Source: Selaginella tamariscina
Lineage: Eukaryota; Streptophyta; Lycopodiopsida; Selaginellales; Selaginellaceae
DNA length: 64,000 nt
Direction: 5' to 3'
NCBI GenBank assembly: GCA_003024785.1
Contig: PUQB01000097.1
Location: 193,804-257,803, forward strand
The translations under genes and the position numbers were made by a program. The notes beneath the pieces are model-generated. The model worked only from the letters and a program-made list of their open reading frames with translations. It made no database searches and was not told the DNA's origin. Every line of letters begins with the position of its first letter. Position 1 is the stretch's first letter. Below are positions 1 through 64,000 of this stretch, piece after piece.

Positions 1-153
1 TTCATGTCCCAATGCACCAATGCTATACAAGAGAATGACGCCCAGTACCTCTTTTATTAACAAACTGGTATCTGTGTATGGATAGGTGTCGATGCCTGCA
101 ATAGTGTAGTTCCTTCCCAAAATGGATGTCAGGAGAACTAACATCGTCAAAGA
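1..153. other. Upstream flank, no gene seen
   Basis: I see no coding signal here. It is the immediate 5' flank of the PPR gene that starts at 154. Confidence 0.5.
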
Positions 154-2377
154 ATGTCTCAAATGCACAAAAAAAGAAGTATTTCGGAGTTTCTTTCTGC
201 ACTAAAACAATGCACCAAAACACGGGACTTGGAACATGGGAAAAAACTACACATAGATGCAGTTGCAGCTGGATGCCACACTAACAAATACATAGCTAGC
301 GCTCTCATCACAATGTATAGCAAATGCAGAAACATACTGCATGCTCGACAAATCTTCGATGGGATGACGCATCGGGATGTTGTTCTATGGACCAGTCTCA
401 TTATGGGATACGTGGAGAATGGAGAGAGTGTTGTAGCTCTAGACTTGTTCAGTAAGATGAGCTGTGAACCGAATTCTATAACAGTTGTTGCTGCACTCAA
501 GGCATGTGCAGGCCTGGCTAGTGAGAAGCGACAGTTTTGTTTAAGAAAGGGGATGGATCTTCATAGGCTAGCCATGGAGCGAGGGTACGATAAAGATCTC
601 ATTGTCGCAAACACTTTGATCAGCATATATACAAAATGCGCTAGTATTTCCCAGGCTAGAGATGTTTTCGATAACATGGTTCATCGAAATGTTGCATCCT
701 GGACTACACTTATGATGGGATACGTGGAGAATGGGGAGAGTTCCATTGCCATTGACTTGTTCATGCGAATGGACTGTGAACCGGACTTTGTTATATTCAT
801 TGCTGCACTCAAGGCATGTATAGGCCTGGCCTCTAAGAGACAGCAGTTTTGCTTGGAGAAGGGAATGGCCATTCATAACTCTCTCAGGGAGCATGGGTTT
901 CTTACCAACGTATACGTTGGGAACGCTTTGATTGATATGTACAGTAAATGTGGTAGCGTCTGGCGTGCCCGTGATGTCTTTGAGGGGATGACCCAGAAAG
1001 ATGTTGTGCTGGAGCTGTCTTATGCAGGGGTATGTGGAATCAGGGCAGAGCTTGGTAGCTTTAGAGATGTTCATGAGAATGGACTGTGAACCAGACTCTC
1101 TTACATTTGTTACTGCACTCAAGGCATGCACAGGTATAAAAGAGTTCAATAGAGGGTTTGTTCTAGACAAAGGAATGATGATTCATAAGCAAGCGAGAGA
1201 GCGTGGATTCGATTCAAACATCTTTGTTGCGAACAAGGTAATGGAAATGTATGGTAAGCTGGGGAGCATGCACGATGCGCGAGGCGTTTTCGATAACATG
1301 GTTGATCGGAACGTTGTCTCGTGGACTAGTCTCATTTTGGCATACGTGGAAAACGGGGAATGCTCGGTAGCAATCGAGTTGTTCACAAGAATGGACTGTG
1401 AACCGGACTCTCCCGTATATGTTGTTGCACTCAAGGCTTGCATAGGCCTGGCAACTGAGAACTATATGAACAGACAGACTTGTTTGGAGAGGGGGATAGA
1501 TATTCACATGCGAGTGCGAGAGCAAGGGTTTGATTCAGACACTCTCGTGGCAAGCACTTTGATAGAGTTTTACAGTGCTTGCAGGAGCATGTCGCATGCG
1601 CAGGAGGTCTTCGATAAGATGACCCAGAGAACGAGCGTTACATGGTGTTCTCTGATTCTTGGATACGTGGAGTGCGAGGAGAGCTTGAGAGCACTCAAGA
1701 TGTTTCTGAGTATGGATTGCCGGCCGGACTCGGTTACATTTGTAGCAGCGATCAAGGCGTGCAGGAGCCTCTCTAGGCTTTCCATTGGGAGACACATTCA
1801 TGCTCAGGTGTGTGGGATGGGACTCGAGCAGGACCAGGTGCTGGGTAACTGTTTAGTGGACTTCTACGGGAAGTTTGGTAACACAAGTGCTGCAGAACAT
1901 GTGTTCAACACGATGCAGAATACGAATACCATCTCATGGAGTGCATTGATAGCGGTGTACAGCTCACTTGGTAACACGCCTCTAGTGTTTAGTTTGGTAA
2001 CGGAGATGCAAGAAGCCGAGGTGCCCATGAATGGTATCACCGTCTTGTCGATCCTTACAGCTTGTAACCATTCAGGTATGGTCGACAAGGGTAGAAACTA
2101 TTTCGATTCGATGCATAGACATGGTGTAATCCCAAACTTGGAGCATTATAATTGTCTGATTGACATGCTGGGGAGAGATAACAGGTTGCAGGAAGCATTG
2201 GAAGTTGTTAATGGGATGCCGTTTGAAGCCAATCATGTGACATGGACGAGCTTGTTAGGTGCTTCTAATAAGTGGAAGAATGTGGAAGTTGGGAAGGTTG
2301 CATTTGATGCATTGCTGGCTGCTAACTCTACAGATTCAGGTCCTTATATGTTGATGTCCGACATATACCATATATAA
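154..2377 (+). CDS. PLS-class pentatricopeptide repeat (PPR) protein, one frameshift
   Basis: PPR proteins of this class bind organellar RNA, one nucleotide per repeat, and guide editing or processing. The product is a chain of about 100-residue modules, each ending in a recognisable PPR: 'MYSKC....ARQIFDGM..RDVVLWTSLI.GYVENGE..VALDLF..M..EPNS.T.V.ALKAC'. At least five modules are visible, then the E-domain start (LIDMLGR, VTWTSLLGA). The ATG at 154 gives a plausible N-terminus (MSQMHKKRS). The frame breaks at about 1009: by comparison with the sister repeat at 383-391 two bases of a Leu codon are missing, and the rest is read in the next frame from 1001 to 2377. The protein stops at SDIYHI, inside the E domain, with no E+ or DYW domain, so it is C-terminally short for an editing factor. 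It is intronless, as is usual for PPR genes. Confidence 0.85.
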
Positions 2378-2530
2378 TACATAGGGTGGTTAAGCTCCTA
2401 AGGACTGTGTGTGTGTATGTGTGTGTGCGTGTGTGTGGAGAGAGAGAGAAAGATGTGTTTATATACATTGTCGCTGTAAATATAAATTAAAGGTAACAAG
2501 TTTAGATTAGGGTTTGTTTGCGCCCTAGCT

Positions 2531-4854
2531 ATGGAGGCGGACAAGGAAGCGCAGCAGGATCCTCGCCTGGAGCTCGCCGGAAAGCTCTTCTTACTCGGAG
2601 CTCCAGAAATCCCTGACATTGAGAAGGTGCAGCTCAAGGAAGATGCGATTGCGGCAGCGCGGGCAGACGGTATGGATTCCTCGATGCGAAATCTCATATG
2701 AAAATCCTCATTCTTCTGTTTTAAATCTTATGATTTTTATGAAATCTGATGTTTTGCTCAGATATGGCCGGTCCTTACGAGAGCTGGTGTGAGAAATACG
2801 GTTGGGATTTGGATCAGGCTCTTCTGGACTCTATGCGTGCCAAAATTGCTGAAGAAGTGAAGCGACTTGATGAGAAGTAAGTGATATAGTTCTCTTTATA
2901 TTGTATTGTTAGTCTGTTGCTATAGTTAAAAGCTAGTGCATAATATTTAGAAATCATTAGAGAGATCTGTACTTGATATATATATTTAGAGTGCTGTACT
3001 TGCAGACCTACATAAGAAAAGCATAAAGTTACAGAACTACAGCATAAACTGCTTTGTGGACCTACATAAAACTCCATAGTTGAAGAACAGTTGTGGAATT
3101 ATATTTTGTTTATAGCTTAGGGGATGTGTAGTGGAGCTAAGTTGGATGTTTTTCAGGATTGCAGATGCTGAAGAGAATCTAGGTGAGAGCGAAGTTCGGG
3201 ATGCGCTTCTGGCGAAAGCTCTCTACTATATTCGCATCGGTGAGAAGGTAAGCTCTGTATGTGTGTGAAGTTTCAGTGAAATTATATTTTTTTTTTCCAG
3301 GAATTGAGTTTAGAGCAGTTAAAGGTCACAGAAGCAAAGACGGTTGCAGTTGGTCACAAGATGGACCTCGTCTTCCATACGCTACGTCTCGCTTTCTTCT
3401 TCCTGGATTTTGATCTCATTTCCAAAAATATAGAGAAGGCTAAAAGGTTCGTATACACGTGATCACGTCTTGACTGTATAGATATTGATAGTGCTATGAC
3501 ACTTAATATAAATACTTTATATATGTGTTTGTATGAAATACATCAAACGCAATCATTGGCAATTGATGAGTTTATTATTATATGTGTGTATTAATGTCTT
3601 TATATTGATAATATGTTTGTTATCTTGTTTGAGGAAGGCGGTGACTGGGAGAGGAAAAACCGTCTCAAGGTTTACGAAGGTCTTTACTGCATGGCAACGA
3701 GAAATTTTAAGAAAGCTGCCGATCTTTTCCTAGATTCCATCTCCACGTTTACAACGTACGAGCTCTTTTCATACGAGACATTCATCTTCTACAGTGTACT
3801 TACCAGCATTATTTCACTGGACCGAGTTGCCTTGAAACAAAAGGTATGTCTATGCTTTTATTTCGTGTGTGTGTGTGTGTGTGTACGTATATGTATGCGT
3901 GTCTTCTCCTTGGAATATCAGCTGCCACTTGGTTTCAACCGCATATGCATGCCAGACGTGTAACTTGCACTCCTTTTAGGTCGTGGATGCTCCTGAGATA
4001 CTTGCAGTTATCGATAAGATACCTCACCTTTCGGATTTCCTCAACGCGTTCTACATTTGTCATTACAGGACCTTTTACGTTGCATTCGGTAAGCCCTCTC
4101 GGTGTGTGTGGGTGTCTGTGTGTGTGTGTGTGTGAAGGAGATTATTTACTTTTTTTTTCAGCTGGGCTTACTGAACAGATACGTCTTGATCGGTATTTGG
4201 CTCCTCATTTTCGCTACTACATGAGAAAGTACGGAACGTGGCATATGGACAGTTTCTGGAGTCATATAAGAGTGTCACTATGGAAGCTATGGCTAAAGCT
4301 TTTGGAGTCAGCATTGATTTTTAGACATGTAAGTTCCATCTTATTCTCAGTATGCTTATCACGATTATTACTCTTATTTCTTTTTCTTATCTTCTATACA
4401 TTTTACATTCTTTATCTTATACATATATATATATTCATGTCACCATTTTACTCTGTGACAATACCCTATGCATTCCATATACTGTAATACACTTCCGGTT
4501 CCTATACTTAGACACAAGTGTACAACACATTATATGGATATTATGTTACACAAAGTACATATTCAGTATATGGTACTCTCTCTCTCTCTCATACACACAC
4601 ACAGCGCCATGAAAGCTAATACTGTGTATACCTGTATTATAGACTCTATGACATACTGTATTGACTTGTGATTATTACAGAGAGCTTTCTAGGTTTATAG
4701 CGGCGGGGAAGTTGAACTGCAAGATAGACAAGGTCGCTGGCGTGTTGGAGACAAACAGGCCGGATGCAAAGAACGCACTTTACCAAGCGACGATTAAGCA
4801 GGAGATCTGTTGTTGAACCGCATCCAGAAGCTGTCTAGAGTCATCGATTTATGA
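2531..4854 (+). CDS. RPN7: 26S proteasome regulatory subunit RPN7 (PSMD6), two apparent 1-nt deletions
   Basis: RPN7 is a PCI-domain subunit of the 19S lid. Exons read as 2531-2669, 2762-2876, 3157-3247, 3301-3450, 3634-3843, 3980-4088, 4162-4328 and 4681-4854, all with GT-AG ends. Diagnostic stretches are [63 protein letters not shown] and [39 protein letters not shown] in consecutive blocks. Two frames break where a G is missing from a G-run: about 4229 (before [11 protein letters not shown]) and about 4802 (ATIKQ, before [14 protein letters not shown]). In the literal sequence the second break gives a stop at about 4816. The exon 4/5 junction is two residues short of the family consensus, so that splice pair is the least certain. 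RPN7 is normally essential and conserved, so sequence error is as likely as pseudogenisation. Confidence 0.9.
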
Positions 4855-5054
4855 GCAAGTTCTTATTATGTATTTTAAACTGATTCCCACATTTAAAAAC
4901 TTATGATTATTTACATAACCTTTTATTTAATCTGTGCATTCTACTATTCTTATTTTTCACTCTGTCTCTCACACACGTCGTAGTCACGCTATAACCATGC
5001 TTTGTGTTATATACTTAATTGATATTCTCTCTCTCGCGTTTTATGGCCATGTAG

Positions 5055-6779
5055 AGAATGTTTCAAGAGACATAGATGTCTAGAAGCAATAGAGAACTGT
5101 AAAACCCTCTGTAAAGCCCACGATATACGCTCCCAAATCGCGAAACCGTACTAGAGAGCGATGTATATCTGTCCAACAAGTTGATAGAGATGTACGGCAA
5201 ATGCGGAAGTGCAAACCACGCCCGAAAAATCTTCGACAACATAACGTCGAAAGACTCGTTTTCATGAACCTGATGATGCACGCATACTCAAGAAACGGCA
5301 TTTGCAAGAGGCTGTATACATGTTCCATACGAACCCTCGAGGAACTTAGAATCTTGGAACGGTATGATAACTGCATATACCAACATGGGCATATCCGGAA
5401 GCAGTGGAGTTATTTGAGAGAATGCCGCATCAGAACTTAGTCTCATGGACTGCCATGCTCACTGCATTTACCCAGATAGGACATCTGGAAGACGCTAAGT
5501 TGCTCTTCGATAACATGCCCCAGGAACTTAGTCACATGGAATGCAATTCTCACTGCATATGCCCAGTTTGGGTATCTTCAGCAGAGCCAGGAGGTCTTTA
5601 ATAAGATGCCGGAGTGGAACCAGAGATCGCTCAACACAATGCTGTCTGCGTATAACGACAAGGTGAGGTACAGTCAGCTAAGTATGTGTTTGATTCCATG
5701 GAGGACAGAAACCTCGTATCTTGGAGTTGCTTGCTTGATGTATATACCCAGAATGGGCATATACAGGAAGCAAGAGAGATCTTCAATGAAATCCCACAAA
5801 GGAACCTTGTTACATACAACACAATGCTCTCTGGATATGCCCAGAGAGGACATATCAACACAGCAAAAGATATATATGATAGCATGCCCGAGTGGGATAT
5901 CTACTCAGCAACCTCGATGCTCGTCGCATACGCCGAAGACGGGGATGTGAGTGATGCAAAACAGATCTTTGAAAGAATGTTAGCCCGTAACTTGATCTCC
6001 TGGAACTCTATGTTGTCTGCGTATGCCAGAAACAGGCATCTGGAAGAGGCCAAGTGTACCTTCGACAGTGTACCCGAGTGGGATATCGTGACATGTACCA
6101 CGCTTCTGGTTGCATATGCTCAGAAGGGGCATATGGAGGAGGCGAAGCGTATATTTGATGATTTGCCAGAGAGAGATGTTCTTTCCTGGAGCTCAATGTT
6201 ATCGGGATATGCCCAAAATGGGCATATTCAAGAGGCAAGAGACATATTCGATAATATGCTGGAGAGGACGACGTTCTGTTGGAATGTCATGCTTGCTGCG
6301 TATGCCCATAACGGGCATTCGTACGATACACTCGACTTGTTCGATACAATGAAAGTGTGTGCGGTGCCGGATGCGTCGTGTTTCCAGTCGGTTCTTCTTG
6401 CGTGCAGTCACGCGGGGAAGGTGTTTAGAGGGGTTTCCGAGTTTGCATGTATGAGAACCGACTTCGGTATCGAGCCAAGCAGGCAGCATTTCTGCTGCAT
6501 GATCGATTTGTTTGGTCGTGCTGGGCGTCTGGATGCTGCCGAGGAACTTGTTGCAAACATGCCTTTTTACCGGATGCATTCGAGTGGAGGTGCCTACTCG
6601 GTGCCTGCAGGAGCCACGGTGATCTCCAACACGGTGCTTCCGCTGCAAAGGTTCTCAACCAGTTGGTCCCTGGAGAGTCTTCTTCTTATGTTCTGTTATC
6701 GAACATATACCACTCACAAAAACAATACTTGAGGAAGAAGCTGCAGAACTCTAGAATACTGAATGTATCAATTTTGTAA
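5055..6779 (+). pseudogene. PPR protein rich in tandem S-type repeats, frame broken about six times
   Basis: The longest clean stretch (5686-6570) is a run of 31-residue repeats of the type 'RNLVSWSCLLDVYTQNGHIQEAREIFNEIPQ', nine or more in tandem with no P or L repeats between them. It is followed by the usual end (VCAVPDASCFQSVLLACSHAGKV, MIDLFGRAGRLDAAEELVANMPF) and an E-domain start (WRCLLGACRSHGDL, SYVLLSNIYHS). Consecutive S repeats are typical of lycophyte PPR proteins. The 5' part is readable only by changing frame at about 5145, 5265, 5296, 5524 and 5665, and again at about 6568 (one T missing from a T-run). Most breaks are single bases lost from G-runs. No in-frame start codon is visible upstream of 5055. 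Like the gene at 154 it ends soon after the NIYH motif and lacks a DYW domain. Confidence 0.8.
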
Positions 6780-6949
6780 AACTGATCATTTTGATATATT
6801 TGGGTTTAAAATTCTTTATCTATTAATGATGATGAGATACAGAGCCTCCGTTTAAATGGTAAAGCATATTCCGGCTACCGTCAAATTATATATATATAGA
6901 TATATTTTTGAGCTTTAGGGCTTTCCCGCTCATCTCTGTTTAGGTGCGA

Positions 6950-8937
6950 ATGGATTTGGCGGCTCAACTCGCGGAGATGGACCGGGTGAACAGCCTGCGC
7001 CAACAGTCGCGACAAAGCTTGTAAGTGTGTAATGTGTTTCTGTGATTGATTCCTTGTAAATCTCGAACTGTATGAGATTTCTCTCAGAACAAAATGTGTT
7101 TTCTGTGATTGATTCTTTGTAAATCTCGAACTATATCAGAAAAATGTGTTTTCTATGCTTGAATTCATCGATTCTTTGAAAATGTATGCTTTTCTCCCAA
7201 GATCTCTGTGATTCTTTAAGTTTTCGCTAAAAGTCTCTGTTTTCCCTGCTTCAATCCAGCGATCTCTTGCAAAATCTTTCCTTCTATAAGTTTTCGCTCA
7301 CAAATCTGTGTTCATATGCTCGAATGCATCTATTGTTTGCAGAATCTCAGACTGTGTAGGTTTTCGCTGGCTTACCTCTGTTTTTGTGCTTGAATCCTGA
7401 TTGATTCTTTGTAAATCTCGAACTGTATGAGATTTCGCTCAGAGAAAAATGTATTTTCTGTGCTTGAATTCATCGATTCTTTGAAAATGTATGTTTTTTC
7501 TCCAAGATCTCTGTGATTCTTTAAGTTTTCGCTAGAAATCTCTGTTTTCCGTGCTTGAATTCAGCGATCTTTTGCAAAATCTTTCCTTTTATAAGTTTTT
7601 GCTGACAAATCTGTGTTTATGTGCTCGAATGCATCGATTCTTTGCAGAATCTCAGACTGTTACTGGCTTACCTCTGTTTTGTGCTTGAATCCTGTGTTTT
7701 TTGTGATTGATTCTTTGCAAATCTCGAACTGTATGAGATTTCGCTCAGAGAAAAATGTATTTTCTGTGCTTGAATTCATCGATTCTTTGAAAATGTATGT
7801 TTTTTCTCCCAAGATCTCTGTGATTCTTTGCAAAATCTGTGATTCTTAAGTTTTCTCTAGAAATCTCTGTTTTCCGTGCTTGAATTCGGCGATCTTTTGC
7901 AAAATCTTTCCTTTTATAAGTTTTCGCTCACAAATCTGTGTTTATGTGCTCGAATGCATCGATTCTTTGCAGAATCTCAGACTGTGTAGGTTTTCGCTGG
8001 CAAATCTCTGTTTTTGTGCTTGAATCCATTGATTCTCTGCAACATCTGTCGTGCTCAAAATCTCACACATTATGTATTTCTCTCTCTATTAGGGATGGAT
8101 TGAATTTCTACGGAAACGTGAAAGAGGTAGAGAATGACGCATTTTGTCGATCTCAGACGCTGGTATGTTTTCGGTTTACCAATCATTATTGTTTCAATAG
8201 GATTTCTTCACAGGAGGAATACAAAGACAGGATGACTACTCTCCTCAACAGGCCCAACGCAGTTTCTCTCTTGTAAGCGACAATACGAAGTCTATTGCAT
8301 GGATAAATTTAGTGATACGATCTTTATTTCCATAACAGTATCCCCTATATCAAACTCGGAGACGCTTGGAAAACAGCAGAGAAGTTGGAGCGCATTATAT
8401 TCAACCGGACAGATGGGGTTTTCGTATGTACATTTTCAACTTGTCGCAAATCCATATGTTTTATTACTTGTGTATGCATGCAAGTCGGCGTATGAAGCGA
8501 TGGCCCACGACTTCATTGTTTCCTCTCAACTCGCCCAGGAGAATAAGGTACGTTTAGTTATCACACACTGTTTGTAGGCACACATGTTAATTATGTGTGT
8601 GTGTGAGAGAGAGAGATAGATGTTTTGGTTTGCACATATGATATAAATAACTTTAAGTATGTACATTTTCTGACTTTGATATTTCTGTTTTTAAGCGCCA
8701 ATGTCTGAAGGGCCTCCTCGGTGATTGGCTGGAACTACGAATTAACGAGGTATATAGTTACATTGCACGGATAAATTGGCGTTTCTAATTGATGAAATAT
8801 AGATGCGCAGACAGTTGCAAGCTCTCCAAGGCGGCCTGGAGCAGCTCAATGGCATCCTGAGGCAGCTCAAAGGAATTGAACCAATTGATGACATCAATGC
8901 GTTTCAGCACGAGCTTATTAACACCTTCACCGTTTAA
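6950..8937 (+). CDS. Unrecognised protein of about 178 aa with C-terminal coiled coil, seven exons
   Basis: Seven exons join in phase with GT-AG borders: 6950-7020, 8093-8162, 8214-8272, 8339-8423, 8485-8547, 8696-8749 and 8803-8937. The product starts MDLAAQLAEMDRVNSLRQQS, runs through EEYKDRMTTLLNRPNAVSL, PYIKLGDAWKTAEKLERI and AYEAMAHDFIVSSQLAQENK, and ends in a heptad-rich helix (MRRQLQALQGGLEQLNGILRQL) and GIEPIDDINAFQHELINTFTV. It looks like an all-helical subunit of a larger assembly. I cannot place it in a family. It has no frameshift, unlike most neighbours. The first intron (1.07 kb) is much longer than the others and is filled with internal repeats. Confidence 0.7.
7021..8092 (+). 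repeat. Degenerate repeat array filling intron 1
   Basis: Short phrases recur throughout the intron in the same order: 'tttgtaaatctcgaactgta', 'cttgaattcatcgattcttt', 'aagatctctgtgattcttt', 'aagttttcgct' and 'gtgctcgaatgcatcgattc'. The two best copies of the composite unit, roughly 7440-7680 and 7740-7990, are nearly identical. This is a local tandem amplification of intron sequence. Confidence 0.75.
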
Positions 8938-10152
8938 ATGGTAACACACGCACGCACGCACACCACCACATACACGTGCAACGCAATCACTCACGTGTTG
9001 ACTTTTTGTAAACAGTCGATTTCGGGATCTTTGGCAGGAAGCGGACTTTTCTTCTTTGTAGCTTTCAGAGCAGCCTTGCGAATTTTCTAGGTGATCTTTG
9101 GCCAAAACCATGTTTTCTTTCTTGAGCTAAGTATCTCTTCTTCCTCTTTCCTCCTCCTCCTCTCTGCCTCTCCCTCTACCCCGCTAGTCTAAAAATATAC
9201 TACATACGCTGGGAGCTGATTATACCATGTACCTAATTAGTTGTGCGTGTGCGTACTGTTACTCAGCAAAATACAAATCCTCCTGTAGCACTATGTGCTT
9301 ATATAAACTCACAGACAGACCTGCATTATGTACACAGATGATACAGGCACAGCCTGTATATGTCCGTTTGTTACGATGTAGTGCATGCTTAAATATATGT
9401 ACATATATATGCTCTTTGTGTCAGTTCCTTTGTATATCTCCTTGTCTCTATAAAAAACACAGGATCGCATAACCTTTGTAGTTTCTCTATACAACACACA
9501 TACACACACACCTACACATTGATAGCTATAATTCTATTACGTACTCTCCTTTGATACGCTTGGCTTTGTTTGATGTACATGTCATGTGACATCAAGGAAA
9601 CTCTGGTTCTGGTTTAGGCAGATAAACAAAACTTTAATTCTGAAGGATGGTCTTTGCTTAACGAACAAAACAATGACACGATCATGATAAGAAATGAACA
9701 CCCATGGCACTAGTACACAACGGAGGACAGAGTTTTACAGGTATTTTGATGTGTTATTTATATGAAACTATATAACGATTTCTCTTGTGTATTTATGTAT
9801 GCAGAATGTAATGCTCACAAACCAGTTACAGTTGAATCAACAAAACTGGTTTAAATTAAACATAACTAATATATGTTAGTTTATATAGTAACTACTAATA
9901 CCACCTTCAAAGATGTAGAGGAATCCGTGGTTACGAAATACCATCGCCTTCAGCTCTAGCGAGTTATGGGGAAGACATACACAGAGTAAGAGAAACATAA
10001 ATTTTTGTTATATATTTGTGTGTTTTCAGATGTAACTTAATCTGTACACAAGTTTTTTATGTACATTGTTAGGAGCTGGTGGTTATCTTGATGAAGGCGC
10101 TTCATCCGGATTCAATGGCTAAGACTGCTAGCTTGATGATATATATACTTAT
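8938..10152. other. Intergenic, no gene seen
   Basis: AT-rich spacer with CA/GT runs (for example 8945-8960 and 9485-9515). Isolated open stretches have no codon-like structure or similarity that I recognise. Confidence 0.5.
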
Positions 10153-10207
10153 GGCCTGTACTTGCATTCTCGGTTTCTATATAAAACCGAGAATGCGAGT
10201 ACATGCC
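10153..10207. other. Near-perfect 24-bp stem-loop
   Basis: The 19-bp core arms are GTACTTGCATTCTCGGTTT (10158-10176) and its complement at 10184-10202, with a single G.U-type wobble and a 7-nt loop. Five more flanking pairs with one mismatch extend the stem to 24 bp. It sits alone in an intergenic region. It could be a small-RNA precursor, the relic of a short inverted-repeat element, or a 3' processing hairpin. Confidence 0.6.
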
Positions 10208-10620
10208 GGTCACATACTTACACAACATCGTTAAATTGATACATGTCAATACAGACTATGGAGTGAAGAGTGTGCATGTGCTTATGAATGCATTTGTCGA
10301 TCTACTTAAATAATTATAGAATTTTTAAGTCACGCCATCAATTTTACAAACATAAATTGTATACAAACAAATGTAGGAATAATAAAAATAAGCAATTACA
10401 AGTCGCGTAGCATTCGTTAGTTTCACATATTTACAAACTGAATAAACTGTTTATTCAAATCAAATAAGCTGAAAATTAATTCAATAACGATATTTTCTTT
10501 ATAAGTTGCACTTTATTTAAATAAAAAAGTTGTAACCATATATAAATGTACAAGTAGGTCAACTGACTCAGCATTATAATATAACAGTAAGATATAAAAA
10601 TGCCTGAATCTATTTTATCA
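10208..10620. other. AT-rich intergenic, no gene seen
   Basis: No coding signal or recognisable element. It leads into the 33-bp tandem array at 10621. Confidence 0.5.
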
Positions 10621-10785
10621 TTTGAATATGCAATAAATATTCTGTTCTTATCATTCGAATATGCAATGAATATTCTGTTTTTATTATTTGAATATGCAAT
10701 GAATATTCTGTTTTTATTATTCGAATATGCAATGAATATTCTGTTTTTATCATTTGAATATGCCATGAATATTCTGTTTTTACCT
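10621..10785 (+). repeat. Five tandem 33-bp repeats
   Basis: Five head-to-tail units of exactly 33 bp (10621, 10654, 10687, 10720, 10753), each containing 'gaatatgcaatgaatattct'. The units differ at only a few positions. Because 33 is a multiple of three, both strands stay open and mimic an 11-residue repeat protein, but composition and position suggest non-coding DNA just upstream of the gene at 10840. The inner 'gaatatgcaatgaatattc' is itself close to palindromic. Confidence 0.9.
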
Positions 10786-10797
10786 TTTATTGACATC

Positions 10798-10808
10798 CTT
10801 TATAAAGG
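10798..10808 (+). promoter_or_regulatory. Possible TATA box
   Basis: 'ctttataaagg' lies about 35 bp upstream of the ATG at 10840 and directly after the 33-bp array. That spacing would leave only a very short 5' UTR. Confidence 0.4.
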
Positions 10809-10839
10809 AGCGTAGGGACTAGGGCACAATTAAGAATCG

Positions 10840-11271
10840 ATGAAGAGAAAGATAGAGGATATGTGCCCAAAGTGTTTTTGTCTTACGGAGGGCGGTAAGG
10901 AGTGCAAGAGACACGAATGGGAAGAACGCGACATGGAGCCAGAGTTTGAATTGTGCCCAATTGATCCACCCCAAGAACATGGCAATTGGGATGATTTCTT
11001 GAACCGTGCCATTGAAGCACTTGAAAACCACCATGAAAACGATCTTGATTGGGAGGATCTCATGAACCGTATCATGCGTTATGAGAACCACCATGAAAAT
11101 GAAGAGCTCTTGCATGATCTCATGAACCGTCTCATGCGTGAAGCACTTGAGAATTACTATGTATTCAATGAAGATGAAGAGTTCGTGCATGGGCACCAGC
11201 CAAATTTTGATTGGGATGACATTTACCGATACATACGTCAAACACTTGATCTCTTTAATGAAGATGAATAA
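10840..11271 (+). CDS. Small acidic internally repetitive protein (143 aa), unrecognised
   Basis: A single uninterrupted exon from ATG 10840. The N-terminus carries a compact Cys/His cluster (MCPKCFCLTEGGKECKRHEW) that could bind a metal. The rest is strongly acidic and made of about 25-residue repeats around 'W(E/D)DLMNRIMR-ENHHENE', occurring at residues about 49-75, 69-95, 90-115 and, more diverged, 120-143. The protein ends LFNEDE. I recognise no family. Repeat structure, His-rich links (NHHEN) and lack of introns suggest a young lineage-specific gene. A chance open frame is unlikely given the regular amino-acid repeat. Confidence 0.6.
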   Translation: MKRKIEDMCPKCFCLTEGGKECKRHEWEERDMEPEFELCPIDPPQEHGNWDDFLNRAIEALENHHENDLDWEDLMNRIMRYENHHENEELLHDLMNRLMREALENYYVFNEDEEFVHGHQPNFDWDDIYRYIRQTLDLFNEDE

Positions 11272-11795
11272 CTCATACAATCCGAAGACATAATTACGAG
11301 CGAGAAAGAATACAAACATCTATCTGCATATATGTAATCAATAGAGTTTAATATACATATTATGCCACATTGTCTCATACGAGAACACATTAAATTATCC
11401 AGATACACATAAGATGAAGTTTGATCTCCTTATCCGTGTTCTCAATACTTCACGTGGATAAAGCCGAGAAGTTTGAGTCCTCCTCAACTTTTATAAACCC
11501 TCTTGTTTTCATGCGTATCCAGACGGCGTGTATGGCCCCATCAACATATAGTAAAGTTGGCAACAACTACCGCCGCCTTAGTTATAGATGAGAGTTGTAA
11601 TAGATATATATACCTTTCTTTCTTTATATATAAGCGATAGACACCACGACAGATATACACAGCCGCCCATGCGAGTCGCCACGTATATATATATATATAT
11701 AAGAATTTGCTCTCTTGAAATATACATGTTTAAGATTAAATCCATGTAATAATCCCTTCATCTTCAAATTCTTGTTCTTCTTCAATCCGCACAAG
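11272..11795. other. Intergenic / promoter region of the amidotransferase gene
   Basis: AT-rich, with a (TA)n run at 11684-11701. No coding content seen. Confidence 0.5.
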
Positions 11796-13131
11796 ATGAA
11801 GGATCTTGGTGGAATCGATGGTGTTGTTGCTATGGAGCTCGCTTCGGTGCTCCCCCGTGTGCTTCTAGTCTCCAGGAGGACCGTTCGGAAGAACAAATTT
11901 GTGGACTTCGTTGGTATGTCGTGATTTATGTTCTGGGTTCTAATTCACACTAGTGATCATAACATGTGATTAGTAAGTACGGCAACCGTATATATGATTG
12001 TACGAATTATTTGCAGGAGAGTATCATCTGGATTTGATAGTGAGCTATGGGGCGGTTCCTCTTATAGTTCCCAGAGTGTCTGGTTTGCACTCTTTGCTAG
12101 ACAGTTTTGAACCCATACATGGAGTGTTGTTATGTGAAGGCGAGGATATTGATCCAACGCTATTGATAGTGATATATCTTCATTAACTCCGGAAGATGTA
12201 GAAGAGATTAAACAGACACACACAAGTGACATTTGATTGACAGGAACAAGGTTAGCTCTTAATATTTATTATTGTTAAATGTAACATTCATTTTTAACAT
12301 AGTTATGTTTTGTTAACAGGATTCTATTGAGCTTCAGCTTCCCGACGCTGCCTAGAGAGAAATATTCCTTATCTTGGAATATGCCGAGGTTCTCAAGTTC
12401 TTAACGTTGCTTGTGGAGGTTCACTTTATCAGGTGATTAATAATCAGATTTAATTACTAAGTCTTTATTTATGTTATTGCGGGTGGATTAATAAATTTAT
12501 ATTATAATGACTTTATAAATTTTTATATTTATTTAAATCAATTGAAATTTGATTATATATATATGTATATTTATTAATTTTTTTCTGTAGGATGTGGAGA
12601 AAGAGCTTTCAAGCAAGAGTGATGTTTCAGTGAGGCATATAAACTACGATGACTATGATGGCCATCGTCATTCTGTTAAGGTTGTAGAAGGCACACCTTT
12701 ACATAAATGGTTTGAGAAATCGCTCAAGGAGAGGTCAGATCTTAACGTTAACAGTTACCACCATCAGGTTAGCACTTGCACACACACACACACACACTAT
12801 CAATTATTTAATTACAGGGTGTGAAGAGATTAGCAGGAAGGTTTGAGCCAATGGCATATGCTCCAGATGGACTTATCGAGGCTTTCTATGATCCTGACGT
12901 TTATCCAGCTGAGGGAAAGTTTATAGTTGGCCTACAGTTTCACCCAGAGAGAATGAGACATTCAGAGGACGGAGATGGTATACAATATATATCATAATTA
13001 AATTTTGATATATTTTTATAACTGTGATAACTTATTGCAAATAGAGCAGGTTCAAATTCTAATGGTTTAACAGAAAACGAATTTGATTATCCAGGATGCG
13101 CTCGCGCTTATCAGGTCACCTACTTGTTTAT

Positions 13132-13164
<33 letters not shown>

Positions 13165-13735
13165 TATATTTAACTGTGAGATGTGCAGGAGTTTGTTACT
13201 GCTGTTATAGCATATCAAAGGAAGCTAGACAAGAATGTGAAACTTGATGGGGATTTGGAGAAACAGAGGCAGAAGTTGATAAGAAGCTTCTCACTGGCCA
13301 AGCACATATATGAGGAGGAGCAGACATGCAAGAGTAATCACCGTAAACCTAAAGATCTTAAGCTTACTCGTGCTAAAAGCAGCCGTGATCTTGAACTTGG
13401 TGCTGACTTCTTACAGGTGTGCGTGTGTGTGTGTGTGTAGTATGTATGTAGTTGAATGAGTTGTGTGTGGAGAGAGAGAGAGAGATTATAAATGTGTTCT
13501 GATTATGTAGTTGAATGAGTTCGATGTGGATCAAATAGAGAGGCTGAAGCAGATGGGAGCTACAGTGAGGAACTCATCTGTATTGCTGGAGAGACTCCAA
13601 AAGAACAAGGACAATCGATCCGCAGTGAAGAAGACGATGGGGTGCATGAAGACCGCTGATCTGGTTGAGCTTCGTAATTTCTACAAGATGATGATAGAAG
13701 TTGGAAACGAAGTGTTGCAAACTAGAAATGCGTAG
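11796..13735 (+). CDS. Class-I glutamine amidotransferase-like protein (GAT1_2.1 / peptidase C26 type), three apparent 1-nt losses
   Basis: The product matches the plant GAT1_2.1-like family, gamma-glutamyl-hydrolase-type enzymes with a Cys-His-Glu triad. Exons: 11796-11913, 12017-12250, 12320-12432, 12591-12767, 12818-12977, 13074-13114, 13189-13416, 13511-13735. Landmarks: [51 protein letters not shown], the nucleophile elbow [37 protein letters not shown] (catalytic His) and the C-terminal [13 protein letters not shown]. Frames break by one base at about 12165 and 12229 in exon 2 and at about 12347 in exon 3. The broken third exon holds the catalytic Cys, so the literal sequence would not make an enzyme. 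Start 11796 was chosen because it is the first ATG before the conserved N-terminus. Introns carry GT microsatellites. Confidence 0.85.
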
Positions 13736-14236
13736 ATTTTTCATGAATGTAGTATCTATGTTTTAGTTTGTCCTCCAGATGTAGTAAAAGTAGACACTGT
13801 ACAATGTGTGTGTATACAACGATGAATTATAACCGTCCGATTTATCGGAATACGCTAGTCGAAGGGCTTTGATGGAAATGTCCCGCGGCTGTGACATGGT
13901 CAACCGCCAATTGGAGGGTTTTGGCGGATCCATCACTCTCACTCCCCAATACAATGAAGGCACTCGTGTTGCTCGATCCATGGTAACAATCGCCAGAAAT
14001 GGTCACATTTTTCAGTACCCAAATCAAGGATTGTTGATCATGACCACTCTCTGCCACTAAACATGTAAGTACAGAAGTCTGCAGAGTTATGCGAATGATG
14101 ATACTTGATGCATTGTTTAAATGAATAAAGCGCAACCTGAATGCGTCTTCTTGCTCTGTGTGTAAACGCCGGCCCTCTGAAAATCTTTTATAAGCAAATA
14201 GAATGGGCATTTGTTAGATACTGCTCCGTTTTCGCC
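13736..14236. other. Spacer with an unassigned possible exon
   Basis: An open stretch at 13869-13980 (MMEMSRGCDMVNRQLEGFG...) ends at a plausible donor (atg|gtaaca). It could be a 5' exon of the coiled-coil gene that follows or debris. I cannot decide. Confidence 0.3.
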
Positions 14237-16373
14237 ATGGGGATCAAGGACGGGAACGGGAAGAGCGAGTACTCAGTATGGGAGGTTGGTCCTACACAAT
14301 CAGATGAAGTTGTTCTTCCGGAATACGCAGGAGGAGAATGGTCACCACTAGGAGAAGGTAAGAAACGGGGATACAGAAGAATATATGTAGAACCAGCTCC
14401 AGAAACTACAGCCTCGCAGCACTCTTCATGGGATCAAGCAGTTTCTGCAAGTGTAGCAACAAAGGAGATCTCACCTTCAGTGGACGATGACACCGCATCG
14501 GATCTCTCTCTTATATCCGGGCTTGGCTCTAAGAACTTGAGGGAGCTTGTACTCGGACATGGTGGACCGGGTTTGAGGAAGCTCGTTTATGGGGACCAGG
14601 CAACTGCTACACCGAGTCGGGCTTCTAGTGTTAAGTCTTCTGCTCCTCCTAAGTTTGATCATATTGGCTCCTTGAAGATGACTTACTCCGCATTCAAGGA
14701 TCCTGAGAACGACAAAGAAGGCGTTCCTCTACCATTGGTATTTACTGTATATTCATTGTGTATATACACATGTAACTTCTATGCTGACAAAGCCATTGTG
14801 TGGAAGTTGCCAGAGATACTGGAATCATCAAGGTTCGTGGTCCCGACGGAGGACGTTCTTCTTGCTATCATCCACAAACTTGATCAAAGATACGACCCTG
14901 GAGAGCCTCTAAAATGGGACTTACTGCTCCACGTTGCGATGCATCTGGAACGTAAAGAAAACCCCAGATCGTCCTTCTTCAACTCAAGGTAGACATACAT
15001 CATTAGCTTAAAGCAAAAAATGTCTTATGTTTTTCCAGATCTGGGCCACCTTTCATGTGGAAGAGCTTACAGAAGTGCAACCTTAGAAGGCCAGATATCG
15101 AGGAGTATTACCCAGGGTTAGAACCACAGGTTATGACGATGATGAAAGGGCTGGAGCAACAGAGGAAGAAATGTGAGAAAGAGGGAACTATGTAGAAGCC
15201 CGGTCTATAGCTCGAAGACTTAACGAGCTTAAGGTAATCAAAGTTATTAGTATGGTACTAATCTGAAGTGGTATTTGTGAGTGTTTAGATCCTTGAGAAT
15301 AACAAAAGAAGAACAGCAATGCTCAGCAGACACATGCAAGAGAGACAAAGTGCTGAGAGAGCTTACAAGGCTGAGGTTGATGATAGGAACAGAGTAAGTG
15401 GGCGTGCGTGCGATTGTATGTGCGTTTACTCAAATTTTTTGTAACGTGTATGCAGTATTGGGATGAGAAGATAGCACAGTTTCAAAAGGAAGTAATGGAG
15501 CATGCAGCACGGTTGAAGAGGCAGCACACCTCCATTCTAGAAACATTTAAAACTAAAATGGCTTCTAAAAAGCCTTGCAAACCACAGTGGTCCGCGGAGC
15601 TTCTAAACCAAAGAAAAGTCCAAGTACGTGCGCACACACATACACACGCACCATGTGTTTATTCACGTGGATATGTGTGTATATTATAGGAGTATTTGGG
15701 GAAACAAGGGAAGTATTCAGAGGCACTCAAAGTGAAGAAGACTGCAGATAGATTAGAACACGATGAACTCGAGGCAACAATTGAGTCTTATCAAGCAGAG
15801 GTGGGATTAAAAGAGCAGTCATTGCGTGCAAAACAACATGCAGAAATGGAGGTTTTACTTCAAAAGGCTACTAAGGGACGTGATCAGCTTAGAGAAGGAC
15901 GAGCCAAGGACATTCAACGCATCCACCAGGTACTTGTGTGTGTGTGTGTGTGGTGTATGTGTTAACAACTTGATGTAGTCATTAATGTATATACATCATA
16001 CATATCCTTTTATTATATATAAAAACTGAACTTTTGAATGTTCTAATAATCTATAAAGATTAATGTGATTGTGCAATTAAGATAATCGCACGCACACGCA
16101 TACACACACAAGTAAAAGTGTATAACATGAGTATTGTGAATACAGAGGCATAAGAACATAGTGAGGGAGCTGAAAGCGCTACATGCACACGAGATGTTCA
16201 AGTTTGAGCAGATGTACGGAAAGAAGATGACTGAGTATCAATCCAGCCTGGGAAGGTACGGATCACCCCGACACGTGGTTACAGCTCTATGGCACTTCCC
16301 AAAGTCGCGGAAGTTCAATGTGATGACGCTAGTATTGATAACGAGGATGATCAATAGTTTTTTTGGCAGTTAA
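14237..16373 (+). CDS. Large coiled-coil protein, unrecognised family
   Basis: Start ATG 14237 (MGIKDGNGKSEYSVWEVGPTQ). A Ser/Thr-rich N-terminus is followed by a folded region (VWKLPEILESSRF, LLAIIHKLDQRYDPGEPLKWD) and then long charged coiled coil spread over exons at about 15040-15233, 15288-15393, 15455-15622, 15690-15929 and 16146-16255 (for example RHMQERQSAERAYKAEVDDR, YWDEKIAQFQKEVMEHAARL, RHKNIVRELKALHAHEMFKF). One A appears to be missing at about 15189, which otherwise gives an immediate stop (EGTM*). The last exon is ambiguous: one frame ends at 16373, another gives a short acidic tail. The overall shape resembles cytoskeletal or basal-body proteins, which would fit a plant with flagellated sperm, but that is only a guess. 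Confidence 0.6.
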
Positions 16374-16995
16374 TTGTGGAAAATATAATAATAGAACTTC
16401 CGTAATTTTGTATGTAATTATTGTTTGTGTGCATACGTTCTAGTTATGTATTTCTAACATCCATACATATCATATATATGTGTGTGTGTGTGTGTGGTAT
16501 TTGTGTGCGCGTATGTAGGCTATAGAAAAAGACCTTCAGGGTTAATGCATTTCATAATTTCGTATTTATAAGTTTTTTTTAAATATAATTTTTTTTTTAG
16601 TTTTTAATATTTGCCAACTAATCTAGTTTTGATTAATTACCACTAATACAAAAGGGAAGCTGGATTCCATATATTTATGTCATTTTTTATTAATTAACAA
16701 ATTTTTTTAATCAAAATAAATAAACTTTAAACAGGTTTTACTCTATTATGATATATTATATGCAAATTGCACATATACCCTTGATTTTATTGTACATTTT
16801 TGGAAGCTTAAAATTTGTATATGTACCCTCAAACTTTGTATACAAGCATATTTATATAGTATATATGCATGTATTATAGATTCTTAGCTTAATCAATAAG
16901 TTAACCTTTAATTAAATAATTAAATCTTCAATTTACCCTTTAATGTGATATTAAATAAGGATCCCCTGTTTTGTGTTTGTTAGGGTTAATCCAGA
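16374..16995. other. AT-rich intergenic region
   Basis: Very AT-rich with poly-T and poly-A tracts and a short (GT)n at 16480-16496. No gene seen. Confidence 0.5.
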
Positions 16996-19064
16996 ATGGG
17001 CATCCATCGTTCTACGGCTGGCTGGTAAGAAAATACCCATCAATCACAACAGCAGCAAGCGAGCAAGGAGGCTACGGATACAGCAACTTCTACCTGGACA
17101 TGAATTCCATCATACACACATCGTTCCATCCTCAATATAACCCACCCACCACATTCGAACAAGTATTTCAATCCGTGGAGGACCGAATAGGCGAGCTTGT
17201 CTCCTTGATCCGGCCCGCAAATCTCCTGTACTTAGCTATGGATGGAGTCGCTCCTCGCGCAAAGATGAACCAGCAACGAGCCAGAAGGTTCATTGCATCC
17301 AGAGAGTCTGAGGAGCTTGCATCCGAAGAGCACAAGGTACGTAACATGTTTAACACACAAGGCAAGCATCTCCCACCTGAAGAGCACAAGTCCGAGGTAC
17401 AAGACTCGAATGTTATCACACCCGGTACGTGGTTCATGTCGGAGCTCTCCAACAGACTCCGTCGGTATGTACTTAGTAGGCTGGAGGAAGACGTGACATG
17501 GACAGGCTTGAAAGTGGTCATCTCCGACTCAAGTGTACCTGGAGAAGGGGAACACAAGATCATGGACTTCATTCGTCGAAGCAAGCACACAGAAGACTAT
17601 GATCCTAATCTGAGCCATTGTGTGTTTGGGTCAGATGCAGATCTTATACTCCTCACCCTTGCGACTCACGAGAAGAACTTCTCTGTTCTTCGGGAGACAC
17701 GGGAATGGGTATCTGAGAAAGTGGAAGGCTATGCTCCTCTCGAGCTTGTGCATATCGGCTTGCTCCGGGACTACGTTATACAAGGTATGTGTCCATGTTT
17801 CGACCTCGACTACGAGCGGGTTATAGATGACTTCGTGTTCCTGTGTTGTCTAATTGGGAATGACTTTCTACCTCATCTCCCCAACTTGGTTATCAACGAT
17901 GGATGTGTGGATTGGATGATGTGTATTTATAAGAGCGAGTTTGCGAAAATGGGGACTTTTTAACTTGCAACGGGTCACTGAATACGGTGAGTTTCGGGCA
18001 TTTCATACAGGCGATTGCAGCCGAGGAAGAGAGCTATCTGGAGAACAAGTATAAGAAGAAGAACAGGTCTAGACGTCACCACCGGAGATGGTTTTCCCAG
18101 GAGACGGTTGTTTCAAACCAGCAAGAACCGGAAGTTGTGAAGGTGGAAAGTCTGTATGAGGAGGATGTAGCTGAGTGCATAAACGAAGACGTACCTGAAG
18201 CTCAGTCTATGCATGATGTAATGCCACAGGAGGAACAGATAGCACATATGCACAATCTGGTTGGAGAAGTTCAACATACACAGGGAAATGAACCCCTTGA
18301 CGAAGCTGATGTTATTTACAAGAACAAGTGCTTGTATTGGATGACTTAATGCTACAAGAGGAGGAAGAGGTTGGAGATGTCCAACATGCACAGGTGATTG
18401 AAGATCTACAAGAGGATGAGGAGCAGAAGAATCTTGAAGAGCTAAAGCTCGAAGCTAAAGCTCGGGTTACACGGAACACAGACAGGATCATGAGTATGCA
18501 AAGAACAGGGACCAAACGAAGCTTGGTTTACCGGGATGGAAAACACGGTACTACTCGATAAGGCTACAGGTTCCCAAGGAAGATACAGACGCTTTACTGC
18601 ATGCTCGAGCTAATATGGTGCTTAAGTATATAGAGGGACTTCAATGGATTATCTGGTACTATTACCATGGAGTATGTTCGTGGCAATGGTATTATCCGTA
18701 TTACTATGCACCATTTGCATCGGATTTCGTGGGGCTTAACGGGTACAGCTCTGGGTTTACGCTGGGGCAACGTTTGAAGCCTTTACAACAGCTAATGGCA
18801 GTTTTACCACCGCAAAGCGTGGAGGCACTTCCGTTATGTTATAGGAGTTTAATGCTTGATGAAAACTCGCCATTGAGAGAGTTTTATCCCAAGGAGTTTA
18901 GCGTTGATTACAGGGATGTTAACAAGGCTTGGAAAGGGGTTGTTAAACTACCGTTTGTCGATGAAGAGAAGCTTGTTGCTGCTACTAATGCACTTGATCA
19001 TCTTTTGAGTGTGGAAGAGCGGGAGAGGAATTGCTTCTCATCGGATATTGTTCTACACCACTGA
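16996..19064 (+). pseudogene. XRN-family 5'-3' exoribonuclease, intronless and frame-broken (possible retrocopy)
   Basis: XRN enzymes degrade 5'-monophosphate RNA. Visible conserved blocks: GI.SFYGWLVRKYPSI, FYLDMNSIIH, LYLAMDGVAPRAKMNQQRAR, SNVITPGTWFM, VPGEGEHKIMDFIR, FGSDADLILLTLATHE and IDDFVFLCCLIGNDFLPHLP (acidic metal ligands present), then KYIEGLQWI, YYHGVCSWQWYYPYYYAPFASD and KLPFVDEEKLVAAT. The zinc knuckle that plant XRN2-4 carry after the ATHE block is absent. There is no intron in 2 kb, unlike the multi-exon neighbours. Frames shift at about 17006 (one C missing beside the start), 17958 (one G missing, creating a stop), about 18330 and about 18510. The C-terminal region beyond conserved region 2 is missing. 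Intronless plus frameshifts favours a processed retrocopy, though some breaks may be sequence errors. Confidence 0.8.
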
Positions 19065-19354
19065 CATGCTTTATATGTTGTATTTCTTATATATATAATT
19101 TACAATGACATGACATGAGATCTCATAGTATATACCCACGTACACATACACAGAATCTACATCGTGTATTATATATAGACACACTAATTAATTCGTAAGC
19201 CAATCCTTAAATTGAGGTACACGACTGCAAAAAAAGCTATTAATATAACTTGATAAGATAAGGACAAAAATAGCGATTATAAATAGAACCTTGGACGGTT
19301 GTTTATCACTTTGATCAGTTAATAATCAAGCGATTAATTAGATGATTATTGGGT
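19065..19354. other. Short intergenic spacer
   Basis: AT-rich, no coding content. It probably holds the promoter of the FLZ gene. Confidence 0.4.
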
Positions 19355-19680
19355 ATGAAGAGGACGGTCAGTTGTGGGCGTTCTCTCGGTTTAAAACACG
19401 AAGAAGGTATTGACAGTGAGAAAAACAGTTGTGGTTTGGGGATTGGTGAGGTACTGGGAGGGAAATCTCTAAAGAGGACTGTTTCCAACAGATTTAATAA
19501 GGAGTCTTTGTTCTGTGGTACCAATTTTTTTCGCAAAGCGTGTTACGTATGCAGGAAGGATATAATACGGATATTTTTATGTACAGATGCAAGACTTTTT
19601 GTAGCAATTCTTGCCGAGACAGACAGGTGTTCCAAGACGAAGCTTCAAAGCCAGGGTCCTCAATTGAGGCAAATGCATGA
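19355..19680 (+). CDS. FCS-like zinc finger (FLZ, DUF581) protein, frame broken in the finger
   Basis: FLZ proteins are plant-specific adaptors of SnRK1 kinase. From ATG 19355 the N-terminus reads MKRTVSCGRSLGLKHEEG with repeated KRTVS motifs. The finger starts in the same frame (FFRKACYVCRK, first Cys pair at about 19540-19552). It continues only in the next frame: GYNTDIFMYRCKTFCSNSCRDR, i.e. the DIFMYR and FCS..CR signature, then QVFQDEASKPGSSIEANA and a stop at 19678-19680. One or two bases are missing at about 19555-19560. The original frame instead runs on to 19705 without a finger. The match in both halves is strong. Confidence 0.75.
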
Positions 19681-19891
19681 AGCTGGTGAGCTACGTTCTG
19701 TATGATTTATTTTTATTATGATTTATTTTTATTTTGTATGCTTAAGCATGTTAAGCAAAGTTTAACATGCCCTTCTATTATACATTTCCATTCATCATTT
19801 ATATTTTGATGTGCCTGTGTACGATAAAATTCTGTTTAAAAAATAACTTACAAAAATCAAGTAGAGAGAGACATAACACACATATATATAT

Positions 19892-19894
<3 letters not shown>

Positions 19895-19950
<56 letters not shown>

Positions 19951-19951
19951 T
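19895..19951. repeat. (TA)n / (GA)n microsatellite
   Basis: A run of TA dinucleotides passes directly into about 20 GA repeats ending near 19950. Confidence 0.9.
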
Positions 19952-20055
19952 TTACACCAGGTCATATTAACTAGTAAACCTGTTACAGTTTATTTGCAGG
20001 CATAGACTTCTTACAGTATTTGTTTGCAAACAGATCATCATTTACATTAATGCAA

Positions 20056-21260
20056 TTATAATCTGCTGAACTTACCTCGTTCAAGTTCATCCTCAGGGTG
20101 TACATCGGCACGTTTCTTGTCCATCTTCTTGCGTTTAGCAGGAGGTTTGTCCTGTTTAGCAGGGGGTTTTGTCCTGTGCTGCCCTTGATCTTAAAGCTGG
20201 TGCCTTCCTCACACTTCCGTTCGATGGTGCCTCTATGACGTTTAACGGTTCTTCTATCCAGTTGTTCTGTGCGTTAGTCATTTGTGCTGAGTTCAACACC
20301 ATTTCCGCTGCTATCACCTGGTATTATCATACATAAATTTAATATGCAGAGGAAGAGCATTGGAGTTAATTTCCTCGCCACAAGCAAAGGTAAATTTTAT
20401 ACACTACTAATCGTGTATTACCAAGTATATATGTTTATGTATGTCTGAGATATAAGGTATTACACGTATTACACGTACATGCTATTGTACATGGTCTCTC
20501 TCCCACACAAACTTACCCGATTGACCAGACATTCACGAGCTGTTTAGCTAGCTCAGTTGTTTGAAGCCCTGCCTTGGCTGCTGCTGAAGGGCCTTTGCAG
20601 TCTTTTCATCGCTGAGAAATGCTGCCAAGCGTAGATCCATGTCTAGCCCCGAAGAAACACCACCACAAGTTATTATCTTCCCCTGTAAAGACATGCTGCT
20701 GTAGATATCTCTCTCCCTCTCTCTCTCATATCATACACATACACAGCCTATGAGCGTTCTAACCATACAGCACTTGTACATATAATGCAGAGAGGATGTG
20801 ATATACACATAGATATACAAAATAAGCTACATTTATATAACACATAGATATATGTATATATAGAAAAAGATCAATATAAAATATACAAATATCTTACACG
20901 GACAGCATAAGTCACACACACCTGTTCCAAGACTCGGAGTTGTGACACAAGTAGTAGTGACCGGTGCACACAGACGTGGTGTACATTGTGTTTTCATGTA
21001 CCTGGTGTGCGTATATGTATGTCTAATGAATGATATAATGAACCTTGCGTATCCAAGACATGAACACACATGGTCTTGCAAGAGGAGCTGTGTAGCAGGA
21101 CCACCAGGAACACAACAACATGTCAGTTGCATTGAGGCTGAGCATGCCCAAATCCGCACAGTAGGCACCGGGCTTGTGACTGATAAACACCACATTCACA
21201 TTGGGCAGCAGATGAAGAATCTCGTACGGAAATACTGATCTGGATCATTGACGTCCTACT
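20056..21260 (-). CDS. DJ-1/PfpI superfamily protein (isonitrile-hydratase-like), frame-broken
   Basis: Read on the minus strand, exons about 21260-21070, 21001-20922, 20682-20517 and 20317-20056 carry the DJ-1/PfpI fold landmarks: YEILHLLPNVNVVFISHKPG, VPGGPATQLLLQDH, the nucleophile elbow TSVCTG and ITCGGVSSGLDMDLRLAAFL. This order (VPGG, CTG, CGGV) fits bacterial isonitrile hydratases and their plant relatives. The C-terminus is an unusual Lys/Pro-rich tail (PAKQDKPPAKRKKMDKKRAD) that could be nuclear-localising. Single-base shifts lie before VPGG (about 21120), after the CTG elbow (about 20960), in exon 3 (about 20580) and in the last exon (about 20175). The first exon and start are not resolved. 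Confidence 0.65.
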
Positions 21261-21468
21261 GTTCTCTGAATCCTCTACCAGCTGATCATTCTCCTACCAT
21301 ATCAAAACCCTAAGTGTTCTTCCCAGTAACCCTAGATTTAGCTCTGTCCTCCTAAAGAGTTTTTGGTGTGTGTGTGTCTCTCTCTCTATAGCAATTACAA
21401 CGCTCAAGCATGAACTTACTGAAACTGTGGACAAGAACAGTATCGATTTGATTGGAAAATACCAAAAA

Positions 21469-22045
21469 TTATTCTATTCTCTTCTTGGTTGTCACTTGCC
21501 CAAAAGGATTTGGATCAGGCAAGAGACGAGCAAGTACAGCAAGCGGAATTACAAGATACGGCAAGTAAATGGCAAAGAGGACAGACTTTGTTGCAATGTT
21601 GGAGCACAGAATGTCGAACAAAATGGGAACCTGCATCGAACTCATATTTAAATCATACAGTGAATCAATGGAAATTTTACCATTGTTGTTGCAGTGTGCA
21701 CTCCATAAATAATTCCAGTGGTTCTTCCCCAGGATTTGCCTGTTTTTATGTGGTCAGGGGAATTAAATCAGACAACAAGTGCTTACCATAGAAGAAGGCA
21801 TACGCATTGACCAGATAGAGTGGAAGCTGCAAGAAGATCTCGCAATAAACAAGACCCATGAAAAAGGCAGGCTTGTCCCGCATGAGATAATCACCGGAAT
21901 TATGTATGTGCCAGTTGATCGTGTCCTGAATCACCACTGGATACTTCGACAATGGGAACACAGCCGTGGAATCTATCAGCAAAACCAAAGGCACATTCAT
22001 GGCGAAGAACACGGCCAGCGCAATGTCCACAGTCCTTGTACCCAT
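21469..22045 (-). CDS. TMEM97 / sigma-2 receptor-like EXPERA-domain membrane protein
   Basis: Three in-phase exons (22045-21787, 21739-21681, 21630-21469) give an intact 159-aa protein. EXPERA proteins are four-helix membrane proteins of the ER and lysosome that bind sterols. Landmarks: TM1 ALAVFFAMNVPLVLLID, the conserved INWHIHNSGDYLMRDKPAFF and GLVYCEIFLQLPLYLVNAYA, KSWGRTTGIIYGVHTATTM in TM3, and TM4 YLPYLVIPLAVLARLL. It ends KKRIE, a basic ER-retrieval-like tail. Start 22045 is the first ATG. The open frame extends further only through a non-ATG codon. No frameshift is seen. The gene is co-oriented with the DJ-1 gene downstream. Confidence 0.85.
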
Positions 22046-22411
22046 TCTTGGCCCGAACTCCAAGATGCAATAATAGGTTTTGTAAACATTATTATTAAAT
22101 TCTTTATTTGTTTATTTTCTTTTATAATATCTCTACAAACATTTCTTGTATTGGCTTCGTAACTTTCTCAGTTCTCTGAGTATACGTTACCCAAAATATG
22201 TGGGTTACATCCTGGAGAGAGAAGATCAGATTGTATGTAATGAACATTGTCATTCTCTTTGAGCTATGGACCGCTTCCCACAATCGAGTTGAGAAATACA
22301 CTCAACATGTAATTATATTGTTCGAATCAAGCAATTCCTACTTATTTACCCGACTGAGAATCTGCTGAAATTTCAATTCAATGTATCCTGGATATATCAT
22401 TAACTCTTGCT
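22046..22411. other. Promoter side of the TMEM97-like gene
   Basis: No coding content seen. The last 5 bp (22407-22411, TTGCT) are the left target-site duplication of the copia element. Confidence 0.5.
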
Positions 22412-22569
22412 TGTTGGAGGGACACCGTCCCTCTAGCATGGCTCTTCCACGTGGCTCCACCACGTAGGCAGGGCAGATGATCTCTCCACATTCTAATTGA
22501 GGACTAGGACTAGGGAGAAGGGGCATTAGGTTGCTCCTATCGTGAGAAATAAATTTGTGTTTTGCAACA
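22412..22569 (+). repeat. Copia 5' LTR
   Basis: 158 bp, TG...CA. It shares the block 'ccctctagcatggctcttcc' through 'gcaaca' with the 3' LTR. It is short for a plant copia LTR. Confidence 0.9.
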
Positions 22570-23952
22570 TGGTATCAAAGCCAGAGTGATGATAGAGTCT
22601 CATGCTCTACTTCGATAGGACATTGGGCATTTGCGTGGGAAGTTTGGCCTCTTGTGAATGATGCTGTTTCAGAAGTTCAGTTTGGGATTGAGGGTGTAAA
22701 GATGTATGGTCGCTGCCTAGGCTAGACATGTGGTGACTTTAAATATATTTACAATCTAAAACAGTAGTTTGACAGGTCTTTTCAATGGTTAAGGCATGTC
22801 TTTTTAGTTTTTCTGTTGCGTGGATTCTTTCTATTCCACTTTCTCACATGTTGGATCTTCCTTCCCCTGTTGTCTTAATCCTCTGCTAGTTGCACACCGT
22901 GGATAGGTCCTTTTAATGGGGGATGCACTCAACACTTGGTGAAGGAACCGTTAAAACCAGGTATTGACTCATTCTGACTGGTTTATCAGATGAGCGATGA
23001 CCAACTGTGGATTTTGAGTGAGTGTATCATTCAACATGGGTGGATGAACATAGCGAAAGATAAGATGGGTTCTGTAGGTTGAGATAAGCGGTTATGTTGC
23101 TAATTTGTTGGTTTACACAGGATGATTGAGTCTACATGGCAGTTTGTTTTTTTGTTGCTGTGGTGTTGGTTCGTGTGGGTTAGACACTTGTTGGTGCTAC
23201 TGTGGCACATCATGTGGTGATAGGTTTTGAAGAGCTGTTGATTGGTGTGGGTTAAGCACTTCTTAATGCTCTATGGACGAAGGACTTGTGGGCTTCTTAG
23301 GGTTGTGTACAGTGCTGGTGGGTGTGGGTTAGGCATTTGTCGGTACTTTCTTTGTGTGATGGTGTGAGTTGGTCTCATCCTCCTTGGTGATAACTTTCAC
23401 TTGTTTTCACCATCTTGAAGATTCTTTGGAGTTGGACAAATATTCTTAAGGGATATTCTTGGGATATGCTATTAAGAATATGCTAATGGAATATTCTACT
23501 TTATGCAATATGTTTTTGCAGTATATACATGTCTCCATTTTATGACTACTATTGTATATATAGGGGCAGGTTCTTTAGGTTGTTTCATCTGGGTTGTTTC
23601 TCTATGTGGATTGGCTCGTAGACCGGCATGCAATAGTATCCCGACATTGAGAAGACCAGTAAAGGTCTGAAGTATGACAAAACCAGATATCTGCGAGCTT
23701 GAGCTTTCAAGTTCAAAACTCCAAGGTATATGGGATATTCTTTGAATATTCTTGGGTATCTTGGAGATAGTATATAGTTTAACATAATGAATATTCTGGT
23801 ATTTTTGTATTTTGTTTTCTTGTTCTTAATACAATTATCGTTTGATAGGTCCAGGTTTGATTTTGAGGGTTTCCCAGACCTTGGTGGCTGGCCTTGGTCT
23901 CCCCTGAATCACTTGAAACCCTCCCAACCATCCCACTCCACCAACGCAACAA
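22570..23952 (+). other. Copia primer-binding site and long leader
   Basis: PBS at 22570-22584, then about 1.4 kb with no open frame before Gag. The stretch 23440-23790 is rich in 'gatattcttgggatatg' and 'gaatattct' motifs that resemble the subterminal repeats of the DNA transposon at 55.5-63.4 kb. Confidence 0.6.
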
Positions 23953-24658
23953 ATGGCGGTAGTACAACAGATTGTCGTCATAGACGTGCCACCACCCAAA
24001 TTCACCAGCCAAGAGTTTTACCTTTGGTGGGTAAAGATAGAACTCTACCTAGAAGACATGGAGCTTTGGGAGATCGTGTCTGGCACCAAAGCCAAGCCCA
24101 CGACTCCTGTTGTTGACATAGCCACATGGGAGAAGAAGGATCGCAAAGCCAAAGGGTAAACTTTTCAATGCCCTAGAGCAACACGAGTTCCAAATAGTGG
24201 TGCGTTGTAAAAGTGTTGCCGAAGTCTGGACATCCCTCAAGGCAACATACGAGGCTCCACAAGCTAGCAACCGCATTTACCTCAAGCAGAAGTTGTTCAG
24301 CACCGTTATGACTGAGGGAGACTCTCTCCTTGATCATGTTGGCAAGGTAAGAGCCATATTGGACGCCCTCCAAGGTACTATGGACGAGGTTGAGGAGTGC
24401 GAGTACATTTGTGCTTGCTTCCCCCTCATATGACTCACTCGTCTCTGCCAAACTACTCCACTCAAGTTGGTTGAGGTCCAAGAGACATTGCAAGACCTTG
24501 ACACTCGACAAAAGAACACGGAGCAGTAGCCAAGCACTACCCTCTTCACGGCAATGCACAAGGGGAAACATAATGAGGACATTAGCTCATCTAGCTCACC
24601 AAGGCGGAAATCCAAGCCCAAGGTGAAGTGTTCTCACTGTAAGAAGAAAGGCCACGAG
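23953..24658 (+). pseudogene. Copia Gag, frame-broken, cut inside the zinc knuckle
   Basis: Starts MAVVQQIVVIDVPPPKFTSQ, then YLWWVKIELYLEDMELWEIV and, in another frame, VWTSLKATYEAPQASNRIYL (copia Gag capsid). The CCHC knuckle begins CSHCKKKGHE and is interrupted exactly there by gypsy element A. The remaining ETKC lies at 43338-43349. Confidence 0.8.
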
Positions 24659-25271
24659 TGTCACGACCCGATACAGGATACAGGATTCCGGATACAGAAT
24701 TGGGTTGCATGACTTTCCCACAGGATATTCCTACCAGGATTCCGGACACAGATATGGTTGCAGGATATTCCTACAGGATATGCCACAGGATATGCTAGAG
24801 GATAAGGGACATGTGGACTCATCTTAGCCTTGCATGCATGCAGTCACTTTGCATGCATGCAACCACTTTTAGCACTCATGCCTAGATTAGCTCTTGGAGT
24901 TGTGAGCATAAAAGCTCCGACCTAATTGTTGTACAATAGTTACTTACTATCAACACCAGTCTTACTACGATCAATCTCGTCTTGTCTTGTTCTTGTCTTG
25001 TTTCCTGTCCTGTCCTATCTCGCTCCTGTTTCCTATCCTGTTCCTGGATCTGTCCTCCTGTCTTGTTCCGGATCCTGTCCTGTTTCTGTCTTGTTCCTGG
25101 ATCCTATCCTGCGCCTTCCTGTCTTGCTCCCGGATCCTATCCTGATCCTGTCTTGCTCCTGATCGTCCTGTTCCTGTTCCTAGTTCCTGTCTGTCTCGGT
25201 CCTGTCCTGAGTCAAGCCTTCCTGTTCTTGGAATCCTGTTCTCTTCCTGGTTCCTGGATCGTGGCTTGACA
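24659..25271 (+). repeat. Gypsy A 5' LTR
   Basis: 613 bp. U3 is dense in 'acaggattcc' phrases, followed by a GCATGCATGC stretch, a TATA-like 'cataaaag', and an R/U5 made of 'cctgtcctgttcctg'-type pentamer repeats. Confidence 0.92.
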
Positions 25272-25359
25272 GTTTGATAGTAACTTTTCATAGTCTCTCG
25301 TTTCCAGCTACTTTTTTTGATTCTTTTCCTTCGTTTTCCTCCTTTTTCTTTCATAGATC

Positions 25360-26320
25360 ATGGCTGATTTTGAGCGCTTTCAACGAGCACCAAATGTTAC
25401 TTCATGAGCTGGCCACTTTGCGCCAAGTGGTCACCGACTGCAAGGTTCCACCAATGCGGCACATGCAGCTGCTGATGCATCCTCCAAGGCTGCTGCGCAG
25501 GCTCTCTCAGGCATCGGTGGTTCCCTCTTCATCAACTTTTCTTCGGAGCCGAAGGTTAGCATGCCAGAGAAGTTCAGTGGTAATCGTGCCGATTTCCAAG
25601 GTTTCCTGAATCAGATCCGGCTCTTGATCCGTATGCAACCACGGCGCTACTCGACTGATGCTCAAAAGGTGGCTTTTGGCATCCTTACTAAGTGGATCTC
25701 CACGGGCTTGGGTTGCCCCCTTGCTGGAGCGTGACGACCCATTGATGGAAGACTTTGAAGGTTTCGTGGCTGCCTTTGAAGCCTGTTTGGAGATCCTGAT
25801 AAGTACGTTTCATGCACGAAGTTACGGAAGCTCACTCAAGGATCCCGACCAGCTTCCGTCTATGCATCCGAATTTCAGCAACTTTGCACGAACATTCCAT
25901 GGGACGAGACTGCATTGATCGAACACTTCCGTTTTGGGTTGAGGGATGACGTGAAGGACCTTCTCCTTACGTTACCGGATGCCCAAACATTAGCGGAGAT
26001 CATGCAACAAGCTGTTCGTTGCGACAACCGTTTGTTCGAGCGTCGTCAAAAGATCCCGTCAGCAGTTCCTGCAAACCAATCCTGCAGCTGTGGTACATGT
26101 TCCTGCACCACCTTCTGGAGTAGTTCCTATGGAGGTTGAGAAATCCAAGTGGCTCTCTTTCCGCTGCTGAGAAGCAACGTCGCCAGTGAGAACCTGTGCT
26201 TGTATTGTGGTGGAGCAGGACACAAGGTGGCAGATTGTCCTATTAAAGCCAGGAACTTCAAGACGCGTGAAGTTGAAGCTGAAGTTCAGTCGGAAAACTC
26301 CAATGTCCACTTCGTCTAGG
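25360..26320 (+). pseudogene. Gypsy A Gag (degenerate)
   Basis: Same Gag as in copies B and C (starts MADFE), broken by several 1-2 bp indels (for example about 25374, 25438, 25675, 25795). The stop-codon context at its end is the same as in the other copies. Confidence 0.85.
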
Positions 26321-27761
26321 AGCCGCGAAGTTGGACGTAGGTGCAGGCTCCATTGGTGCTGCTCATACCATCCATCACTTAAGTTTCCTGTACACATTCA
26401 TCTTAATAATCGAGAGCTCATGGAGTTTGCCTTGTTAGACACTGGTGCAAATGCATGCTTCATGGATGACACTTTTGCAACTCAACATGGCATTTCGGTG
26501 GTGAAGTTGAAGCGTGCAGTTCCTGTAGAGGTGGCCGATGGGCGTCTGATTGCTTCTGGCGCAGTTACCCATATACCGAACCTCTCTCCTGCAGTTATGG
26601 CACATTCAACTGTTCAATTTCCTTCAACTTGATCAAGACTCGGTCGACTCCCATCATTTTGGGCATGCCATGGTTCGTTGTTGCAAATCCGCAGATGGAG
26701 GTCTAGGACACTCACGTTTTCCTCTCCGACAGTTAGGATCAATCCTGTACCTTCCTGTGTGCAGGATACATCCTTAGTATCTGAGGCAGTACAAGCTACA
26801 GGATTGACCATGCCTGTTCCTGTACCAGTGTTGAAGACTCCTCCTCGACAGGATTCACCTCATGTTAGTTCCTCAGCACATCCAGGCTCTCTCCATTCCT
26901 GTTTTCCCCACTCCTGCGCAACCAAGACTCCTGTACAGGATTCTTCCAAACCTATACACTCGTCAACATCCACACATGTTTTTTCCAATCCTGCCTCTTT
27001 TTGTTACCCTGCTTTTGTTCCACCCTCCAAGATCCTCCTCTTTTCCAGTCACAGCTTCCTCCTTCTCCTCTCCGAGTTCTTACCACTACCATGCATGAAC
27101 TCGCCACTGATCCTGCTCCTTTCCACCTTTTTGCCTTTTAAGTAACTCCTACGTCCTCTTTACCTTTCCTATATCCGATTCTCCTATTTTTCAATCTCCT
27201 TCTCCTACTCCTTTTCCTTTTCCTTCTCCTCCTTCTTCCCTACCATCCAAATATCACGCTTTAAGGACGTTTTTGACAAGCACAAGGCTGCAGTTCTTCC
27301 TGTTCACAGGTCCTACGACTGTCCTATTGATCTTGCGGAAGAAAGACTCCACCGTTCGGACCGATTTATGCATTGTCACCCACGGTTGGAGGTTCTTCGT
27401 CAGTACATCGAGTACAACTTGGCATCCGGCTTCATTCGTCACTCAAAGTCTCCTGCAGGAGCGCCTATCTTCTTTGTCAAGAAGAAGGATGGGAGTTTAT
27501 GTTTGGTTGTGGACTACAGGGGTTTGAATCAAGTCACCATTCGGAATCGGTACCCGTTGCCATTGATCCCGGAACTTCTCGATTGGCTGCGAGGAGCAAA
27601 GGTGTTCACGAAGATCGACTTACGAGGGGCCTACAACCTTGTACTGATTCGTTCCGGCGATGAGTGGAAGACTGCCTTTCGTACAAGGGTATGGACACTT
27701 TGAGTACACGATAATGCCTTTCGGCCTTACCAATGCCCAGCCATGTTCCAACACATGGTGA
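26321..27761 (+). pseudogene. Gypsy A pol, 5' part (protease, start of RT)
   Basis: Aspartic protease LLDTGANACFMDD, the Pro/Ser-rich linker and the start of RT ([20 protein letters not shown]) in broken frames. It is cut at the codons for FQHMV by element B. The last 5 bp, GGTGA, are the TSD. Confidence 0.85.
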
Positions 27762-28373
27762 TGTCACGACCCGATACAGAATACAGGATTCCGGATACAG
27801 GACATGGGTTGCAGGACTTTCCTACAGGATTCCGGATACAGGATATGGGTTGCAGGATTTTTCTACAGGATACTCCTACCAGGATTCCAGACACAGGATT
27901 CGGTTGCAGGATATTCCTACAGGATATGCCTAGAGGATAAGGGACATGTGGACTCATCTTAGCCTCTGCATGCATGCAACCACTTTTGCATGCATGCCTA
28001 GATTAGCTCTTGGAGTTGTGAGCATAAAAGCTCCGACCTAATTGTTGTACAATCAGTTACTATCAACACCAGTCTTACTACGATCAATCTTGTCTTGTCT
28101 TGTTTCCTGTCCTGTTCCTGTCTCGCTCCTATTTCCTGTTCTGTTCCTGGATCCTGTCCTGCTCCGGGATCCTGTCCTGTTCCTGTTTTGCTCCCGGATC
28201 CTACCCTGTGCTTTCCTGTCTTGCTCCCGGATCCTATCCTAATCCTGTCCCACTCCTAGATCCGTCCTGTTCCTATTCCTGGTTCCTGTCCTGCTCTCGG
28301 TCCTGTTCCTGAGTCAAGCCTTCATGTCCTTGGAATCCTGCTCTCTTCCTGTTTCCTGGATCGTGGCTTGACA
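27762..28373 (+). repeat. Gypsy B 5' LTR with predicted self-priming start
   Basis: 612 bp. TATA-like 'cataaaag' at 28023-28030. About 30 bp downstream the predicted RNA start is CAGTTACTATCAA (28054-28066), whose exact complement lies two bases after the LTR (28376-28388). No tRNA-type PBS is present. Confidence 0.85.
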
Positions 28374-28471
28374 GTTTGATAGTAACTGCTTCATAGTTCT
28401 CCGTTTTCCAGCTACCTTTTTCTTGATTCCTTTCCTTCATTTTCCTCCTTTTTTTTTTTCTTTCCTAGATC

Positions 28472-29449
28472 ATGGCTGATTTTGAGCATTTTCAACACGA
28501 GCACCAAATGCTACTTCATGAGCTGGCCACTTTGCGCCAAGTGGTCACCGACCTGCAAGGTTCCACCACTGCGGCACATGCAGCTGCTAATGCATCCTCC
28601 AAGGCTGCTGCGCAGGCTCTCTCCCAGGCATCGGTGGTTTCCTCTTCATCAAACTTTTCTTCGGAGCCGAAGGTTAGCATGCCAGAGAAGTTCAGTGGTA
28701 ATCGTGCCGATTTCCAAGGTTTCCTGAATCAGATCCGACTCTTGATCCGTATGCAACCACGGCGCTACTCGACTGATGCTCAAAAGGTGGGTCTTTTGGC
28801 ATCCTTACTAAGTGGATCTCCACGGGCTTGGGTTGCCCCCTTGCTGGAGCGTGACGATCCACTGATGGAAGACTTTGAAGGTTTCGTGGCTGCCTTTGAA
28901 GCATGTTTTGGAGATCCTGATAAGTACCGTTCTGCATGCACGAAGTTACGGAAGCTCACTCAAGGATCCCGACCAGCTTCCGTCTATGCATCCGAATTTC
29001 AGCAACTTTGCACGAACATTCCATGGGACGAGACTGCATTGATCGAACACTTCCGTTTTGGGTTGAGGGATGACGTGAAGGACCTTCTCCTTACGTTACC
29101 GGATGCCCAAACATTAGCGGAGATCATGTAACAAGCTGTTCGTTGCGACAACCGTTTGTTCGAGCGTCGTCAGGAAAGATCCCGTCAACAGTTCCTGCAA
29201 ACCAATCCTACAGCTGTGGTACATGTTCCTGCACCACCTTCTGGAGTAGTTCCTATGGAGGTTGAGAAATCCAAGCGTGGCTCTCTTTCCGCTGCCGAGA
29301 AGCAACGTCGTCGCAATGAGAACCTGTGCTTGTATTGTGGTGGAGCAGGACACAAGGTGGCAGATTGTCCTATTAAAGCCAGGAACTTCAAGACGCGTGA
29401 AGTCGAAGCCGAAGTTCAGTCGGAAAACTCCAATGTCCACTTCGTCTAG
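28472..29449 (+). pseudogene. Gypsy B Gag with premature stop
   Basis: Starts MADFEHFQHEHQ. An Ala/Ser-rich N-terminus is followed by a capsid domain (GFLNQIRLLIRMQPRRYSTD, GSPRAWVAPLLERDDPLM) like that of sushi/Tf1-type Gags and a CCHC knuckle CLYCGGAGHKVADC. The only break is a C-to-T nonsense change at 29129 (LAEIM*). Confidence 0.9.
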
Positions 29450-32400
29450 GAGCCGCGAAGTTGGATGTAGGTGCAGGCTCCATTGGTGCTGCTCATACCA
29501 TCCCGTCACTTAAGTTTCCTGTACACATTCATCTTAATAATCGAGAGCTCATGGAGTTTGCCTTGTTAGACACTGGTGCAAATGCATGCTTCATGGATGA
29601 CACGTTTGCAACTCAACATGGCATTTCGGTGGTGAAGTTGAAGCGTGCAGTTCCTGTAGAGGTGGCCGATGGGCGTCTAATTGCTTCCGGTGCAGTTACC
29701 CATGCTACCGAACCTCTCTCCTGCAGGTATGGCACATTCAACTGTTCAATTTCCTTCAACTTGATCAAGACTCGGTCGACTCCCATCATTTTGGGCATGC
29801 CATGGTTCGTTGTTGCAAATCCACAAATTGACTGGAGGTCTAGGACACTCACGTTTTCCTCTCCAACTTCTAGGATCAATCCTGTACCTTCCTGTGTGCA
29901 GGATACATCCTTAGTATCTGAGGCAGTACAAGCTACAGGATTGACCGTACCTGTTCCTGTACCAGTGTTGAAGACTCCTCCTTGACAGGATTCACCTCAT
30001 GGCAGTTCCTCAGCACATCCGCAGGCTCTCCCCATTCCTGTAAGTTTGCGGTGTCCTGTACAGGGTTCTTCCAATCCTGTATCAGTGTCGAAGGTTCCTC
30101 CTCAACAGGATCCACCTCATGTTGATTCGTCAGCACATTCGCAGGCTTCTTCCACTCTTGCGCAACCACGGACTCCTGTACAGGATTCTTCCAATCCTGT
30201 GTACACTCACGGTGTCTTGTACAGGATTCTTCCAATCCTGTACACTCATCAACAACCACACATGTTTTTTCCAATCCTGCTTCTTTCTGTTACCCTGCCT
30301 CTGTTCCATCCCCCAAGATCCTTCCTCTTTTTCAGTCACAGCTCCCTCCTTCTCCTCTCCGAGTTCTTACCACTACCATGCATGAACTCGCCACTGATCC
30401 TGCCCCCTTCCACCTTTTTGCTTTTCAAGTAACTCCTACGTCCTCTCCTACCTTTCCTGTATCCGACTCCCCTGTTTTTTCTCCTTCTCCTTCTCCTTCT
30501 CCTCCTTCTTCCCTACCATCCAAGTACCACGACTTTAAGGACGTTTTTGACAAGCACAAGGCTGCAGTTCTTCTTGTTCACAGGTCCTACGACTGTCCTA
30601 TTGATCTTGCGGAAGGAAAGACTCCACCATTCGGACCGATCGGTATCCGTTGCCATTGATCCCGGAACTTCTCGATCGGCTGCGAGGGGCAAAGGTGTTC
30701 ACGAAGATCGACTTACGAGGAGCCTACAACCTTGTACGGATTCGTCCCGGCGATGAGTGGAAGACTGCCTTTCGTACAAGGTATGGACATTTGAGTACAC
30801 GGTAATGCCTTTCGGCCTTACCAATGCCCCAGCTGTATTCCAACACATGGTGAACGACATTTTCCGTGACTTCTTGGACCAGTTTGTGGTGATCTACCTC
30901 GACGACATCTTGATTTTCTCCAAGGACCAGGCGGCACATGACAAGCATGTACGACTAGTTTTAGAGCGGCTTCGCGAGCATGGCCTGTACGCGAAGTTGG
31001 AGAAGTGTTTTTTCGATAGGGATTCGGTGGAGTTCTTGGGCTACATCGTCTCTCCTGCTGGCGTTTCCATGGACATGCACAAGGTGAAGACCATCGTGGA
31101 GTGGGAGAGGCCCAAGTCGGTACGAGATGTACAATGTTTCCTTGGCTTTGCAAACTTCTACAGGCGGTTCATACAGGACTTCTCCAAGCGTGTACTTCCA
31201 CTCACAGAACTCACCAAGCGCACAGGACTTTTCTCTTGGTCCGACAAGGTGGAACACGCGTTCACAACACTCAAGGACGTTTTCACGACAGCTCCGATTT
31301 AGCACATCCTGACCCTTCTCATCCTTTCTTCATTGAAGCAGATGCCTCGGATTTTGCAGTAGGATCTGTCCTATCGCAAGTTGGAGAGGACAAGTTGCTT
31401 CATCCTGTAGCCTTTCACTCTCGTAAGTTCCTGTCGGCGGAGATCAACTACGAGATTCATGACAAGGAACTCAAGGCCATTGTGGATTCGTTTGAGGAAT
31501 GGCGGCATTTCCTGGAAGGTGCTGCCTGTACAAGTTCTTACGGATCACAAGAACCTGGAGTACTTTCAAACGGCTCGGGTCCTCAGCTGGCGACAGGCTA
31601 GGTGGGCAGAGTTCCTATCACGTTTTGACTTCGTCATCGTCTACAGGCCCGGCTTTCGGAATGGCAAGGCGGACGCATTGTCTAGGTGCTCTTACCTTGC
31701 ACCAAGCCCGGGCGATCCTGCATTTGACGGTCAAAGGCAAGTGTTGTTGGGTCCTGATCGTTTCCGGCTTGCGGCACTGCAGGTTCATCAGGCTCCAGCA
31801 AATTCAACACTCCTACAGGACGTTCGTTCGCAGTTGCCTACAGACGACTTGGGAAAGAATGTGTTCTCACACATTCATCCTGACGTTGCAAGTTCCTCTT
31901 CCTCCAGTTCCCGTCCAGACTACAACCTATTCACCATACAGGATGGACTCCTGTACCGGGAAGGTCTCCTGTACGTTCCTGTTGGTATTTCTAGGACTTG
32001 TGTGGTACAGGATTGTCATGATACCCCGGCTACAGGACATTTTGGTGTGGCCAAGACAGTGGAATTGGTGACTCGCAACTATTGGTGGCCTGGGTTGCGA
32101 GGTTTTGTGGAGAGGTTTGTACGGAGTTGTGACACTTGTAGCAGGTCGAAGATGCCTCATCATGCACCCTCTGGTCTTCTTCGTCCTCTTCCTGTTCCGT
32201 CTGCTCCTTGGAGATCCATTTCTATGGATTTCCTCACAGATCTTCCTCCTTTTCGTGGATTTGATGCAGTTCTTGTGGTGGTTGACCGTTTCACCAAGCA
32301 GGCTCATTTCCTACCCTGCAACAAGACAGCTACAGGTCAGACAACTGCCGAGTTGGTGATCCGCGAGGTGTTCCGACATCATGGTCTTCCTGAGAGCATT

Positions 32401-33297
32401 GTTTCCGATCGAGGTCCACAATTCATGTCCAAGTTTTGGCGAGAGCTTCTTCGGAGTCTACAGGTCAAAGCGGATCTTTCTTCAGGATATCACCCACAAA
32501 CCGATGGGCAGTCCGAACGCACAATTCAGACCTTAGAACAGTATCTTCGTTGCTTCATCAGTTACCAGCAGGACAACTGGTTGGACCTCCTTCCAATGGC
32601 AGAGTTTGCCTACAACAACTCCATCCACGCATCTACAGGACAGACACCTTTCTTTGCTCTTACAGGCCACCATCCACGTTTTGACTTTGCTCCTACCGCT
32701 TCTCCTTCTTCCGCTCCTGCAGTACAGGATCGTCTTCAGCATCTTCGGCAGGTACAGGATGATCTCCAGGTTCATCTTCAACAGGCACAGGAAAGATACA
32801 AGCATCATGCTGATGCTCACCGACAGCCGGCACCTGCATACAAGATTGGTGATCTCGTGTGGCTTCTTCGTCGACACATTCGCACCAACAGGCCTTCTTC
32901 TAAGTTGGATTTTCAACGATTGGGCCCTTATAGGATTGTGGCGGAGGTAAATCCTGTAGCTTTCCGACTCGAGTTACCATCCACGGTGAAACTTCATCCT
33001 GTGTTTCACACCTCTTTGTTGGAGCCGTATCATCCTTCTTCTCTTCCTGGTCGTGTTTCTTCTCCTCCCCCTCCTGTGGTCATTGACACGGAACCTGAGT
33101 ACGAAGTCGCAGCCATCCTTGACTCTCGTCTTCATCGTCACCAACTCCAATACTTGGTGGATTGGAAAGGGTACCTGCCTACTGATCGCACTTGGGAACC
33201 TGCATCCAACTTACTCCATGCTTCTTCCAAGGTTACTGCCTTCCATCGGCATTATCCTGCTAAACCAGGTCCCAAGACTCGTGGAACTCGTCTTTAG
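29450..33297 (+). pseudogene. Gypsy B pol (protease-RT-RNase H-integrase-chromodomain), broken
   Basis: Protease LLDTGANA; RT with YLDDILIFS; RNase [17 protein letters not shown]2C2 finger and integrase core (MDFLTDLP, VSDRGPQFMSKFWREL, HPQTDGQSERTIQTLEQYL); C-terminal chromodomain YEVAAILDSR...LQYLVDWKGY...DRTWEPASNL. The 612-codon 3' half (31459-33297) is open. A deletion at about 30640 removes the first RT motifs. Confidence 0.92.
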
Positions 33298-33307
33298 GGA
33301 GGAGGTG
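33294..33307 (+). other. Gypsy B polypurine tract
   Basis: 'agggaggaggtgc' directly before the 3' LTR. Also present in A (42670-42682) and, inverted, in C (36085-36098). Confidence 0.75.
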
Positions 33308-33958
33308 CTGTCACGACCCGATACAGAATACAGGATTCCGGATACAGGACATGGGTTGTAGGACTTTCCTACAGGATTCCGGATACAGGATATGGGTTGC
33401 AGGATTTTCCTACAGGATACTCCTACCAGGATTCCAGACACAGGATTCGGTTGCAGGATATTCCTATAGGATATGCCTAGAGGATAAGGGACATGTGGAC
33501 TCATCTTAGCCTCTGCATGCATGCAATCACTTTTGCATGCATGCAACCACTTTTGCATGCATGCCTAGATTAGCTCTTGGAGTTGTGAGCATAAAAGCTC
33601 CGACCTAATTGTTGTACAATCAGTTACTATCAACACCAGTCTTACTATGATCAATCTTGTCTTGTCTTGTTTCCTGTCCTGTTCCTGTCTCGCTCCTATT
33701 TCCTGTCTCGCTCCTATTTCCTGTCCTGTTCCTGGATCCTGTCCTGCTCCGGGATCCTGTCCTGTTCCTGTTTTGCTCCCGGATCCTACCCTGTGCTTTC
33801 CTGTCTTGCTCCCGGATCCTATCCTAATCCTGTCCTACTCCTAGATCCGTCCTGTTCCTATTCCTGGTTCCTGTCCTGCTCTCGGTCCTGTTCCTGAGTC
33901 AAGCCTTCATGTCCTTGGAATCCTGCTCTCTTCCTGTTTCCTGGATCGTGGCTTGACA
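33308..33958 (+). repeat. Gypsy B 3' LTR
   Basis: 651 bp. It is nearly identical to the 5' LTR, apart from an extra copy of a roughly 20-bp GCATGCATGC-containing unit (33514-33560) and a short duplication in U5. Confidence 0.92.
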
Positions 33959-35517
33959 GGTGAATGACATCTTTCGTGACTTCTTGAACCAATTTGTGGT
34001 GATCTATCTCGACGACATTTTGATTTTCTCCAAGGACCAGGCAGCACATGACAAGCATATACGACTAGTTCTAGAGGGGCTTCGCGAGCATGGCCTGTAC
34101 GCGAAGTTGGAGAAGTGTTTTTTCGATAGGGATTCGGTGGAGTTCTTGGGCTACATCGTCTCTCCTGCTGGCGTTTCCATGGACATGCACAAGGTAAAGA
34201 CCATTATGGAGTGGGAGAGGCCCAAGTCGGTACGAGATGTACAATGTTTCCTTGGCTTTGCAAACTTCTACATGCGGTTCATACAGGACTTCTCCAAGCG
34301 TGTACTTCCACTCATGGAACTCACCAAGCGCACAGGGCTTTTCTCTTGGTCCAACAAGGCGGAACACACATTCACAACACTCAAGGACGCCTTCACGACA
34401 GCTCCGATTTTAACACATCCTGACCCTTCTCATCCTTTCTTCATTGAATCAGATGCCTCAGACTTTGTAGTAGGATCCGTCCTATCACAAGTTGGAGAAG
34501 ACAAGTTGCTGCATCCTGTAGCTTTTCACTCTCGTAAGTTCCTGTCGGCGGAGATCAATTACGAGATTCATGACACGGAACTCAAGGCCATTGTGGATTC
34601 GTTCGAGGAGTGGCGGCATTTCCTGGAAGGTGCTGCACATCCTGTACAAGTTCTTACAAATCACAAGAACCTAGAGTACTTTCAAACGGCCCGAGTTCTC
34701 AGTCGGCGACAGGCTAGGTGGGCGGAGTTCCTATCACGTTTTGACTTCGTCATCGTCTACAGGCCCAGTTTTCGGAATGGCAAGGCGGACACATTGTTTA
34801 GGCGCTCTTACCTTGCACCAAGCCCGGGCGATCCTGCATTTGACTGTCAAAGGCAAGTGTTGTTGGGTCCTGATCGATTCCGGCTTGTGGCACTGCAGGT
34901 TCATCAGGCTCCAGCAAATTCAACACTCCTACAGGACGTCCGTTCACAGTTGGCTACAGATGACTTGGCAAAGAATGTGTTCTCACACGTTCATCCTGAC
35001 GTTGCAAGTTCCTCTTCCTCCAGTTCCCGTCCAAATTACAAGCTGTTCACCATACAGGATGGACTCCTGTACCGGGAAGGTCTCCTGTACGTTCCTGTTG
35101 GTATTTCTAGGACTTGTGTGGTACAGGATTGTCATGATACCCCGGCTACAGGACATTTTGGTGTGGCCAAGACAGTGGACTTGGTGACTCGCAACTATTG
35201 GTGGCCTGGGTTGCGAGGTTTTGTGGAGAGGTTTGTACGGAGTTGTGACACTTGCAACAAGTCAAAGATGTCTCATCATACACCCTCTAGTCTTCTCTGT
35301 CCTCTTCCTGTTCCTTCTGCTCCTTGGAGATCCATTTCTATGGATTTCCTCATAGATCTTCCCCCTTCTCGTGGATTTGATGCAATTCTTGTGGTGGTTG
35401 ATCGTTTCACTAAGCAGGCTCATTTCCTACCCTGCAAAAAGACAGTTACAGGTCAGACAACTGCGGAGTTGGTGATCCGTGAAGTGTGTTCCGACATCAT
35501 GGTCTTCCTAAGAGCAT
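33959..35517 (+). pseudogene. Gypsy A pol, middle part (RT to integrase)
   Basis: Resumes after the GGTGA duplication with the RT core (FVVIYLDDILIFSKDQ), RNase H and the first part of integrase, open for more than 500 codons. It is cut by element C at the codons for ESI (TSD AGCAT at 35513-35517). Confidence 0.9.
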
Positions 35518-36084
35518 TGTCAAGCCACGATCCAGGAAACAGGAAGAGAGCAGGATTCCAAGGACATGAAGGCTTGACTCAGGAGCAGGACCGAGAGCAG
35601 GACAGGAACCAGAATAGGAACAGGACGGATCTAGGAGTAGGACAGGATTAGGATAGGATCCGGGAGCAAGACAGGAAAGACAGGATAGGATCCGGGAGCA
35701 AAACAGGAACAGGACAGGAAACAAGACAAGACAAGATTGATCGTAGTAAGACTGGTGTTGATAGTAACTGATTGTACAACAATTAGGTCGGAGCTTTTAT
35801 GCTCACAACTCCAAGAGCTAATCTAGGCATGCATGCAAAAGTGGTTGCATGCATGCAAAAGTGATTGCATGCATGCAGAGGCTAAGATGAGTCCACATGT
35901 CCCTTATCCTCTAGGCATATCCTGGGTAGGAATATCCTGCAACCGAATCCTGTGTCCGGAATCCTGGTAGGAGTATCCTGTAGGAAAATCCTGCAACCCA
36001 TATCCTGTATCCGGAATCCTGTAGGAAAGTCCTGCAACCCATGTCCTGTATCCGGAATCCTGTATTCTGTATCGGGTCGTGACA
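35518..36084 (-). repeat. Gypsy C 3' LTR
   Basis: 567 bp. Differs from the 5' LTR by a handful of single-base gaps and one short indel near 35927. Confidence 0.9.
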
Positions 36085-36095
36085 GCACCTCCTCC

Positions 36096-39000
36096 CTAAA
36101 GACGAGTTCCACGAGTCTTGGGACCTGGTTTAGCAGGATAATGCCGATGGAAGGCAGCAACCTTGGAAGAAGCATGGAGTAAGTTGGATGCAGGTTCCCA
36201 AGTGCGATCAGTAGGCAGGTACCCTTTCCAATCCACCAAGTATTGGAGTTGGTGACGATGAAGACGAGAGTCAAGGATGGCTGCGACTTCGTACTCAGGT
36301 TCCGTGTCAATGACCACAGGAGGGGGAGGAGAAGAAACACGACCAGGAAGAGAAGAAGGATGATACGGCTCCAACAAAGAGGTGTGAAACACAGGATGAA
36401 GTTTCACCGTGGATGGTAACTCGAGTCGGAAAGCTACAGGATTTACCTCCGCCACGATCCTATAAGGGCCCAATCGTTGAAAATCCAACTTAGAAGAAGG
36501 CCTGTTGGTGCGAATGTGTCGACGAAGAAGCCACACGAGATCACCAATCTTGTATGCAGGTGCCGGCTGTCGGTGAGCATCAGCATGATGCTTGTATCGT
36601 TCCTGTGCCTGTTGAAGATGAACCTGGAGATCATCCTGTACCTGCCGAAGATGCTGAAGACGATCCTGTACTGCAGGAGCGGAAGAAGGAGAAGCGGTAG
36701 GAGCAAAGTCAAAACGTGGATGGTGGCCTGTAAGAGCAAAGAAAGGTGTCTGTCCTGTAGATGCGTGGATGGAGTTGTTGTAGGCAAACTCTGCCATTGG
36801 AAGGAGGTCCAACCAGTTGTCCTGCTGGTAACTGATGAAGCAACGAAGATACTGTTCTAAGGTCTGAATTGTGCGTTCGGACTGCCCATCGGTTTGTGGG
36901 TGATATCCTGAAGAAAGATCCGCTTTGACCTGTAGACTCCGAAGAAGCTCTCGCCAAAACTTGGACATGAATTGTGGACCTCGATCGGAAACAATGCTCT
37001 CAGGAAGACCATGATGTCGGAACACCTCGCGGATCACCAACTCGGCAGTTGTCTGACCTGTAGCTGTCTTGTTGCAGGGTAGGAAATGAGCCTGCTTGGT
37101 GAAACGGTCAACCACCACAAGAACTGCATCAAATCCACGAAGGAGGAAGATCTGTGAGGAAATCCATAGAAATGGATCTCCAAGGAGCAGACGGAACAGG
37201 AAGAGGACGAAGAAGACCAGAGGGTGCATGATGAGGCATCTTCGACCTGCTACAAGTGTCACAACTCCGTACAAACCTCTCCACAAAACCTCGCAACCCA
37301 GGCCACCAATAGTTGCGAGTCACCAATTCCACTGTCTTGGCCACACCAAAATGTCCTGTAGCCGGGGTATCATGACAATCCTGTACCACACGAGTCCTAG
37401 AAATACCAACAGGAACGTACAGGAGACCTTCCCGGTACAGGAGTCCATCCTGTATGGTGAATAGGTTGTAGTCTGGACGGGAACTGGAGGAAGAGGAACT
37501 TGCAACGTCAGGATGAATGTGTGAGAACACATTCTTTCCCAAGTCGTCTGTAGGCAACTGCGAACGAACGTCCTGTAGGAGTGTTGAATTTGCTGGAGCC
37601 TGATGAACCTGCAGTGCCGCAAGCCGGAAACGATCAGGACCCAACAACACTTGCCTTTGACCGTCAAATGCAGGATCGCCCGGGCTTGGTGCAAGGTAAG
37701 AGCGCCTAGACAATGCGTCCGCCTTGCCATTCCGAAAGCCGGGCCTGTAGACGATGACGAAGTCAAAACGTGATAGGAACTCTGCCCACCTAGCCTGTCG
37801 CCGACTGAGGACCCGAGCCGTTTGAAAGTACTCCAGGTTCTTGTGATCCGTAAGAACTTGTACAGGATGTGCAGCACCTTCCAGGAAATGCCGCCATTCC
37901 TCAAACGAATCCACAATGGCCTTGAGTTCCTTGTCATGAATCTCGTAGTTGATCTCCGCCGACAGGAACTTACGAGAGTGAAAGGCTACAGGATGAAGCA
38001 ACTTGTCCTCTCCAACTTGCGATAGGACGGATCCTACTGCAAAATCCGAGGCATCTGCTTCAATGAAGAAAGGATGAGAAGGGTCAGGATGTGCTAAAAT
38101 CGGAGCTGTCGTGAAAACGTCCTTGAGTGTTGTGAACGCGTGTTCCGCCTTGTCGGACCAAGAGAAAAGTCCTGTGCGCTTGGTGAGTTCTGTGAGTGGA
38201 AGTACACGCTTGGAGAAGTCCTGTATGAACCGCCTGTAGAAGTTTGCAAAGCCAAGGAAACATTGTACATCTCGTACCGACTTGGGCCTCTCCCACTCCA
38301 CGATGGTCTTCACCTTGTGCATGTCCATGGAAACGCCAGCAGGAGAGACGATGTAGCCCAAGAACTCCACCGAATCCCTATCGAAAAAACACTTCTCCAA
38401 CTTCGCGTACAGGCCATGCTCGCGAAGCCGCTCTAAAACTAGTCGTACATGCTTGTCATGTGCCGCCTGGTCCTTGGAGAAAATCAAGATGTCGTCGAGG
38501 TAGATCACCACAAACTGGTCCAAGAAGTCACGGAAAATGTCGTTCACCATGTGTTGGAATACAGCTGGGGCATTGGTAAGGCCGAAAGGCATTACCGTGT
38601 ACTCAAAATGTCCATACCTTGTACGAAAGGCAGTCTTCCACTCATCGCCGGGACGAATCCGTACAAGGTTGTAGGCTCCTCGTAAGTCGATCTTCGTGAA
38701 CACCTTTGCCCCTCGCAGCCGATCGAGAAGTTCCGGGATCAATGGCAACGGATACCGATTCCGAATGGTGACTTGATTCAAACCCCTGTAGTCCACCACC
38801 AAACGTAAACTCCCATCCTTCTTCTTGACAAAGAAGATAGGAGCTCCTGCAGGGGACTTTGAGTGACGAATGAAGCCGGATCCTAAGTTGTCCTCGATGT
38901 ATTGACGAAGAACCTCCAACTCTGTGGGTGACAATGCATAGATCGGTCCGAATGGTGGAGTCTTTCCTTCCGCAAGATCAATAGGACAGTCGTAGGACCT

Positions 39001-40155
39001 GTGAACAGGAAGAACTGCAGCCTTGTGCTTGTCAAAAACGTCCTTAAAGTCGTGGTACTTGGATGGTAGGGAAGAAGGAGGAGAAGGAGAAGGAGAAGGA
39101 GAAAAAACAGGGGAGTCGGATACAGGAAAGGTAGGAGAGGACGTAGGAGTTACTTGAAAAGCAAAAAGGTGGAAGGGGGCAGGATCAGTGGCGAGTTCAT
39201 GCATGGTAGTGGTAAGAACTCGGAGAGGAGAAGGAGGGAGCTGTGACTGAAAAAGAGGAAGGATCTTGGGGGATGGAACAGAGGCAGGGTAACAGAAAGA
39301 AGCAGGATTGGAAAAAACCTGTGTGGTTGTTGATGAGTGTACAGGATTGGAAGAATCCTGTACAGGACACCGTGAGTGTACAGGATTGGAAGAATCCTGT
39401 ACAGGAGTCCGTGGTTGCGCAAGAGTGGAAGAAGCCTGCGAATGTGCTGACGAATCAACAGGAGGTGGATCCTGTTGAGGAGGAACCTTCGACACTGATA
39501 CAGGATTGGAAGAACCCTGTACAGGACACCGCAAACTTACAGGAATGGGGAGAGCCTGCGGATGTGCTGAGGAACTGCCATGAGGTGAATCCTGTCGAGG
39601 AGGAGTCTTCAACACTGGTACAGGAACAGGTACGGTCAATCCTGTAGCTTGTACTGCCTCAGATACTAAGGATGTATCCTGCACGCAGGAAGGTACAGGA
39701 TTGATCCTAGAAGTTGGAGAGGAAAACGTGAGTGTCCTAGACCTCCAGTCGATCTGCGGATTTGCAACAACGAACCATGGCATGCCCAAAATGATGGGAG
39801 TCGACCGAGTCTTGATCAAGTTGAAGGAAATTGAACAGTTGAATGTGCCATACCTGCAGGAGAGAGGTTCGGTAGCATGGGTAACTGCACCGGAAGCAAT
39901 TAGACGCCCATCGGCCACCTCTACAGGAACTGCACGCTTCAACTTCACCACCGAAATGCCATGTTGAGTTGCAAACGTGTCATCCATGAAGCATGCATTT
40001 GCACCAGTGTCTAACAAGGCAAACTCCATGAGCTCTCGATTATTAAGATGAATGTGTACAGGAAACTTAAGTGACGGGATGGTATGAGCAGCACCAATGG
40101 AGCCTGCACCTACGTCCAACTTCGCGGCTCCTAGACGAAGTGGACATTGGAGTTT
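36096..40155 (-). CDS. Gypsy C Pol polyprotein with chromodomain, one frame break
   Basis: Protease (LLDTGANACFMDD), a Pro/Ser-rich spacer, RT (FGLTNAPAVFQHMVNDIF, YLDDILIFSKDQ), RNase H ([13 protein letters not shown]), HHCC finger (HDTPATGHF...CDTCSRSK), integrase DDE core and chromodomain (YEVAAILDSR, YLVDWKGY, WEPASNLL), ending KPGPKTRGTRL. The 996-codon upstream frame and the downstream frame meet at about 37130-37140, where one base is missing in integrase (SMDFLTDLPPS). Otherwise this is the most complete copy. RT and RNase H motifs resemble the Tf1/sushi/fungal chromovirus branch rather than the usual plant CRM/Tekay types (inference from motif reading). Confidence 0.9.
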
Positions 40156-41108
40156 TCCGACTGAACTTCGGCTTCGACTTCACGCGTCTTGAAGTTCCTG
40201 GCTTTAATAGGACAATCTGCCACCTTGTGTCCTGCTCCACCACAATACAAGCACAGGTTCTCACTGCGACGACGTTGCTTCTCGGCAGCGGAAAGAGAGC
40301 CACGCTTGGATTTCTCAACCTCCATAGGAACTACTCCAGAAGGTGGTGCAGGAACATGTACCACAGCTGTAGGATTGGTTTGCAGGAACTGTTGACGGGA
40401 TCTTTCCTGACGACGCTCGAACAAACGGTTGTCGCAACGAACAGCTTGTTGCATGATCTCCGCTAATGTTTGGGCATCCGGTAACGTAAGGAGAAGGTCC
40501 TTCACGTCGTCCCTCAACCCAAAACGGAAGTGTTCGATCAATGCAGTCTCGTCCCATGGAATGTTCGTGCAAAGTTGCTGAAATTCGGATGCATAGACGG
40601 AAGCTGGTCGGGATCCTTGAGTGAGCTTCCGTAACTTCGTGCATGCAGAACGGTACTTATCAGGATCTCCAAAACAGGCTTCAAAGGCAGCCACGAAACC
40701 TTCAAAGTCTTCCATCAGTGGATCGTCACGCTCCAGCAAGGGGGCAACCCAAGCCCGTGGAGATCCACTTAGTAAGGATGCCAAAAGACCCACCTTTTGA
40801 GCATCAGTCGAGTAGCGCCGTGGTTGCATACGGATCAAGAGTCGGATCTGATTCAGGAAACCTTGGAAATCGGCACGATTACCACTGAACTTCTCTGGCA
40901 TGCTAACCTTCGGCTCCGAAGAAAAGTTTGATGAAGAGGAAACCACCGATGCCTGGGAGAGAGCCTGCGCAGCAGCCTTGGAGGATGCATCAGCAGCTGC
41001 ATGTGCCGCAGTGGTGGAACCTTGCAGGTCGGTGACCACTTGGCGCAAAGTGGCCAGCTCATGAAGTAGCATTTGGTGCTCGTGTTGAAAATGCTCAAAA
41101 TCAGCCAT
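40131..41108 (-). CDS. Gypsy C Gag (325 aa, intact)
   Basis: Structural protein of the retrotransposon particle. Order: coiled N-terminus (MADFEHFQHEHQMLLHELAT), Ala/Ser linker, capsid-like domain (residues about 75-215), basic region and one CCHC knuckle CLYCGGAGHKVADC (about 290-303), ending SENSNVHFV and TAG. The pol frame is -1 relative to Gag and already open before the Gag stop, so pol is probably made by -1 frameshifting. A conserved 'cggaaaac' lies just upstream of the stop. Confidence 0.9.
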   Translation of the reverse strand: MADFEHFQHEHQMLLHELATLRQVVTDLQGSTTAAHAAADASSKAAAQALSQASVVSSSSNFSSEPKVSMPEKFSGNRADFQGFLNQIRLLIRMQPRRYSTDAQKVGLLASLLSGSPRAWVAPLLERDDPLMEDFEGFVAAFEACFGDPDKYRSACTKLRKLTQGSRPASVYASEFQQLCTNIPWDETALIEHFRFGLRDDVKDLLLTLPDAQTLAEIMQQAVRCDNRLFERRQERSRQQFLQTNPTAVVHVPAPPSGVVPMEVEKSKRGSLSAAEKQRRRSENLCLYCGGAGHKVADCPIKARNFKTREVEAEVQSENSNVHFV

Positions 41109-41211
41109 GATCTAGGAAAGAAAAAAAGGAGGAAAATGAAGGAAAGGAATCAAGAAAAGGTAGCTGGAAAACGGAGAACTATGAAGCAGTTACTATCAAA
41201 CTGTCAAGCCA

Positions 41212-41768
41212 CGATCCAGGAAACAGGAAGAGAGCAGGATTCCAAGGACATGAAGGCTTGACTCAGGAACAGGACCGAGAGCAGGACAGGAACCAGGAAT
41301 AGGAACAGGACGGATCTAGGAGTAGGACAGGATTAGGATAGGATCCGGGAGCAAGACAGGAAAGCACAGGATAGGATCCGGGAGCAAAACAGGAACAGGA
41401 CAGGAAACAAGACAAGACAAGATTGATCGTAGTAAGACTGGTGTTGATAGTAACTGATTGTACAACAATTAGGTCGGAGCTTTTATGCTCACAACTCCAA
41501 GAGCTAATCTAGGCATGCATGCAAAAGTGGTTGCATGCATGCAAAAGTGATTGCATGCATGCAGAGGCTAAGATGAGTCCACATGTCCCTTATCCTCTAG
41601 GCATATCCTGTAGGAATATCCTGCAACCGAATCCTGTGTCTGGAATCCTGGTAGGAGTATCCTGTAGGAAAATCCTGCAACCCATATCCTGTATCCGGAA
41701 TCCTGTAGGAAAGTCCTGCAACCCATGTCCTGTATCCGGAATCCTGTATTCTGTATCGAGTCGTGACA
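41212..41768 (-). repeat. Gypsy C 5' LTR
   Basis: 557 bp, with the same terminal sequences and the same self-complementary start (41443-41455) as in B. The primer-binding complement follows at about 41197-41210. Confidence 0.9.
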
Positions 41769-42682
41769 AGCATTGTTTCCAATCAAGGTCCACAATTCAT
41801 GTCCAAGTTTTGGCGAGAGCTTCTTCGGAGTCTACAGGTTAAAGCGGATCTTTCTTCAGGATATCATCCGCAAACTGATGGGCAATCCGAACGCACAATT
41901 CAGACCTTGGAACAGTATCTTCGTTGCTTCATCAGTTACCAGCAGTACAACTGGTTGGACCTTCTTCCAATGGTGGAGTTTGCCTACAACAACTCCGTTC
42001 ATGCATCTACAGGACAAACACCTTTCTTTGCTCTTATAGGCCACCATCCACGTTTTGACTTTGCTCCTCCCGCTTCTCCTTCTTCCGCTCCTGTAGTACA
42101 GGATCGTCTCCAGCATCTTCGTCAGGTACAGGATGATCTCCAGGTTCATCTTTAGCAGGCACAAGAACGATACAAGCATTATGCTGATGCTCACTGTCAG
42201 TCGGCACCTGCATACCAGATTGGTGATCTCGTGTGGCTTCTTCGTCGACACATTCGCACCAACAGGCCTTCTTCTAAGTTGGATTTTCAACGATTGGGCC
42301 CTTACAGGATCGTGGCGGAGGTAAATCCTGTAGCTTTCCGACTCGAGTTACCATCCACGATGAAACTTCATCCTGTGTTTCACACCTCCTTGTTGGAGCC
42401 GTATCATCCTTCTTCTCTTCCCGGTCGTGTTTTTTCTCCTCCCCCTCCTGTGGTCATTGACACTGAACCTGAGTACGAAGTTGCAACCATCCTTAATTCT
42501 CGTCTTCATCGCTGCCAACTCTAATACTTGGTGGATTGGAAAGGTTATTTGCCTACTGATCGTACTTGGGAACCTGCATCCAACTTACTCCATGCTTCTT
42601 CCAAGGTTGCTGCCTTCCATCGGCATTATCCTATTAAACCAGGTCCTAAGACTCGTGGAACTCGTCTTTAAGGAGGAGGTGC
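41769..42682 (+). pseudogene. Gypsy A pol, 3' part (integrase end, chromodomain)
   Basis: Resumes at SIVSNQGPQFMSKFWREL, through HASTGQTPFFALIGHHPRF, to a chromodomain with an in-frame stop after HRCQL (42522-42524). Confidence 0.88.
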
Positions 42683-43332
42683 TGTCACGACCCGATACAA
42701 GATACAGGATTCCAGATACAGGATATGAGTTACAGGACTTTCCTACAGGATTCCGGATATAGGATATGGGTTGCAGGACTTTCCCACAGGATATTCCTAC
42801 CAGGATTCCGGACACAGGATACGGTTGCAGGATATTCCTACAGGATATGCCTAGAGGATAAGGGACATGTGGACTCCTTAGCCTCTGCATGCATGCAGTC
42901 ACTTTGCATGCATGCAACCACTTTTAGCACTCATGCCTAGATTAGCTCTTGGAGTTGTGAGCATAAAAGCTCAGACCTAATTGTTGTACAATCAATTACT
43001 ATCAACACCAGTCTTACTACGATCAATCTCATCTTGTCTTGTTCTTGTCTTGTTTCCTGTCCTGTCCCTGTCTTGCTCCTGTTTCCTGTCATGTTCCTGG
43101 ATCCTGTCCTTTCCTGTCTTGTTCCCGGATCCTATCCTGTTTTGTCTTGTTCCTGGATCCTGTCCTGCGCCTTCCTGTCTTGCTCCCGGATCCTATCCTG
43201 ATCCTGTCTTGCTCTTGAATCCGTCCTGTTCCTGTTCCTAGTTCCTGTCCTGCGCTCGATCTTGCTCCTGAGTCAAGCCTTCCTGTTCTGGGAATCCTGT
43301 TCTCTTCTTGGTTCCTGGATCGTGGCTTGACA
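42683..43332 (+). repeat. Gypsy A 3' LTR
   Basis: 650 bp, ending GGCTTGACA directly before the ACGAG duplication. Confidence 0.92.
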
Positions 43333-43337
43333 ACGAG

Positions 43338-46300
43338 GAGACAAAGTGTTAGGTTAAACACCCAAAACTCAAGCATGCTCTTGCTAACGAGCGTGGCAAG
43401 GCTCTTCTCGTTGGTGACATAGCAATGTACATGGTCCATACATTCGTGGTGGTGAAGAACCCCCACACCTTCTATGTGGACTCGGCAGCAACGCACAACA
43501 TTATGAACACATGCAGATGGTACGTGATCTTCGAAGCAGCTTTACCTGGACAACATGTGCTGGTGGGAGATGAACGCCCTCTTCCCTTACTAGGATATGG
43601 GACAATTCGTCTTACCCTACTGAGTGGATACCAAATGCAGATCAAGGACATGCTCTATGTCCATGAACTCCATGCCAACCTGTTAGCACTTGAGCGGCTT
43701 TGCCATGCTAGCTACACCTTCCACGGTGATGGCACCCGCATCTCCTTCACACCCCAGATAGGATGTGCACCAGCACTACATGCACATCATGATGGCAGTG
43801 GGAGCTTGTACAAGCTGGAGATGGAGCTCGAGCCAACTTCCCCCAAACCGCAAGCTCTGGTCACTCAAGGTCACACTGAAGAGCTAGAGTTGTGGCACCA
43901 ACGTTTTGGCCATGCTCCAACCTCATGGATTGCACAGCTAGCACCAGAAAATATGGTAGAAGGACCGACAATTCCCCCACTAGGGAACTGCCGTTCTATA
44001 GGGATGCCATCTCGGGAAGATGCCTTGCCAAGTTTTTCCTCCTAGCGGAGCAACCAGGGCAACTAGAGTGTTCGAGCTCATGCACACAGACCTCTATGGG
44101 CTGATGCAAACTTAGTCCTACGCTGGTGCTCGGTACTTCATGACCTTTGTGGATAATTTTAGTCACTATTATACCATGTATTTCCTTCGAGAAAAATCAC
44201 AAGCCTTGGATTACATGCGGTTGTACTACACACTAGGTAGCACCCAGATTGGTCAGATACTGCGATGCCGATGGTCACCTCCAATGCCTTTTACCAATTA
44301 TGGGATTTAGTTGGCATTGCATGGGAGCTAACAACGACCAACTCACTGCAGCAGAACGGCATGGTAGAGAGGAAGAATAGGATGTCGATGGAGAGTGCAC
44401 AGAGCATGCTGCAAACAAGCCAACTCCCACAAATGTTCTGGGTAGAAGCAGTACACACTGCCAACTTCTTGCAAAATCACCTACCAACCTTAGCGTTGAA
44501 AGGGATGATGCCACAAAGCCTAGACTAGTAGGAAGCCATCTATAGAAGGACTGAAGATCTTTGGTTGTGAGGCCTATGTCCATGCCATTGATGACTCGTC
44601 ACTCAAAAAGCTTGATGCCATGAGCATCCGGTGTCGCTTTCTAGGCTACTGCACAGATAGGAAAGCCTACAAGCTATATGGTTCTATTGCCAAGAAACCG
44701 ATTTTGAGCAAGGATGTGGTCTTCAATGAACACCCCCTGCTCAGCTACCATCAAGACTCCTCAGCAATTCATGGAGCTTCTTCCAGCTCTAGACCTGGTG
44801 AGTGCTCAAGCGCAATTGAAATATTATCATCGGACTCAACTCCAGAAGGTGTGGAAATCCTGCTCCAAGTGCAACTAACCAATGGGAGTTCGTGTCACCA
44901 GCCTACAGTAGCTTCCCACGCACCAACTCTAGCACATGGCACTTCTACAGCATACCCTGTAGCTCAAGCCCCATTGCCCGTGGTCACAAGCACCTCCTCA
45001 AGAGCTTCCCCACCTAGTGCAACCCTAAACACAATTAGTACAGGGCCAACAACTTGTCGGCGCAGCAAGGCACCCCCTCCATGTCGTGCATAGAGTGCCC
45101 TCCAACTTGAGAGAGGCACATGTGTCACTGGATGCAGAGCATTGGCATGCAACATGCTTGGAGGAGCTTGGATCCCTAGCTGAGAATGAGGTCTATGACT
45201 TGGTGGCACCAGAGAAGGTTCCAATGGACCGCAAGCTAATCAAGAGCATGTGGGTGTTCACACTCAAGCTTCATGCTGATGGCACCATTGCCAGGTATAA
45301 AGCTAGGCTTGTGGCTGAAAGGTGTGCACAGGTTCCTGGCATTGACTTCACAGAGATGTTTGCTCCAGTGGTGAAGATGACCAGCCTACGTCTACTCTTC
45401 TCATTGGCGGCAGCTGGGGATTACGAAATCCACCAAATGGACATAAAAACAGCTTTTCTTTATGGGGAGTTGGAATAGGAGATTTACATGGAGCAACCTG
45501 GACATGAGAGTGCTGTGTGTTGAAACAAAGCCCATGCATATGGTACACTCAATTGGACAAGTTCCTCCTTCAAGCTGGCTTCTCTAGGAGCAATGTCGAC
45601 CACAGTGTGTACATTCGATGAGTGGAAGCTGACTATGTCTTCATAGCAATGTACGTTGACGACCTTTTGATCGTCAGTAGCAAGAATAGCCAACTATTTT
45701 CGTTTGCGAAGGAGGTTCTCGCCAACCACTTTGCGATGAAGGACCTTGGTGAGGCCCACTAGTGCCTCGGCATCCAAATTGTTCATAACCGAGACAAGAA
45801 GTTGATTCATTCCCATGGACACACACATGAAGTTATCAATGGAACAATGCCCAAGCACTGATGCTAAGAAAGCAGCGATGATGAACATTCCTTAATAAGT
45901 GCAGTGGGGAGCCTAATGTTCCCCATGGTCTACACCAGACCTGACATTGCCTACACCGTCAACCAGGTCAACAAATTCCTCGATAATCTTGGCATGGCAC
46001 ATTGGGCAGCTGTGAAGCGGATTTTCTGTTACCTCTAAAGCACCCTTGACTATGGCCTTTGCTATGAAGGGGTCCAGCCCACTCTCATGGGATGTTGTAA
46101 TGCTGACTGGGTAGGTGATCTCGACAATAGGCGTTCCACCACAGGCTACTCATTTGGCCTGGGCAATACTGCAACTTCATGGAGCAGCAAGTGCCAATCC
46201 ACAGTGGCGACCTCTAGCACAGAGGCTGAATACATGCCTGCCTCAGCAGCCACCAAGGAAGCCATTTGACTTCGCATGTTAGTTGCGGACCTTGGCTTCA

Positions 46301-46586
46301 CGCAGGAGGATGCAACTACAATCTACACCAATAATTTGGGGAGTCTAATAATCTCCAAAATCCTCGCTTCCACTCCCAGATGAAGCACATCGAGGTGGTA
46401 CACCACCTAGTTCGTGAGAAGACTGAAGATAATTATATCAAGCTAGTCTATTGTCCGACGAACGTCGGACAAACGATATGGTGGCGGATATCTTCACCAA
46501 GGCTCTTCCCCGAGATTGCTTCGAGCAGCACCATATTGCTCTTGGAGTTTTACCCATGCCAGAGTGAGTTCCACTCTAAGCAGGAG
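43338..46586 (+). pseudogene. Copia Pol (protease-integrase-RT-RNase H), many stops
   Basis: Protease VDSAATHNIMNTC; GAG-pre-integrase LWHQRFGHA; integrase fragments MTFVDNFSHYYTMYFLREKS and NGMVERKNRMSMESAQSML; RT RLLFSLAAAGDYEIHQMDIK and MYVDDLLIV; RNase H STTGYSFGLGNTATSWSSKC and TSSTEAEYM. Stops and shifts interrupt every domain. Confidence 0.88.
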
Positions 46587-46734
46587 CGTTCGACGGACAT
46601 CGTGGACTCCCTCTAGCATGGCTCTTCCACGTGGCTCCACCACATAGGCAGGGCAGATGATCTCTCCACATTCTAGGACTAGGGAGAAGGGTGATTAGGT
46701 CCTATCGTGAGGAATAAATCTGTGTTCTGCAACA
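46587..46734 (+). repeat. Copia 3' LTR
   Basis: 148 bp, diverged from the 5' LTR (first base T to C, several indels), ending GCAACA before TSD TTGCT. Confidence 0.85.
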
Positions 46735-46739
46735 TTGCT

Positions 46740-47108
46740 GCCTTGTCTTTCCACGCAAGAGATGACATGGGTTGCAGATATGTTTTTGACTTAGATAATG
46801 TGAACGACAAATGCATACGTAATCTGTGTTGAAAACGATGCCATTACGGCATGCCGTGTATGAGTGACTGTGTGTTATATTAGAATAAGTAGCTTGTTTG
46901 ACACAAGTATTTACATAAGTTCCAAAAGAAAAAATTGAGTTTGGATCAAAGCGCGTTGGCAAACAGACTTGGGTTATGACAAGGACCATTTCTTTGTGCC
47001 GACGTATATAATATTGTATACAATGGACACCACTATATAAACCATCTATCAAACCTCATTCTCCACATTCAAGCTTGCATTCAGTTTCTGTATAATCACT
47101 AGAAACAT
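46740..47108 (+). promoter_or_regulatory. Promoter region of germin-like gene 1
   Basis: A clear TATA box 'ctatataaacc' lies at 47033-47043, about 65 bp before the ATG. The rest is unique AT-rich sequence right next to the copia TSD, so the retrotransposon landed about 370 bp upstream of the gene. Confidence 0.6.
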
Positions 47109-47541
47109 ATGGCTATTCACATCAGTTACATACTTGTTCTTCTTCTAGCTTGCAGCATATTTGCTAATGCTGCAGACGAAGACATGCTTCAGGACTTCTG
47201 TGTTGCGGACAAAAACAACGGACTCACCGTAAATGGGAAGGTGTGCAAGCCGGTTGAGGACGTAAAAGCTGCAGATTTTAAGTCCGATGTGCTCAGGGTC
47301 CCTGGTAACGCCAACAACAAGCTCGGTTCTAACGTCACAACTGCAAACGTTCTCAACTTTCCTGGGGTTAACACTCTGGGAGTTTCATTTGCTAGAATCG
47401 ACTTCGCACCCGGTGGCGTAAACCCACCTCATGTTCACCCACGTGGAACTGAGATCCTGTTCCTTGCTCAAGGTACACTTTATGTTGGATTCATCACAAC
47501 CGCCCCAGACAACCAGCTGTTTGCTCAGACTATATATCCAG

Positions 47542-47578
<37 letters not shown>

Positions 47579-47886
47579 AGAGAGAGAGAGAGAGAGAGAG
47601 TGCCTGCGAGCGTGGGTGATGGTATATGTAGAAACTATAAACTTTCTTTTTATGTTCAGGTCAACTGTTTGTATTCCCCCGTGGCTTGATCCACTTCCAG
47701 ATCAATATTGGAAAGGGTCCTGCAGTAGTATTTGCCGGATTTAACAGTCAGAATCCGGGAGTAACACAGGTTGCAAAGGCCGTGTTCGCATCAAACCCAC
47801 CCATTCTGGACGATGTGATCGAGAAAACATTCCAGATTGATCAGGCTCTTGTACAAAAGCTCAGAACACTTATCAGCCAGACTTAA
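47109..47886 (+). CDS. Germin-like protein, copy 1
   Basis: A secreted cupin of 219 aa from exons 47109-47541 and 47660-47886. Signal peptide ISYILVLLLACSIFANAADE, the paired Cys of germins (DFCVA...GKVCKP), germin box 1 with metal ligands NPPHVHPRGTEILFLAQG and box 2 QLFVFPRGLIHFQ..GKGPA. Germin-like proteins are apoplastic Mn-binding enzymes (oxalate oxidase or superoxide dismutase activities in the family). The intron lies between the two boxes and is mostly a (GT)n(GA)n microsatellite (47546-47602). No frameshift is seen. It forms the left outer end of a large inverted duplication with 54443-53655. Confidence 0.92.
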
Positions 47887-48720
47887 CTATATATTTCTCT
47901 CTGTTTAATAAATGGTCCTCTTCTGCTTCTTTACAGGCCTTCCATCTACATGTGTAAGCATGTGTGTTCATATATGCATCTCATACACACAGTTATTATT
48001 CACCTAAATTTTCTAAGCTGGTTTGCCGGAATGGAGATCACTTGCATTCGTATGCAAACCCCATAGCCAGCAACTTAATTGTACGTTAGTTTTACCGCTC
48101 TACAAGCTTAATCCGGAAGTTATCTGCCCAGTGTCTCAACCCTCAGTCGCTCGTGATTAATTCACGAGCTCAAGTTTACATTATAACAGTGCAGTAGTTG
48201 CTTTTTCTATTGCAAGCTATGGAAGTTAGTCTCATGTTTGTCATTCAAATATACGAGTGTTTCTAATGTTTGCTTCTTCCGTATATGTTTGTGTACTTGA
48301 TTCAGTCGTAAACACACACACAACTATAATACATGAGAGAGAGGGAGAGTTGCAGCAAAATGGACCAGAGATGACTATGCAAAAGCTAAAGGATGATTTT
48401 CACTGCCGGCGTCGCCGTATCTATAGATACTTGCTTCCTCGGGGAGCAGAGTTACTAACTAATGAAAAAATTCCATATAAAATCGAAGATGAACATCAAG
48501 CAAATTGAGTATTTGTGCATACGATAGATGGCATATGCTGGAGTTTATTCTCGCAATACAAACGTACATTTCTATTTAATCATGCATATGTATGAGTATA
48601 CGCATCAGTAGCTAAGCACGTTTATTGAACTTTCAGAGACAGCACACTTTACACGTGTGTGTGTGTGTTCCTGTAAACAAGATGTACATATAAATTGTTT
48701 GTAACGTATGATGCTCATAG
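47887..48720 (+). other. Left palindrome arm, gene-poor part
   Basis: Duplicated in inverse orientation at about 53650-52740. It contains an open stretch LKDDFHCRRRRIYRYLLPRG (about 48385-48444) also present in the other arm. I cannot tell whether it is coding. Confidence 0.5.
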
Positions 48721-49125
48721 ATGTTGATTTGTGACATAGATATTGGTTATGCCCAAGAGGGACATCTACAGCAGTCCATCGAGTTCTTTCAAAAGATGCC
48801 TATGCATGACACAGTTTCTTGTACGGCTGCATGTGATGTGCTTAGAAGGCTTGGATGCATCCATCAAGCCAAGCAGGTTTTCGACTCAGAGCTGTGTACT
48901 GCGCTCATCATCATCACTGCAAATGAAAATTCAGGGAATTTCCTGCAAGCTGATGTTGTGTTCCAAGTGGGACACTGCTTCTTGCACATCCATGATCAGT
49001 ATTTGCAAGCCCCAACAACCTGTCTTACTCTCACCTTATGTTCTGAATGGCCAGGTATCCAAAGCAGCTTTGAACATATTCACAGTGAACACCATGATGT
49101 CTTGATACGTGGAACATTGTGAGTT
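48721..49125 (+). pseudogene. PPR fragment in the left palindrome arm
   Basis: GYAQEGHLQQSIEFFQKMPM and GCIHQAKQVFD are two PPR repeats of the same S-rich type as the gene at 5055-6779, after which the frame dissolves. The inverse copy lies at 52740-52400. Confidence 0.6.
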
Positions 49126-50400
49126 TGACAAGGTCCAGACCTAGACGTCACAATGTGCAGTGTCCTGATTGCTTGGTACTTACCGGTTTGGAAGACCACA
49201 AGGAAGCAAGCTCCAGTTTGCAATATAGCTAAATGCCTTCCAATATACAATCGTCTGCATGGTGAAGATTTGAGGAGGGGCAAGGCATTTGCAGGAGGAC
49301 AAAGAACTAATGCACAACATGCCATTTGTATCAGACACGGTGGCATTTCATACCTTACTGACCTTACTTGGTGCCTGCAGAAACCACAAAGATATTGTGA
49401 GAGCTTAAAGGGTGGGGAATGAATCTTCGGAATTAGATCCGTTGTCTGCTTCAGCACATGTGTTGTTGGCAAACAACTTTACGAGCAAGAGAAGAATTTT
49501 TAACATGTAATGAGAACGATGAAGTAAAAAGAATTCCTGGAGTATTACTGTCAAGTTCAAAGACACACTGTGCGTACACATAACATTCTCGTCTCAAAGA
49601 CATCCACAATGAACACACGAGGTTGAACTTGCTGTTGAAAGAGGCTAGGTATCACCAAGCTCACCATGCTTGTTGGGAATGAAAGGCAGAAAGAGAAGGT
49701 CCTCAGCTCTTGCCTTTGCACTGATATCTTAGGAGTTTGGAAGAGAAAATGTGTATATAATAAAGAACTTGAGAATGTGTTATGATTGCACGATGATACT
49801 TTGCTTGTTATCAAACTTGGTAGGTCGCAAAGTTGTAGTCAAGGACTCAAAGATGCAAGCGTGTTTATCACTTTAAAATATAGGTATTTGTAAGAGTCCA
49901 AGCGTATTCATCACTTTCAAAACTGTATTTGTTCTTACGATTTACTCATGTAAATGTTGCTAGCTATAGGGTTTGAACCTATCTGATGGTACTTTATTTG
50001 TTAGGTAGTCAAGGACTCCATTAAAAAAGGTATTTGTAAGAGTCCAAGTGTGTTCATCCCTTTCAAAATGGTATTTGTTCTTACGATTTACTCACGTAAA
50101 TGTTATTGTATATGGGGTTTGAACCCATGTGCATCTAAAATAGATATGATCCCGTCAGACCACTCGGACAAACCAGGCTAAATTTTAAAGTTTAAGAATA
50201 TAGATACACAAAGTGTGTGCGTATAAAATGTATATGTTATTAACGATCTATTTTATAAATGTACATGCTAGGCTACGGGAGGAGCAAGATAGATGACTTG
50301 GATAGAGTCATCATTACATATTTGTATGTGTGTTTACATGAGTATATAATATATAAATAGATAGAAAGAGGTATGCATGTGCGTGATGAGAGGATGCTAC
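49126..50400 (+). other. Left palindrome arm, inner part, with a tandem duplication
   Basis: Continues the inverted similarity with 52300-51600. A direct tandem duplication (about 146 bp apart: 49891-49985 and 50037-50131) shares 'gtatttgttcttacgattta' and 'gggtttgaacc'. No gene seen. Confidence 0.6.
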
Positions 50401-50735
50401 TACTACATTTTCAATTTGCTGATAGTTTTTGTACAAGAGCCTAATCAATCTGGTGGAATGTTTTCTCAACAGCATCATCTGGAATGGGTGGGATTGATGC
50501 CATTGCAACATGTGTTACCCCCGGATTATGGCTGTTAAATTTAGCAAATACTACTGCATACCATTTTCAATATTGATTTGGAAGTGGGAGAAATACAACC
50601 AGTTCACTTGAACAAAGAAAGAAAGTTATAGTTTCTACAAATACCATCTGTGTACCCGCACCCACACTCACACACACCGTCTTGCACACCTTCCCGTCCG
50701 CAAACACAAACTGAAGAACGTCTTCATATGCGGGT
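50400..50735 (-). pseudogene. Decayed germin-like fragment (left of centre)
   Basis: On the minus strand remnants of germin exon 1 (GKVCKTV), the microsatellite-bearing intron and exon 2 (the 'gagaaaacattccaccagat' region, DQALVQK) are recognisable but full of deletions. Confidence 0.7.
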
Positions 50736-51179
50736 AGTATTATTTGTATTATTGATATAATATAAAAACATAACAGTAAACACATGATATCCTTTTTATA
50801 TTTTATACGTATGCTTTTTGTTGTGTAATTGTCTTTACTTTTATCTAATATAGACTGTTATTATAACTATCTATCGATCTTATTCATAATACAGTTCTCC
50901 TATCTTTATATATTCATAATCGTATTTACAATATGACAAGTACTCATAACACATGTACCACTTTACCCAAGGTTTTTATAATATACATTGTTCTTGCATT
51001 TTCTCTAACAATGCAGGATATTTTTATTTTAAATTTGAAATTTTTTATACGGAGTTAGTACCATTTGTCAGTTACAATTCGGGGCAACGTTGGGACTTGA
51101 ACATGTTCATATCACCTTTTCTTGTTTCTTTTATTATATGTAGAATATACACATGTATATTCACTTGCTCACACATACA

Positions 51180-51510
51180 AGTGGAATATCCAGGACAAAT
51201 GCTGCAGATGATGACATGCTTGTGCTGTCGACAACCGACTCACCATAGATGTTAAGGTGTGCAAGCCGGTGTGTGTGAGTGTACAGATGGTATATGTAGA
51301 AACTATAAACTTTCTTTCTTTGTTCAGACGAAGCTGTTTGTATTTCCCCCACTTCTAAATCAATAATGAAAAGGGTCTTACAGTAGTATTTGCCGCGTCA
51401 GAATCCTGGTGCAAAAGGCTGTGTTGGCATCAAACCCAGCCATTCTAATCGAGAAAACATTCCACCAGATTGATCAGGCTCTTGTACAAAAACTTATCAG
51501 CATAAATGAA
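51180..51510 (+). pseudogene. Decayed germin-like fragment (right of centre)
   Basis: Plus-strand remnants: a signal-peptide end with 'gctgcagatgatgacatgct', 'aaggtgtgcaagccggt', the intron end 'gaaactataaactttctttc' and exon 2 pieces (LFVFP, ASNPAI, QIDQALVQKL). It mirrors 50400-50735. Confidence 0.75.
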
Positions 51511-53650
51511 AATGTAGTACTAACGCACATGCACACACAAGCATCTCTATCTATCTATCTATCCATTTATATGCTCACATGACCACATACGTACACATAT
51601 GTATTGATGGCTCTATCCAAGTCATTTATCGTGCTCCTCCAGCCTATACACGCACACACTTCGTGTATCTATACTCTTAAATGTTAAGAGTGGTCTAATG
51701 GGGATGACTTAAGATCATGTGCATTTAGATTTTGTGCGCATGTCATACCTAGTAACATTTACGTGAGTAAATTACAACATTAAACTTTGCAAGAACAAAT
51801 ACCTTGTCAAACTCACAATGTTCCACGTAGCAAGACATTCTGAGCAAGTTCAACCTCGTGTGTTCATTGTGAATGTCTTTGAGACGAAAAATGTTATGTG
51901 TCACATACCGTAAACCTACGCACAGTGTGTCTTTGAACTTGACAGTGGATATTCCAGGAATTCTTTTTCCTTCATCTTTCTCCTTACATGCTAAAAATTC
52001 TTCTCTTGCTCGCAAAGTTGTTTGCCAACAACACGTGCTGGGGCAGACAACGGATCTAATTCCAAAGTTTCATTCCCCACCCTTTAAGCTTTCACAATAT
52101 CTTTGTGGTTTCTGCAGGCACCTAGTAGGGTATGAAATGCCATCGTGTCTGGTACAAATGTCTTGCCCTTCCTCAAATCTCCACCATGAAGACGATTTGT
52201 ATATTGGAAGGCATTTAGCTATATTGCAAAGGTGAAGCTTGTTTCCTTATGGCCTTCCAAACCGTTATAAACCCTACAATTTGTTAAGTACCAAGCAATC
52301 AAGACACTGCACATTGTCACGTCTAGCTAGGTCTGGACCTTATCAAATTCACAATGTTCCACGTATCAAGACATCATGGTGTTCACTGTGAATATGTTCA
52401 AAGCTGCTTTGGATACCTGGGCATTCAGAACATAAATTGAGAGTAAAACAGGTTGCTGGTGCTTGCAAATACTTTGGTCATGGATGTGCAAGAAGCAGTG
52501 TCCCACTCTGGCATCAGTTGGAACACAGCATCAGCTTTCAGGACATCCCTGAATTTGCATTTGCAGTGATGATGATGAGCGCAGTACACAGCTCTGAGTC
52601 GAAAACCTGCTTGGCTTGATGGATGAATCCAAGCCTTCCAAGCACATCATATGCAACCGTACCCTGTCATGCATAGGCATCTTTCGAGAACTCGATGGAC
52701 TGCTGTAGATGTCCCTCTTGGGCATAACCAATATCTATGTCACAAATCAACATCTATGAGCATCATACGTTACAAACGATTTATATGTACATCTAGCTAT
52801 TGTACATATACAGGAACACACACACACACGTGTAAAGTGTGCTGTCTCTGAAAGTTCAATAAACATGCTTAGCTAGTGATGCGTATACTCATACATATGC
52901 ATGATTAAATAGAAATGTACGTTTGTATTGCGAGAATAAACTACAGCATATGCCATCTATCTTATGCACAAAGATTCAATTTGCTTGATGTTCATCTTCG
53001 ATTTTATATGGAATTTTTTCATTAGTTAGTAACTCTACTCCCCGAGGAAGCAAGTATCTGTAGATACGGCGACGCCGGCAGTGAAAATCATCCTTTAGCT
53101 TTTGCATAGTCATCTCTGGTCCATATTGCCGCTAAAAAACAACTGTCCCTCTCTCTCTCATGTATTGTAGTTGTGTTTGTGTGTTTACGACTGAATCAAG
53201 TACACAAACATATATGAAAGAAGCAAACATTAGAAACACTCGTATATTTGAATGACAAACATGAGACTAACTTCCATATAGCTTGCAATAGAAAAAGCAA
53301 CTACTGCACTGTTATAATGTAAACTTGAGCTCGTGAATTAATCACGAGCCTCTTGACCTGAGACTTGGAATGGAATTATGGACTGAGGGTTGAGACACTG
53401 GGCAGATAACTTCCGGATTAAGCTTGTAGAGCGGTAAAACTAACGCACAATTAAGTTGCTGGCTATGGTGTTTGCATATGAATGCAAATGATCTTCCTTG
53501 ACATCACTCCGTCAAACCAGCTTAGACGAGTAAAATTTATGTGAATAATAGCTGTGTGTATGAGATGCATATATGAACACACATGCTTACACACGTAGAT
53601 GGAGGGCCTGTAAAGCAGGAGAGGACCGTTTATTAAAGAGAGAGAAATAT
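51511..53650 (-). other. Right palindrome arm
   Basis: Inverse copy of about 47890-50300, with indels. It includes the PPR fragment at 52740-52400 on the minus strand (IYSSPSSSRKMPMHD region) and the LKDDFHCRRRRIYRYLLPRG stretch at about 53105-53045. Confidence 0.7.
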
Positions 53651-53654
53651 ATAG

Positions 53655-54443
53655 TTAAGTCTGACTGATAAGTGCCCTGAGCTTTTGTACAAGAGCCTGA
53701 TCAATCTGGAATGTTTTCTCGATCACATCGTCCAGAATGGGTGGGTTTGATGCGAACACAGCCTTTGCAACCTGTGTTACTCCCGGATTCTGACTGTTAA
53801 ATCCGGCAAATACTACTGCAGGACCCTTTCCGACATTGATCTGGAAGTGGATCAAGCCACGGGGGAATACAAACAGTTGACCTGAACATAAAAAGAAAGT
53901 TTATAATTTCTACATATACCATCACCCGCGCTCGCACGCGCACACTCACTCTCTCTCTCTCTCTCTCGCTCTCTCGCTCACTCACACAACACACACACAC
54001 ACACACACACCTGGATATATAGTCTGAGCAAACAGCTGGTTGTCTGGGGCGGTTGTGATGAATCCAACATAAAGTGTACCTTGAGCAAGGAACAGGATCT
54101 CAGTTCCACGTGGGTGAACATGAGGTGGGTTTACGCCACCGGGTGCGAAGTCGATTCTAGCAAATGAAACTCCGAGAGTGTTAACCCCAGGAAAGTTGAG
54201 AACGTTTGCAGTTGTGACGTTGGAACCGAGCTTGTTGTTGGCGTTACCAGGGACCCTGAGCACATCGGACTTAAAATCCTTAGCTTTTACGTCCTTAACC
54301 GGCTTGCACACCTTCCCATTTACGGTGAGTCCGTTGTTATTGTCCGCAACACAGAAGTCCTGAAGCATGTCTTCGTCTGCAGCATTAGCAAATATGCTGC
54401 AAGCTAGAAGAAGAACAAGTATGTAACTGATGTGACTAGCCAT
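53655..54443 (-). CDS. Germin-like protein, copy 2
   Basis: 219-aa intact protein from exons 54443-54011 and 53881-53655, almost identical to copy 1 (differences include MAS for MAI at the start, DNNN for DKNN, PVKDVKAKDF for PVEDVKAADF and LRAL for LRTL). Same signal peptide, Cys pair, HVHPRGTE metal box and GLIHF box. The intron sits at the same place and holds a (GT)n(GA)n run. It faces copy 1 tail-to-tail across about 5.8 kb. Confidence 0.92.
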
Positions 54444-54512
54444 ATTCTGTAGAAAATCACTTTAAGGACTAAGCAAATATAAGTGTATGAGCTTGAATGT
54501 GGAGAAAGAGGT

Positions 54513-54539
54513 CCGGATGAATGGTTTATATAGCAGAAG
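54513..54539 (-). promoter_or_regulatory. TATA box of germin-like copy 2
   Basis: On the minus strand 'gctatataaacc' lies about 80 bp upstream of the ATG at 54443, matching the TATA of copy 1. Confidence 0.6.
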
Positions 54540-55535
54540 TTATATTTAATATTTTAGAATGCAAAGAAATAGTCTTTGTCATGGGTAAAGTCTCTTTACA
54601 AACGTGTTGTTATTAATAAAAAAATGTCGCATATTTTCTTCTAGAGTTTAAGTAAGGTGTGTATTATATATATATATATATATATACATCTGATTCAATG
54701 AAAGTGATAAAATAAAATCTATCGTATCCCGCCCGCGTTAGGTTATCCACATCAACTAAGTCAAATTCTGATAACTTTACACTAAAGCACGTAACTTAAG
54801 TATGTTAGGTGTATATATGTGAATATACATCTTTACACGAGTTTTCATATACTATTTGACTGTATGGACTTGGACCTGTTGATACGACCTTTTCATGTTT
54901 TCTCTACCGTGTATGAAGAAGTTATAGAGTAGCCGGCAAATGTTACAAGCATATACTTTTAGACAAGTATTATATTGGTCTAATTGAAGTTTAGAAACTA
55001 ATTGAAGTTTAGAAATCAATTATATTATTATTCAAATTTTTATATTCTTACATATAGGATTGTTACAGATGTAACAGACCAATTTAGAAAATTGCTACAG
55101 TAATTTGGAAAGAATCAAACTTTAAATTCCTCGTGTATGAAGTATAAATTCCTTCTGTATAAAGGGCCGATTCATGAAGTTAATTTAGTGTACCACCCTT
55201 AATTAAAATGGGTCTGATTTTAATGAAAAAAGTTAATAAATTTTCATTCCCACTAACTTTTCTATTAAATTAAATTTTATTAGTTTCTATTAAATTTAAT
55301 TATTTCTTTGTAAAACTTGGTGTTTACAACGATCTTTAGAGACCATTAAATTAGCAAGCGAGCGTGAAGCAAACAATAGAAATTCAGGACGAGCTAAATC
55401 CATAATTCATTCCCTTAATCTTTAATTTTTTGATATTTACTTGTTTACAGGAGGTACGTCTCGAGCTTTTATTCTGCTAGTGCTACTCTGCTACTGTTGA
55501 TTCTAATGCTAGTGCTTTTACTTTAGTTCCCACAA
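54540..55535. other. AT-rich intergenic region
   Basis: Contains a (TA)n run at 54665-54687. No gene seen. Confidence 0.5.
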
Positions 55536-55544
55536 AAGAGAAGT

Positions 55545-55680
55545 GAGTCCCGACAAAAAGAGGGCTTCCGGGCTTCCGGGCTTCCGGGCTTGGACCCGGA
55601 ATATTCTAAAGAATCTACCAGAATATTCTTAGAATATTCCTAAATATTCTTAGAATTTAGGATTTTGGCTCAGTCGGCAA
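55545..55680 (+). repeat. Left terminal and subterminal repeats
   Basis: Terminal inverted repeat, then three tandem 'gggcttcc' units, four GAATATTC-type palindromes (55599-55655) and one AGTCGGCA (55672-55679). Confidence 0.75.
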
Positions 55681-55767
55681 TTAACAACAAAATATTTAAT
55701 CATAGCCATGTTTATACTGTATTATTAAAGTTTTATTTCAACACCAAAGAGTACAATTCAACACTTG

Positions 55768-58700
55768 TCACTTCTTCTTACGATTGAGCAATGCTGCAAT
55801 TCGTGAACCACCAGTCCTACTTGACGTCGCTATTGCTTGGGTTGGGATTTCCTCTGGCTGGATGTTCTCTTTAATCCTGTTCATAGCAATTCTCCGAGCT
55901 CAGGGTTCTTCTCAGAGTCCAACAATGTTTCTCCCCACGCGATAGCTGCAAGCATTGAGGACCCGTACCACTGCCTATATCCCAGATAAGATCACCTGGC
56001 CGGGTGAGTCGTTCTATCACGAGCTGCATCAATCGAGTGCTCTTCGGTTGGTAGTCCATCCTGCATGTGAAGATAATGGTAAATACTTAATTGTTGAAAT
56101 GAAATGCCTACCATGTTCTTGGAACCGCTCAGGATTATCAACAAGAATTGTTGATGACAAACGCAGTGGATTATCGCGCAATCCTCTAGATGCATCTTGG
56201 AAGACAAGAAGGAGCAGGATGCTCTCCTGTTAAAACATCAAAATCATTAATGAACTTCATGAATAAAGAAAAAAGTACCTTCATCTTGTTGCGGTAGCCC
56301 CAACCACGCCCTCTGTAGATGTAGTACGTTGCAGCAAGTTGAAGGTCCACCACACTTGCAGCTCGGACAACTTGATCCCAGGTGTTTGCTGCAGCAAACA
56401 CAACCAACCAACCATTTGCAGCCATATGCATACCTGCAAACTGGAGTGCTTCATCGAACTTCACTGGATCAAGGTAGAGGTATGGCGTATCACTCGTTGT
56501 ATTTCCTGGCAAGGTCCCATTTGGAAGGTCGAAGATCACCAAGTTGAAACCATATTCTCCCGCAATATGCTGGTAGCGAGTCTGGCTGTCAGCTGTATGG
56601 TACCTGGCCACCTGTGTCTGAACTTTTCTATAAGGAACCAGTCTAGCGTCAGGAACCTCCTCTTCCTTCTCATCCGTGAGCACGGCCTGTTGCATCTCCT
56701 CGATGTCATCAATCGCCAAGAAATTATCACCTCGAGTTGTAGCAAGTGAAGGGACGAATGTGACCAAGTCATCCTTGATGTCCATGGTTCCCTGCGATGG
56801 TAGCACTTCAGATAAATTGAAGAAGGCAGCTGGATCGCGAGTAGTGGAGGTGCCAGCTACTGTATCTGAGGTCTTCTTTGACTGCTGCACAGGCTGACGC
56901 CGCTTTGCCTTGGCCTTTGTCTTCTTAATGAAGTCGACCTCTGCCGGATCCCATGAGATGCATGGGAGATCTTTTGAGTGTTCATTGTAGAGATCCTTCT
57001 CCCATGTTGGTGGTTGCCCAGGTGGATAATCAAGCCAGAACGGTACGTGTACACGCTCGAACTCTGTCAGGCCAGATCTTGTCTTCGACCACATGTGTGG
57101 TGCTTCCATGTAATCTGACCAGAATACCATAGTCTGTGTGTGAGGCACCTTTCTCGCTGCGACATACCTGTAATGAACATATAGTAGTGTCAGAATGTAA
57201 CAATGTCAAGAAGATCATCCTTACCTCCAAATCATCCTTCTTGCTGTCTCTTCGTGTTCGAGGAACTCTTTCGGCTCTATGGAGTAAGTGAACTTCACAC
57301 ACTCATGGAATGGCTGGAACATCACGTTCTTGCATTTTACCCGCACTTCATCGCACCAAGTCGTGAAATCTGTAACCGGCCTGCTCCACTCGCCATCCTC
57401 GATGAGTCCCGTGAGAATCTGTACTGCCTCCTCTCTGATTGCCGCCAATACAAATCGATAGTAAACCACCTTATCCACTCCTTATCCTGAACACCCGGCA
57501 ATCCAAGTGTCTCTTGCTCTCTCTTCAGATCGAGACGTACCAGTTTATTGAAGTACATGATTCTCGTCTCGTTTGGAATTCTCGCCCTTGAAAGCGCGTA
57601 CAGCTTTTCCAACCCCATCCATCTGCATTGTTTCCATGTGATTTGGGTCACCTTGTCGAACCACTCTTCACCCAATGCAGGATCGATGATGGCTAAGATC
57701 TTCATCATGCGCTTGTCATGCTTAATGTAGACCTGTTGTTGCTCCTGGTATTTGTTGCCTTTGGATGCCCTTGCAGCCTTCTCAAGATCATCCTCAATCT
57801 CACTCTGTAATTCACAGACGTAATCAACTAAGATATAAGTGTGAGACATGGTACCTCAAAAAAGATCTTTGCACAGATCAAATTCGGAAGTGGATGCCAA
57901 GCTTGTTGTCCAGTCGCGCTTTCCTTCCACTTTCTTATGTCATCTCGTTCCTTGTCACTGAGCCTGGCCAAGATCTTCGCTGTGCCCTCCTCACTGGTGC
58001 AACATGTCTTCACAGATAGCAGAAGATGTGGCAGTGTGGTTTGCACTGCCGTTGCGGAGGAACTGCATATTTGAAAAGCTCGAAGTTAGTTAATCCTATG
58101 ATCTAGAGGTCACTGTTTACCTATTAATTTGCTGAAACATTGTCACAAGCTGAAGATTATCCATGACCCCAGCACGGATGAAGCCTGAACGCACTCTCAC
58201 TGCCCACTGATCTTATCTTCCGTGTCTTCTGTGTACAGCTTCTGAAGCACCTTTAGCCTGTGATTACCATCCCAACAGATGAACTTCTTCATCGAAAGCA
58301 TTGGTGCCCATTGCCGGAACATGTCGGACTGAAGCTCCTCCTCAAAAGCCAAATGCTGAGCATACATCGCTTCATCGCTTCTCAATGCTGCCAGATCTGC
58401 ATCTGTCATGGGGTCCCCAACTTGAAGGATGAACTGAGTGGTGTTGCGCAAATAACCAACTGCCTTCTTGAAACTCCTAGTCAAAGATTCCAGATCCGCT
58501 GGATTGACTCTCCGCACCTGCTCATTTCCCAGAATTCGGCAAATAGGGACATCCGGTGCCTCTCCATATTCTCGGATTGTGATCTTCGCGAGAAGACGCA
58601 CTGCACTCTCCGAATGCATGCTGGCTGCAATGTTGTAAACTTCCTCATTATCTGGCACTTCTGCTTTACCCTTCTTCTTCTTCTTAGCAGCCTCTGAATC

Positions 58701-59076
58701 TCCAGCAGCTTTGCGTCGTCTCTTCTTGCTCTTGGGTTCATCCTCTTCGTCACTCGACAAAGTCACTGCGCATGAGGCTTGTGTGCCTTCTGTCTGCTCC
58801 TGTGTCTCCTGTGGTAAGACATCATCCTCAACTTCTTCAACAAAGTCTGATTGTTTGTTGGGGTTGAACTACATCCTCTTGCTCTCCTGACCAGTCCTGC
58901 TGGCTTGCCTGTTCAACTGGAGCATCACTTGAAGGTCCTTGTTCCTGAACCACAGCCAGCTTCCTACTTCCTCTCCCACGACCCCGACGCCCTCTCTGAA
59001 TTGCAGCTCTAGCTTCTGCTTCTCTCTCAGTAGGCTCCTTCATCTTCTTTTCTTGTAAACGTTGTGAAGAGCGCAT
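55768..59076 (-). CDS. ParB-like domain plus DNA methyltransferase domain protein of the transposon
   Basis: Six exons on the minus strand: 59076-58121, 58062-57855, 57804-57225, 57167-56279, 56226-56112 and 56060-55768. From ATG 59076: a basic Arg/Gly and Lys-rich N-terminus (RRGRGRGSRK, KSKKRRRK, KKKKKGK); a ParB/sulfiredoxin-like domain ending FICWDGNHRLKVLQKLY (58295-58245); a helical middle region with no known match; then a methyltransferase in the circularly permuted beta-class order: putative motif IV LVIFDLPNG (about 56535), GGW-type strand NGWLVVFAA, later the motif X/I region TRPGDLIWDIGSGTG (about 55990). The catalytic DPPY is replaced by DLPN, so activity is uncertain. Apparent single-base losses occur at about 58850, 58205, 57480, 55975 and 55885, and the 5/6 exon phase does not fit. 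It ends LLNRKKK. N6-adenine or N4-cytosine DNA methylation is the family expectation, not proven here. Confidence 0.7.
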
Positions 59077-59161
59077 CTACAAAAGCAATAAGGTTTAACA
59101 AAAAACTGTAATAAATGTTCAAAGATGTTTAATAAAAATTAAAAAAACATACTAGCCCTCA

Positions 59162-59569
59162 CAGTCGGCGTGCCGACTGAGAGAGCAGTTGCTGTAAGTC
59201 CCAGTCGGCATGCCGACTGGGCCTGGCATCAAAGGGAGTCCCAGTCGGCATGCCGACTGGGACTGGCATCAAAGGGAGTCCCAGTCGGCATGCCGACTGG
59301 GCCTGGCACAAAGGGAGTCCCAGTCGGCATGCCGACTGGGCTGGCAACAAAGGGAGGCCCAGTCGGCATGCCGACTGGGACTGGGAACGAACAAGGCCCA
59401 GTCAAAATGCTAGGTGGGACTAGAACAGTCAACCCTAGTCAAAATGCTGACTGGGGCTGGAACAGTCAACCCCGGTCAAAATGTTGACTGGATCTGGAAC
59501 AGTCCACCCCAGTCGGCCTGCCGACTGGGACGGACAACGAAGTCAGTCCGAGTCGGCAGGCCGACTCGG
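59162..59569. repeat. Array of palindromes between the divergent transposon genes
   Basis: A 22-bp perfect palindrome with core CAGTCGGCATGCCGACTG repeats at 59200, 59240, 59280, 59319 and 59358, i.e. every 39-40 bp with a conserved spacer ('ggcatcaaagggagt'). An imperfect copy stands at 59162 (one centre change). Three decayed copies in which GGC became AAA lie at about 59398, 59434 and 59472, and two variants with altered centres at 59508 and 59548. The half-site AGTCGGCA also occurs near both ends of the transposon. It sits 90-490 bp upstream of the methyltransferase-gene start and about 500 bp upstream of the transposase start, the place for a shared operator or binding platform. Confidence 0.95.
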
Positions 59570-60062
59570 ATTTCTTGCAACTGTGAAGAGATGTAAAAAG
59601 ATGAACAGATCATGAAAAGATCATGAGCAGATCATGAAGAAATCAGAAAATACTCACCCCCTCAATGGAAGCCTATTGTGATTAATCCCTGGAGCCACAC
59701 TTGCTCCACGCTATGCCCCCAAATGCGCCGCTGCTCCACGAAAACCTAGCCGCCCTCGCTGCCCTAGCCGCCCTAATTGCAAAACCCTAGCCGCCCTAAA
59801 TCAATTAAAAACCAACCTAATTTCTGTAAACATATTGCATGCATGATCGCCACTTGTACATAGTAAAACTTTTTAATTTACAAAAAACCTACCCAGACGC
59901 AGTAAATTAATTTCACTCTTCTACCCAGACGCACGCAATTAATATTATTTTTAATATTTGTCAATGAAATGATTGCCTCACGACTAACAAACACATTAAC
60001 CATCGTGTGTAATATGTTCATTGTCTTTGAATTTTAACTTTTGTTTGTTCCATTTTTGCTAC
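59570..60062 (+). promoter_or_regulatory. Upstream region of the transposase gene
   Basis: Contains tandem 'gatcatga' units at 59608-59640, a stretch rich in 'gccgccct' (59748-59800) and AT-rich DNA up to the ATG. The open frame extends upstream of 60063 only through a TTG codon. Confidence 0.4.
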
Positions 60063-63000
60063 ATGGCAAGAATCAGCTACAATGGTGTTGACAAGGACTT
60101 CCCTGCAGATGAAGATGGTATTGCATTTGTCTTTGAAACAGATCTCAGGTCTGCATTTGACATTCCACCTTGGCAATCTTTTAAAGTGCTGCATTTGATG
60201 TCTGTTGTTGGTGGAGATGCTGCGAATGTTGAGGTAGAACCAGAAGGGGCAAGAGCTAGCAGTTTTGTGTATTACACACTTCTTCCTTCCAAAGGACCGC
60301 TATTCCGGTTGGAGACAACAGATCGGGACAATTCTATGGTAACAATACTTCGCAATAGTCAGAGATGTAGGATTGGGAAGCAACTGGTGGTCTCGTCATC
60401 GATTCAGCAAGTTGCTGAGGTCCCAGAAGATTGCAACGGAAATGTGATTTACGAGTTGCCAGCACACGAAACAATGAAGGACAAGTACAAAGGGATGAAT
60501 AGGAAGGATGGGTGTGATTACTGGACTCAACGCTGCACAACACATTGGAATGTTCCAGCTCGTGTTAGTCGCAGTTCATGTATTGGCCACATGAAATGCG
60601 TAAAGGAAACATGTCCGTTCATCAGCTTCAGTAAGAAAGCAAATGACTGCCAATTTAAGGGCACCATTGATAAAGTCCAGTTATCTTCAGATGGTAGAGT
60701 GCTTGGAATGAAGTGTGTGCATTGCAACAATGAGCCCCTTCTAGTGCAGACATGCTCCGTTGTTGCATATTACATAATTCCAGATGATATCACATGCACG
60801 AGGCTTTTCATCCATCTTGGAGAACATCAACACCCACGTAGACCACCCGAATCCATGGTCTCTAAAGACAGAGCTAAGGAGACAATCAACAAAGCAGTCG
60901 CTGCAACCCCAAGAACTAATCAACGTGTCATAGAGTTTCAAGCAGCACGCAATATAATTTTGGAAAAACTGGTAACAGATTCTGGAGATGTATCATACGA
61001 CAAGGTTCTGTCAGATCTACTACCACTCACAAATCACCGCCGGTAAGCAAAAAAATTATTATTTCCTTTTGGAGATGCTTAACCTTTCCATGTAGAACAA
61101 GAGAATGGATATCTCAGGCTAGAACAACAGACACTCGTTTCAAAGAAGGTTACGAAGGACTTCTGCAGTTAAAGAAGAAGCTATCAATCCCATTCATACA
61201 TGTTATCCACATACCCGGAATGGACCTCAACGGAGCTGAAGAGCAGCCTTTAATCTTCAAAATGACGGTTGCCGGCCCAGGATCCGGAATAGACTACATT
61301 AGAAGGTGTCAATCTGGAGGTGATCTCGAACAGCAGTGGGTGGTGCTAGACCACACATATCGTATTGATGATTGGTGTACACTGGGAATACATCTCTATG
61401 ATCCATTGTAAGTATTAACATATCTATGTTTTAAAATACTTACTAATATAATGCACTTATGTTTGTGTAGTTTAAGGTCGATGGTGACACTTGCTTATGG
61501 TGACATGATCAGGGAGGATAGTGTGGCGGTGATCAAATTTTTGAACACTATGCTTCAAGTGTGCAGCAAGCAAGGACTTCATAATGTGAACTTTGCGGGG
61601 TTCATGTCAGATGAGTCAGGTGCAATTTGGTTAGCATTGCGTCAAGTTTTCAACAATGGGTCAAAGATGAGAGGAAGAGAAAGGAGTTGTTTGTTCCATT
61701 ACATGCAGTCAGTGCGTCAAGTTACAAAGAAGTGGATACTTGAGGAACACAGGGAGGAGCACATGAACCTTGCACGCTCATGGCCTGCAGCACTAACCAA
61801 CCAAGATAAGTTGGAACGACGAGTAATGTTGGAGTCATTTTGGGAAGGCAGGTCCAGTAACGTTAGCGCTTTGCAAACATGGCTGTCATGGTGGGCAAGA
61901 CATGAAGATCATATTTCCATGACAGAGATAATTGACTTGACAGAAGATGGTGTTGCGAATGTGCCTACCACTAACAACTCCGAAGTTGTTCATGCAAGAG
62001 CACGAAGAGCAAGGCTGACGAAGCGTGTTCCTTTGTTGGAGGCAACAATGTTAGATTTAACAGATGCTGTTTTCCAAAGTGCAAAGGTCAAGGCATCATT
62101 TGAAGGGAGATATTCAGGCACAGGTCCTTCCATGGAAACTCTTCTGAAACGTGCACAGCAGAAACTTTCAGCGGGAAAATCAGTGTCTCCAACAACTTTT
62201 GCAAATCTTGTTAGTGATGAAGAGCATCTTGCAAGTCCAGAGTTTGCCTCTACAACAAATGTTCGTGTTCGAACCGTTCGTCAACCGTCAACTGGGGACC
62301 ATGGGATTGATGCACTTCGTACACATAGACATGACACACAATATGCAGAACAAGTCATCCCAAATGCACGCAGGAAAAAACTCAAGTTTCAAGATGTCAA
62401 TGTCACTGAAAGAGAGACGTTGATGACTCAGTGGGCCATCAGACGCATTGGGGAGGCAAGTCAGGTGAAATGTCTAGGTCTCACTCAGGACGGTAACAGC
62501 AAGTGTGGCAGACCCATAGGATATCCACATCGTGTACCGGCACCAGGATTTCACGGTAGACGGCAATATACAAATGCATTTGGGAACATTGAGTTCACTC
62601 ATCAGATGCTATGGTTCTGCCCACGCGATTCTTGTTGCTTCAGACGACCATATGCAGGGATTCCTCCTGAGAGTATTCCAGAAGTTCCAGAGGTTTGGCC
62701 AGTTCAAAAAGGAACAAACTTGAATGCAAATGAGGTTGAAGCTCTTCTGAAAGCAGGATTCAAGTTGGAGGGATTTGAAGAAATGGTAGACGACAGTAGT
62801 AGCCGAATGGATCGAACACCATCACCACCAAGAGGAGAGGGAGCACATAGAGTACCAACATACCATGGACGGAGTGTGCGAACACCAACAAGAATGTCCA
62901 AGGAACATGAGAAACATTACAACCAGGCAAAGATTCTTCAAGGTCGGATCAACAACGTGGAGGTGGTTCAAAGAGGGAAGACTGAGGCCTTCATTGTCTC

Positions 63001-63235
63001 TGCAGGCATGCAATCTGCTAAGGTAACAATTTCTGCTGTTCCGTCATGCACTTGTGCAACTTTTCAGAAAGCCAAGAACTGGAGCCCCTGCCAACACATG
63101 TATTTTGTGTACACTCATGTTCTTGGATTAGACCCAACGATTACTTACTTCTTACAGAGGCGGACCCTTACTCCAGCAGAAGTGCATCGGTTATTGGTTG
63201 GTTGCAAGCGCAATGTCGAACCTGCGACTTTTTAA
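60063..63235 (+). CDS. MULE-like DDE transposase with SWIM zinc finger (1018 aa, intact)
   Basis: Three exons in phase: 60063-61042, 61096-61407 and 61471-63235. Residues about 150-258 form a Cys/His-rich WRKY-GCM1-like DNA-binding region (CIGHMKCVKETCPF ... MKCVHCN ... HLGEHQHP). The RNase-H-fold catalytic core follows MULE order: D412 in VVLDHTYR, then LAYGDMIREDSVAVIKFLN, D478 in FMSDESGAIWLA, CLFHYMQSV, and E602 in NNSEVVHARARRARLTKRVP. The C-terminus has a SWIM finger C957-T-C959...C971-Q-H973. Start chosen as the first ATG (MARISYNGVDKDFP). There are no stops or shifts in 3 kb, so the transposase may be active or recently active. Confidence 0.85.
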
Positions 63236-63433
63236 GTTTAGTCGGTATAGTAAAGTCTAGTCGGCAAATAATTAGCGTTTTTCACTTGTTGGTCGGCATT
63301 TTATAATGAAAGTTAAAGATAATCTACTTGGCAGAATATTCTAGAATATTCCCTTTTATTTGACAGAATATTCCTGGATATTCGGGAATATGCGAAAAGC
63401 CCGTTGTACGAAGCCCGGTTTTTGCCAATCCTC
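63236..63433 (-). repeat. Right terminal and subterminal repeats
   Basis: AGTCGGTA (63240), AGTCGGCA (63259) and GGTCGGCA (63291), then GAATATTC palindromes at about 63334-63378 and the right inverted repeat ending at 63433. It begins only a few bases after the transposase stop. Confidence 0.75.
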
Positions 63434-64000
63434 AAGAGAAGTTGGTTTTAGCTTTCACAAACGATAATTTAATTCGAAAAAGAAAGTCAAACTAGACTCA
63501 AAAAGATATTTTTTACTTAATTCAATTAAAGAGGTAGAATATTTTAAAGGAGCCAGAGATCATTGTTTGAAAATGGTTTTGACTAAAGAGAAATGGCTAA
63601 CAATGTTAGTGGGAATGGATACCCATTATGTAATTGTATATTTATTAAATTAAGTTAAGTGTGAATGTGATCTTTTTAAAAAATTTCTAATTAAATTTGT
63701 TAGTATATTTCCATTAAATTATTTTATTAGGCTAATTAGGTTAATTAAAATAAAATAATTTGATTGAGAGTAGAAATCAGCCCATAGTATTATATTATGG
63801 CAGTGAAAACTTATGTGTTAAATCAATAATAAAAATTATTTAAGAATTTAGTGTAAACAAAGTTCTAAGTACTCGTAAGCCAAGTGGAAAAGTTTAAATG
63901 AAAATGGAAAAAGTGATATTGTTTTTTAATTGAATTAAAAATTAAAAATTAAAATAAATATTAAGAAGATTCATGAAATATTCATGGATATGCTTTATTT
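63434..64000. other. AT-rich flank to window end
   Basis: Starts with the right 9-bp target duplication (63434-63442). No gene seen. Confidence 0.5.

Follow-up and report, generated by a model that had tools for sequence, protein, structure and literature searches.

Among the closest described systems is Sola1-1_Ec32 of the brown alga Ectocarpus, a 21.5-kb element with a Sola1 transposase and, on the opposite strand, a gene for a 1,104-aa ParB-like/DNA-methyltransferase protein. The same account cites green and red algal relatives (Iyer 2011; Petroll 2025) and reports that self-binding and self-marking by a bacterial-type methyltransferase have been proposed for algal transposons (PMC12477816, available part of the text). 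It was therefore too strong to assign ParB-methyltransferase fusions to bacteria and phages, as the preliminary description of the present locus did. The VANDAL MULEs of Arabidopsis, whose VANC proteins act in anti-silencing, carry an accessory gene beside the transposase, and short motifs are enriched in their noncoding DNA and tandem repeats, accessory-gene introns included; the number of VANC target repeats varies between VANDAL copies, and the motifs of VANC21 and VANC6 differ (PMC5735166, available part). MULE/MuDR elements show 9-bp duplications and a SWIM-like C-terminus, and several of their plant groups have a second ORF in antisense (PMC6446971, available part). Five phage fusions (L043, L045, L047, L048, and L049; 404-510 aa) contain a ParB-like segment followed by a permuted N6_N4 methyltransferase with a DPPY or SPPY motif IV, and L045 gave a Pfam ParB_N match below its cut-off. 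SET, by comparison, is a histone-methyltransferase domain. The main text of PMC6446971, in the form available, never uses the word "methyltransferase", although its table gives SET in one oomycete group.

The element analyzed here was found in a 64,000-bp stretch of Selaginella tamariscina DNA (the window). Like Sola1-1_Ec32, it carries a putatively ParB-like and amino-methyltransferase gene opposite the transposase, a likeness of layout and domain description; it differs by its land-plant host, its MULE-like transposase, its size of 7.9-8.3 kb and its 9-bp duplications (PMC12477816, available part). Besides, a DLPN motif IV and an array of the common motif CAGTCGGCA were read in the present element. 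No plant MULE with such cargo was found in the open-licence literature, in agreement with what had been stated before.

Both genes are mobile as one unit in two subfamilies

The transposon was shown to be 7,889 bp in size and to contain two divergent multi-exon genes, with consensus products of 1,015 and 1,018 aa, between exact 9-bp duplications (Table 1), as expected for the 7.9-kb mobile unit proposed earlier. The terminal repeats were imperfect, with the common blocks GAG...CAAAAA...GGGCTTC. PPR-repeat genes and a cupin gene (germin-type by eye) are present in the same window, which supports a land-plant origin; tRNA genes were not found within the window.

Table 1. Features of the transposon and their positions in the window.
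Feature	Position	Strand	Description
Left target-site duplication AAGAGAAGT	55536..55544		identical 9 bp at 63434-63442
Whole element	55545..63433		
Left terminus	55545..55767		imperfect TIR, GGGCTTCC tandem, AGAATATTC sub-terminal repeats, one CAGTCGGCA site at 55671-55679 (half-site position 55673)
Accessory gene	55768..59076	-	6 exons: 59076-58121, 58062-57855, 57804-57225, 57167-56279, 56226-56112, 56060-55768; 1,015 aa in 18-copy consensus
Motif IV position DLPNG	56516..56530	-	hhalign column match and A/B alignment; coordinates read from window sequence
Array of CAGTCGGCA half-sites	59163..59583		half-sites head to head in palindromes CCCAGTCGGCATGCCGACTGGG, or in divergent pairs with 31-32 bp spacing
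Transposase gene	60063..63235	+	3 exons: 60063-61042, 61096-61407, 61471-63235; 1,018 aa, 18-copy consensus
Right terminus	63236..63433		AGTCGGCA site (about 63259-63260), GGTCGGCA (about 63291-63292), AGAATATTC repeats, TIR
Right target-site duplication AAGAGAAGT	63434..63442		same 9 bp as left

Many close copies of the window element were present in its own genome (300.7 Mb searched, 1,391 contigs). Twenty copies were fetched; with the window element, which belongs to subfamily A, both ends were readable in 18 of these 21. A perfect 9/9 target duplication was found in 12 of the 18, imperfect duplications in L009 (8/9) and L024 (8/8), and no clear target duplication in L018, L019, L021, and L026. 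Ten of the 12 copies with perfect duplications aligned with the whole element without interruption, from position 34 or lower to position 7886 or higher; the window element itself is the eleventh, and the twelfth, L028, was without part of the transposase. Other copies thus have both genes within one duplication. A second subfamily, B, showed the same gene pair; its copy C50 (8,289 bp) had a perfect 9-bp duplication, ATCCCAGTG, on both sides, and none was found at copy C14. At least 29 of 45 scored transposase places had a divergent methyltransferase match no more than 9 kb away, a lower bound since scoring covered 150 of the 739 methyltransferase candidates. This comparison shows that the two genes are mobile together as one unit, in two subfamilies, and the reading as a single degenerate copy was rejected.

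C>T changes among the copies were graded by context (per site, CG 0.098 > CHG 0.047 > CHH 0.021), which makes silencing of the copies by host 5mC plausible.

The transposase and the accessory protein

MULE transposases have a DDE pattern with CxxH between the second D and the E, and a SWIM finger. Candidate residues, placed by eye from this pattern, were found in the present transposase as D (LDHTYRI), D (FMSDESG), CxxH (CLFH) and E (TNNSEVVH), followed by a C-terminal SWIM-like CxC...CxH. The SWIM profile scored 14.5-15.9 bits, below the cut-off of 19.6, and PF10551 (MULE transposase) did not match the A transposase up to E 1; up to E 10 it matched neither a core stretch of A nor exon 3 of B nor P0003. 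P0003, encoded on a 4,971-base contig, was the one relative of the transposase found among 5.8 billion proteins (32% over about 490 aa). The duplications, 9 bp in 12 of 18 A copies and in B copy C50, lie within the 8-11 bp typical of MULEs. Unlike MULE/MuDR, the transposase thus lacks a MULE Pfam match, and for this reason the element is called MULE-like only; the MULE assignment of the preliminary description is thereby less secure. The transposase was fully open in 3 of 18 A copies (window, L020, and L026). It had been called intact, a claim made of the transposase alone, and this holds since the window coding sequence is identical to the consensus.

The accessory gene, whose exon limits were set by visual inspection of the window sequence, is predicted to encode a charged N-terminus, a ParB-like segment with DGNHR (aa 146-319), a middle region (aa 320-779) and a permuted amino-methyltransferase (aa 780-986); the phage fusions are without this 460-aa middle region and without a transposase. 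In the window, the gene showed several 1-2-base indels compared to the 18-copy consensus. As read, the frame was indel-broken in 17 of 18 A copies and fully open in one, L026, the fetched copy in which both genes are fully open, and the B consensus (six sequences) still keeps frame breaks. Most of these indels are probably noise of the long-read assembly; if not, most copies make no accessory protein. The substitutions, on the other hand, gave a pN/pS of 0.34 in each subfamily, from 22 N and 18 S changes without a stop in the 18 A copies and from 48 N and 40 S changes with 1 stop in the six B sequences, showing purifying selection on the accessory gene in both. Gene fragments do occur as cargo of MULEs, and the frame, broken in most copies as read, would suit a host or bacterial gene that was picked up once, as in Pack-MULEs, and is carried as a passive passenger. 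We regard such a capture as very improbable, since two diverged subfamilies have the gene arrangement in common, with purifying selection in both, and similar gene pairs are present in algal Sola1 transposons (PMC12477816, available part).

The cargo is, by its sequence, a beta-class, bacterial-type amino-methyltransferase-like domain. Pfam PF01555 (N6_N4_Mtase) matched with E 7.1e-9 (36.4 bits, cut-off 26.7) and phrog_67 with 2.5e-11; hhalign against the five phage ParB-methyltransferases covered 191 columns with a probability of 95.7 and E 9e-9, compared to a probability of 0.2 for the reversed control, so that the domain is homologous to theirs by profile, and 10 of 10 solved-structure matches listed were methyltransferases (best E 0.0015). 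The motif order IV...I is the permuted one of beta-class N4/N6 enzymes, and the permuted methyltransferase noted earlier is thereby supported, as an amino-methyltransferase. No relatives of the accessory protein were found among 5.8 billion proteins or in a homologue scan of bacterial and archaeal genomes; viral contigs gave no match to a single-sequence query and one 63-residue match (L056, 35%) to the A+B alignment.

The catalytic motif IV of beta-class amino-methyltransferases is (D/N/S)PP(Y/F/W). Subfamily A has DLPNG and subfamily B DLPNE in the same columns where the phage relatives have DPPY (SPPY in L043), so that the first proline and the aromatic residue are lost and the D and the second P remain. 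Catalysis is uncertain for this reason, and the DNA-modifying activity assumed in the preliminary description is not established. The domain may be dead as an enzyme, and the protein would then be a regulator with a SAM-binding or a structural DNA-binding role; in B the domain has, among five parts compared, the highest pN/pS (0.48; 13 N, 8 S), which also points in this direction. The SAM motif (PGDLIWDIGSGTG...GRNIVGTEK) is kept, however, along with half of motif IV, and at 60% between A and B the domain ranks with the best conserved parts, and we consider loss of catalysis somewhat unlikely.

ParB/Srx proteins have a DGxxR-type motif after an N-terminal segment. Such a motif, DGNHRL(K/Q)xLQKL, was found in A and B and aligned with DGHLRLKAARKL of phage L045. 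No ParB profile in Pfam or NCBIfam matched (limit E 10), and hmmsearch ParB scores for the segment were 0.5 and 1.4 bits. Against phage ParB domains, hhalign gave a probability of 0.8 with five domains and 3.4% with 14; in the latter test 2 of 200 column shuffles were as good and the best stretch did not contain DGNHR, and excision of the insert gave no improvement (2 of 200 shuffles as good). AlphaFold models of the segment had a mean pLDDT of 47 and 43, too low for fold comparison. Profile searches thus recovered the methyltransferase but not the ParB part of the proposed fusion, and the segment is possibly ParB-like, judged from DGNHR and the order of motifs. Neither of the outcomes named earlier as refuting the proposal, absence of the gene pair from other duplications or profile searches with no ParB or methyltransferase hit, was obtained.

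Common sites in unalignable noncoding DNA

The new finding here is that noncoding DNA of the two subfamilies that cannot be aligned (at E 1e-3, A intergenic DNA gave no blastn match in either C50 or C14) has CAGTCGGCA in common, with sites of this type at both ends and inverted-pair arrays between the genes in A as well as in B. In the window, five perfect palindromes of at least 22 bp were located at 59200-59379, with weaker units on to 59583, and the half-site recurred at 55673, 63260, and 63292, so that the palindrome array with half-sites at both ends was found as described. The 18 A copies contained 4-9 perfect core palindromes (AGTCGGCATGCCGACT) each, and array size differed between close copies, which resembles the varying repeat number of VANDAL elements, as does the enrichment of a short motif in noncoding DNA; the motif is here kept between two subfamilies, in contrast to those of VANC21 and VANC6 (PMC5735166, available part).

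CAGTCGGC was the top noncoding 8-mer common to A and B, with 15 occurrences in 1,409 bases of A and 11 in 1,395 bases of B (C14), and it did not occur in the coding DNA of either. In 200 shuffles of both sequences no 8-mer exceeded 4 in both, and with B alone shuffled the maximum was 3; chance palindromes were therefore rejected. In A, 6 of 7 divergent neighbours were spaced by 31-32 bp; in B the spacing was 32-33 bp for 2 of 3 in C14 and for 5 of 6 in C50. This pattern suggests an element-specific system for self-marking, self-regulation or self-protection.

The sites may instead be bound by the transposase or be shared promoter elements, the methyltransferase-like gene acting elsewhere, on host targets or transposition intermediates. 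Their position at the ends and between the genes would suit such sites, and the link to the accessory protein is a proposal from sequence; host factors could also bind. The ends have, however, a separate common repeat of AATATTCT type that the middle lacks in A and B alike (left/middle/right 5/0/4 in A and 4/0/4 in B) and that is the better candidate for a transposase site, and transposition needs no inverted-pair array in mid-element. A transposase or promoter role of CAGTCGGCA is for us rather unlikely.

Candidate splice signals were present on both sides of the array in A, and each repeat in B resembled a mini-exon of its own (TTTCAG ... GTATTT), so the array probably lies inside the transcribed 5' leader of the accessory gene. 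It is conceivable that the array acts as RNA, hairpins of a spliced leader controlling translation, splicing or small-RNA production, as the inverted pairs are able to form stems in A and B. With half-sites also at both ends, outside the coding genes, no Rfam family reaching its gathering score, and splicing that is predicted, an RNA role seems improbable. C>T changes at CG and CHG in the array numbered 3 compared to about 8.7 expected, a weak signal that could reflect concerted evolution of the repeats.

Proposed role of the accessory protein

The reading that we tentatively favour, at a little less than an even chance, is a two-gene MULE-like transposon of a land plant with a self-directed accessory protein that counters silencing at the element's own CAGTCGGCA sites. 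The transposase would move the whole element, and the accessory protein, probably a dimer, would recognise single sites at both ends and, in the intergenic leader, inverted pairs with a spacing of about three helical turns. Bound there, it would keep transcription and/or transposition open against host cytosine-methylation silencing in a VANC-like manner, a comparison that covers the cis-motif pattern, the anti-silencing role here being proposed by analogy. Sequence-specific binding and loss of host methylation define a VANC-type anti-silencing system; VANC is not known to have a methyltransferase domain. In the present protein this domain would deposit a local 4mC/6mA-type mark or, given the DLPN motif IV, may serve as a SAM-binding module without ordinary amino-methylation. 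In a stronger version, which we hold to be unlikely, the element would write its own non-5mC base mark: the methyltransferase, aimed by CAGTCGGCA inverted pairs, would modify leader and ends by the chemistry of a variant motif IV, and the element would thus escape or time host silencing.

Novelty is limited in that comparable genes opposite a transposase have been reported in a brown alga and cited for green and red algae (PMC12477816, available part). The land-plant case adds a large number of young and closely similar copies, two subfamilies, and a candidate recognition site that is explicit and of fixed geometry, which makes binding and marking directly testable, in part with native long-read signal. 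An active enzyme would make the element a rare source, in a vascular plant, of marks of the 4mC/6mA type; if it is dead, a methyltransferase fold would have been reused as an element-specific regulator. Should the self-written mark be true, transposons from algae to land plants would have self-modification as a general strategy.

Copies, boundaries and a second subfamily

The MULE-like element was found to be flanked on either side by the 9-bp duplication AAGAGAAGT, and its terminal repeats are imperfect. A search of the genome (300.7 Mb, 1,391 contigs) gave at least 183 matches to 1 kb from the element middle (40 of 230 candidates scored). The PPR-repeat, XRN, and cupin genes and the Ty3-type retroelements of the window (see table) indicate a land-plant host. 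Twenty copies of this subfamily (A) were fetched, and 18 have both ends when the window copy is counted. A single unbroken alignment over at least element positions 35–7886 was obtained for 15 of the 20 (97.8–99.4% identity), and the other five (L011, L013, L024, L027, and L028) were split, deleted, or cut at the end of the fetched stretch or contig. Perfect 9-bp duplications were present in 12 of the 18 copies with both ends; the duplication was 8/9 in L009 and 8/8 in L024, and no clear duplication was seen for L018, L019, L021, and L026. The single unit with both genes, bounded by duplications and terminal repeats, of the preliminary description is thus borne out.

Not all A copies are independent insertions, given that one flank is common to L011 and L012 and the right flank to L016 and L021. 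The left flanks of L021 and L016 differ, which suggests that copies recombined or that sequences were joined during assembly. Copies differed from the consensus by 7–38 substitutions over 7.9 kb, with insertions and deletions about as numerous, which marks a young family and an apparently noisy assembly.

Searched with PF01555, the genome yielded 739 candidates; 150 of them were scored, and each exceeded the family cut-off. Part of these belonged to a second subfamily, B, of which six loci were read and two extended (C50 and C14). Both extended loci contain the divergent gene pair, so further copies with the same pair, as sought in the preliminary description, do occur within this genome in A and B. 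C50 holds a complete element of 8,289 bp, bordered on either side by ATCCCAGTG; a duplication was looked for at C14 and not found, and in L032, another B locus, both genes are rearranged onto one strand. Over matched stretches of A versus C50 and C14, the accessory protein was 44–70% and the transposase 51–76% identical. A divergent methyltransferase match was found within 9 kb at 29 of 45 scored transposase places, which is a lower bound because C1083, one of the 16 places without such a match, holds L025, a copy aligning over the whole element.

Features of the window and of subfamily B loci
Sequence	Position	Feature	Remarks
Window	142–2377	PPR-repeat gene	
Window	5656–6732	PPR-repeat gene	
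Window	10613–10782	33-bp tandem repeat, 5.2 copies	Contains GAATATTC-like sequence similar to element end repeats; possibly remnant of a related element
Window	27146–41111	Ty3-type LTR retroelements, two or three, both orientations	One ORF with reverse transcriptase, RNase H, and integrase zinc domain (Pfam); chromodomain-like end by eye
Window		XRN gene	
Window		Cupin gene	Germin-type by eye
Window	55545–63433	MULE-like element, subfamily A	
L035	4226–4501	~137-bp repeats, subfamily B	
L033	1–600	~137-bp repeats, subfamily B	C50 intergenic DNA

The two genes and their products

Across GT-AG introns, the A consensus encodes an accessory protein of 1,015 aa (minus strand) and a transposase of 1,018 aa (plus strand). 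As read, three of the 18 copies have an open transposase gene (L020, L026, and the window copy, whose transposase was earlier called intact), and L026 alone also has an open accessory gene. Most frame breaks are probably assembly noise, being short and dispersed in sequence whose substitutions preserve the frame. The consensus of six B sequences also has frame breaks in the accessory gene. Single A copies and the B loci L029–L034 were broken by many short indels, the A consensus being open and the B consensus not wholly so, and automatic annotation of this assembly will therefore tend to miss the accessory gene.

Counting each distinct variant once and excluding gapped codons, accessory pN/pS was 0.34 in A (22 N, 18 S, no stops; five multi-base codons set aside) and 0.34 in B (48 N, 40 S, one stop; four set aside; 959 of 1,015 codons covered), and A transposase pN/pS was 0.55 (29 N, 15 S, four stops; four set aside), values in which some variants may be sequencing errors. 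Between A and B, identity was 60% in the methyltransferase part, 56% in the middle, 51% in the ParB-like part, and 35% at the N-terminus.

The methyltransferase claimed earlier was confirmed by profile searches: the accessory C-terminus matched N6_N4 methyltransferase (Pfam 7.1e-9; PHROG 2.5e-11), and in an alignment of 191 columns between an A+B profile and five phage ParB-methyltransferases the probability was 95.7% (E 9e-9), against 0.2% with reversed phage sequences. The SAM motif is retained and phage DPPY is matched by DLPN, and because motif IV reads DLPN, base marking by the domain is uncertain. The assignment to ParB is weak: motif order and DGNHR are consistent with it, but the segment matched no library profile, hhalign gave a probability of 0.8% against five phage ParB domains (placed at DGNHR) and 3.4% against 14 (a stretch without DGNHR; 2 of 200 column shuffles equally good), and hmmsearch gave 0.5 and 1.4 bits. 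The true phage fusion L045 itself fell short of the ParB cut-off. Structure models of the segment were too poor for use. Among ParB domains, both nuclease and NTPase activities are on record; an example is the nicking carried out by a domain that is fused with an adenine methylase (PMC5512222).

The transposase is called MULE-like from the 9-bp duplications and a pattern that we take, by eye, to be D, D, CxxH, and E; the SWIM finger described earlier scored under the cut-off, and the MULE profile gave no match. The sole relative outside the S. tamariscina genome among the searches made was P0003, a 644-aa protein from a 4,971-base contig (32% over about 490 aa).

Repeated sites and a putative self-directed regulator

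With blastn (E 1e-3, words of 7), neither C50 nor C14 matched the intergenic DNA of A. The top shared noncoding 8-mer was CAGTCGGC, with 15 occurrences in A (1,409 bases), 11 in B (C14, 1,395 bases), and none in coding DNA of either; the maximum for any 8-mer was 4 with both dinucleotide-shuffled (200 shuffles) and 3 with A real and B shuffled (500 shuffles). AGTCGGCA occurred once in window 1–55400. Divergent neighbors GCCGAC...GTCGGC started 31–32 bp apart in six of seven cases in the A array (the seventh 142), and 32–33 bp apart in B in 2/3 (C14) and 5/6 (C50), the odd ones being 13. A copies contain 4–9 perfect core palindromes. As described earlier for A, sites recur at both element ends, likewise in B, and a separate motif, AATATTCT, is restricted to the ends (left/middle/right 5/0/4 in A, 4/0/4 in B).

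Plausible splice sites lie on either side of the A array, upstream of the accessory ATG, and flank every array unit in B. An RNA role is possible because the array is probably transcribed as 5′ leader of the accessory gene. The B repeats of about 137 bp are each small-exon-like with their own acceptor and donor, so that the B leader may consist of exon-intron units in tandem.

Outside the array, C-to-T changes were found at 43/438 CG, 30/634 CHG, and 47/2260 CHH sites, a gradient as expected if the host cytosine-methylates the copies. Within it, CG and CHG sites showed three against about 8.7 expected (our own arithmetic), a deficit that is suggestive only; CpG density there was not unusual.

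In the open-licence literature searched, no methyltransferase cargo of this kind was found described for a land plant or a MULE, consistent with the preliminary description. As a type, such cargo is already known: a gene joining ParB-like and DNA-methyltransferase domains, opposite the transposase, is reported for a Sola1 transposon of the brown alga Ectocarpus (PMC12477816). In the element described here, the sites conserved at its ends and in its leader, their arrangement as inverted pairs, the differences in repeat number among copies, and the constraint on the accessory gene speak for a regulator that the element itself encodes and directs at its own DNA. VANDAL elements have such a regulator in VANC, which recognizes a nine-base motif present in tandem repeats of noncoding DNA, introns of the VANC gene among them, and leads to the loss of host methylation (PMC5735166). 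The accessory protein would bind CAGTCGGCA pairs, and this binding may protect or switch the element.
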